Positions 1 through 55,000 of a stretch of 55,000 bases of DNA are shown here, piece after piece. Numbering within the stretch: the stretch's first letter is position 1; each line of letters opens with the position of its first letter. The notes under the pieces are model-generated. The model ran no database searches. It was not told where the DNA came from and saw only the letters and a list, made by a program, of their open reading frames with translations. The stretch lies in contig JAWQFJ010017379.1 in the NCBI GenBank assembly GCA_034096865.1, forward strand, positions 1 to 55,000, written 5' to 3'. Made by a program: the position numbers and the translations under genes. This DNA is from Theodoxus fluviatilis. Taxonomy: Eukaryota; Mollusca; Gastropoda; Cycloneritida; Neritidae.

Positions 1-798
1 GATCAGTCTTGGCAGCGTTCAGCGGGCTAAGTAAACATCAAACTACGGCGATTTGACGCAAGTACGAGTTGCATATTTGGTGGTATTGCGGTATATTTGT
101 GGGTATTGCGGGGTATTGCGGTCAATAGTAGTACCCAGATTTGATAAATTAATGCTGTTCAAGGGTTACATTTTCGAAACAAAACGACCCGCATCGTAAA
201 AAATCCTTCTGTCTCCTTCACCAACGTTCTGGAAATTATTCATTCTCGCATGGGTTCCCCGAAACTCTAAATGACGTCAATCTAAAAAGATACCCATAAT
301 TTCTGCTGTTACGTCAATTGAAATGTTGAGACAGAAAGCTTCTAAGTGGGACTGAATTTCAGATCGTACATGCAAATGACGTCATGCTATTAATGACGTC
401 AAATTTGGCTTTGCCGTCAAATGTCATTTCAATAATTTTTCGACCGGTAATTTCGAGAATACGATCTTAGAAAACCACTTTCTCTTCAAGCCTCGATTCT
501 GAAAATTTGATACATTCAATCGGACCTAACTTCCAGTTAGTGTGCAAAATCTCAAGGAAATCCGACTAGTAGTTTTTGAGATATAAGCCGTGGAGACGGG
601 ACAGACAGACACACACACACACACACAGACAGATAAAGTCTGTAGGACCTCCAGTAAACCTGGAGGGATAATGTAAGACTGTATACATGGTATGATCATA
701 CCAGAACGTTATCATGACCCAAATGAAGCACAGAGAACGAATGCCCAAGTACGGTTGGGGGTGGGGACACATAGGCCTACTTCTCTGTCATCTCTGCC
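1..798. other. Non-coding sequence left of the 23-bp satellite
   Basis: No exon or recognisable repeat family was found here. It holds a small cluster of GGTATTGCG direct repeats (about 82-120), three consensus CRE octamers (listed separately) and a short CA/CAGA tract at 603-636. If the minus-strand WD40 gene continues to the left, this is intronic. Confidence 0.5.
272..401. promoter_or_regulatory. Cluster of three CRE palindromes (TGACGTCA)
   Basis: The exact octamer TGACGTCA occurs at 272-279, 377-384 and 394-401, with a half-site (ACGTCAA) near 311. This is the known CREB/ATF binding palindrome. No TATA box or coding exon next to it was recognised, so a regulatory role is inference. Confidence 0.35.
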
Positions 799-3700
799 TT
801 TGTCTAGAGCTACACACGCACTTTGTCTAGAGCTACACACGCACTTTGTCTAGAGCTACACACATATTTTGTCTAGAGCTACACACCCACTTTGTCTAGA
901 GCTACACACCCACTTTGTCTAGAGCTACACACGCACTTTCTCTAGTGCTACACACCCACTTTGTCTAGAGCTACACACGCACTTTGTCTAGAGCTACACA
1001 CGCACTTTGTCTAGAGCTACACACGCACTTTGTATAGAGCTACACACCCACTTTGTCTAGAGCTACACACGCACTTTGTCTAGAGCTACACACGCACTTT
1101 GTCTAGAGCTACACACGCACTTTGTCTAGAGCTACACACGCATTTTGTCGAGAGCTACACACGCACTTTGTCTAGAGCTACACACTCACTTTGTCTAGAG
1201 CTACACACACACTTTGTTTAGAGCTACACACGCATTTTGTCTAGAGATACACACGCATTTTGTCTAGAGCTACACACGCACTTTGTCTAGAGCTACACTC
1301 GCACTTTGGCTAGATCTACACACGCACTTTGCCTAGAGCTACACACGCACTTTGTCTAGAGCTACACACGCATTTTTCTAGAGCTACATACGCACTTTGT
1401 CTAGAGCTACACACGCATTTTGTCTAGACCTACACACGCATTTTGTCTAGAGCTACACACGCACTTTGTCTAGAGCTACACTCGCACTTTGGCTAGAGCT
1501 ACACACGCACTTTGTCTAGAGCTACACACGCACTTTGATTAGAGCTACACACGCATTTTGTCTAGAGCTACTCACGCACTTTGTCTAGAGCTACACACGC
1601 ACTTTGTCTAGAGCTACACACGCACTTTGTCTAGAGCTACACACGCGTTTTGTCTAGAGCTACACACGCACTTTGTCTAGAGCTACACACGCATTTTCTT
1701 TAGAGATACACACGCACTTTCTTTACAGCTACACACGCATTTTGTATAGAGCTACACACCCACTTTCTGTAGAGCTACACACCCACTTTGTTTAGAGCTA
1801 CACATGCATTTTTTCTAGAGCTACGCATCCACTTTGTCTGAAGCTACACACGCACTTTGTCTAGAGCTACACACGCACTTCGGCTAGAGCTACACACGCA
1901 CTTTGTTTAGAGCTACACACGCACTTTGTCTAGAGCTACACACGCACTTTGTCTAGAGCTACACACCCACTTTGTTTAGAGCTACACACTCGCTTTGTTT
2001 AGAGCTACACACGCATTTTGTCTAGAGCTACACACGCATTTTGTCTAGAGCTACACGCGCACTTTGTCGAGAGTTACATACGCACTTTGGCTAGAGCTAA
2101 ACTCGCACTTTGGCAAGAGTTATACACGCACTTTGGCTAGAGCTACACGCACACTTTGTCGAGAGCTACATACACACGCACTTTGTCTAGTGCTACACAC
2201 ACATTTTGTCTAGAGCTACACACGCACTTTGTCTAGAGCCGCACAAGCATTTTGTCTAGAGCTACACATGCACTTTGTCTAGAGCTACACACGCACTTTG
2301 TCGAGAGCTACACACGCACTTTGTCTAGAGCTACACACGCATTTTGTCTAGAGCTACACACGCACTTTTGCTAGAGCTACACACGCATTTTGTCTAGACC
2401 TACACACGTATTTTGTCTAGAGCTACACACGCACTTTGGCTAGAGCTACACGCGCACTTTGTCGAGAGCTACATACGCACTTTGTTTAGAGCAACACAGC
2501 CACTTTGTTTAGAGCTACACACGCATTTTGTCTAGATCTACACACGCATTTTGTCTAAAGCTACACACGCACTTTGTCTAGAACTACACACCTACTTTGT
2601 TTAGAGCTACAAACGCATTTTGTCTAGAGCTACACGCACTGTGTCTAGAGCTACACACGAACTTTGTCTAGAGCTACACACGCACTTTGTCTAGAGCTAC
2701 ACACGCACTTTGTCTAGAACTACACACCTACTTTGTTTAGAGCTACAAACGCATTTTGTCTAGAGCTACACGCACTTTGTCTAGAGCTACACACGCACTT
2801 TGTCTAGAGCTACACACGAACTTTGTCTAGAGCTACACACGCACTTTGTCTAGAGCTACACACGCACTTTGTCTAGAGCTACACACGCACTTTGTCTAGA
2901 GCTACACACACACTTTGTCTATAGCTACACACGCACTTTGGCTAGAGCCACACACGCACTTTGGCTAGAGCTACACATGCACTTTGTCTAGAGCTACATA
3001 CGCGCTATGTCGAGAGCTACACACGCACTTTGTCTAGAGCTACACACGCACTTTGTTTAGAGCTACACGCCCACTTTGTTTAAAGCTACACACGCATTTT
3101 GTCTAGAGCTACACACGCAATTTGGCTAGAGCCACACACGCACTTTGGCTAGAGCTACACACGCACTTTGGCTAGAGCTACACACTCACTATGTCGAGAG
3201 CTACACACAAACGTTTTCTAGAGCTACACACGCACTTTGTCTAGAGCTACACACGCATTTTGTCTAGAGCTACACACGCATTATGTCTAGAGCTACACAC
3301 GCACTTTGGCTAGAGCTACACACGCATTTTGTCTAGAGCTACACACGCACTTTGGCTAGAGCTACACACGCACTTTGTCTAGAGCTACACACGCACTTTG
3401 TCTAGAGCTACACACGCACTTTGTCGAGAGCTACACACGCACTTTGTCTAGAGCTACACACGCACTTTGTTTAGAGCTACACGCCCACTTTGTTTAGAGC
3501 TACACACGCGTTTTGTCTAGAGCTACACACGCACTTTGTCTAGAGCTACACACGCACTTTGGCTACAGCCACACACGCACTTTGGCTACAGCTACACACG
3601 CACTTTTGCTAGAGCTACACACGCACTTTTGCTAGAGCTACACACGCACTTTTGCTAGAGCTACACGCGCACTTTGTCTAGAGATACACACGCACTTTGT

Positions 3701-4336
3701 CAAGAGATACACACGCATTTTGTCTAGAGATACACACGCATTTTGTCTTTAGCTACACACGCATTTGTCTAGAGCCACACACGCACTTTGGCTAAAGCCA
3801 CACACGCACTTCGGCTAGAGCTACATACGCACTTTGGCAAGAGCTACACACCCACTTTGTTTAGAACTACACACGCATTTTGTCTAGAGCTACACACGCA
3901 TTTCGGCTAGAGCCACACACGCACTTTGTCGAGAGCTACACACGCACTTCGGCTAGAGCCACACACTCATTTTGTCTAGAGCTACACACGCACTTCGGCT
4001 AGAGCCACACACGCACTTTGTCTATAGCTACACACGCACTTTGGCTAGAGCTACACACGCACTTCGGCTAGAGCTACACACCCACTTTGTTTAGAACTAC
4101 ACACGCATTTTGTCTAGAGCTACACACGCACTTTGTCGAGAGCTACACACGCACTTTGTCGAGAGCTACATACGCACTCTGGCTAGAACTGTACACGCTC
4201 TTTGTCTAGAGCTATTCACGCACTTTGTAGAGAGATCACACGCACTTCGGCTAGAGCTGCACGCACTTTGGCTAGAGCTCCACACGCTCTTTGTCTAGAA
4301 CTATACACGCACTTTGTCTAGAGCTACACACGCACT
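799..4336. repeat. 23-bp satellite array, about 154 copies
   Basis: Tandem monomers with core TTTGTCTAGAGCTACACAC followed by GCAC. Most keep the palindrome TCTAGA (an XbaI site). Variants include GGCTAGAG, TCGAGAG and TTTAGAG, and CA/CG changes in the last four bases. Monomers are most uniform at about 960-1140 and 2640-2900. From about 3540 to 4336 they diverge (TTCGGCTAGAG, CTATTCACG), the usual pattern at an array edge. No open frame persists because 23 is not a multiple of three. Confidence 0.95.
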
Positions 4337-4500
4337 CACCTTGAGATTAGACCAGCATGCCATGGACGTAACAACGGCTTGTAAATTAATAAGGTGAAAC
4401 CTCCTCTTGATCTCTTTTCTGAAAACGAATAATGACGTAGTAATCGCTCTCACAGCAACTTTTTTTTTAAACATCTGAAGGTATGGACATAAATTAGACT
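4337..4500. other. Short non-repetitive spacer
   Basis: About 160 bases between the 23-bp satellite and the TG tract. No gene or motif was recognised. Confidence 0.5.
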
Positions 4501-4602
4501 TGTGTGTGTGTACGCGCGTGTGTATATGTGTGCCTTTGTGTGTGTATGTGTGTGTGTGCGTGCGTGTATGTGTGTGTGTGTGTGTGCGCGCGCGAATGTG
4601 CA
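4501..4602. repeat. TG-rich microsatellite
   Basis: Alternating TG/CG dinucleotides with interruptions (TGTGTGTGTACGCGCGTG type), a sequence type prone to Z-DNA. It runs directly into the CTGT array. Confidence 0.85.
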
Positions 4603-4604
4603 TA

Positions 4605-5081
4605 ACTGTCTGTGTGTCTGTCTGACTGTGTGTTTGTTTGTATCTGTCTGAGTGAGTCTGTCTGTCTGTCTGTGAGTGAGCCTGCCTGCCTGCCTACTTG
4701 TCTGTCTGTCTGTATGTCTGCTCTCTGTCTGCCTGTCTGCCTGTCTGTCTATCTGTCTGTCTGCCTGTCTGTCTATCTATCTGTCTGTCTGTCTGTATGT
4801 CTGTCTGTCTGTCTGTCTGTCTGCCGATCTGTCTGTCTGTCTCTCTGTCTGTACGTATCTCCGTATGTCTGACTGTGCATCTGTCCGTCTGCCTGCCTGC
4901 CTGCCTGTCTGTCTCTCTGTCTGTCTCTCTGTTTGTCTCTCTGTCTATCTGCATGCCTGTCTGCCTATCTGCCTGCCTGTCTGTCCGTCTGTCTGTCTGT
5001 CTGTCTGTGTGTATGTGTGTCTGTCTGTCTGTGTGTCTGTCTGTGTGTCTGTCTGTGTGTCTGTCTGTGTGTCTGTCTGTG

Positions 5082-5130
<49 letters not shown>

Positions 5131-5131
5131 A

Positions 5132-5178
<47 letters not shown>

Positions 5179-5215
5179 ATCTCTCTCTCTCTCTATCTCT
5201 CTCTCTGTCTTATAT
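4605..5215. repeat. CTGT tetranucleotide array ending in a TC tract
   Basis: Imperfect (CTGT)n over about 570 bases. At about 5028-5085 there is a 12-bp sub-unit (GTGTGTCTGTCT, about five copies), and a TC tract covers 5171-5210. Long open frames on both strands (Cys/Leu/Ser/Val on plus, Asp/Arg/Gln/Thr on minus) are composition artefacts. The right edge joins a LINE remnant at its 5' truncation point. Confidence 0.9.
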
Positions 5216-5999
5216 AGAAAAGATACATGTGTTTGCCTGTAAGCGATTTCTGAACGTAGATGCAAGATCTCCAAACACTGCTGTATATGGAGTGAGAGGT
5301 AGATATCATATATTTGTACATTCTGCCATTAGAGCCATAACATATTGGTTGAGGCTGTGCATGATGCCGTCGCACAGGCTCCCAAAGCAAGCGTATCTTA
5401 TGCTGACCTCTGCAATATGCACAAAAAACAAATTAACTGGTTCACACTGTAGAGGAGCTTCTGTCAAAAATGGGGTTTGCATATGTCTGGGAAAGCGGCG
5501 GTTCTGCAAATGAGAAAATCTTTTTGACAACTATTCATTAAAGACTCCGAGACTGCTTCTACCAGGACTGGACCTTCAGGCTGAATTACAATGAACGTTT
5601 CTCTGTATACAGAAGATACAAAAATACGTGTAATTTTGAATGCGAACATTATCTGAATGATATTAACATAAATAAATTTAGAGATGTCTATATTAGATTT
5701 AGATTTGGGCTCTGTGAACTAAAAACAAACAAGTGTGATGAAGCATCAAATATGAATTGTCCATCCTGTAGAAATGAAACAGAGAACGAGGAGCAATTTC
5801 TGTTTGTTTGTAATACATATCAGGAAGCACGAAAGAAATACATAGAAAATATATAACGAGAAACAATCGTATAAGTCCGACAAAATTGCTAGACAGTAAT
5901 GGCATCAGGAATGTGACTCATGTTGCAATGAGCATGTACCATGCTTTGAAACTACGCAACCAAATGGTTGAAATGATATCAGACCCTGTAGATATGTGA
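5216..5999 (+). mobile_element. Degenerate 3' end of a non-LTR retrotransposon (remnant 1)
   Basis: Broken C-terminal part of a LINE ORF2. At 5217-5420 one frame reads HVFACKRFLNV, then VYGVRGRY and ITYWLRL. A second frame, from about 5566, reads ERFSVYRRYKNT, INKFRDVYIRFRFG and a zinc-knuckle-like CPSC...FLFVC segment (about 5758-5811) followed by YQEARKKYI, then a stop at about 5854. After a further one-base shift a third frame continues to a stop at 5997-5999 (VAMSMYHALKLRN). Mollusc LINE ORF2 proteins end with this order of blocks. At least two frameshifts make it dead, and the element starts abruptly at the CTGT/TC array, so it is 5' truncated. Confidence 0.72.
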
Positions 6000-6559
6000 T
6001 ACTGTACATACATTCTCTCACTGTTACTTCATAACTCAACGAAAACGTGTACATGTGTTCATTAAACATGAACACATTGTTCACCTCTTTGTATTGAATG
6101 GGTTTCTAAATGTCTCGAACAAAAACCCGAATGTTATGCGGCAACACGGGGGTGATATCCTTTTTACATAAATGCCATTCTACGCTATTACATACTGTCA
6201 AAGATATTCAATAAGGATCATGGTAGATGGTACACATGGTACATCGAATGGCTTATAACTCATCTGACTGTCAAAATAACTGGTATTAAAGTATCAAAAC
6301 ATTGCTTTTCGAGCACAATTTGGAGAGTGTGTGGACGAGATAAGGCCTGGAATATGAAGGTGCACTTTTAAAAAAAACTTGAAAAGGAAAGGGTGATCTG
6401 GTTTTGATGATGAATGGAGGAGAAATATTAAAGAAAGCAGTCGGCATTCCTTTTATAGAGCCATATTTACATGCCTTAGATAAGAAAATCTTCAGGGATG
6501 GATGGATATAATTTCATAGCAATAAATACGTTGTTTATTCACAACAATAGATAAACTTC
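6000..6559. other. AT-rich sequence, possible LINE 3' UTR and decayed repeat
   Basis: No gene was recognised. The first 100 bases follow the LINE stop and are probably its 3' UTR. At 6400-6560 there are weak traces that could belong to the second LINE tail. Confidence 0.3.
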
Positions 6560-6845
6560 TCATACGTACCCGAATATTTACCCGACTTGTATGGAAGAAG
6601 CAAAAGATGTATTGAATTTCTGTTTCACTGTCCTGCTTTGAGTGATGAGACACTATTACTCCATACCACTCTCTCATCTCTATGTAGATAAGACTGTCAA
6701 ATACCTAGTTTCAGCCAATCATTATGGCATGATAAACAAAGTGAGTACATACATATATCATGCGTTTAAGTGGAGAAGAGAAGGAATCGAATTTATGAAA
6801 TTGAATCAACATGTTAACGAATGGATACACTGCATGGGCAAGTAA
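6560..6845 (+). mobile_element. Second decayed LINE C-terminal tail (remnant 2)
   Basis: The open frame 6642-6845 ends with KYLVSANHYGMINK and VSTYIYHAFKWRREGIEF. These align by eye with the last block of remnant 1 (LLDSNGIRNV, MSMYHALKLRNQMVE). Upstream, 6560-6640 is interrupted but has a CPALSDE-like stretch in another frame. It is probably the very end of a second related LINE copy. The match is short and no search was possible. Confidence 0.42.
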
Positions 6846-7002
6846 CTATCTCACTGCATATGTCCATAACCGCTATTCCCCACGACACTATGTCCAGTCA
6901 CAAGGCGATATTCAGAATATCTAGGACGTTGTGTACCTATGCTATATGAAAGTTACACCTTGTAATGGGTCGGAGGCTCCAGCATTAGGGTTCCTCTTTC
7001 AC

Positions 7003-7170
<168 letters not shown>

Positions 7171-7232
7171 CCCGTCTGTCCTTCCGACCATATATCCGTA
7201 TGTAAGATTCCTTCATAACAACTTCCTCTTAC

Positions 7233-7447
7233 CCTTGGAGCTCGAAGAAGGAGATATCTCTGTTAGTGGAGCACACACACAGCATGTTGGGGATGAACAT
7301 GTGGGACATGGACAAATACAAGGAGGGCGCGACGCGTGGGCCGCCGTCGCAAATGCTCTGCGTTCGTTGGCACTTCATGTCCATCGTCCACAGTGACAGC
7401 GTCCCATCCACGCTCAAAAACGCGTAGCGTCCGGTCTCCTCGTCTAT
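7233..7447 (-). CDS. WDR49-like: WD40 exon of WDR49-like gene
   Basis: A 215-nt exon. The acceptor is a T/G-rich stretch ending GAATGCAG before ATAGACG, and the donor is CAAGG followed by GTAAGA. It enters in phase 0 and leaves in phase 2. The protein begins IDEETGRYAFLSVDGTLSLW, a WD40 blade with the usual D-G-x-L-x-x-W pattern, then TMDMKCQRT, the linker typical of this family, and a second blade ending CVCSTNRDISFFEL. The previous exon ends HYDQIIKVVHVPRW, so the joined HYDQI...YAFLS...LSLW forms a complete first blade. The remaining propeller is outside the window. A GA/TC microsatellite lies 60 bp downstream in the next intron. Confidence 0.85.
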
Positions 7448-8020
7448 CTGCATTCAGCACAGCAGCAAAATCTGGGGTCAAAATGCGATACGCTCTGTCG
7501 CTTGATACGCAGGATCAATTTGGGAACCCATGTCTGGGCGTCCTTTATCCGCCTTACGATAAAACAATCATGCGGTGTCTAACTTATATACAAACTAAAA
7601 TATATATAACATTGAATAAAAGCACGCACAGTCATCTCAAACGAGCCAAATCTCTTTGCATGACAAACCTTTCCTCGCTCACAAAAGAAAGGTGCTGAGC
7701 TCAAGGAAATGAACATAACAAGAGCTACTTTTCAGTATAGCAGCGAGAGCTTTTTTGATTAGTGTGCAATGTAGAATTGGAAACTCCTGACGGAATATTA
7801 CGAGTTTGATCTGACTGAACATTGTACAGAAAGCTATATGCTTTTCTCGTTGTTACGTTCCAAGAGTAGAGTGTGTGCACGGAGTAGAATCTCTTGCTTT
7901 TATTTGCTCATTGTCTGCATTCTTTAAGATTTGTTCACTTTTTGTTCAGACTCAAAGAAACATCAGGCTGGAAGCCAGTATGGTAAATAAAAAACAACAA
8001 AGGACAATTGTGAGGCCCTA
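7448..8020. other. Intronic sequence without recognised features
   Basis: Part of the 1.6-kb intron between exons 9057-9352 and 7233-7447. A plus-strand open frame over 7336-7698 is antisense to the WD40 exon and has no family signature. Nothing else was identified. Confidence 0.5.
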
Positions 8021-8890
8021 CCCTTTCCTATTCCTCCTCCTACTCTCCCTCCTTCCAAGCCTTTCCTTCCTCCTCCTCCACCTCCTCCCATTTCTCTATT
8101 CCTCCTCGTCCTTCGTCTCTGTTTCCTCCTCCTCCTTCGTCTCTGTTTCCTCCTCCTCCTTCGTCTCTGTTTCCTCCTCCTCCTCCTTCGTCTCTGTTTC
8201 CTCCTCCTCCTTCGTCTGTTTCCTGTTCCTCCTTCGTCTCTGTTACCTCCTCCTCCTTCGTCTCTGTTTCCTCCTCCTCCTTCGTCTCTGTTTCCTCCTC
8301 CTCCTTCGTCTCTGTTTCCTCCTCCTCCTTCGTATCTGTTTCCTCCTCCTTCGTCTCTGTTTCCTCCTCCTTCTTCGTCTCTGTTTCCTCCTCCTCCTTC
8401 GTCTCTGTTTCCTCCTCTTCCTTCGTCTCCGTTTCCTGTTCCTTTTCCTCCTCCTCCTCCTCCTCCTCCTCCTCCTCCTCCTCCTCCTCCTCCTCCTCCT
8501 CCTCCTCCTCCTCCTCCTCCTCCTCCTCTTCTTTCTATTCCTCCTCATTCTTTATTTCCTCCTCCTTATTCTCTATTTCCTCTCCATCCTTCGTCTTTGT
8601 TTCCTCCCTCTCCTTCGTTTTTGTTTCCTCCTCCTTAATCATCTTTGTTTCCTTCTTCTTCTCCTCCTCTTCCTCCTCCTCCTTCTCCTCTTCCTCCTCT
8701 TCCTCCTCCTCTCTTCCTCCTCCTCACTTTTTCCTCCTCTCTCCTCCTCCTCCCCTCCTCCTCCTCTTCCTCCTCCTCCTTTTCCTTCTTCTCCTTTTCC
8801 TCCTCCTCTTTTTCCTCCTCCATCGTTTTCTTCTCCATCTTTTCCTCCTCCATCTTTTCCTCCTCCTTTATTTCCGCTTTCTCCTCCTTT
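8021..8890. repeat. Polypyrimidine tract with TCC trinucleotides and a 24-bp minisatellite
   Basis: Almost entirely C and T on the plus strand. At 8105-8430 a 24-bp unit (TTCGTCTCTG then TTCC and TCC triplets) repeats with 21-27 bp length variants. At 8443-8530 it is nearly pure (TCC)n. Pyrimidine-rich sequence continues, less regularly, to about 9030. The long Leu/Ser/Phe frame on plus and Arg/Glu frames on minus are composition artefacts. In the sense orientation of the host gene it is a GGA-rich purine tract inside an intron. Confidence 0.92.
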
Positions 8891-9056
8891 GTTTTTTATT
8901 TATTTCATCTTTGCACTCCTTTATTTTCTCTTTCTCCTCTACGTTCTCTTTGTAATCCTTCTCCTCCTCATCTATTTCCTTCTTCTCCTTCATGTTCTCC
9001 TCCCCCACATGTTCCCTTTCTCCTTTTTTCTCGTGTTCGTTTTTTCTTCTCCTTAC

Positions 9057-9352
9057 TGTGGTTGCAGTGTTCGACCATCTCGGGACGTGGACCACCTTGA
9101 TGATTTGGTCGTAGTGACTGCTCTTGCACTCGATCATTCCGTGGGGGAAAGGCTTTATACGGGCTTGCTCAATCATGCGAGCCCTCTCCCTGTACTCTAG
9201 AAGGCTGAAGGTCACATATTCTTCCCACTGTATGATGTTGTCTGTATTGGTGTCTATCTTCATGAACAAAATTCGAGTCTCCTCGTCCGTCAAGAGCCTG
9301 CCAGTCTCCACGGTTCGGTTTGCTACTCGTTTGAACTGCTCCATGTTCAGGC
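9057..9352 (-). CDS. WDR49-like: EF-hand exon of WDR49-like gene
   Basis: A 296-nt exon with acceptor TTTTTCCGCCACAG before GCCTGAAC and donor ACCACA followed by GTAAGG. It enters after a phase-1 junction and leaves in phase 0. It starts LNMEQFKRVANRTV, the second half of a degenerate EF-hand whose first half (FEAAKLDGHTG) is in the preceding exon. Next comes a canonical EF-hand: helix TDEETRILFMKI, loop DTNTDNIIQWEE with acidic or amide residues at loop positions 1, 3, 5 and Glu at 12 (position 6 is Asn instead of the usual Gly), then YVTFSLLEYRERARM. The exon ends ECKSSHYDQIIKVVHVPRW, which leads into the first WD40 blade. Calcium binding by the second loop is likely from its residues. Confidence 0.88.
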
Positions 9353-9439
9353 CTGTGGCGGAAAAACAGGTTTCCACAACACTCACATCGTCACACAAGC
9401 TTGTCATGACAGTGAAGGAGACAATGTGACAAAAATTCC

Positions 9440-9790
9440 TCCTGACTGAATTGTGTCTGTGCGTGTGTGCGCGCGCATTAAAGTGTGCGAGTGTGTTTGA
9501 GAGTGTGTCCAAGTACACGTACATGTAAATGTACCTCTATGTGTGTGAGCACACGCGTGCATGTTTGTATGGGAATTCATGCATGCACGTATGTCTCTGT
9601 ATGTGTATGTGCGTGCGTATTTGTATGTATGCTAGCGTTTACGAATATGTGTGTGCGTGTGCTTGTGCGCATGCATGAATTGCATGCGTGAGGATACGTA
9701 CATGTATAATGCTTGCATGGGCACGCATGTGCACATGTGCCTGTGTGCGTGCATGCGTGCGTGTGCAGACATGTATGTTCATGCGTGCAA
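9440..9790. repeat. Degenerate TG/CATG alternating repeat
   Basis: Irregular purine-pyrimidine alternation (TGTGTGCGTG, GCATGCATGCAC types) in the intron just upstream of the EF-hand exon. Open frames here are Cys/Val/His-rich artefacts. Confidence 0.8.
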
Positions 9791-10035
9791 TAAAACTAGT
9801 TTCGTACACATTCGGGTAAAAAAGGATTTTCGAGCAAACTGCAGCGAACCAATACCCAAAAGACTATCTTTGAGATAATTGACCTATCAATTTTGAGAAA
9901 AATGCATACGAGCAATAAATGTACTTTCGTATACGTTCGGTTAAAAAGACGATTTTCTAGCAAGCTGCAGCGAATCAATACAACTGACACTGTGTTAGAG
10001 AAGATTAACGCATCGGTTTTGAGAAAAATAATGAA
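9788..10035. repeat. Two tandem copies of a 124-125 bp unit
   Basis: Copy one starts GCAATAAAACTAGTTTCG near 9788 and copy two GCAATAAATGTACTTTCG near 9912. Both continue through TTCGGNTAAAAA, CTGCAGCGAA and TTTTGAGAAAAAT. Divergence is visible, so the duplication is not recent. A short third start (GCGAATAAAACTTGTC) lies near 10040. Confidence 0.75.
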
Positions 10036-10130
10036 ACTTTAGCGAATAAAACTTGTCAAATACATCTCTGCTTGGTAACGCACAATCAAAGTCATTCATC
10101 ATGTCAAGCTGATGTCGAAGTACGTGTGAA

Positions 10131-11275
10131 ACAAGAAGGGCAAAGCCCATACGACTCACATGCTTGTCCTTGATGTTTACATGACCTTGACCTTCAGGTG
10201 ACCTTCGAGGTCAAGGTCAACAACTAAACCTAGCAATGACATCATACACTAAAAATGCTTTACACATTTTCCCTACCAAAATGATGTGACCTTGACACAA
10301 GGTCAAGGTCATCCAAGGTCATGCAACACAAAGCTGTTAATTCAAGACATAGGAAGCACAATGGTGCTTATTGGCACTTTCTACCATGAGATATGGTCAC
10401 TTTTAGTGGTTCACTACCCCATTTTGGTCACATTTCATAAGGGTCAAAATGACCTTGACCTTGATGATATGTGACCAAATGTGTCTCGTGATAAAAGTAT
10501 AACATGTGTACTACAATGTTATGAAGTTTGGAAGAATTATCTTCCATAGTTCAGGGTCAAGGTCACTTCAAAACATGTATACAATCCAAATTTAAAGAGC
10601 TCCTGTGACCTTAACCTCGAAGCAAGGTCATTCAACCTGATATCCAAAGATAGGTATTACGTTGCCCTATATACCATATATAGGTCAGGTATCCAATCTC
10701 AAAAACGTCAGAGAAAAGTGGGAAAATGTGAAAAATGGCTGTTCTTAAACATTTACGGCCCCTGTGACATTGACCTTGAAGCAAGGTCAAGTCAACATGT
10801 ATGTTTTTTTACGCCTTGTTGTCATACACCATAATGCCAAATTGAGTGCTGATAGACTTAATAGTCTCCGAGAAAAATCCAACGTTAAAGTTTTTTACGG
10901 ATTATAGGACGACCGGACGACCGGACGCCCGGTCGCCCAGACGCAGGGACGGACGACACGGGTGACCTAGTATGAAAGTATAACATGTGTACTACAACGT
11001 TATGATGTTTAGAAAAGTTATCTTCCATAGTTTAGGGTCAAGGACACTTCAAAATATGTGTACAATCCAACTTTAAAGAGCTCCTGTGACCTTGACCTTG
11101 AAGCAAGGTCAAGTCACCATGTAAGCTTTGTACGCCTTGTACACCATCATGCCAAATTGGGTGTTGATAGACTTAATAGTCTCCGAGAAAAATCCAACGT
11201 TAAAGTTTGTTACGGACGCCCGGACGGACGAAATGGGTGAGTACATAGGCTGACTTTTGCTTCGCATGTGAGTAA
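10131..11275. mobile_element. AGGTCA-rich interspersed element, copy 1 (with partial second unit)
   Basis: Starts AAGAAGGGCAAAGCCCATAC then GACTCACATGC, and is full of TGACCTTGACC and its complement. A first end-like segment (GACGACCGGACG then GACACGGGTGAC) sits at about 10909-10973. A second partial unit, from TATAACATGTG onward, runs from about 10974 to 11275 and ends TTTGCTTCGCATGTGAGT. The two element ends carry the inverted 11-mer GACTCACATGC/GCATGTGAGTC (this copy ends GCATGTGAGTA). No coding region was found, so it is non-autonomous. The class is unknown. Confidence 0.8.
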
Positions 11276-13151
11276 AAAAACACATAAAATGTTCCATATG
11301 ATGGTCCAGTACTGGATATTTTTTCCTCTGGTCTGTCTCTCATTGCTTCATGGACAGTCGTTGTAGTAAAGATCTTGAGAACTACATTAAGCAATCCCTA
11401 CCAAAAGCACCTCGTAGTCTGAATGGCAAGACATGCACGGCTCTGTGGAGAAAAGCCACAATAAGAAAGCGCTCAGTGTGATATCGCAACGTGTACGGGC
11501 AATCAATGATTGGGAGAGAGTACTCTCGCCAACGAGTAAACTTATCTTGCTCTAAATGTTTTTTTACTTTCTTTGCGGAACAAGTAATCACTGTGTTCTT
11601 ATAATTTACACATGGTGCTCCTGTCAACAGTAAGGCAACAGAGGGAAAAATAATGTTCATATTTTGGAGTTCATGTTCGTGCGCAATTTTTCACGATATT
11701 AGGCATTAGGCACCCCTTTTTAAATTTTGGCAATTATTATGTTCTGTAAAAAGTTACATCAAATTAAACAGAGTAAACAAATTGAGGACACTAATTTCTA
11801 ATGAAACATACTGACTTTCTTTGGTAAATTCGAAACAAAATATTTTAACACAAATTTTATTTCTTACAGTAAACTTCATGCTCTCGGGGCATTAAGCCCC
11901 AGGGGGGTCGGGGCATTTTAGGCCCCAACATAAAATACGTATTTTGGTAAGTTTTATCTCATTTAAAACATATAATAACTTTCAAATGCATATAATCACA
12001 CGGGAGAGAAGAATTTCAAACGTTTAATTTTACTGCAGATTTGTCTGCCAGTGCACAGAGGCAAGGTCCAAAATGACATGATGCAGCCCCGATGCCCTAC
12101 TGTTAGCCCCTGACAGCTCAAAGCAACCCAAGCAGCTGCATGTGATACCATTCATCAAACAAAGTGTATGGTTTCCGTTTGTTTATTCTGATTTGTGTAC
12201 GTACTTAAGGCAGAAACGGCTGTTTTCTTGACTGGAAACAGGCACCAACTAGTCTTCTACTGACCTTTTCAGGATAAGTGTACGGAGCAGAAAAAAACAC
12301 ATGCTAATTTAGAGTAGAGGTGTGTGTGTATTGTATAATTATATTTTGTCTTGTTTGACTATAAACATACGCTAAAATGTGGGGCATTAAACCCCCGCGC
12401 ATTTTGATCGACATTCATGGGCTTTGCCTTTCTCATTCAAGATTAATAAAGCCATTAAAAGGTCAGGAAGTTTTAACTTGCTGTGGTGAAATATCATCAA
12501 ACTTATCATAATAAACAAACTTCAATGAAATTGTTTAATGGAGGAATCAAAAAGTCACCGAAAAAGCCACAGTTCCTCTTCAATTCTCTGCTAAAGTTTA
12601 TTTCCAAAGCAGTGCATGAGATCCGAAGTATAACACGAAATATCATGAAATTAATGCATATGCACTTGCCTTGGTAGTTTAGGAAAGCACTGATGCAATT
12701 ATCGTGTTCCTTTGTTGATCACGAAGTGCACATCGAAATTAGATGTGAGTGAGGTCTAAGAGGCAAAGTTTTTTTCGGACTTTCAACACAGCAGCAAAAG
12801 AGTGGTGTACAAATTGCACTGTGACTGACCTATTTCCGACTGGGTCAATACCATATGTCATTCTCGAGAGAAACTAACTTTGGTTGGTTGAAACTCATTC
12901 TGGAAACAAAATAACTAAACTGAAATGATGTGGGTCACTAATGCCCCCTGGGGCTTGATGCCCTGCTTTCCCATGTATATGTGACATGACATGACATACG
13001 TGTACGCTCGTCTAGAGTTAATGTGGAAGTCAATAGTTTTGAAGGTGGCCGACTGGCAAATAGCCAGGTCGGGAATGCCGCGTTAGATCTTGACAGAGGT
13101 TGCCTTGTTTTCGTTTCTAGTGGCACCGTCTGGTCCTGCTCTTTCTTTTAC
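11276..13151. other. Intronic sequence with GGGGC/GCCCC hairpin motifs
   Basis: No exon was recognised. Short self-complementary motifs of the form GGGGCATTAAGCCCC occur at 11886-11900, 11910-11926 (ATTTTAG loop), 12381-12396 (imperfect) and 12950-12963 (reverse form, one arm short). Related GCCCC/GCCCT runs occur at about 12085-12117. AT-rich sequence separates them. It could be an old, decayed DNA element. Confidence 0.45.
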
Positions 13152-13293
13152 CTGTATGTCCGTCTAGCTTGGCGGCCTCGAAGATAATGCGCATCTTGGC
13201 CATTCTCTCCTCTATAGTGAGGAATCTGTCCGAGCACGCAGTCAGAGCGAAGGCTTGCTCCACCGCTGTACCTCGTCGTATGTTCTGCATAGT
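13152..13293 (-). CDS. WDR49-like: Exon with first half of the EF-hand pair, WDR49-like gene
   Basis: A 142-nt exon with a strong acceptor (TTGCTTTTTCTCTCACATTCAG before ACTATGCAG) and donor GACATACAG followed by GTAAAAG. It enters in phase 0 and leaves in phase 1. The protein is TMQNIRRGTAVEQAF, then LTIEERMAKMRIIFEAAKLD and GHTG. The last part is the entering helix and loop of the first EF-hand, completed by LNMEQF in the next exon. Its loop lacks most calcium ligands, as expected for a structural partner hand. Both the phase and the mid-hand split agree with exon 9057-9352. Confidence 0.82.
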
Positions 13294-13517
13294 CTGAATG
13301 TGAGAGAAAAAGCAATTCACAACAAATGTTTAGTTGAGATGCAGCAAAAAATACATCGGAATATTTACAATTCCTGGTTTCAGCGACCCTTTGTTTCGTG
13401 TTTTAATACATGAAGGTCTGAGCACATATCAGGATCTCTATGTCTTTCTTGGGGGAAATAAATAAGTCAACCTGAAATTGTCTGACCTAGAAACAATTCA
13501 ACTAAGGACAAGTCCAA

Positions 13518-14394
13518 CAAGAAGGGCAAAGCCCATACGACTCACATGCTTGACCTTGACCTTTATATGACCTTGACCTTCAGGTGACCTTCAAGGTCAA
13601 GGTCAAACAACTAAACCTACCAATGACATCATACACTAAGAAATGCTTGACACTTTTTTCCTACCAAAATACATGTGACCTTGACCCAAGGTCAAGGTCA
13701 TCCAAGGTCATGCAACACAAAGTTGTTAATTCAAGACATAGGAAGCACAATGGTGCTTATTGGCACTTTCTACCATGAGATATGGTCACTTTTAGTGGTT
13801 CACTACCCCATTTTGGTCACATTTCATAAGGGTCAAAGTGACCTTGACCTTGATGATATGTGACCAAATGTGTCTCATGATAAATGTATAACATGTGTCC
13901 TACATAATTATTAAGTTTGAAACAGTTATCTTTCATAGTTCAGGGTCAAGGTCACTTCAAAACATGTATACAATCCAACTTTGAAGAGCTCCTGTGACCT
14001 TGACCTCGAAGCAAGGCCATTCAAACTGATATTCAAAGATAGGGCTTACTTTGCCCTATATACCATATATAGGTCAGGTATCCAATCTCAAAAAATTCAG
14101 AGAAAATTGAGAAAATGTGAAAAATGGCGGCTTTTTAGACAACATTTATGGCCCCTGCGACCTTGACTTTGAAACAAGAACAAGTCACTATGTATGTTTT
14201 TTGAGGCCTTGTCATCATACACCATCATGCCACATGTGGTATTGATAGACTTAATAGTCTCCGAGAAAAATGCAACGTTAAAGTTTTCGGACGCTCGGAC
14301 GACTGGACGCCCGGACGCCCGGACACCCGGACGCCCGGACGGACGAAACGGGTGAGTACATAGACTCACTTTTGCTTCGCATGTGAGTCAAAAA
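13518..14394. mobile_element. AGGTCA-rich interspersed element, copy 2 (full length)
   Basis: About 877 bp, the best full-length copy. It starts AAGAAGGGCAAAGCCCATAC and ends GCTTCGCATGTGAGTC followed by As. The exact 9-mer TCAAGGTCA or its complement TGACCTTGA occurs about ten times, several as overlapping direct repeats. The right end has CGGACGCCCGGACG repeats before GAAACGGGTGAGTACATAG. It has no open frame of note. Confidence 0.85.
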
Positions 14395-14634
14395 TGACCG
14401 CTAAAGTGACAGCACACGTCGCAAAGTAATAGGAGAGTCGGCTAGGGGTGAGACGGGAACTATTGTGGCAATTGCCGTACACCTTTGAGGAAAACGATGC
14501 ATAACTGTGCATAATCCATGGTATGGTCGATGTTATCACTCGAAACATTAATGCGACGAAGCACTGCACTCTACAAGGAATGCAATGCCACATTGTCAAA
14601 GTCAGGTCATTTCACACCACAGAGCAGACACTGA
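14395..14634. other. Non-repetitive intronic spacer
   Basis: About 240 bases between interspersed element copy 2 and the 25-bp array. Nothing was recognised. Confidence 0.5.
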
Positions 14635-16766
14635 TGCCATGTCGAAGGTCAGGCGGCAGTGCCTTGTCAAATGAGAGGCAGCAATATCATGTCAACTGAC
14701 AGACAGCATTAACGTGTCAAATGACAGACAGCATTAACGTGTCGAATGACAGACAACATTAACGTGTCAAATGACAGACAGCAATACCTTTTAAATTGAC
14801 AATCAGCAATACATTGTCAATTTAAAGAACGCAATACTGTGTTGGTAAACCAACAGCAATATCTTGTCAACTGAGAGACAGCAATACTCATCAATGGACA
14901 GACAGCAATACATTACCAGTTAATAAAAAGTAGTATTATGTCGGTTGAAAGACAGCAATACTTTGTCCATTGAAAAACAGCAATACCTTATAAACTTACG
15001 GATAGCAATACCATGTCGATCGTTAGACAGCAAACCTGCCAATTGACAGACAGCAATACCTTGTTAACTGACGGATAGCAGTGCACGGTCAATCGATAGA
15101 CAACGGTACCATGTCAATCGACAGACAGCAACATCTTATCAATAAACACACAACAAAACCGTGTCAATCGAGAGAGAGCAGTACCTTGTAAATTGGCAAA
15201 CAGCAATACTTTCTCAAATAATAGACAGCAATACATATTGTATTTACAGCAATACTTTGTCAATCAACAGACAGCAGTACCTTGTCAATCGACATACAAT
15301 ACCTTGTCAATCGACAGACAGCATTACCTTGTCAATCAACAGACAGCAGTACCGTGTCAATAAACAGACAGCAATAACTTGTCAATCAACAGACAGCAAT
15401 AACTTGTCAATCAACAGACATCAATACCTTGTCAATCGACATACAATACCTTGTCAATCAACAGACAGCAGTACCTTGTCAATCGACAGACAGACACAGT
15501 CAGCTAACAGATAGCAATACCTTGTCAATCAACAGACAGCAATACCGTGTCAATGAACAGACAGCAATAACTTGTCAATCAACAGACAGCAGTACCTTGT
15601 CAATCGACAGACAGACACAGTCGGCTAATAGATAGCAATACCTTGTCAATCAACAGACAGCGTTACCGTGTCAATGAACAGACAGCAATAACTTGTCAAT
15701 CAACAGAGATCAATACCTTGTCAATCGACAGACAGACACAGTCGGCTAATAGATAGCAATACCTTGTCAATCAACAGACAGCAATACCGTGTCAATCAAC
15801 AGACAGCAATACCTTTTCAATCAACAGACAGAAATACCTTGTCAATCAACAATCAGCTATAATTTGTCAATCTATAGACAGCAATAGGTTGTTAATCGAC
15901 AGACAGCAATACATTGTCAATCGATATACAACAATACCTTGTCAGCAGTAATACATTGTCGATAATCAGACAACATTTCCATGTCAAGCAAAGGACAGCA
16001 ATACCTTGTCAATCAACAGACAGCAATACCTTGTCAATCAACAGACAGCAATACCTTGTCAATCAACAGACAGCAATACCTTGTCAATCAACAGACAGCA
16101 ATACCTTGTCAATCAACAGACAGCAATACCTTGTCGATAAAGAGACAGCAACACCTTGTCGATAAAGAGACAGCAACACCTTGTCGAGAATCAGACAGTA
16201 TTATCTTGTCAACAATCAGTGCCCTTGTAAATTGACGGACAATAATACCTTGTCAATTGACAGACAACAATACATTGTCAATAATTAGACAGTATTACAC
16301 AGACGATAATCAGACAACATTACCTTGTCAGTCAACATACAACAATACCTTGTCAATCAACAGACAACAATACCTTGTCATTCAACAGACATACTTTGTC
16401 AATCAAAAGACAGCAATACCTTGTCAATCAACAGACAAAACTATCTTGTCAATCTACATACAGTATTACCTTGTCATTCAACAGACAGCAATGCCTTGTC
16501 AATCGATAGAAAACAATACCTTGTCAATCAACAGACAGCATTGCCTTGTCAATCAACATACAGCAGTGCCTTGTCAATCAACAAAACAGCAATACCTTGT
16601 CAATCAACATACAGTATTATCATGTCAATCAACAGACAGCAATACCTTGTCAATCAACAGACGGCAATAACTTGTCAATCGACAGACAGCAATACCTTAT
16701 CAATCGATAGACAGCAATTACTTCTCGTTAATCAGACAGTATTATCTTGTCGATAATCCGACAGTC
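14635..16766. repeat. 25-bp minisatellite, left block (about 85 copies)
   Basis: The unit contains AATCAACAGACAGCAATACC followed by TTGTC. The leftmost monomers (14635-15150) are divergent (ACTGACAGACAGCATTAACG, AATCGATAGAC types) and later ones are uniform, with runs of identical units at 16010-16130. In the sense orientation of the host gene the unit reads GACAAGGTATTGCTGTCTG, which resembles the donor of exon 20887-20995. A 25-bp period lets frames persist with a 25-residue protein repeat, but these are not genes. Confidence 0.95.
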
Positions 16767-17369
16767 TTCTTCTTCTGTTTGTCCTTCGTAGTCGAAGATG
16801 ACCATGGCTTCAAAAGCCAGATGGAAGACCGGTGGCTGTGGATCCTGAGGTGACTGACGAGACCAATCCGGATCCTGAAAGCTCGCCCACATATGGGACA
16901 CAAGTGAGTGGGTGCCGTCGTGGCAGTGGATGCTGCGCGGGCCTTGCACACGGCACGCATTCGCTGCGCCTGGGTGATGCGCATAGCTTCAGCCGCACGG
17001 GCTCCTGTGGTGATCTTGCTCCGCCAGGCTGGACGGTCCTCAGCAAGCGTCTCCCAAGCGTTGATGTGGATGCCTAGGTCTTTGATGGACGCTTTGAGGC
17101 AGTCTTTGTAGCGCTTGCCCTGACAGTTCTCCGTACATCAGCTGCTTAGGCAGTCGACTGTCTGGCATTCTTACTACATGTCCAGCCTATCTGGCCTGTG
17201 CTTTCTGCAGGAAGGTGTAGACACTGCAAAGGCCAGATCGCTCAGGACTTCTGTGTTGGGAACTTTGTCCTGCCATCCGATATGGAGGAGTCTGTGGAGA
17301 CAGCTCAGATGGAAGTGGTTGAGCTGTTTGACATGCCTGCTGTAGACAGCCCAAGTCTCGCTGGCTTAA

Positions 17370-18730
17370 AGGAGGGTGGTAAGGATTACTGCACAGTAGA
17401 CCTTAAGCTTGGTGGTAAGGCTGAGACCTCTCCGCTCCCACATCCTCCCACAGAGTCTTCCGAAGGCGGCGCTGGCTTTGGCGATCCTGTTGTAGACCTC
17501 AGTGTCTATGTTGACTGTACCTGAGAGTGAGCTGCGGAGGTAAGGAAAGTTGTCGACTGCCTGGAGGTTCTGTCCCTTTACCGTAATGCGCGGCTCCTGG
17601 TATGGCTTTCCTGGGGCAGGCTGATACATCGCTTCTGTCTTTTTGGTGCTGATGGTAAGACCGAAGTTGTCACCGGCTTGAGAAGAAGTAGTTCATTTCG
17701 CGCTACATCTTCTGTTCTGTGCTGGTGGTGAGTGCGCCGTCATTGGCAAACAAGAAGTCTCTCATGACAATCTCATTCACCTTCGTAATAGCTTGCAGGC
17801 ACCTGAGGTTGAACAACCTGCCGTCAGTCCTGTATTTGATGTGGATTCCTTCTTTGCAGTCACGGAAAGCATGTCAGCATGGCTGAGAATATCATGCTGA
17901 ACAGAGTCGGGGCGAAAACACTTGACTCCGTTTGTCAGAGGTAAGGCCTCCTACTTACCTCTGTCATCCAAAACTTTCACCACCACGCCATCGTGGAACT
18001 GCCGGACAATTGTGATGAACCTGCTGGGGAAGCCGATCTTCTCCATGATCTTCCACAAGCCTTCCTTGCAGACCGTATCAAAGGCCTTGGTCAGATCGAC
18101 AAAGGTCATAGAGAGGTCGCTGTGTTGCTCCTGGCATTTTTACTGGAGTTAGCGCGCAGCGAAAATCATGTCTGCGGTCACGCTCAGCACGGAAGCCGCA
18201 CTGGCTCTCTGGGAGGAGACCTTGCTCAAGGTGTTAGAGAAGGCAATTGAGCACGACACAGGCCAGAATCTTCTCAGCAATGGACAAGAGGGAGATGCCT
18301 CGGGGTTGTCGGAAGACTGACGGTTGCCTTTCCTCTTGTAGATGTTGACTATGCTGGCATCATTCAGCTGTTGCGGGACCTGTCCCTTGTTCCACATGGA
18401 CTGGAAGAGTTCAGTCAGCTTTTGCATCATGGCAGGGCCTCCTATTTTGTATACATCAGCAGGGATTGCATCCGATCCGAGAGCTTTGCAATTGGAGAGT
18501 TGTTTCACTGCTTTTCTGACTTCGTCTTTTGTGGCTAGGGTGTCAAGGTCTTCATTGATCTCTACCTGAAGCAGGCGAGCAATGGCCTTGTCATCGATGT
18601 CGGTTGAGTGATTGGGGACATTGTTGAAGTGCTCAGTCCACCGCTCCAGAATCTGCTTCTTCTCTGTCAGCAGTCGCGTCCCATCTGCGTTTAGTAGGGG
18701 TGAGGAGTCGGAGGACTGGGGTCCGTACAC
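17370..18730 (-). pseudogene. Reverse transcriptase of the inserted LINE, broken
   Basis: Pieces in different frames read in order KRFYDALKTVYG, LERWTEHFNNV, SNCKALGSDAIPADVYK, LTELFQSMW, IVNIYKRKGNRQSSDN, then after a shift FVDLTKAFDTV (18071-18103, catalytic Asp region) and FLFANDGAL (17733-17756). The last should be FADD, but the first catalytic Asp is Asn. Together with the frameshifts and the upstream stop, this makes the polymerase inactive. Plus-strand open frames over this stretch are antisense shadows. Confidence 0.85.
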
Positions 18731-18808
18731 AGTCTTGAGCGCATCGTAAAAACGCTTTGTATTGTGGTTGTCTGTGTAGCCCTGGATTTCATCGACCTTC
18801 TTGCTGAG

Positions 18809-19063
18809 CTAGCTGTCTTGCATCTCGCGAAGTTTCTTCTGCACCTTTCCTCTAGCAGTGGAAAAGGCATTCTTCTTGGCTTGTGACATGGGGTTGTTTT
18901 GATGGGCTCTGAACAGTTGATGCTTCTCAGTTAGCATTGCCTGTATTTCATCATTTTCATCAAACCAGTCTTGGTTTCTTCGGGATGCCGGTCCGAGATA
19001 TTCGAGGGCGGTGGTGTAGACAGCCTCTCTGAGGGCCGTCCATTGTTCCGCAACAGTGGTCAC
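18809..19063 (-). pseudogene. LINE linker between endonuclease and reverse transcriptase
   Basis: An open stretch with AEQWTALREAVYTTALEYLG, then RNQDWFDENDEIQ and KKLREMQDS before a stop where related elements usually read on (next residues LSKKVDEIQGYTDNHNTKRF in the same frame). The stop is probably a mutated codon. This segment is the usual connector in the element family and has no catalytic role. Confidence 0.75.
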
Positions 19064-19168
19064 GTCTTCCTGTGGTGTGTTGGGCAGTCTGCCTTCAAGG
19101 TCATCGGCAAATTCTTCTGCAACCTTGCTGCTTGTCAGCTTGGAAACATTTCGCTTCTTTGAAGTCTT

Positions 19169-19999
19169 CTAACCTTGTGGTCTTCTCGTGAGCAGAATGC
19201 GAAGCCTGAACTTGGACACGTTGAGGCGGTGGTCAGTCCAGCATTCAGTGCCAAACATGGCTCTTGTCACTCTGATGTCTGGCCTGTCCCTCTTCCTAGT
19301 GATGACGTAATCTATGAGATGCCAGTGCCTCGAACGTAGGTGCATCCATGACGTCTTCTTGCGGGTGGGTAGGCGGAACAGGGTGTTGGTGATGACAAGG
19401 TCATGCATGGCACATGTTCTGAGGATCAGAAGGCCGTTGGTGTTATACTCTTCAGTGTCGTGCCTTCCAATGATTCTTTCCCAAGTTTGGTAGTCTGTCC
19501 CTAATCTTGCATTAAAGTCCCCGAGAACAATAAACTTCTCAGACTGGGGGACTGCTGAGATGATGGTGTCGAGTTCTTCATAGAACCTTGCTTTAATGTC
19601 ATCTAGGTTGGTCATGGTCGGAGCGTAGGCACTATTCAGCGTTGCACTCTTCTTATTTGAAAGTGGATGCTGAAGTGTTATCAGGTGGTCGTTGATGACC
19701 TCTGGAAGCTTGGTGAGTTTACAGGCTAGGTGAGGCTTAATGGCAATTCCCACAACTGCTTCTCGTCGTTCACCGCAGCTGTGACCGCTCCAGAAGAACG
19801 TGTATCCACCGCTATGTTCTGTCAGCTGGCCCTTGTCTGCTGGGCGTGTTTTGCTGAGAGCCGCTACATCCACGTTGTAGCGAGCTAGCTCTTTAGCAAC
19901 CAGCGCAGTTCTTCTCTCTGGTCTGTCTGCCTTGATGTTATTCAGCAGAGTTCTCACGTTCCATGATCCAAGGTTGAACAAAATCCTTTTTTTCTTCAT
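19169..19999 (-). pseudogene. APE-type endonuclease of the inserted LINE, catalytic Glu lost
   Basis: A 276-residue open frame beginning MKKKRILFNLGSWNVRTLL. The order matches apurinic-like endonucleases of non-LTR elements: NVRTLL, then DVAALSKTR where LSETR is expected (the metal-binding Glu is Lys, codon AAA), NSAYAPT, FIVLGDFNARLG, IDYVITRKRDRP and CWTDHRLN. The GDFN and DH residues are intact, so the Glu-to-Lys change is the main defect. The enzyme would nick the target DNA for target-primed reverse transcription. The start Met is the first in frame and follows about 230 nt of leader. Confidence 0.88.
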
Positions 20000-20228
20000 T
20001 TTAAATCGACCGCTTTGAGGGATCCCTACCAGCCGCGGTAAGCTGGCCAGGGTGAAATGAAGCAGGCTATGGTTGGGGCACCTTTAGAAACTTAGAAACT
20101 AAGCCACACGTGAAGGCTAGGAGTTAGGTTTGGTTGTCAGAGGTTATAGGAGACGCATGCCATGAGGAGCATTTCATAGGTAGTAGGAGCTTATCTCCAC
20201 TACCACCCCTCGGCTTGACAACCTTAGG

Positions 20229-20884
20229 AATCAGACAGTATTGCCTTGTCAATCAACAGACAGCAATGCATTGTCAATCAACAGACAGTATTATCTTGTC
20301 AATCAACAGACAGTATTACCTTGTCGATAATCAGACCTTGTCAATCGACAGACAGCAATGCATTGTCAATCAACAGACAGTATTATCTTGCCAATCAACA
20401 GACAGTATTACCTTGTCGATAATCAGACAGTATTACCTTGTCAATCAACAGACAGCAATACATTGTCAATCAACAGACAGTATTGCCTTATCAATGAACA
20501 GACAATATTACCTTGTCAATAAACAGACAGTATTGCCTTGTCGATAAAGAGACAACATTACATTGTCAATCAACAGAGAGTATTACCTTGTCGACTAAGA
20601 GAGAGTATTATCATGTCGATAATCAGCCAGTATTACTTTGTCAATCAACAGACAGTATTACCTTATCAATCAACAGACAATATTACCTTGTCAATGAACA
20701 GACAGTATTGCCTTGTCGATAAAGAGACAACATTACATTGTCAATCAACAGACAGTATTACCTTGTCGACTAAGAGAGAGTATTATCATGTCGATAATCA
20801 GCCAGTATTACTTTGTCAATCAAAAGACAGTATTACCTTCTTGATAAAGAGACAGTGTTACCTTGTCAAAACTGAGACAGTATT
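20229..20884. repeat. 25-bp minisatellite, right block (about 26 copies), abutting an exon donor
   Basis: Monomers here mostly read CAGACAGTATTACCTTGTC plus AATCAA, or GATAAAGAGA variants. In sense orientation this gives GACAAGGTAATACTGTCT, identical over 18 bases to the real donor of exon 20887-20995 (GACAAG|GTAATACTGTCT). The last monomer overlaps the exon end. The block is the continuation of 14635-16766, separated by the LINE. Confidence 0.93.
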
Positions 20885-20886
20885 AC

Positions 20887-20995
20887 CTTGTCCATCGCCG
20901 ACCTTTGCATTTGCTCCTTCATCCATTTCCAGAAGAAATTTGTATGTTTTCGTCCGTATTTGTCCCGTTGTTGTTCGATATTGAAAAACGACATC
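20887..20995 (-). CDS. WDR49-like: 109-nt exon of WDR49-like gene whose donor lies in a minisatellite
   Basis: Acceptor TTTTCTCGTGCAAACAG before GATGTCG, donor ATGGACAAG followed by GTAATA. One base completes a codon from the previous exon (CG+G, Arg), then 36 codons: MSFFNIEQQRDKYGRKHTNF, FWKWMKEQMQRSAMDK. It leaves in phase 0, matching exon 13152-13293. The Lys/Arg/Trp-rich helix has no named domain that I recognise. The donor sits in the final monomer of a 25-bp array, each copy of which repeats the same donor sequence. Confidence 0.72.
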
Positions 20996-21655
20996 CTGTT
21001 TGCACGAGAAAATGAAATGGAGGAAATGTAATGCTTACAACAGAAAATACTGGTTCTAATGCTCATTTATCGAACATGAGCATTGGCGGTTGTAATAAAT
21101 TTGGCAGGCATCCCATGCGCGAATATCAACACATGACAACGTATTCGGCCCTCAAAGAAGTGAAAATTAAAATAGATGTAAAAAATGTTGTGTTTTACAG
21201 TTACTACTATATTCTATTTTAATCTTGTCGGGTAAGAGTTTTTTCATACAACAAGAGTCACATATAATGTTAGAAATGTTTCCTTATACAACAGAAATAG
21301 CCACATAACAATGAAAGATATATCAGAGCAGATCAAAACAGTTTTTTGTGTGAATTATTTTGTGCGCATTACAAGGGGACGGGTACAGATGCATTCAAAT
21401 ACAATATTTCATTCAAGCATTCCTTTAGACCTTAAACAAAACAGTTTCAAGGACCAGCCTTATTTCTTTTTAGTGTTTTGAATTTGAATCAGGCGAATGC
21501 GTGACAATTCCATTCCTTCTTCGTGTATATTGCATTGTTTGAAAAATTTCTCCTGTATGTTTCCCCATCGCACTTTGAAAAACATAATCTGGAACACTCA
21601 TACCATTGGCATTCGCAATAAGGAAGGAATCTGTCTTCGTTTTCACTTAATCCGA
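20996..21655. other. AT-rich intronic sequence
   Basis: No exon, repeat or motif was identified in these 660 bases. Short open frames on both strands lack family signatures. Confidence 0.5.
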
Positions 21656-21836
21656 AGAAGAAGGGCAAAACCCATACGACTCACATGCTTGACCTTGACC
21701 TTTACATGACCTTGACCTTCAGGTGACCTTCAAGGTCAAACAACTAAACCTAGCAATGACATCATACACTAAGAACTGCTTTACACATTTTCCTACCAAA
21801 AAACGGGTGAGTACTTTTGCTTCGCATGTGAGTCAA
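21656..21836. mobile_element. AGGTCA-rich interspersed element, copy 3 (internally deleted)
   Basis: Keeps the left end (AAGGGCAAAACCCATAC, GACTCACATGC) up to CATTTTCCTACCAAA, then jumps to the right end AACGGGTGAGTAC...TTCGCATGTGAGTC. About 700 bp of the full element is missing. Both ends survive, as in internally deleted DNA transposons, which supports defined element termini. Confidence 0.8.
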
Positions 21837-21984
21837 TAAAACTGGCAAGACAGTCAAGTCTTGCAAGCAAATGCAAACGACAAACTATTTCAACTGGCAG
21901 TCATTAGGGGAGACACAACTTGACAATAGATAATACTCTTGCTGTATTTAACGACGTTGGTCAGAAAGGGTCATTTATAGGTTG

Positions 21985-22970
21985 CTTTCATAGAATTCAA
22001 AAATGAAATCGAAAGCATAAATAGGTCTGTGCTGTGGAATTGCTGTGTAAGATTAAAGTGAGACAAAATGCTGCCTTACTTTGGAGGCAATATACAAAAT
22101 GCTGCGTTACGTTGGAGGCAATGTACAAAATGCTGCGTTACGTTGGAGGCAATGTACAAAATGCTGCGTTACGTTGGAGGCAATGTACAAAATGCTGCGT
22201 TACGTTGGAGGCAATGTACAAAATGCTGCGTTACGTTGGAGGCAATGTACAAAATGCTGCGTTACGTTGGAGGCAATGTACAAAATGCTGCGTTACGTTG
22301 GAGGCAATGTACAAGTCAGTCAAGGCCTTTGTGAGAGCAGACGGGAAGTCAGCATTCGCCAACAAGGCCCGAAGCAAAGCAGAAGTTCCAGCGCGATATA
22401 ATTTTATTTCTTTTATTAATGAACTGGGTATAGAGATCATTCGGAATGATAGATAGGCATGGAGTACAAAAGATATTCAATGAAGAAGAGACTTTGGTAT
22501 TGCTGTTTGCAGATGACCTTGTGCTCCTTTCAAGCACACAAAGAGAATGAAAATATGGTTTAAAACTTTAGTGAATCTGATGACTTGAATTTTATTGTAG
22601 ATTTAGAAAAAGAAGGTGTTATTAGTGCAGAAAGGCACTAAAAATGATGGGAAAATTGGACACGTGATGGTACATCATTCAAATCACGAGTTTTTTTAAT
22701 AAGTAATTTGGATATGTATTCAAATTATGGGTTAGTCTAAAAGCTGCTCTAAAAGATATGACTCCAAACGCAAACTATAATTATGCATAACTCATGGTAT
22801 GCATAGGTTGTGCAAAGATAGATTTTCACAAATGTGTATGCACAGATTCAAATCCTTTTTATTCAAGCGAAGAATGGGGACTTAAACATGTGAAGTGACT
22901 GAGAGAATTCAGTCAATTGCTCTCAAACGCTGTCCCCAAGTAAGATTGGATTTAGTACGCTTTAGTTTCA
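21985..22970 (+). mobile_element. Decayed LINE reverse transcriptase with internal minisatellite (remnant 3)
   Basis: In order on plus: SINRSVLWNCC (about 22013), the 31-bp array (22081-22313), LEAMYKSVKAFVRADGK, FISFINELGIEIIRN (about 22405-22450), ETLVLLFADDLVLLSST (about 22488-22540, with the catalytic FADD), FIVDLEKEGVISAERH, then FGYVFKLWVSLKAALKDMT and GCAKIDFHK (to about 22835) and VTERIQSIALKRC (about 22898). These are consecutive blocks of a mollusc LINE ORF2, seemingly the family of remnant 1. Several stops and frameshifts are present. Confidence 0.75.
22081..22313. repeat. 31-bp minisatellite inside LINE RT (about 8 copies)
   Basis: The units begin at 22081, 22112, 22143, 22174, 22205, 22236, 22267 and 22298, with core GTTGGAGGCAATGTACAAAA. 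Apart from the first, copies are identical. The last unit runs straight into the LINE coding text (LEAMYK-SVKAFV), so the unit derives from the LEAMYK part of the RT gene. Because 31 is one more than a multiple of three, all three frames stay open. Confidence 0.93.
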
Positions 22971-23211
22971 TTAATTGAGTAAATGACTTAGAGACGACGT
23001 GATTGATTGGTTTAATGTATTGTGTCCATTTGCTTCTCTTGTCATACACATTACTTGACTGGTTAGAATGAAGATAGGCGTGAGAGAGTTCAAGCCGCCC
23101 ATCATGATGGCTAGAGGTGTCTTTTGTGCCTCTTGACCCCAACCACCCACACACGCGTGCACTCAAGCCATCCAGACACAACATGTGTGTTGGTCGACTA
23201 CTAGACTAGGA
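22971..23211. other. Spacer between LINE remnant 3 and interspersed element copy 4
   Basis: No gene was recognised in about 240 bases. A short minus-strand frame overlaps the LINE end. Confidence 0.45.
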
Positions 23212-24045
23212 ACAAGAAGGGCAGCCCATACGACTCACATGCTTGACCTTGACCTTTATATGACCTTGACCTTTAGGTGACCTTCAAGGTCAAGGTCAAA
23301 CAAATAAACCTACCAATGACATCATACACTAAGAAATGCTTTACACATTTTTCTACCAAAATACATGTGACCTTGACCCAAGGTCAAGGTCATCAAGGTC
23401 ATTCAACACAAAGCTGTTAATTCAAGACATTGGAAGCACAATGGGGCTTATTGGCACTTTCTACCATGAGATATGGTCACTTTTAGTGGTTCACTACCCA
23501 ATTTTGGTCACATTTCATAAGGGTCAAAGTGACCTTGACCTTGATGATATGTGACCAAATGTGTCTCATGATAAATGTATAGCATGTGCCCTACATAATT
23601 ATTAAGTTTGAAACAGTTATCTTTCATAGTTCAGGGACAAGGTCACTTCAAAACATGTATACAATCCAACTTTGAAGAGCTCCTGTGACCTTGACCTTGA
23701 AGCAAGGTCAACCAAACTGGTATCCAAAGATAGGGCTTACTTTGCCCTATATACCATATATAGGTCAGATATCCAATCTCAAAAACTTCAGAGAAAATTG
23801 AGAAAATGTGAAAAATGACTGTTTTTTAGACAACATTTACGGCCCCTGCGACCTTGACCTTGAAGCAAGAACAAGTCACTATGTATGCTTTTTGAGGCCT
23901 TATCATCATACACCATCATGCCACATTTGGTATTGATAGACTAATAGTCTCCGAAAAAAATCCAACGTTAAAGTTTTCGGACGCCCGGACGGACGAAACG
24001 GGTGAGTACATAGACTGACGTTTGCTTCGCATGTGAGTCAAAAAC
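23212..24045. mobile_element. AGGTCA-rich interspersed element, copy 4
   Basis: Starts AACAAGAAGGGCAGCCCATAC and ends TTTGCTTCGCATGTGAGTC. It is collinear with copy 2 over about 834 bp with scattered substitutions, and again dense in TGACCTTGACC. It lacks part of the CGGACG repeats near the right end. Confidence 0.85.
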
Positions 24046-25197
24046 TTCGGAAAATCCAACACCCCCAGGCATTTGTGATGAATTAGTGGCACCCAGGTGA
24101 TTCTTATGGATTTCAGTATGCTGAATCCATTTCTGGTGGATGCCAAAGCCAAAAGTGCCTATTTTCGTAACTATTCAACGGCTTCCAAGATGGCCGCCAG
24201 GACATCAAAAAGACTGTAAATTCTCAAACAAATGCTTATATCTTCCTTATTTTCAGAGTTATTCTAATACATTTTGGCATGTTGGTAGACAACTGATAGA
24301 CAAGTGTTCTCTTGTCATGGTTAATGACCTTGACCTTTTTGTGAATGTCACACGAGACGGACAAAGTTGAGTAGCATCATTTTTTTAATTTGTGTATTTC
24401 AAGTTGGCTTTGGCTCTGATATAGGCCAAACTAAATGCTGAAACTTGTTGACACTATCAAATAAGTGCTTGACATTATTAATATGTATACATTGAGCAAC
24501 CTTCTGAAAAGGTCAAGGTCATTTTGACCTCATAGTTCCAATGTAAGCATAAGAGGATCCGCTCAAGATTTGTAGTGGCCCATATGTTGCTAACACTGGA
24601 TATCTGAAGCTCTTAATAACTTTCAGCAGAGTTTCAGATCTTCGTTGTACATTTTCCAAGATCAAAGATGAAGGTCAAAGATCAAGGTCTCGATCTTTAT
24701 TTTGATGATTTATACCACACAAAAATGTTATAATCTGTAGATTACATCATTCAGAATTCAGTAAAAGGAAATGCAGTCATGCAGCTTTACCCTTTAAGAC
24801 CTGTGGGGTACCAGTATTTTGCACAGTTCAAGGTCACAATGACGTCTTGTGTTGCCTTACGGTACATGTAAAATTGCTTTTCTCTCGCTTTTAAGAGCTA
24901 ATTTGTACTTCTAAATGTTAACCTATTGGCACTAAAATACCTTTGTATGGCAGTATAAAATATTGTTTGTAAATTTTAAGACATTGGTATTCATATCTTG
25001 TATAGATCAATGTCAAGGTCACTCGAAACATTACGTTTCGTTTAAATTACCACTTTTCAGAACCCCCAAAGTGACCTTGATCTTCAGCATTTCCAACCTA
25101 AGTCATACGTTTGTAGAATAGGATGATATAGTGAACATGTCTAGGTACTTTCATATTTCTGTGAATAGGTCAAGGTCGGGGTGACTACAAATATCAC
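24046..25197. repeat. Second AGGTCA-containing repeat-like stretch
   Basis: Continues from copy 4 without its termini. Isolated AGGTCAAGGTCA/TGACCTTGACC blocks occur near 24325, 24510, 25010 and 25070, and a CCAAGATGGCCGCC block (YY1-like) at 24185-24198. No coding signal was found. It may be a diverged relative of the interspersed element or a different repeat that shares the motif. Confidence 0.4.
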
Positions 25198-25200
25198 CTC

Positions 25201-25322
25201 CCACACACTCACACACTCTCTCTCTCTCACACACTCACACACTCTCTCTCACACACTTACACTCTCTCACACACTCACACACTCTCTCTCTCACACACTC
25301 ACACACTCTCTCTCACACACAA
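25201..25322. repeat. CACACTCACACACTCTCTC repeat
   Basis: Imperfect tandem of CACACTCACACACTC followed by CT runs, with a unit of about 30 bp that varies in length. Confidence 0.9.
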
Positions 25323-25470
25323 GCAAGTGAAGACGGGGAGGCGACCTCCTTCATTCTAACGCCATCCTACATCGTCTACTTAGAACTCGTCGCAGGAACT
25401 CTATCATTGCCTGCCGACCATCTCAACACTTCTTCGTCCTCTCCATCGTCGTGTAAAGAACGAACTCACT

Positions 25471-25665
25471 CCTATCCCCATCAGAGACTGTTTCATCTTG
25501 TCTCCCAGGAGGTGGGAAAATTCACCGCCATTGGTCCTATCCCCATCAGAGACTGTTTCATCTTGTCTCCCAGGAGGTGGGAAAATTCACCGCCATTGGT
25601 CCTATCCCCATCAGAGACTGTTTCATCTTGTCTCCCAGGAGGTGGGAAAATTCACCGCCATTGGA
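25471..25665. repeat. Three exact 65-bp tandem repeats
   Basis: Units begin CCTATCCCCATCAGAGACTG at 25471, 25536 and 25601, and no differences were seen among the three copies. The period is not a multiple of three, so the frames shift from copy to copy. Sequence identity implies recent duplication. The unit has no match to the other repeats in the window. Confidence 0.95.
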
Positions 25666-26129
25666 TTACGCACTGAGAGGACGCTCGTCCCATGTGTCTG
25701 TGCATTTTGTGATTTTTCCCAACGGAATTCTTGGATTCAGGACTACATATCGAGCTGGTATGGGTTTTTAATTCATTTATTCTTACCCGTTTTTTAATAC
25801 TTGACTCATGATTTAACTTGGTTTGCGTTTTTGTTTGGAATTGTAATATAGTGGGTTGGTGAGTGAAAGCTACGTTGTTTTTCCCACCGTTGTGAGTCAC
25901 TTTTCGTTCACATAGAAATTGTCAATGTTAATTAATTAAAAATTACTCCTAATTCTTTGCCCACTCCTTGGTGTTCCAGTTTTGTGTGAACCATCGCATG
26001 GAGACATGGAGAGAATTATGAAATGCAACGCATGGCGTGTGTAATCCCCTAGACATAGAAAATTGGTCTGTGGAAATCACGAGCCGAAGGTGCGGATATT
26101 TATTTCAGCCCCTCAGTATGCGCCCCCGT
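25666..26129. other. Intronic spacer without recognised features
   Basis: No exon or repeat was recognised between the 65-bp repeats and the CAGA arrays. Confidence 0.5.
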
Positions 26130-26924
26130 GACACACAGACAGACACACAGACAGACACACAGACAGACACGCAGACAGACACACAGACAGACACACAGAC
26201 AGACACACAGACAGACACACAAACAGACACACAGACAGACACACAGACAGACACACAGACAGACATGCACACAGACAGACATAATGACGGAAACAGAGAC
26301 ATATAGAGACGGAGACAGAGATACAGAGATAGAGACAGAAAGACAGAGACAGAGAGACACAATGACAGCAACAAAGATAGACAGACAGAGGTACACAGAC
26401 AGAGACAGACAGGCAGATGTACAGAGATAGAGACAGACATACGGATATACAGAGATAGACAACAAACATACAGAGAGATAGAGACAGACATACAGATATA
26501 CAGATATAAAGACATGCATACACATATACATAGATTGAGATAGACAGAGACAGACAGATATATATACAGAGATAGAGACCTATAGATATACAGACATAGA
26601 GACAGACATATAGACATACAGAGATAGAGACAAACATACAGATATACAGAGATAGAGACAGACAAACAGATACAGAGACAGACAGATAAACAGAGATAGA
26701 CAAACATATAGATATACAGAGATAGCGACAGACAAACAGATATACAGAGTTAGAGACAGACAGATATACAGAGATAGAGACAGACAGACAGATATACAGA
26801 TATAGAGACAGACAGAGATATAGAATGACATACAGATATATACTGAGATAGAAACAGACATATATACAGAGATAGAGACAGATAGACATATACAGAGATA
26901 GAGACAGACTGACAGAGAGAGGGG
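26130..26924. repeat. CACACAGACAGA array grading into GACAGA/GATA minisatellite
   Basis: At 26130-26273 a 12-bp unit (CACACAGACAGA) repeats with few errors. At 26283-26924 a looser repeat of about 28 bp (ACAGAGATAGAGACAGACAT then ACAGATAT) continues to within 15 bp of the donor of exon 26939-27255. In the sense orientation of the gene the intron thus opens with a TCTG/TATC-rich tract. Confidence 0.92.
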
Positions 26925-26938
26925 CTTGCGAACCTTAC

Positions 26939-27255
26939 CGCTCACTCGAGTCCGTGCGCAGAATCTTGGGAGTTGGATCATTAAAAATTCTTTCAGAAGG
27001 CGAGGTTTCAATCTCTTTCCCGTATACTACTGATAAATGACGTTTGAGTTCGTCCTGAGTCCTTGATTGCCTGGTGAAATTTCTTTTCTCAAAGGTGGGC
27101 AGGACAACAGAGCTGGTTGTGGATGTGCTAGCAAGGGTGAGCTGTTCATCGCACAAGCGGGAGGCAGGCAAGGACTGTTGCATCAAGTGGCGCGCTGAGG
27201 ATACCCTGGATGCGGCAGCAGACGGCGACCGAGAGGCGTCAGCCGATGAATTCAC
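26939..27255 (-). CDS. WDR49-like: Ser/Thr-rich exon of WDR49-like gene
   Basis: A 317-nt exon with acceptor TATTTTCGCCCTACAG before GTGAATTC and donor TCGAGTGAGCG followed by GTAAGG. It enters in phase 0 and leaves in phase 2, joining exon 20887-20995 (CG+G). The protein is low-complexity at first (VNSSADASRSPSAAASRVSS), then DEQLTLASTSTTSSVVLPTF, then a more ordered EKRNFTRQSRTQDELKRHLS and IFNDPTPKILRTDSSER. No named domain was recognised. It is probably a disordered N-terminal linker ahead of the EF-hands. A longer open frame extends upstream into the 15-bp array, but that is intron. Confidence 0.65.
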
Positions 27256-27284
27256 CTGTAGGGCGAAAATACGTGCATCACCTC

Positions 27285-27460
27285 TGCCACCACCACTGCT
27301 ACCACCTACCGTCCCTCCTCCATTAGCTCCACCATCAGCAAAACCACCACTGCTGCTCCCGCTACTATTACCACTGGGACAGCCATTTCTTATACTATAC
27401 AACAACAACGAAACAACGAAAAGAACAGCTACTGCTGCTCTGCTGCTGCTACTACTATTT

Positions 27461-27513
<53 letters not shown>

Positions 27514-28715
27514 GCTGATGCTGCTGCTGCTGCTGCTCCCGCTACTACCGTTACAGACACCACTGCCATCGCCACCACCACCACCACCACCACCACCACA
27601 CCCACCGTTAAAACCATCGTTACCATCACCACCACAACTATTACCACCACCACCATTACCACCACCGTTGCCACCACAATCGTTACCAGCACCACCACCG
27701 TTTACACTACCATCGTCACCACCGACTTCGTTACCATTAACACCATTACAATTTACTGCCGTTCCCACCACCACCGTTCCCACAACTACCATTGTTACCA
27801 TTAACAACGTTCCCACCACCACCGTTCCCACAACTACCATTGTTACCATTAACAACGTTCCCACCACCACCGTTGCAATCGCCATTGCTACCGCGACCAT
27901 CATTACCGCATCTGCCACCATCGTTACCAACACCATCGTTACCGCCCACATCGTTACCAACACCATCGCTACCGCCAACATTGTTACCAACACCATCGCT
28001 ACCGCCAACATTGTTACCAACACCATCGTTACCAACACCATCGCTACCGCCAACATTGTTACCAACACCATCGCTACCGCCAACATTGTTACCAACACCA
28101 TCGTTACCAACACCATCGCTACCGCCAACATTGTTACCAACACCATCGCTACCGCCAACATCGTTACCGCCATCACCACCATCGTTACCAACACAATCGT
28201 TACTGCCGCCACCGTTACTGCCATTACGGTGATTACCACCATCACTACCGCCACCATCGCTACCGCCACCATCGCTACCGCCACCATCGCTACCGCCACC
28301 ATCGTTACCACCACCATCGCTACCGCCACCATCGCTACCGCCACCATCGCTACCGCCACCATCGCTACCGCCACCATCGCTACCGCCACCATCGCTACCG
28401 CCACCATCGCTACCGCCACCATCGTTACCACCACCATCGCTACAGCCACCATCGTTACTGCCAGCACCACCATCGTTACTGCCGCCACCGCTACCGCCAC
28501 CATCGTTACCATCACCATCGCTACAGCCACCATCGTTACTGCCAGCACCACCATCGTTAATGCCGCCACCGTTACTGCCACCACGACCATCGTTACCGCC
28601 AGTACTACCATTGTTACCACCACCACCGTTACTGCCATCAACACCATCATTACCGCCACCATCGCTAACGCCGCCATCGTTACCGCCAGCACCACCATCA
28701 TTACCACCTCCATCA
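27285..28715. repeat. 15-bp satellite, segment A, with trinucleotide tracts at its edge
   Basis: Begins as irregular CCACCACTGCTACC text, with CTA/CTG trinucleotides at 27430-27540 and CAC at 27571-27600. It becomes regular from about 27880 (ACCATCGCTACCGCC, and CGTTACCAACACCATCGCTA dimers at 27960-28150). The right edge is the 3' tail of a LINE insertion. Confidence 0.93.
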
Positions 28716-29195
28716 GAACAGAACAGAACAGAACGGTTTACTTGTGAAAGGCCATTTGGCCTATTACAAAGGAGGGGATTCATACATATACAAGACAAAC
28801 TAATATAAATTAATTCATGGACACAGTGGGTGAGCATTAGTGTCAAGGTCAGACTTGTTTCTTCTCCGTTTCAGGGCTTTGTAAATAAACCAAGCAAGCG
28901 AATGACTTTTGGTGCCTGTGTACATCATGACTTGTTGAAATTTCATTCTGTACATTTCTTGGGGGCAGTTAAGAAAATATGGCCTGAAATAATCATATTC
29001 ATGACATGCAAACAAAAGATGCTCCTCGTTCTCCATTTGTCCACAGAACTGGCAAGATAATATATTGTTATAAGCGTTTGCGGTGTATCTCTTTGCATGG
29101 CAGTTTATTTCACTAACGCTCATTCTAAATCTGGTATAGGATGCTCTAGCAGGCATAGGCAGACTTTGTAGATAAGATTCCATATCATGGTTTAC
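28716..29195 (-). mobile_element. 5'-truncated LINE tail inserted into the 15-bp satellite (remnant 4)
   Basis: On minus, from about 29190: YLQSLPMPARASYTRFRMSV, CHAKRYTANAYNNI, a zinc-knuckle-like CQFCGQMENEEHLLFAC, YDYFRPYFLNC, then LAWFIYKALKRRRNKSDLD and a stop near 28815. This is the same C-terminal block order as remnant 1. The 3' UTR ends in a TTCTG microsatellite (about four units). Both flanks are satellite, with ACCTCCATC at each side as a possible 9-bp target-site duplication. Confidence 0.8.
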
Positions 29196-30672
29196 AACCT
29201 CCATCGCTACCACCACCATCGCTACCGCTACCATCGTTACCGCCACCATCACTACCGCCACCATCGTTACCGCCATCATCGCTACCAATACCATCGCTAC
29301 CACTACCATCGCTAAGGCCACCATCGTTACCGCCATCATCGCTACGACCACCATCGTAAAGGCACCATCGCTACCGCCACCATCGCTACCGCCACCATCG
29401 CTAACACCACATTCGTTACAGCCAGCACCATCATCGCTACCATTACAATCGCTACCACCGTCCCTACCACCACCATCACTACCGCCACCATCGTTACCGC
29501 CATCATCGCTACCAATACCATCGCTACCACCATCGTAACCGCCACCATCGCTACCGCCACCCACGCTACCGCCACCATCGCTACCGCCACCATCGCTACC
29601 GCCACCATCGCTACCGCCACCATCGTTACAGCCAGCACCACCATCGCTACCACCACCATAACTACCGCCACCATCGTTACCACCACCATCGTTACCACAT
29701 ACATCACAACCGCCACCATCGCTACCACCACCATCGCTACCGCCGCAACCGATACTGCCACCACCACCACCGCTACCGCCGCCACCGTTACTGCCACCAC
29801 CTACATCGCTACTGCCGCCCCCGTTACTGCCACCACCTACATCGCTACTGCCGCCCCCGTTACTGCCACCACCTACATCGCTACTGCCGCCACCGTTACT
29901 GGCACCACCATCATCGCTACCGCCGCCACCGTTACTGCCACCACCTACATCGCTACTGCCGCCACCGTTACTGGCACCACCATCATCGTTACTACCGCCA
30001 CCGTTACTGCCACCGCCAATATTGCTACCACCACCATCGCTACCGCCGCAACCGTTACTGCCACCACTAACATCGCTACCGTCGACACCGTTACTGCCAC
30101 CACTACCATCGCTACCGCCGCCACCGTTACTGCCACCACCACCATCGCTACCGCCACCATCGCTACCGCCGCCACCGTTACTGCCACCACCACCATCGCT
30201 ACAGCCACCATGGCTACCGCCGCAATCGTTACTGCCGTCACCATTACAGCCACCGCCGCCATCGTGTTACCGCCGCCATCGTTACCGCTACCATCGCTAC
30301 CGCCGCCATCGTGACTCCACCATCGTGACTGCCGCCATCGTTACTGCCGCCATCGTTGCTGCCACCTAAGCTACCGCCAACCTCGCTACCGCCGCCACCG
30401 TTACTGCCACCATCGCTACCGCCATCGTTACTGCCATCATCGTTACTGCCGCCATCTTACCGCCGCCATCATTACTGCCGCCATCGTGACTGCCACCATC
30501 GTTACCGCTACCATCGTTACCGCTACCATCGCTACCGCCGCCATCGTTACTGCCACCATCGTTACTGCCACCATCGTTACTGCCGCTACCATCGCTACCG
30601 CCACCATCGTTACTCCACCATCGTGACTGCCGCCATCGTTACTCCACCATCGTGACTGCCGCCATCGTTACT
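29196..30672. repeat. 15-bp satellite, segment B
   Basis: Same 15-bp family (CCATCGCTACCGCCA). At 29780-29960 there is a 36-bp higher-order unit (CCGTTACTGCCACCACCTAC then ATCGCTACTGCC). At about 30130-30330 sits a landmark module (GTCACCATTACAGCCACCGC then CGCCATCGTG) that recurs near 37250 inverted and near 38060 direct. It ends in an 18-G run. Confidence 0.93.
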
Positions 30673-31796
30673 GGGGGGGGGGGGGGGGGGTGGATGATTG
30701 GCACAACATTTCGCCGCTGCGGGCGTGTGTGTGATTCTTGCTGAGCGGTGTCTCAGGGGGCCGTTTGCGCCCGGGGGACAAGACCTGGTTTTTGGTTTGC
30801 CGGCCTCCTTACTGGTGTTGTAAGGAGGGGAATGTTTTTTTTCTTGGTGTCTCGTCGTCGGGCCTTTAACGGTGACATTGTGATGGTTCACAGGCTGATC
30901 TTCTTTGTAATTTAATCTCATGTTAGTCTTGCTGTGTCTGCGGGGGTCTGACGTCTGCTAACAAAGTCAGCGTCACTGACAGCGCCAAGCTTCCAGAAAG
31001 GCAAGTCCCTCATTCTTTTTCTTGTGTGCGCCTTTAGTATGGGTGCAGGGCCGTCACGGCCGACGGATTTGAACGTTGTGGACTCGTGTTGACGTTCATG
31101 AGGGGGTGACTTGCACTTTGAAGTGGTTTTGGAACATTGTAGGAATAATTGTAGTAATTAGAGGTTTTGGTTGTTTGTTCCTTGACAAGAAATGTTGTAA
31201 ACTTACTGCTGGAAAGTTCTAGCAGATTGCAATTGGTGTGGTGGTGGAGGTGATAACCATTGTTCATTTGAATTGGAAGTATTGTTTGGCAATAATTGTT
31301 GTGAATTTTGTTGCTGGAACATTTTAGCAGATTGCAATTGGTGTGTTGGAGTTGATAACCATTGTTCATTTGAATTGGAAGTATTGTTTGTTCTTTGGCA
31401 ATAATTGTTGTGAATTTTGTTGCTGGAAAATTTTAGCAGATTGCAATTGGTGTGTTGGAGTGATAATCATTGATGATTTGAGTTGAAAGTATTGCTTGTG
31501 CTTTGGGGAGCTTTTGTTGTGGGTTTGTGCTTGTTGTTTATTCTGTGGAGAGATTTTGTTGTAGATTTGTGCTGGAGTGTTCTGGCATAATGGTAGTTGT
31601 GGAGTGAGGTGTGAAATTATATTTGCATTGACTGGTTCTTTCTTGTATTATGTTATTAAATTGTTATATTTGATTTATGTCTGGTGTGGCGTTGTTTTGA
31701 ATAGTGTTAGTGTTAGGTTGTTGGACAATCAGGCGATTTCCCCTTAAAACATAAATATCTGCACGGGACTGCTTTTACATCAGTAGTCAACCACCC
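30673..31796. other. Non-satellite island in the 15-bp array
   Basis: Begins with 18 G (30673-30690), then about 500 bp of mixed sequence including GGGCCGTTTGCGCCCGGGGG. At 31209-31510 there are about three copies of a 105-109 bp tandem unit (AGCAGATTGCAATTGGTGTG at 31221, 31326 and 31435), with a divergent fourth near 31545. The satellite resumes at about 31797. It could be an inserted element of unknown type. No credible coding frame was found. Confidence 0.55.
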
Positions 31797-34700
31797 GGGC
31801 CACCATCACTACCGCCATCATCGCTACCGCCACCACCGTTACTGCCACCATCACTACTGCCACCATCGCTACCGCCAACATCGCTACCGCCACCATCTTT
31901 ACTGCCACCATCACTACCGCCACCACCGTTACTGCCACCATCGCTACCGCCAACATCGCAACCGCCATCATCGATACTGCCACCATCGCTACCGCCACCA
32001 TCGCTACCGCCAACATCGCTACCGCCATCATCGTTACTGCCACCATCGCTACCGCCATCATCGTTACCGCCAACATCGCTACCGCCATCATCGTTACTGC
32101 CACCATCGCTACCGCCACCACCGTTACTGCCACCATCGCTACTGCCATCATCGCTACCGCCATCATCGTTACTGCCACCATCGCTACCGCCATCATCGTT
32201 ACTGCCACCATCACTACTGCCATCATCGCTACCGCCACCATCGTTACTGCCACCATCACTACCGCCACCACCGTTACTGCCACCATCGCTACCGCCATCA
32301 TCGTTACTGCCACCATCACTACTGCCATCATCACTACCGCCACCATCGTTACTGCCACCATCACTACCGCCACCACCGTTACTGCCATCATCGCTACCGC
32401 CATCATCGTTACTGCCACCATAACTACTGCCATCATCGCTACTGCCATCATCACTACTGCCACCATCACTACTGCCATCATCGCTACCGCCATCATCGTT
32501 ACTGCCACCATCACTACCGCCACCATCGCTACCGCCACAATCGCTACTGCCATCATCGCTACCGCCATCATCGTTACTGCCATCATCGCTACCGCCACAA
32601 TCGCTACTGCCATCATCGCTACCGCCACCATCACTACCGCCATCATCGTTACTGCCGCCATCGCTACCGCCACCATCGTTACTGCCATCATCGCTACCGC
32701 CACCATCGCTACCGCCACAATCGCTACTGCCATCATCGCTACCGCCACCATCACTACCGCCATCATCGTTACTGCCACCATCACTACCGCCACCATCGCT
32801 ACCGCCACAATCGCTACTGCCATCATCGCTACCGCCACCATCACTACCGCCATCATCGTACTGCCGCCATCGCTACCGCCACCATCGTTACTGCCACCAT
32901 CGCTACCGCCATCATCGTTACTGCCATCATCGTTACTGCCGCCATCACTACCGCCACCATCGCTACCGCCACAATCGCTAATGCCATCATCGCTACCGCC
33001 ACCATCACTACTGCCATCATCGCTACCGCCACCATCGTTACTGCCGCCATCGCTACCGCCATCATCGTTACTGCCATCATCGTTACTGCCGCCATCACTA
33101 CCGCCACCATCGCTACCGCCACAATCGCTACTGCCATCATCGCTACCGCCACCATCACTACTGCCATCATCGCTACCGCCACCATCGTTACTGCCGCCAT
33201 CGCTACCGCCATCATAGTTACTGCCATCATCGTTACTGCCGCCATCACTACCGCCACCATCGCTACCGCCACAATCGCTACTGCCATCATCGCTACCGCC
33301 ACAATCACTACTGCCATCATCGCTACCGCCACAATCGCTACTGCCATCATCGCTACCGCCACCATCGTTACTGCCATCATCGTTACTGCCGCCATCACTA
33401 CTGCCACCATCGCTACCGCCACAATCGCTACTGCCATCATCGCTACCGCCACCATCACTACTGCCATCATCGTTACTGCCACCATCACTACCGCCACCAT
33501 CGCTACCGCCACAATCGCTACTGCCATCATCGCTACCGCCACAATCGCTACTGCCATCATCGCTACCGCCACAATCGCTACTGCCATCATCGCTATTGCC
33601 ACCATCGCTACCGCCACCATCGTTACTGCCATCATCGTTACTGCCATCATCGTTACTGCCACCATCACTACTGCCATCATCGTTACTGCCATCATCGTTA
33701 CCGCCACCATCACTACCGCCATGATCGTTACTGCCATCATCGTTACCGCCACCATCACTACTGCCATCATCGTTACTGCCATCATCGCTACCGCCACCTT
33801 CGCTACCGCCACCATCGTCACTGCCATCATCGTTACTGCCGCCATCACTACCGCCACCATAACTACCGTCACCATCGTTACTGCCAACATTGCTACCACC
33901 ACCATCGTTACTGCCACCATCACTACCGCCACCACCGTTACTGCCACCATTGTTACTGCCGCCATCGCTACTGCCAACATTGTTACTGCCACCACCGTTA
34001 CCTCCACCGCCGTTACTGCCACCATCGTTACTGCCACCATCACTACCGCCACCATCACTACCACCACCGCCGTTACTGCCACCATTGTTACTGCCGCCGT
34101 CGCTACTGCCACCATTGTTACTGCCACCATCGCTACCTCCACCGCCGTTACTGCCACCATCGTTACTGCCACCATCGTTACTGCCACCATCACTACCGCC
34201 ACCTTCGCTACCGCCGCCACCGTTACCGCCACTATCGCTACCGCTACCCTCGCTACCGCCAGCATCACTACCGCCACCAACGCTACCACCACCATCGTTA
34301 CTGCCACCATCGTTACTGCCACCATCACTACCGCCACCTTCGCTACCGCCGCCACCGTTACCGCCGCCATCGTTACTGCCATAATCGCTACCGCCACCAT
34401 CACTACCGCCACCTTCGCTACCGCCGCCACCGTTACCGCCGCCATCGTTACTGCCATCATCACTACCACCACCATCGTTACTGCCACCATCGTTACTGCC
34501 ACCATCACTACCGCCACCATCGCTACCGCCACCATCGTTACCGCCACCATCGTTACTGCCATCATCGCTACCGCCACCATCACTACCGCCACCATCACTA
34601 CCGCCACCATCGCTACCGCCACCATCGCTACCGCCACCATCGCTACTGCCACCATCGTTACTGCCACCATCACTACCGCCACCATCACTACCGCCACCAT

Positions 34701-36859
34701 CACTACCGCCACCATCGCTACCGCCACCATCACTACCGCCACCATCGCTACCGCCACCATCGTTACTGCCACCATCGCTACCGCCACCATCACTACCGCC
34801 ACCATCGCTACCGCCACCATCACTACCGCCACCATCGCTACCGCCACCATCACTACCGCCACCATCGTTACTGCCACCATCACTACCGCCACCATCGCTA
34901 CCGCCACCATCGCTACCGCCGCCATCGTTACCGCCATCATCGCTACCGCCATCATCACTACCACCATCATCACTACCGCCACCATCGCTACCGCCACCAT
35001 CACTACCGCCACCATCGCTACCGCCACCATCACTACCGCCACCATCGCTACCGCCATCATCGCTACCGCCGCCACCGTTACCGCCGCCATCGTTACTGCC
35101 ATAATCGCTACCGCCACCTGCACTACCGCCACCATCACTTCCGCCACCATCGCTACCGCCACCATCGCTACCGCCACCATCGTTACTGCCACCATCGCTA
35201 CCGCCATCATCGCTACCGCTACCACCGTTACTGCCACCATCGCTACCGCCACCATCACTACCGCCACCATCGTTACTGCCACCATCGCTACCGCCACCAT
35301 CGCTACCGCCATCATCGCTACCGCCACCACCGTTACCGCCACCATCGCTACTGCCACCATCGCTACCGCCACCATCGCTACCGCCACCCTCACTACCGCC
35401 ACCATCGTTACTGCAACCATCACTACCGCCACCATCGCTACCGCCACCATCGCTACCGCCACCATCGCTACCGCCACCATCGCTACCGCCACCATCGCTA
35501 CCGCCACCATCACTACCGCCCCACCGTTACTGCCACCATCGCTACCGCCACCATCGCTACCGCCACCATCACTACCGTCCCCACCGTTACTGCCATCATC
35601 GCTACCGCCACCACCGTTACTGCCACCATCGCTACCGCCACCACCGTTACTGCCACCATCGGTACCGCCACCACCGTTACTGCCACCATCGTTACTGCCA
35701 CCATCGCTACCGCCACCATCGTTACCGCCACCATCGTTACCGCCACCACCGTTACCGCCACCATCGCTACCGCCACCACCGTTACTGCCACCATCGCTAC
35801 CACCACCATCGCTACCGCCATCATCGTTACTGCCACTATCACTACCGCCACCTTCGCTACCGCCGCCACCGTTACTGCCATCATCGCTACCGCCATCATC
35901 GCTACCGCCACCATCGTTACTGCCACCATCAGTACAGCAACCTTCGCTACCGCCGCCACCGTTACTGCCACCACCGTTACTGCCATCATCACTACCGCCA
36001 CCATCGTTACCGCCAACACCGTTACTGCCACCACCGTTACTGCCACCATCACTACCGCCACCATCACTACCGCCACCATCGTTACTGCCACCATCGCTAC
36101 CACCACCGACGCTCCCGCCACCATCACTGCCGCCACCATCACAACCGTCACCATCACTACCGCCACCCTCGTTACTGCCACCATCAGTACCGCCACCTTC
36201 GCTACCGCCGTCACCGTTACTGCCACCACCGTTACTGCCATCATCACTACCGCCACCATCGTTACCGCCACCACCGTTACTGCCACCACCGTTACTGCCA
36301 CCATCAATACCGCCACCATCACTAACGCCAGCATCGTTACTGCCACCATCGTTACTGCCACCATCGTTACCGCCACCATCACTACCGCCACCATCACTAC
36401 CGCCATCATCGCTACCGCCACCATCCTTACTGCCACCATCGCTACCACCACCGACGCTCCCGCCACCATCACTACCGCCACCATCGCTACCGCCACCATG
36501 GTTACTGCCACCATCACTACCGCCACCATCGTTACTGCCACCATCGTTACTGCCACCATCACTACCGCCACCATCACTACCGCCACCATCACTACCGCCA
36601 CCATCACTACCGCCACCATCACTACCGCCACCATCGTTACTGCCACCATCACTACCACCACCGACGCTCCCGCCATCATCGCTACCGCCATCATCGCTAC
36701 CGCCACCATCGTTACTGCCACCATCGTTACTGCCCCATCGCTACCACCACCGACGCTCCCGCCACCATCGCTACCGCCACCATCGTTACTGCCACCATCA
36801 CTACTGCCACCTTCGCTACCACCGCCACCGTTACTGCCATCATCGCTACCCCCACCATC
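31797..36859. repeat. 15-bp satellite, segment C
   Basis: About 337 monomers. From about 32880 to 35510 the 15-bp register is kept without an indel for about 176 units. Main monomer types: ATCGCTACCGCC, ATCGTTACTGCC and ATCACTACCGCC, each preceded by ACC, ATC, GCC or ACA. At 32881-33330 a higher-order unit of 150 bp (10 monomers) occurs three times. Very long open frames on both strands follow from the stop-free 15-bp unit and are not genes. Confidence 0.97.
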
Positions 36860-37721
36860 GATGGTGGCAGTAACGATGGCGGCAGTAACGATGGTGGCAG
36901 TAACGATGGTGGCAGTAACGATGGTGGCAGTAACGATGGCGGCAGTAACGATGGTGGCAGTAACGATGGCGGCAGTAACGATGGTGGCAGTAACGATGGT
37001 GGCAGTAACGATGGTGGCAGTAACGATGGTGGCAGTAACGATGGTGGCAGTAACGATGGTGGCAGTAACGATGGTGGCAGTAACGATGGTGGCAGTAACG
37101 ATGGTGGCAGTAACGATGGTGGCAGTAACGATGGTGGCAGTAACGATGGTGGCAGTAACGATGGTGGCAGTAACGATGGCGGCAGTAACGATGGTGGCAG
37201 TAACGATGGTAGCGGTAACGATGGTGGCGGTAACGATGGCGGCGGAAACACGATGGCGGCGGTGGCTGTAACGGTGACGGCAGTAACGGTGGCAGCGGTA
37301 GCGATGGTGGTGGTGGCAGTAACGGTGGCGGTGGTAGCGATGGAGGTGGTGGCAGTAACGGTGGCGGCGGTAGCGATGGTAGTGGTGGCAGTAACGATGG
37401 TGGCGGTAGCAATGATGGCAGTAACGATGGCGGCGGTAGCGAGGGTAGCGGTAGCAATAGTGGCGGTAGCGAGGGTAGCGGTAGCGATAGTGGCGGTAGC
37501 GAGGGTAGCGGTAGCGATATTGGCGGTAGCGATGGTGGCGGTAGCGATAGTGGCGGTAGCGATGGTGGCGGTAGCGATGATGGCAGTAACGGTGGCGGTG
37601 GTAGCGAAGGTGGCGCTAGTGATGGTGGCAGTAACGATGGTGGCGGTAGCAATGATGGCAGTAACGATGGCGGCGGAAACGATGGAGGCGGTAACGATGG
37701 TGGCGGTAGCGATAGTGGCTA
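36860..37721. repeat. 15-bp satellite, segment D, inverted orientation
   Basis: The same family reads on the opposite strand (GATGGTGGCAGTAAC). The left switch is the 16-bp palindrome CCACCATCGATGGTGG (36852-36867) and the right switch is centred on TATCGATA (37720-37727). Its right half mirrors 37728-38130 in rare-variant order, so it is an inverted duplication. Confidence 0.95.
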
Positions 37722-40665
37722 TCGATACCACCACCATCGCTACCGCCACTATCGCTACCGCTACCCTCGCTACCGCCACTATCGCTACCGCTACCCTCGC
37801 TACCGCCACCATCGTTACTGCCACCATCACTACCGTCACCTTCGCTACCGCCGCCACCTTTACTGCCATCATCGCTACCGCCATCATCGCTACCGCCACC
37901 ATCGTTACCGCCTCCATCGCTACCGCCGCCACCGTTACTGCCACCACTACCATCGCTACCGCCGCCACCGTTACTGCCACCACCTCCATCGCTACCACCG
38001 CCACCGTTACTGCCACCACCACCATCGCTACCGCTGCCACCGTTACTGCCGTCACCGTTACAGCCATCGCCGCCATCGTGTTTCCGCCGCCATCATTACC
38101 GCCACCATCGTTACCGCTACCATCGTTACTGCCATTATCGTTACTGCCACCATCGTTACTGCCACCATCGTTACTGCCACCATCGTTACTGCCACCATCG
38201 TTACTGCCACCATCGTTACTGCCGCCATCGTTACTGCCGCCATCGTTACCGCCTCCATTGTTACCGCCACCATCGTTACCGCCACCATCGTTACTGCCAC
38301 CATCGTTACTGCCACCATCGTTACTGCCACCATCGTTACTGCCACCATCGTTACTGCCACCATCGTTACTGCCGCCATCGTTACTGCCACCATCGTTACT
38401 GCCACCATCGTTACTGCCACCATCGTTACTGCCACCATCGTTACTGCCACCATCGTTACTGCCACCATCGTTACTGCCGCCATCATTACTGCCGCCATCG
38501 TTACCGCCTCCATCGTTACCGCCACCATCGTTACCGCTACCATCGTTACTGCCGCCATCGTTACTGCCACCATCGTTACCGCCACCATCGTTACCGCTAC
38601 CATCGCTACCGCCGCCATCGTTACTGCCGTCATCGTTACTGCCGCCATCGCTACCGCCACCATCGTTACTGCCACCATCGTTACTGCCGCCATCGTTACT
38701 GCCACCATCGCTACTGCCGCCATCGCTACCGCCATCATCGCTACTGCCATCATCGTTACTGCCACCATCGTTACTGCCACCATCGTTACTGCCGCCACCG
38801 TTACTGCCACCATCGTTACCGCCATCATCGCTACTGCCACCATCGTTACTGCCACCATCGTTACTGCCGCCATCGCTACCGCCATCATCGCTACTGCCAT
38901 CATCGCTACCGCCACCGTTACTGCCACCATCGCTACCGCCACCGTTACTGCCACCATCGCTACCGCCACCGTTACTGCCACCATCGCTACCGCCACCGTT
39001 ACTGCCACCATCGCTAACGCCACCGTTACTGCCACCATCGCTACCGCCACCGTTACTGCCGCCATCGTTACTGCCGCCATCGCTACCGCCATCATTGCTA
39101 CTGCCACCATCGTTACTGCCGCCATCGTTACTGCCACCATCGTTACTGCCGCCATCGCTACCGCCACCGTTACTGCCACCATCGCTACCGCCACCGTTAC
39201 TGCCACCATCGCTACCGCCACCGTTACTGCCACCATCGCTACCGCCACCGTTGCTGCCGCCATCGTTACTGCCGCCATCGTTACTGCCGCCATCGTTACT
39301 GCCACCATCGTTACTGCCGCCATCGCTACCGCCACCATCGCTACCGCCACCATCGTTACTGCCATCATCGCTACTGCCACCATCGATACTGCCGCCATCG
39401 TTACTGCCACCATCGATACTGCCGCCACGCTACCGCCGTCATCGTTACTGCCACCATCGTTACTGCCACCATCGTTACTGCCGCCATCGTTACTGCCACC
39501 ATCGTTACTGCCGCCATCACTGCCGCCACCATCGCTACCGCCACCATCGTTACTGCCACCATCGTTACTGCCACCATTGCTACTGCCACCATCGTTACTG
39601 CCGCCATCGTTACTGCCGCCATCGCTACCGCCACCATCGCTACCGCTGCCACCGTTACTGCCACCATCGCTACCGCCACCCTCGCTACCGCCGCCATCGC
39701 TACCGCCACCATCGCTACCGCCGCCCCCGTTACTGCCACCATCGCTACCGCCATCATCGCTACCGCCGCCATCACTACCGCCACCATCGCTACCGCTGCC
39801 ATTGCACTACCGCCACCATCGCTACCGCCACCATCGCTACCGCCACCATCGCTACCGCCACCATCGCTACCGCCACCATCGCTACCGCCACCATCGCTAC
39901 CGCCACCATCGCTACCGCCACCATCGCTACCGCCACCATCGCTACCTGCCACTATCGCTACCGCCACCATCGCTACCGCCACCATCGCTACCGCCACCAT
40001 CGCTACCGCCACCATCGCTACCGCCACCATCGCTACCGCCGCCCCCGTTACTGCCACCATCGCTACCGCCACCATCGCTACCGCCACCATCGCTACCGCC
40101 ACCATTGCACTACCGCCACCATCGCTACCGCTGCCATTGCACTACCGCCACCATCGCTACCGCTGCCATTGCACTACCGCCACCATCGCTACCGCTGCCA
40201 TTGCACTACCGCCACCATCGCTACCGCCACCATCGCTACCGCTGCCATTGCACTACCGCCACCATCGCTACCGCTGCCATTGCACTACCGCCACCATCGC
40301 TACCGCTGCCATTGCACTACCGCCACCATCGCTACCGCTGCCATTGCACTACCGCCACCATCGCTACCGCTGCCATCGCTACCGCCACCATCGCTACCGC
40401 CACCATCGCTACCGCCACCATCGCTACCGCTGCCATTGCACTACCGCCACCATCGCTACCGCTGCCATTGCACTACCGCCACCATCGCTACCGCTGCCAT
40501 TGCACTACCGCCACCATCGCTACCGCTGCCATTGCACTACCGCCACCATCGCTACCGCTGCCATTGCACTACCGCCACCATCGCTACCGCCACCATCGCT
40601 ACCACCACCATCGCTACCACCACCATCGCTACCGCCACCATCGCTACCGCCACCATCGCTTCTGC
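37722..40665. repeat. 15-bp satellite, segment E
   Basis: Forward orientation again. At 38120-38500 it is a very uniform ATCGTTACTGCCACC block. At 38910-39050 and 39165-39250 it is a CCACCGTTACTGCCACC variant. From about 39790 to 40570 it is a 32-bp dimer (a 15-bp unit plus a 17-bp unit reading GCCATTGCACTACCGCC). It ends near 40665. Confidence 0.95.
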
Positions 40666-40760
40666 CACTGATCGCAAGGAGGTGACCGAGTGTTGGGTAT
40701 GAATAATATGGAAGAAGTTAGTGATTATATGTAAGATGTCGAAGTGACTGAAGCTAAAAG

Positions 40761-41084
40761 GATGGATGGATGGATGGATGGATGGATTAATGGATGGATG
40801 GATGGATGGATGGATGGATGGATGGATGGATGGATGGATGGATGGATGGATGGATGGATGGATGGATGGATGGATGGATGGATGGATGGATGGGTGTATG
40901 GATGGATGGATGGATGAGTGGGTGGGTGGGTGGGTGGGTGGTGGGTGGGTGGATAGATCGATGGATAGATGGATAAGTGGATGGTTGGATGGATGGATAG
41001 ATGGATGGATGGATGGATGGATGGATGGATGGATGGATGGATGGATGGATGGATGGATGGATGGATGGATGATGGATGGATGGA
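40761..41084. repeat. GGAT tetranucleotide array
   Basis: Nearly pure (GGAT)n with a central GGGT-rich interruption (about 40916-40960) and a few point changes. It sits in a gap between satellite segments E and F. Met-Asp-Gly-Trp and Ile-His-Pro-Ser frames on the two strands are artefacts. Confidence 0.95.
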
Positions 41085-41460
41085 GGTTTAGGGCCTATAA
41101 ACATGTTTAGGCTATGTGAGGTCATGCTCACGAACAATGATAAGAGGTCTATTCTTATTCGCTTCCCACGAATCGCTTAGAGAGATGCAGTGGGTCAATT
41201 CTTACTCCCAATCCACAGGTAAAATGAAGTGACTGAATCTGCCCTTCATCACCACCGTTCGCAAGAGAAGCCGGTCGTAACAATTGTGTTTAGAAAAAAC
41301 GAAGTGACATACAAAAACACCTTACGGGCAATATATCGCTGTTCATTAATAGCAGTTTCAACCAATATTTCATGGCTATCATATTTGTTATGATATGAAG
41401 AGGTTCTCTAGCTTCATATCTACATATTGCCTTGTTGGGTTACATGTGCTTTATCGGGGA
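41085..41460. other. Non-repetitive spacer in the satellite intron
   Basis: About 375 bases of ordinary sequence between the GGAT array and satellite segment F. No exon was recognised. Confidence 0.5.
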
Positions 41461-42915
41461 CATAGTTACCACCACCATTGTAACCATCGTCATCGCTACT
41501 GCCACCATTGTTACCACCACCATCGTAACCACAACCATCGTAACCACCACCATCGTAACCACAACGATCGTATCCACAACCATCGTATCCACAACCATCG
41601 AAACCACCACCATCATAACTACAACCATCGCTACCACCAACATCATTACCGCCACCACCGTAACCACAACCATCGTAATCACCACCATCGTAACCACCAC
41701 TATCGTAACCACAACCATCGTTACCGCCACCATCGTTACCGCCACCATCGTTACCGCCATCATCGTAACAGCCAAAATCGTAACCACAACCATCGTTACC
41801 GCCACCACAACCATCGTTACATACACCATCGTAACCACCACCGTCGTAACCACAACCATCCTTACCGCTACCATCGTTACCGCCACCACAACCATCGTTA
41901 CCTACACCATCGTAACCACCACCATCGTAACCACAACCATCGTTATCACCACGATCGCTCCCGCCTTCAACACCATCGTTACCGACATTATCATTAATGC
42001 CACCATCGCTACAGCCACTATTGTTACCGCCACCATCGTTAACGCCAACATCACTACCACCACCATCGCTACCACCACCATCGCTACCGCCACCACAACC
42101 ATCGTTACAACCACCATAAATACCACCACAATCTCTACCGCCACCATCGTTACTGCCACCACAACTATCGTTAACACCACCATAGTTACCACCACCGTCG
42201 CTACCGCCACCACCACTACCGCGACAATCGTTATCGCAACCATCGTTACCGCCACCATCGCCACATCACCACTGTTCTCACCACCACCGTTACCGCCATC
42301 AGCTTTACTACTAACATCATTACCACCACAAGTGTTACAGAAACCATCATTACCGCAACTACCGTTACCGCCATCACCGTTACCACCATCACCGTTACCA
42401 CCACCACTGTTACCACCACCACCGTTACCACCACTACTGTTACCACCACCGTTACCACCACCACCGTTACCGCCACCACCGTTACCACCACCACTGTTAC
42501 CACCACTACCGTTACCGCCATCACCGTTACCACCACCACCGTTACCACCACCACCGTTACCACCACTACTGTTACCACCACCACCGTTACCACCACCACC
42601 GTTACCACCACTACCGTTACCACCTCCACTGTTATCACCACCACCGTTACCACCACCACCGTTATCACCACCACCGTTACCACCACCACCGTTACCACTA
42701 CCACCGTTACCACCGCCACCGTTACCACTACAACCGTTACCACCTCCATCGTTACCACCACCACCGTTACCACTACAACCGTTACCACCTCCATCGTTAC
42801 CACCGCCACCGTTACCACTACAACCGTTACCACCTCCATCGTTACCACCACCACTGTTACCACTACCACCGTAACCACCACCATTGTTACCACCACTACC
42901 GTTACCACTACCACC
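41461..42915. repeat. 15-bp satellite, segment F (diverged, Thr-type)
   Basis: Related 15-bp repeats with fewer CpG: CATCGTAACCACAAC at 41470-41960, mixed types to 42300, and CCGTTACCACCACCA from 42360 to 42915. The right edge is an exact short inverted repeat. Confidence 0.9.
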
Positions 42916-42930
42916 CGCTACTTTATTTAC

Positions 42931-42958
42931 CACTAGTAATACTTTACCATTACTAGTG
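42931..42958. other. Perfect 10-bp inverted repeat at the satellite edge
   Basis: CACTAGTAAT (42931-42940) and ATTACTAGTG (42949-42958) are exact complements around an 8-base loop, 15 bp beyond the last satellite monomer. It could form a cruciform or RNA hairpin. Function is unknown. Confidence 0.8.
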
Positions 42959-43642
42959 ACATCGCCTGGGAAACAATCTAAACGTGGGGATCATTTTTGA
43001 CCAACTTTTTTCATGAGATGACGTTTAGCCCGCCAAACATTGCTTTCTTGTACGTGATAACGCGAGCTCGTGGAGTACTGGACTCGCACTTGAAATAATT
43101 ATGTGCACACGTAAACGATCATGTGCATGCACGCTATCGCACTAAGGCATGCAGATGCACAAAGAGTTAAATGAATGTATACACACGCAAGCATAAAACA
43201 ACAAACAATGCACACGCACAAACGTTTCAATATATTGAGCCAAAGCCCTGCGCCCTGTACCAGAGTCTGTTGTATCGGTCGTAAGTGCCCGGATGAACCG
43301 AATCCTCAATAAACTACTCCAAGTTTATACAGAAGGAAACAGAATGTGATCTCTCTTTTTGTAGATCCTACACTACTACCATGTTTGAAAACGAGAGTCT
43401 GTAATCACGATCATTAAGAGGGGGGGAAGGGGGGGGGGGGGGGGTTGCCTTCACTGCCCAGCGTCTCAAAGGCAGCAAATCGTATTATGTATTTTCAAAA
43501 TTGTTATGTTTTCAGACACACCAGTTACAAAACATTTGGGCAGGAGATAAGCACAACAGGAAATTCATGTTGATCAAGTGGAATTTTGAGGATAAAGTCC
43601 ATTGAAGGTCAATTTCTGTGTGTGCTAAAAGCATAGTATTAC
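42959..43642. other. Intronic sequence with a long G run
   Basis: No exon was recognised. A G-rich run (GGGGGGGAA then about 15 G) lies at about 43420-43445 and could form a quadruplex. Confidence 0.45.
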
Positions 43643-43812
43643 CGGCCGATTAATCAAAGCTAAGATAACAAGATTAGGCGGGGAAAAGTCGTCGTCTGGA
43701 GGAATGTCCAATAGGGATGAGATTGACAGGTAATGAATAAACGACTCGTTCAAAAACGGCCTTCCAAAACACATGGCCTTCCAGTTATCGATGTTACGGG
43801 GATCCACAAAAA
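43643..43812 (-). CDS. Candidate upstream exon of the WDR49-like gene
   Basis: A 170-nt open stretch with acceptor CCTGTTTTATTTAG before TTTTTGTGG and donor AATCGGCCG followed by GTAATA. It enters after phase 1 and leaves in phase 0, which fits exon 26939-27255. The protein is FVDPRNIDNWKAMCFGRPFL, then NESFIHYLSISSLLDIPPDD and FSPPNLVILALINRP: a compact, well-ordered composition unlike the surrounding repeats. No domain was recognised. Assignment to the same gene rests on strand, splice sites and phase only. It could belong to another transcript. Confidence 0.5.
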
Positions 43813-44000
43813 CTAAATAAAACAGGTCCCGGGTTACTTACAAGTCTTTATGTTCAACATAACAATACTCACAACAGGAGAAGAAAAGGAAAACAAAACA
43901 AAGTACATTTTTATAGGACCTTCTCATTAACGTACCATGCAGGAGTTATCCTCGGCGCTCTTTGTCGAAAAACAACGCGTTAGGTAGAACCTGGCAGTTC

Positions 44001-45124
44001 CGGTTGCATTCTCGAAGCGTCTGCACTGAACACTAGATCGCTCAAAGTACATGTATGTGGGGGTGGAAAACAGTACTGTGTCATGTAAAGCTCGAATGAG
44101 TAGCAGCAGATAACTGTTTAGTTCTGGCTTGAATTGACAATTTCGTTTCCCTGGTCTGGCGAGGACCGAAAATTCACTATCATCGAGTCGATGAGTGATC
44201 AACTTGCCCGCACTCGGCGTAATGTATAACTTGTAAGATCGGGTCGATGATGACAAGAAAATGGCATTAAAACACACAAAAAGTTTCATTACAACTAAAA
44301 TCACCGATTATATTAATAACTGACCATTTTTACACTTACAGCTAGTACTCAAACCTTACAACGCAAACAAAACACACCTGCCGGGAGTGTCCCGGTCTAG
44401 CATCAAAACTCAATGCACGAGTGATCGTTTCGCTATCTGATCCGACATGGTATTCCAGCAAACAAGCAACTACTGCAACTTCATGAAGTTATTGAAATCT
44501 CAAAGTGTGATGTCAGACATCGATTGACCGAGTTCGACTGCAGCTGCCGGTTGCATTCTCGAACATTTCGTCTGCACTGAATACTAGATCGCTCAAAGTA
44601 TGTGGGGTGGAAAACAGTACTGTGTCATTTGCCATAACCATCGTGGCAAAATTATTGATGGAAAAGTTGTCAAGCTACATGGCATTCCAGCAAACAAGCA
44701 ACTACTGCAACTTCATGAAGTTATTGAAATCTCAAAGTGTGATGTCAGACATCGATTGACCGAGTTCGACTGCAGTTGCCGAATCAAACGTAAGCGCTGC
44801 TCCCAAGCTCGTTTAAGTTGCTTGTGATCGTTTCGCTATCTGATCCGACAATAATTACTAAACATTGATATCAAAAGCACTATTCAAAATTTTTGGCGGG
44901 TGGTCTACCCCGCACAACTAAAATCTACGGTTAATATCATCTCCACAAGCCGAACTACGTGACCCGATCTTACAAGTTATACATTACGCCGAGTGCGGGC
45001 AAGTTGATCACTCATCGACTCGATGATAGTGAATTTTCGGTCCTCGCCAGACCAGGGAAACGAAATTGTCAATTCAAGTCAGAACTAAACAGTTATCTGC
45101 TGCTACTCATTCGAGCTTTACATG
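44001..45124. repeat. Scrambled duplicated block with 164-bp inverted arms
   Basis: Inverted arms at 44082-44245 and 44961-45124 (164 bp each, about one mismatch seen). Direct duplicates inside: CGGTTGCATTCTCGAA...TGTGTCAT at 44001-44085 and 44548-44628, CATGGNATTCCAGCAAAC...CTGCC at 44446-44547 and 44678-44780, and GTGATCGTTTCGCTATCTGA at 44421 and 44824. The order (A, D, C, B, A, B, C, inverted D) suggests repeated rearrangement or a fold-back type mobile element. Confidence 0.85.
44600..44827 (+). pseudogene. Small ORF in the scrambled block, THAP-like at best
   Basis: A 75-residue frame starting MWGGKQYCVICHNHRG, then KVVKLHGIPANKQLLQL. The C-x2-C pair followed by K-L-H-x-I-P resembles the start of a THAP-type zinc finger, but the later Cys and His are not seen. 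The sequence is partly built from the duplicated pieces around it. It may be a fragment of a DNA-transposon gene. The assignment is weak. Confidence 0.22.
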
Positions 45125-45676
45125 AAACATTATATCACACTAGCTCGATCGTCTGCTGGCGTAGTGACTACGGTTCGATCGCGTTCGTCTGCTAGCCAGC
45201 TAGGTACGTACGGTGAGGCTTGTTTACTTATCTTCTGTGGGTTTTGTGCAGAAAGTATACGTTAAAACAGTCTAATATGACTATTTTCGAATATTTTTAA
45301 ATGTAATTAATCTCTTTGCATGCTTTCATGTCATCCTTTTGCCACGATTTAGCGATCATCACATCAGCTTCTATTTTTACCAGTCTACCAGAACTGCCTG
45401 AAGTAAAGGGACGAAACTCGGGCTGAATTTCCGTTTCAGAAATGAGAATGTCCTATATCTATAGCTCAAACACAACATCCTAAATAAGCCAATCTTATAA
45501 AATTATATCTACTCTTCATATACTCAACCCCCAACGGGAAAAAATGTAAAAGCACAAGTAAAATATCGGTCAGCCTTCTTACATAAAAACATTAAATAGG
45601 TAGATCAGCCCTCGACAAGTTAAAATGCTTACGACCCGTGTAAAATTATCGCACCAACTTTCACCAACACTACCCG

Positions 45677-45677
<1 letters not shown>
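45125..45677. other. Non-coding sequence without recognised features
   Basis: About 550 bases between the scrambled block and the TC arrays. No exon or motif was recognised. Confidence 0.45.
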
Positions 45678-45726
<49 letters not shown>

Positions 45727-45769
45727 CGTCTCTGCTGTGTGTGGGGCCGATCTCTCTTCTGTTCGTCTG

Positions 45770-45837
<68 letters not shown>
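45678..45837. repeat. Two TC microsatellites flanking a short conserved spacer
   Basis: (TC)n at 45678-45722 and 45772-45837. The spacer CTGCTGTGTGTGGGGCCGAT reappears in similar form near 46821 and 47319 within the 21-bp minisatellite, so the region shares a local duplication history. Confidence 0.9.
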
Positions 45838-46507
<670 letters not shown>

Positions 46508-46514
46508 TACCACA

Positions 46515-46605
46515 TTTGAATATTTTGCCTCAAGGGCTGAATGTAAGAAAGGCACTACTGCCTAATTCACTACCCTTGTAAAATAAAGTTCGTTCGTTCG
46601 TTCTC
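46515..46605 (+). mobile_element. 3' tail of a LINE or SINE with CGTT microsatellite
   Basis: CTACCCTTGTAAAATAAAG followed by (TTCG)n, the form of 3' end often left by CR1/Jockey-type LINEs and the SINEs that use them. Upstream coding text is missing because the TC tract lies within 10 bases. Confidence 0.5.
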
Positions 46606-47320
46606 TCTCCGTCTGCTTCTCCCTTCTGTTCGTCTGCCTCTCTCTTCTATTCGTCTGCTTCTCTCTTCTCTTCGTCTGCTTCTCTCTTCTCTTCGTCTAC
46701 TTCTCTCTTCTCTTCGTCTGCTTCTCTCTTCTCTCTCTCTCCTACGTCTGCTTCTTTCTTCTGTTTGTCTGCCTCTCTCTTCTATTCGTCTGCTTCTCTC
46801 TTCTCTTCGTCTGCTTCTCTGCGGTGTGGGGACCGATCTCCCCTCTCTCCTCTCACTCGATCACTAGGCAGACCGATCTCTCTTCTCTTCATCTGCCTCT
46901 CTCTTTTCTTCGTCTGCTTCTCTCTTCTCTTCGTCTACTTCTCTCTTCTCTTCATCTGCCTCTCTCTTCTCTTCGTCTGCTTCTCTCTTCTCTTCGTCTG
47001 CCTCTCTCTTCTCTTCGTCTGCTTCTCTCTTCTCTTCGTCTGCCTCTCTCTTCTCTTCGTCTGCTTCTCTCTTCTCTTCGTCTGCTTCTCTCTTCTCTTC
47101 ATCTGCCTCTCTCTTCTCTTCGTCTGCCTCTCTCTTCTCTTCGTCTGCCTCTCTCTTTTCTTCGTCTACTTCTCTCTTCTCTTCGTCTACTTCTCTCTTC
47201 TCTTCATCTGCCTCTCTCTTTTCTTCGTTTGCTTCTCTCTTCTCTTCGTCTGCTTCTCTAGCTCTTCTCTCTCTCTCCTACGTCTGCTTCTTTCTTCTGT
47301 TTGTCTGCCTCTCTCTTCTC
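46606..47320. repeat. 21-bp minisatellite (TCTTCTCTTCGTCTGCTTCTC type)
   Basis: About 30 units with TTCGTCTGCTTC, TTCGTCTGCCTC and TTCATCTGCCTC variants. Since 21 is a multiple of three, a 7-residue protein repeat (Leu-Phe-Val-Cys...) stays open for 231 codons, but the composition is not that of a gene. GTGTGGGGACCGATCT spacers at about 46826 and 47325 mark a larger duplication. Confidence 0.93.
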
Positions 47321-47630
47321 TGCTGTGTGGGGACCGATCTATCCTCTCTCGCTCACTCAGCAGGTGGACCGATCTCTATCTCTGTCTTCTTGCGCTCTCC
47401 TATATCGCTATTGTTATGGATCGACATATTTTAGTTTTTTCAGTTCATTGTCCACTTTGAGAGCCAGCCAGGCCTCAAAGCTCTCTCTTAGAGAAACCAG
47501 CCAGGCCTTGGAATGTGGTGCCGAACGTGAGAATTGGACAGAACAAAGAGACGCTAACATTCTGCTGCACATTGTGCCGAGAATAGAGCAAAGACACTAA
47601 TGTGGTACCGCACAGATGGTGCCTAGAGTG

Positions 47631-47700
47631 TGATTGGTCAGCGGACGGCTTCCAAAACTATAAAGCCTCAACCGTCTTTCTTTCTCTCTCTCTCTCTTAT
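47631..47700 (+). promoter_or_regulatory. Candidate CCAAT/TATA promoter upstream of a THAP-type ORF
   Basis: TGATTGGTCA (inverted CCAAT, 47631-47640) lies 18 bp before TATAAAG (47659-47665), followed by a CT-rich stretch where a start about 25-30 bp downstream (about 47688-47695) would fall. Box spacing and order are those of a class II core promoter. No other TATA box this well placed was noticed. Confidence 0.55.
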
Positions 47701-47728
47701 CCAGAGATACTATAGTAACTGGATAGCT

Positions 47729-47769
47729 GTCTGCGCGAAACGCGTCTGCCAGTGCCGTCTCGCGCAGAC
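47729..47769. other. Perfect 10-bp GC-rich stem-loop
   Basis: GTCTGCGCGA (47729-47738) pairs exactly with TCGCGCAGAC (47760-47769) around a 21-base loop. If the upstream promoter is used, this lies about 35-40 nt inside the 5' UTR, where it could affect translation. Confidence 0.7.
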
Positions 47770-48062
47770 AACCAGGGCAGAAGCACTGCTCTCTTCCGGT
47801 CTAAGTCTGGGCAGGTTCCATTGTCCACACAGCAATAGAATGTAATGGTTATTTCTTGTACTGTGCTTTATCATCTCTATCTGAATTCAGTTGTGCAAAA
47901 ACATGATGTAATTTGCGGATTGTAGAGTCAGAGGTTGAAGTTGGACTGACAATTCGTTGAATATGAAGTGTGTTCTTTGACGTAGCGTCTGCTTAACAGC
48001 ACAGTGGAACCATTCCAGCTATATATCCAGCGTCTGTGGGATTAAGAGGGTTTTGACACAAC

Positions 48063-48261
48063 ATGTCAGGAAATAACTGTGCAATTGTTGGATGTGGAGC
48101 CTACACAGGCCGAAATAGAGGGCTGTCGTTCCACAGAATAATAACACAACGATCCTGAATGGGAGCGAGCAGATCCTCCCTTTGCGAGTCATCGCGGGTT
48201 AGCGCCAGTGGCGGTATGCGCGCGTCAGACAGCAGACGACGTATGTTCTCACATGTACTGA
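48063..48261 (+). pseudogene. THAP-type zinc-finger N-terminus, frameshifted
   Basis: ATG at 48063 in a fair context (ACAACATGT) starts MSGNNCAIVGCGAYTGRNRG then LSFHRII, with the C-x4-C and the RG-x-SFHRI block of THAP domains. The frame stops at 48156-48158. One base over, from 48148, it continues NDPEWERADPP...DDVCSHMY to a stop at 48259-48261. NDPEW is expected next in the domain, so a single-base indel explains the break, and the final C-x2-H looks decayed. THAP domains bind DNA and are common in P-element-like transposases. This may be a transposon relic or a young pseudogene, about 370 nt below the promoter. Confidence 0.6.
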
Positions 48262-48655
48262 CTGCTATGCCGCTATGTAGAAGACAAGTGGAGTGCAATG
48301 GTGCTCAGCATTTCACATACGTTTAAGAAACGTTTAGCAGCAGTGTCTCTGACTTGCAACACCATCCTACTTATTAAAAAATATTTTCTGATTCATAACA
48401 TCATTGTCAACTGACTTCATGAAGCGTCGACTCGCTCTTTGTCTCTCGTATAAATAATATCTCGGTCATAAATGTTACACTCATCTACACTGTCCGAGCT
48501 AATGTAGGTATAGATTGACAGTTATGTATAATATACTATTTCAATGTTCATTCTTTCTTTTCAACTACTTATTTTCAGTAAATGCTGCGTACTTAGCTCA
48601 AGTATCTCCTCGATTAGCTGCTCCATTCTGTAAACTCGGGAACCGGAAATGATCG
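48262..48655. other. Non-coding sequence
   Basis: No feature was recognised. A short minus-strand stretch (MEQLIEEILEL, near 48625) follows an AG acceptor-like site, but its phase does not fit the WDR49-like gene. Confidence 0.4.
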
Positions 48656-49134
48656 TTGCTGTTGGGAAGGCAGAGCTGGGCAGACAGTTGTGCGACTATA
48701 TTTAGACTATACACTGAGAGGTCAAGTCAGCAGTCCATTATATATAGTGTCTCTGTCTTATCCCCTACCGCTTGGGCGTGCAGTGCACTAGCTGTGACAG
48801 AGCCCAAGGTCAAACAGATGGAAAGAGGGGACGCCAGAAACCCCCCTTACCCATAGCCCTGCTGCCTCCCAAGACTCCCCTGACGCCATCCATCAAGGGT
48901 CCAGTCCACTCAGATGGGCGCGATTCGACACCTCCACCAGAAGATCAGAGTTATCAGGCTGCCACGCTTGGCCAGACCCCACAGACAGCGCCATGCCTGA
49001 CCCAGGAACAGCCTCAACGCGGAGGGGAGACGTTCAACGCTACCTTCCCTTCCCCAAGCACCAGAATTCAAGATTCCCGGGCAGGCCCATCTCACCTGGC
49101 CCTATACATATTCATCCATCTACAACCCTGTTGA
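48656..49134 (+). other. Pro/Ser/Gln-rich open frames of unknown nature
   Basis: Two overlapping plus-strand frames (48656-48856 and 48772-49134). The second has VQCTSCDRAQGQTDGKRG, then a long Pro-rich run (LPPKTPLTPSIKGPVHS, STPPPEDQS, TPQTAPCLTQEQPQ). C-x2-C followed by a basic Pro-rich stretch could be a fragment of a LINE ORF1 with a degenerate zinc or PHD finger. I do not recognise it with confidence, and it could be chance. Confidence 0.2.
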
Positions 49135-49739
49135 AAAGGCTCTACGCTGATCATTGATCAGCTGAATTGAACGCTCACAGATAAGTGTAACCCTTGAAAG
49201 GCTGGCTGGCTAAACATAGTATGTAAATACTTTGAATTAATTATATTAAGAATTATCATTATTACTTCCATATTATTAACGTTATTTTAAAAGTCAAATT
49301 CCACCTACTTATCTTCTCTGTGTAGTCTCGTTCACCCCTTGATTGCATGGAAAGAAAGTGGATGTTACAAGACGGCAAGATACACCCCTAGACAATTTCT
49401 CTTAAGTGAGAGATCAATAGCCCCATCTCATAACAATATCTTCTCACAACCAACTCACGATCATTTCTACTCACCACACCTTAGAGCGAACACCGCTCAC
49501 CACTCTGGGGCAGAACTCAACTCCCATCCACCCTCTACTTCAATCTCTATACAGTCGTTGGACTAACAACCTCACCCTCAACGTAATAGCAAAACTCAAG
49601 ACTCTCCCTAGGTGAGATACTTCCGAAAACCTATTTCCCCATTACAATCAACAATAGCACTACTGCTACTTTGCAACTATTTGCACAATTGCCACCACTA
49701 CCACAGATACCACATCCACTGTTACTACTGCTACTACTG

Positions 49740-49740
<1 letters not shown>
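49135..49740. other. Non-coding sequence
   Basis: No gene or repeat was recognised. Confidence 0.45.

Positions 49741-49810
<70 letters not shown>
49741..49810. repeat. CTA trinucleotide microsatellite
   Basis: Nearly pure (CTA)n, about 23 units. Tyr- and Ser-rich frames here are artefacts. Confidence 0.95.
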
Positions 49811-49812
<2 letters not shown>

Positions 49813-49939
49813 TACTAGGTTGAGGACGCTGATGATACCGATATCGCTGACAACGACAGGAAGGCGACCAGCACATAGATAAAAATGAAGAAAATGAGGA
49901 TGATGCATCACTCAGGGTATATCCCCCGGAAAGCCTTGT

Positions 49940-50035
49940 AGATGTATGACTTTTGAAATTTTCTATGTATGACTGGAAGTTTTCTATGTATGACTTTGGA
50001 AAGTTTCTATGTATGACTGGAAAGTTTCAATAAAT
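49940..50035. repeat. Short minisatellite with TTCTATGTATGACT core
   Basis: About four units of 22-28 bp (TATGTATGACTGGAAAGTTTC and relatives), imperfect. Confidence 0.75.
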
Positions 50036-50177
50036 TTTTTAATAGTAATTACCCAATAAAACACTGCTTGCACTGTATACACACGCAAACTAGGTTAATA
50101 GTTAGTGAAGAGGAGACATGGGCTGCATTTAGGGTGCAGGAGAGAGATTGAGAGAAAAAAGAGAGATTAAGACATAC

Positions 50178-50178
<1 letters not shown>

Positions 50179-50233
<55 letters not shown>

Positions 50234-50249
50234 CGTTGAGTTAGAGAGA

Positions 50250-50287
<38 letters not shown>

Positions 50288-50329
50288 CGTTGAGTGAGAG
50301 AGAGTTGAGAGAGAGAGAGCGTTGAGAGA

Positions 50330-50369
<40 letters not shown>

Positions 50370-50494
50370 TTGAGCGACAGAGAGAGTTGAGAGAGAGAGA
50401 GAGAGAGAGAGCGTTGAGAGAAAGTTGAGAGAAAGTTGAGAGAGAGAGAGACAGAGAGAGAGAGAGCGCTGAGAGAGAGAGTTGAGAGAGTTGA

Positions 50495-50543
<49 letters not shown>

Positions 50544-50559
50544 GAGAGAGTTGAGAGAT

Positions 50560-50621
<62 letters not shown>

Positions 50622-50625
50622 TGTG
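50179..50625. repeat. GA microsatellite with GTTGAGA interruptions
   Basis: (GA)n broken at intervals by GCGTTGAGAGA or AGTTGAGAGA, forming a loose higher-order pattern. Arg/Glu frames on plus and Leu/Ser frames on minus are artefacts. Confidence 0.93.
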
Positions 50626-51135
50626 TGTGAGTGCATGCATGAGTTATGTGTGTTTGAAGGAGTATGGGGAAAGCATATGGAATGGAACAGTAGGTTCCTC
50701 CAGTCCTCGACCTCCATGAAGGCCAAAGGACGAGAGACCAAAGAATCTCGAGAAAGACGTCTAAATCATACAAATATATTTGAGGAATGATAACAGATTC
50801 CGCGGAAAGATGGTGTCCGATAAATTTAGCCCGGTCAAACATTGATACGTCACTTAATAACATTCAAAAGAATTAAATTTTTCCACCCACCCCACCTCCC
50901 TCCGAATCTCCTTCCCGGCTCCATCATCCCCCTTCCTATCACTCCACCCCTCTCCCTTGACCAAGGATGTAACTGTAATTCGTATAATTTCTATCACCAC
51001 CCCCGCCAGGGCGAAGGAACAGCTGGTGATCCTTCACCAGAGCACCAAAGCCCCTGTTTCCCCTTAGCGCAGGAGCAGACCAGGCACGCACCGAAAGCAC
51101 AGCATTCCTCCATGTTACAAGAGACTGATACATAC
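50626..51135. other. Sequence downstream of candidate first exon
   Basis: If exon 51136-51312 is genuine, this is the start of its intron. A Pro-rich plus-strand frame over 50842-51153 has no recognised domain. No other feature was seen. Confidence 0.4.
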
Positions 51136-51312
51136 CGAGTCGCACCATTTTAGCGCTTTTCCCTCCGGCGTCGTGCTTTTACGATCCTTGGGGTTTGACA
51201 AGCTACTCTTCGTCTTAGTCGAGGTTTGCCTACGTGGCACTTCGAATTGAGTGGACACCGTATCTTTCAAGCCCGAAAGCTTCTGATGTTTGTCGGCTTT
51301 TTTTCCTTCCAT
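51136..51312 (-). CDS. Candidate first coding exon, Lys/Ser-rich N-terminus
   Basis: ATG at 51310-51312 opens 59 codons (MEGKKADKHQKLSGLKDTVS, then TQFEVPRRQTSTKTKSSLSN, ending GKALKWCDS) to a donor GACTCG followed by GTATGT. It ends in phase 0. The composition (Lys, Ser, Thr) and CpG-containing upstream sequence fit a first coding exon with a disordered N-terminus. Same strand as the WDR49-like gene, but exon 43643-43812 enters after phase 1, so at least one exon would be missing. A direct join to exon 26939-27255 would be in phase. It may also be a separate gene. Confidence 0.48.
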
Positions 51313-51545
51313 TGTAACTTTGACTTGACCACAAATTCCCAGTTCCTGCTACTCCTGTCGTCGCCCGAAAACAGCACTGTCGTGCACGAACACAGCACTG
51401 TCGTGCACGAACACAGCACTGTCGTGCACGAACACAAAATTGTTCAGATTCACGCAACTGTAGAGTAGTTTAGTCTCCATGAAGGAAGTCATGACGTGAA
51501 ATATACATATATTACGTGACGAATGACATCATCAACAGGGGAAAA
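51313..51545 (-). promoter_or_regulatory. Candidate promoter and 5' UTR of exon 51136-51312
   Basis: Minus-strand sequence upstream of the ATG. It holds three tandem 21-bp repeats (51368-51432), CRE-like elements (TGACGTGA at 51492, ATTACGTGAC near 51512, TGACATCAT near 51525) and GCGCCATTTTCC at the far end (E2F/YY1-like). No TATA box was seen. The assignment depends on the exon being real. Confidence 0.35.
51368..51432. repeat. Three 21-bp repeats with palindromic core TCGTGCACGA
   Basis: The unit ACAGCACTGTCGTGCACGAA plus C is repeated three times almost exactly. TCGTGCACGA is its own complement. It lies 55-120 bp upstream of the candidate start codon of exon 51136-51312. Confidence 0.9.
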
Positions 51546-51860
51546 TGGCGCAATTTTTCCTGAAACAGTATGGTTGGTCACTGCGCCCTTGCGGATTATA
51601 TTTAGTCATTGCTTATAGTATCGAGTTTGGACTGCTCCCTTTTTCCCCTTCATTCTTCGCCCTTCTTACTTTTCCTCATTGTAGCCTATTGTTTTCTGTT
51701 CTTTCTCCATTTGTTGTGTTTATTTTGCGACTAGCCTCGGCTCTGTTAAGATGTCGTTTCGCTGTTTGTAGGAAAAGCAGTAAACTTGCCATAGAATTTG
51801 GATGGACTTCCACTGTCAAGTTGTCATGCATGTGTCGTCATTGTAGTCCGTTGCTGGAAC
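51546..51860. other. Non-coding sequence before the CAGA satellite
   Basis: A plus-strand open frame (51545-51883) is Leu/Phe/Ser-rich without a domain and runs into the satellite, so it is not called as a gene. Confidence 0.4.
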
Positions 51861-51914
51861 AAACAGACAGACAGACAGACTGACTGTCTCAGACAGACAG
51901 ACAGAAAAGCACAC

Positions 51915-51967
<53 letters not shown>

Positions 51968-51993
51968 AGACATACAGACAGACATACTGTCTC

Positions 51994-52024
<31 letters not shown>

Positions 52025-52095
52025 GAAACAGACAGACAGACAGACAGACAGAGAGAGAGAGAGACAGACAGAAAAGACAGACAGACGGACAGATT

Positions 52096-52133
<38 letters not shown>

Positions 52134-52209
52134 AACAAACAGGCAGACAGACAGTTTCAGACAGACAGACAGACAGGCAGTCTCAGACAGACAGACAGAC
52201 AGACAGTCT

Positions 52210-52240
<31 letters not shown>

Positions 52241-52920
52241 AGACAGTCAGACAGACAGTCTCAGACAGACAGACAGACAGACAGTCTCAGACAGACAGAC
52301 AGTCAGTCTCAGACAGACAGACAGACAGACGCACAGACACACACACACAGACAGACAGACATTCTCAGACAGACAGTCTCAGACAGTCTCAGACAGACAG
52401 ACAGTCTCAGACACACAGACATTTTCAGTCTCAGACACACAGACATTCTCAGTCTCAGACAGACAGTCTCAGACAGTCTCAGACAGACAGACATTCTCAG
52501 ACAGACAGTCTCAGACAGTCTCAGACAGACAGACAGTCTCAGACAGACAGACAGTCTCAGACAGACAGACAGTCTCAGACAGACAGACAGTCTCAGACAG
52601 ACAGACAGTCTCAGACAGACAGTCAGTCTCAGACAGACAGTCTCAGACAGACAGACATTCTCAGTCTCAGACAGACAGACAGTCTCAGACACACAGACAT
52701 TCTCAGTCTCAGACAGACAGTCTCAGACAGACAGACAGTCTCAGACAGACAGTCTCAGACAGACAGTCAGTCTCAGACAGACAGACAGACACACAGACAC
52801 ACACACACAGACAGACAGACAGTCAGTCTCAGACAGACAGACAGACACACAGACACACAGACAGACAGACAGACAGAAAGACAGACAGACACACAGACAC
52901 ACAGACAGACAGACAGACAG
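51861..52920. repeat. CAGA satellite with CAGTCTCAGACAGA higher-order unit
   Basis: (CAGA)n at first, then from about 52125 an 18-22 bp unit (CAGACAGACAGTCTCAGA). The blocks CACACAGACATTCTCAGTCT and CACACACACAGACAGACAGA recur. The array ends exactly where the LINE coding sequence begins. Confidence 0.95.
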
Positions 52921-55000
52921 TGGCAGTGCTGGTAAGAGAACATTTTCCAGTTGTGGTCGGTACTTCCTTCTCCTTCGCCCATGTCTGTTTTGAGGTCATC
53001 CAGTTGACTCTGAACACTCCAGTTAGTGTGCATTTCTTCTGTGTGTATCGGCCACCCCCAGCAAAGCAAACAAGTTGAAGGACACTCTGTTCTATGCTGA
53101 ATTTAGTGATATGTTCGCCCCCCTTCAAGGGAATGTTGTCATTGTTGGTGAATTTAACTTTCATTATGACAAGCCAGATAGATACAGTACTGTGCGCATG
53201 ATGGACATCTTATCCACTTTTGGTTTGAAACAAGCTGTTTCAGAGCCCACCCACAGGTCTGGTCACATCATTGACTGGGTACTCTATCGTCCTGATGACA
53301 ATGTTTTTCGTTCATGCCGTGTTTCTCACAATTTGACTTCCGGTCATTTTGCTGTGTTGTGTGAATTAGATGTGCGGCGGCCGGTGCGGGGACCGGAGTA
53401 TCGCAGCGTTCGAAATCTCCGTGCGATTGATTTGACTGTGTTCAGGCATGATGTGGGTGCTCTGGCTGCTGCGTCGTTAACGCCATCCGCTGACCAGTTG
53501 TGTGATCACCTCCGCTCTGTTCTTGATAGTCATGCCCCATCAACGCAACGCAAGGTCCCTCAGCGTCGCTCCACTCCGTGGTATAGCGCCGTCGCTTCCG
53601 AACTCCGAGCTTTGAAGCATAAAAAGCGTCAGGCTGAGCGACAGTGGCTGCGTTCTGGGTTAGCCGTTTACAAAGAAATGTTCAGCTCCTTCTAACACAA
53701 GATCAATCGTCTCGTAGATAAGGCTAAGACAGTGTATTTCAACGCAAAGATAGTTGCGTCTACCACTTGTAGGCAGTTGTTTCCCATCACAAACACACTC
53801 ATGAACCAGACCCGTTGTACCGTCCTCCCTTCCTCCCCACTGTCATCACTGCCTCAGAAGTTTTGTGACTTCTTTGTGTCCAAAGTGTCTGACATACGAA
53901 GAAACGTTGACACGTCTGCTGGTACAGGTGCTAGCGAATACCCAGTATCCTTCAGTGGTACTCCCCTCCTTCAGTTCAGCTCGGTTGAGGCTAGTGTGGT
54001 CCTTAAGACCATCCGTAGTATGACCCCTACCTCCTGTGACCTTGACCCTGTTCCCACATCCCTCTTACTTGAGTGCATGGATGACGTTCTGCCTGTTCTG
54101 ACACAGATAATCAATGATTGCTTCCAGTCTGGCACCTTCCCCAGTGTTTTCAAACAGGCTTTAGTCAAGCCACTTCTGAAGAAGCAAGACCTGGATCCAA
54201 ACGAGCTTAGCAATTACAGGCCAGTCTCCAACCTTTCCTTTCTTTCAAAACTGTTACAGAAATTAGCTTTGCAGCAGTTGTTAGAGCACGTGTCCAAGTA
54301 TGATCTTTTGGCTCGTTTTCAGTCCGCGTACCGTGTTCACCATTTCACCGAAACAGCTCTGCTCCGTGTTCTAAACGACCTCCTTGTCGCATCTGATGAT
54401 TCCAAAGTTTCGCTTCTCACGTTGTTAGATTTGAGTGCTGCGTTTGACACAATAGATCATGGAATTTTTCTCTTCCGTCTAAGACATGTTTTTGGCATTG
54501 ACAACACAGCACACTCCTTTCTGAAATCATATATCTCAGGACGTAGGCAGACTGTTTTGATCCAGGGTATTGGTTCTGATCCTGCCCCGCTAAATTACGG
54601 AGTCCCACAGGGCTCGGTTTTGGGTCCTCTGCTGTTTCTACTGTACACCCAACCACTTTCCAACGTAATTGACAGTCATGCATTCTCTCATAGCGAATTT
54701 GCTGATGACACGCAACTCTACAACTCCACTCAACCCCGTCAAATCCAACCTCTTCTCTCTGCAAGTGAACTTTGTATTTCTGATGTGAAACAGTGGATGA
54801 CCCAGAACAAACTCAAACTTAATGATTCAGAGACCGAAGCTCTCCTGGTTGGTGGTAGAGGCGAATTCGGTCAGGCCCTGAAACTAACCATAGGTCAGAG
54901 TGAGATAGCATTCTCAAAGTATGTTAGAAACTTAGGTGTCATGTTCGATGATGATCTTTCTATGAGAGTTCATGTGAACAACTTTTGCCAGTTAGCTTAC
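52921..55000 (+). mobile_element. CR1/L2-like LINE, 5' truncated, running off the window
   Basis: Coding text starts inside the endonuclease at the satellite edge ([18 protein letters not shown]). It has FEVIQLTL and FFCVYRPPP, shifts frame once at about 53049-53066, then runs 53075-55000 in a single frame with one stop (53693-53695). Endonuclease motifs: VGEFNFH where GDFN is expected, and TSGHFAVL where SDH is expected, so both acidic positions are changed. Reverse transcriptase: NYRPVSNLSFLSKLLQK, LDLSAAFDTIDH (54425-54460), NYGVPQGSVLGPLLF, FADDTQLY (54698-54721), and MFDDDLSM near the edge. The RT catalytic residues are intact. These motifs are typical of the CR1/L2 group. Confidence 0.9.
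53075..55000 (+). pseudogene. Endonuclease-RT ORF of the CR1/L2-like LINE (one stop, partial)
   Basis: One frame codes the end of the endonuclease, a linker (KHKKRQAERQWLRSG...YKEMFSSF, then a TAA where related elements continue, followed by HKINRLVDKAKTVYFNAKI in the same frame) and the reverse transcriptase. Apart from that stop and the upstream frameshift, no other break was seen to the window end. This suggests a fairly recent insertion. The 3' end, tail and target-site duplication are outside the window. Confidence 0.85.

What the first reader, a model, noticed from the sequence alone, without database searches (positions are those of the whole stretch)
14635..20995. A 25-bp minisatellite made of about 110 copies of an exon's own 5' splice site
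Exon 20887-20995 (minus) ends GACAAG with the intron starting GTAATACTGTCT. The adjoining array, read in the same sense, repeats GACAAGGTAATACTGTCT in every monomer of its right block, an 18-base identity spanning the exon-intron junction. Farther monomers (14635-16766) read GACAAGGTATTGCTGTCT, still a good donor. Either the minisatellite arose by tandem duplication across the splice junction, or the gene adopted one monomer of an older array as its donor. In both cases the transcript carries a long row of decoy donors that could bind U1 snRNP, protect against early polyadenylation, or allow variable exon length.
Basis: partly seen in the sequence, partly recalled or inferred. Interest (0 to 1): 0.86.

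Follow-up and report, generated by a model that had tools for sequence, protein, structure and literature searches.

The report
Minisatellite that starts inside an exon
A long row of 25-base repeats begins inside the end of a predicted coding exon of an animal gene, so that the exon's likely splice signal is itself the first repeat; only about one repeat in eight matches that signal in predicted strength, and a similar arrangement is already described in the human clotting factor VII gene.

Summary
The array is real and its first monomer straddles a predicted exon-intron junction. Alignment gives 27 monomers at 20232-20896 and 88 at 14625-16768, split by a retrotransposon with an 11-bp, one-mismatch target duplication. 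The exon is well supported: A (20887-20995), B, C and D splice in one frame, an EF-hand pair spans B/C, and A's donor is the only in-phase ATG-frame donor of score 1.7 or more in 13.7 kb.

Three claims fail. The exon's 18-mer is in 5 of 27 right-block monomers, not every one. The usual distal monomer is a poor donor (0.21 against 2.78). Of the other 114 monomers, 13 reach the exon's donor score, and donor columns are not better conserved. A stop begins 18 nt past the junction, so later monomer donors cannot give productive longer exons. The intron has no AATAAA and two ATTAAA, so shielding from early polyadenylation has little to act on.

Best reading: a mostly neutral intronic minisatellite that includes its exon's donor, the first site predicted to be used, as reported for human F7 intron 7. 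Donor-first or array-first is undecided. New member of a known kind.

The parts
20887..20995 (-). Predicted exon A (109 nt): G then ATG and 36 codons, ending MDK; its last 10 bases lie in the array's first monomer
   Evidence: Splices in frame with B, C, D; only in-phase ATG-frame donor of score 1.7 or more in 13294-27000
20874..20896 (-). First monomer R0, spanning the exon-intron junction at 20887|20886
20232..20896 (-). Right block of the 25-bp array, 27 monomers, with a 175-bp higher-order period
16766..20228 (-). Degenerate non-LTR retrotransposon inserted in the array; target duplication ACTGTC(T/G)GATT at 20229-20239 and 16755-16765
   Evidence: Endonuclease PF03372 3.6e-10 in 19169-20083; target duplication
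14625..16768 (-). Left block of the array, 88 monomers (the first of them mostly the target duplication copy), usual core AAGGTATTGCTG
13152..13293 (-). Predicted exon B, first part of the EF-hand pair
9057..9352 (-). Predicted exon C, rest of the EF-hand pair
7233..7447 (-). Predicted exon D, no Pfam match
20866..20868 (-). First in-frame stop (TGA) if the exon A donor is not used

Best explanation
A decayed 25-bp minisatellite begins ten bases inside the end of a predicted coding exon, so that the exon's likely 5' splice site is the array's first monomer, and the spliceosome would use that first site and pass over the later ones. Shown by sequence: the continuity of array and junction, the open frame A-B-C-D, the loss of donor quality in most monomers, the retrotransposon lodged in an array that already existed, and the stop codon just past the junction. 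Inferred: that exon A is used, that the first donor wins by position (as reported for human F7 intron 7), and that the array is mostly neutral, grown and homogenised by slippage or unequal exchange. A transcript that used a later monomer donor would carry a premature stop and would probably be degraded. Which came first is not decided; I lean slightly to the donor as seed, because the gene then never lacks a working donor.
For: Junction monomer 21 of 25 matches, 0 of 71 other AAG|GT sites reach 19. Four exons make a 253-residue frame with GT-AG introns. EF-hand pair PF13499 rises from 21.0 bits on the exon C frame to 27.2 bits, E 5.2e-6, on the spliced protein, residues 69-132, across the B/C join. 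Exon A's donor is the only in-phase ATG-frame candidate of score 1.7 or more in 13294-27000, 0 on the other strand. Donor columns rank 13 and 16 of 25 for conservation; target duplication at the retrotransposon's ends. Read-through gives MDK-VILSQF-stop. F7 precedent: passages of PMC6627357.
Against: No transcript and no related species were available. No homologue was found (one search gave EF-hand proteins only), so exon A rests on frame, sites and uniqueness, and Pfam's EF-hand scores stay below the curated cut-off (27.2 against 30). Over the whole window the ORF-donor scan gives 12 candidates on minus and 1 on plus at A's strength, 21 and 6 at 1.7, so such candidates are not rare elsewhere; at threshold 0 the local scan gives 3 and 1. 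Eleven of 27 right-block monomers (R0 included) tie exactly, so position alone must explain the choice.
Confidence: 0.68

Rival explanations
1. The later donors have a function: bound by U1 snRNP they shield the intron from early polyadenylation, strengthen the exon or serve as spare donors.
For: Sites of the exon's strength are about 13 times denser in the right block than on the minus strand of the window (15.0 against 1.18 per kb).
Against: Donor columns not better kept; left block at background density; 0 AATAAA and 2 ATTAAA in the intron; spare donors give a stop.
Confidence: 0.08
2. 20887-20995 is not an exon, and the likeness of a frame end to a donor is an accident of the array.
For: No homologue; 36 codons are short; frame 0 of the same stretch is open too.
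Against: In-phase join to B, acceptor, ATG and uniqueness in 13.7 kb.
Confidence: 0.15
3. On origin, array first: an older array lay beside the gene and its terminal monomer was adopted as the donor, replacing an earlier one.
For: Tandem repeats cover 48 per cent of the window; the array is older than the retrotransposon in it; G at -12 of the exon copy is in none of the other 114 monomers and G at -7 in 1.
Against: Needs loss of an earlier donor; the same base differences can arise if the seed unit began at -10. Not decided by these data.
Confidence: 0.45

Closest known systems
Human coagulation factor VII gene (F7), intron 7, 37-bp repeats (passages of PMC6627357; the paper it cites for oriented scanning, Borensztajn et al. 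2006, PLoS Genet 2:e138, is not held and was not read)
   Same: The exon's real 5' splice site lies in the first of a row of homologous repeats, and the most upstream site is used in normal condition.
   Different: 25 bp against 37 bp; [quoted passage not shown] most monomers here have lost donor quality; a retrotransposon splits the array; use of the first site is only predicted here.
Ordinary intronic minisatellites (for example the human VNTR survey PMC8096271, seen in the search listing only)
   Same: Tandem array, here inside an intron, with a higher-order period and decayed ends.
   Different: This one overlaps predicted coding bases and supplies the likely donor.

Membership tests
Minisatellite overlapping an exon's donor (F7 intron 7 type) | The first repeat contains the exon's 5' splice site | tested here: met
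   R0 20874-20896 spans 20887|20886, 21 of 25 matches; the exon itself is predicted, not proven
Minisatellite overlapping an exon's donor (F7 intron 7 type) | Later repeats carry highly homologous 5' splice sites | tested here: inconclusive
   10 of 26 further right-block monomers and 3 of 88 left-block monomers reach the exon's donor score; monomers with a gap in the site were not scored
Minisatellite overlapping an exon's donor (F7 intron 7 type) | Only the most upstream site is used | not testable with these tools
   Needs RNA reads
Minisatellite overlapping an exon's donor (F7 intron 7 type) | Repeat number varies between individuals | not testable with these tools
   One sequence only
EF-hand protein (host gene) | EF-hand pair | tested here: inconclusive
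   PF13499 E 5.2e-6 across the B/C join, but 27.2 bits against a curated cut-off of 30; PDB best match radial spoke protein 7, 4.3e-9, through its EF-hands
WDR49/CFAP337-like ciliary protein (recalled resemblance) | WD40 propellers | tested here: inconclusive
   No WD40 match in the 253 residues, no PDB relative of the C-D part; only one exon past the EF-hands is in hand. That CFAP337 has two WD40 propellers: passages of PMC10504270

The most novel reading that the evidence does not exclude
An exon's splice site evolves in concert with a satellite: gene conversion or unequal exchange rewrites the donor from neighbouring monomers. In its strongest form each monomer, which sets an acceptor-like AAG directly before a donor GTA with branch-point-like TTGAT/TTGAC upstream, works as a ratchet point, so that the row is spliced out recursively.
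Probability: 0.05. Interest if true: 0.75.

Novelty: new member of a known kind. Interest (0 to 1): 0.36.

Why it matters
If exon A is confirmed, this is another natural case, outside mammals by its look, of an exon whose donor belongs to a minisatellite. It offers a natural test of how the first of many equal donors is chosen, and of whether satellites are seeded by, or supply, splice sites.

Tried and rejected
Homologues: two protein-database searches (260 and 658 candidates, none scored under the E-value limit), two PDB searches (EF-hand proteins; two designed proteins at E 0.19) and one viral-contig scan (none) gave no relative of exon A, so neither the exon end in relatives nor the gene's name could be settled. 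Monomer elsewhere: 0 in viral contigs; 7 single matches in genome contigs, about what chance gives (7.5 expected by my own arithmetic for that pattern over 257 Gb, both strands), not read. Within the window, all 67 matches with up to 3 mismatches lie in the two blocks. Rfam: nothing in 13000-21500. No tRNA in the window. Selection on donor columns: tested, not seen. Origin from monomer order: looked at, does not decide. Literature searches; only led to the F7 precedent. PMC2423196 (passages) lists scanning as one model of splice-site choice among others.

Full report
What is there. Tandem repeats cover 48 per cent of the window. It looks like animal DNA; that it may be a mollusc is recalled from the look of its retrotransposon and rests on no call. 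On the minus strand four predicted exons splice in one frame with GT-AG introns: A 20887-20995, B 13152-13293, C 9057-9352, D 7233-7447. The 253-residue product has an EF-hand pair across the B/C join: PF13499, 27.2 bits, E 5.2e-6, against 21.0 bits for the open frame that holds exon C; both are under the curated cut-off of 30. No WD40 match appears in exon D. The likeness to WDR49/CFAP337 is recalled and was not borne out by a call.

Is exon A real? It has an acceptor (TTTTCTCGTGCAAACAG), an ATG one base later, 36 open codons and a donor in phase 0, as exon B needs. The frame is also open upstream to another ATG, 60 codons from the donor, so A could be a first exon instead. Scanning 13294-27000 for ATG-started frames of at least 35 codons that end in phase 0 at a donor of score 1.7 or more gives 1 site on the minus strand, this one, and 0 on the plus strand; at threshold 0 there are 3 and 1. 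Over the whole window at A's strength there are 12 and 1, at 1.7 there are 21 and 6, so the scan is not very selective in other parts. No homologue was found. I put exon A at about 85 per cent.

The array. Alignment to a 25-bp consensus gives 27 monomers at 20232-20896 and 88 at 14625-16768. Between them lies a degenerate non-LTR retrotransposon on the same strand, with an endonuclease frame (PF03372, 3.6e-10; the other three pieces scanned gave no reverse transcriptase match). Its ends carry ACTGTCTGATT and ACTGTCGGATT, an 11-bp target duplication with one mismatch, in register with the monomers. The array was therefore there before the insertion. The right block has a 175-bp period of 7 monomers. 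Identity to the block's consensus is 0.93 in the best parts, 0.72-0.75 at the far left end and 0.80 at the exon end.

The junction. The first monomer covers the last 10 bases of exon A and the first 13 of the intron. Over 25 bases it matches the consensus at 21; of 71 other AAG|GT sites on the minus strand outside the array, none reaches 19 and the best has 14.

What does not stand. The exact 18-mer GACAAGGTAATACTGTCT is in 5 of 27 right-block monomers, the exon's own included, and in 0 of 88 left-block monomers. The distal 18-mer is in 7 of 88. Eleven of 27 right-block monomers (R0 included) and 3 of 88 left-block monomers reach 2.78, two of the latter exceeding it; monomers with a gap in the site were not scored; the usual distal monomer scores 0.21. 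GT is at the donor place in 76 of 115 monomers and AAG|GTAA in 14. Donor columns are not better kept than others: mean majority fraction 0.883 against 0.876 (right) and 0.838 against 0.843 (left), ranks 13 and 16 of 25 windows.

How it would work. Reading past the exon A donor gives VILSQF and a stop that begins 18 nt past the junction. The next monomer's donor place lies 25 nt past it, so a transcript that used any later monomer donor would contain this stop; the row cannot give a productive protein of variable length. The intron holds 0 AATAAA and 2 ATTAAA on the gene's strand. I commit to position: the first donor is used and the others are passed over. [quoted passage not shown] The primary paper is not held. 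For this gene it is an inference; other models of donor choice exist (passage of PMC2423196).

Which came first is open. The own-genome search did not complete, and other collections gave nothing. G at -12 of the exon copy is in none of the other 114 monomers and G at -7 in 1, which fits either story. I lean slightly to the donor as seed.

Verdict. A real and tidy case of a known kind. The proposed functions of the decoy row are unsupported, and productive variable exon length is excluded by the reading frame.

Noticed in passing
31799-40668: A 15-bp array of about 590 copies (GCCACCATCGCTACC) holds a stretch near 37279-37446 whose units are listed in the opposite orientation, and GC skew flips in the 37001-38000 step.
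   Followed up: no
798-4336: A 23-bp minisatellite of about 154 copies lies beyond exon D, so perhaps in the next intron of the same gene.
   Followed up: no
10130-10965, 13516-14355, 23211-23991, 21651-21801: An interspersed element of about 0.8 kb in three copies (about 90-95 per cent identical) and a fragment. Short TGACCTTGACCTT tandem repeats lie within two of the copies and the fragment; they recall a nuclear-receptor half site (name recalled).
   Followed up: partly
25470-25664: A 65-bp unit in three copies with 100 per cent matches, a very young tandem triplication.
   Followed up: no
22063-22314: A 31-bp array of about 8 copies, 98 per cent matches, upstream of exon A.
   Followed up: no
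53027-53695: A frame with a weak endonuclease-reverse transcriptase match (PF14529, E 0.002, below the curated cut-off), perhaps another non-LTR element.
   Followed up: partly
26935-28737: An open frame of 600 codons on the minus strand, much of it through 15-bp arrays; its end, 26935-27600, has no Pfam match.
   Followed up: partly
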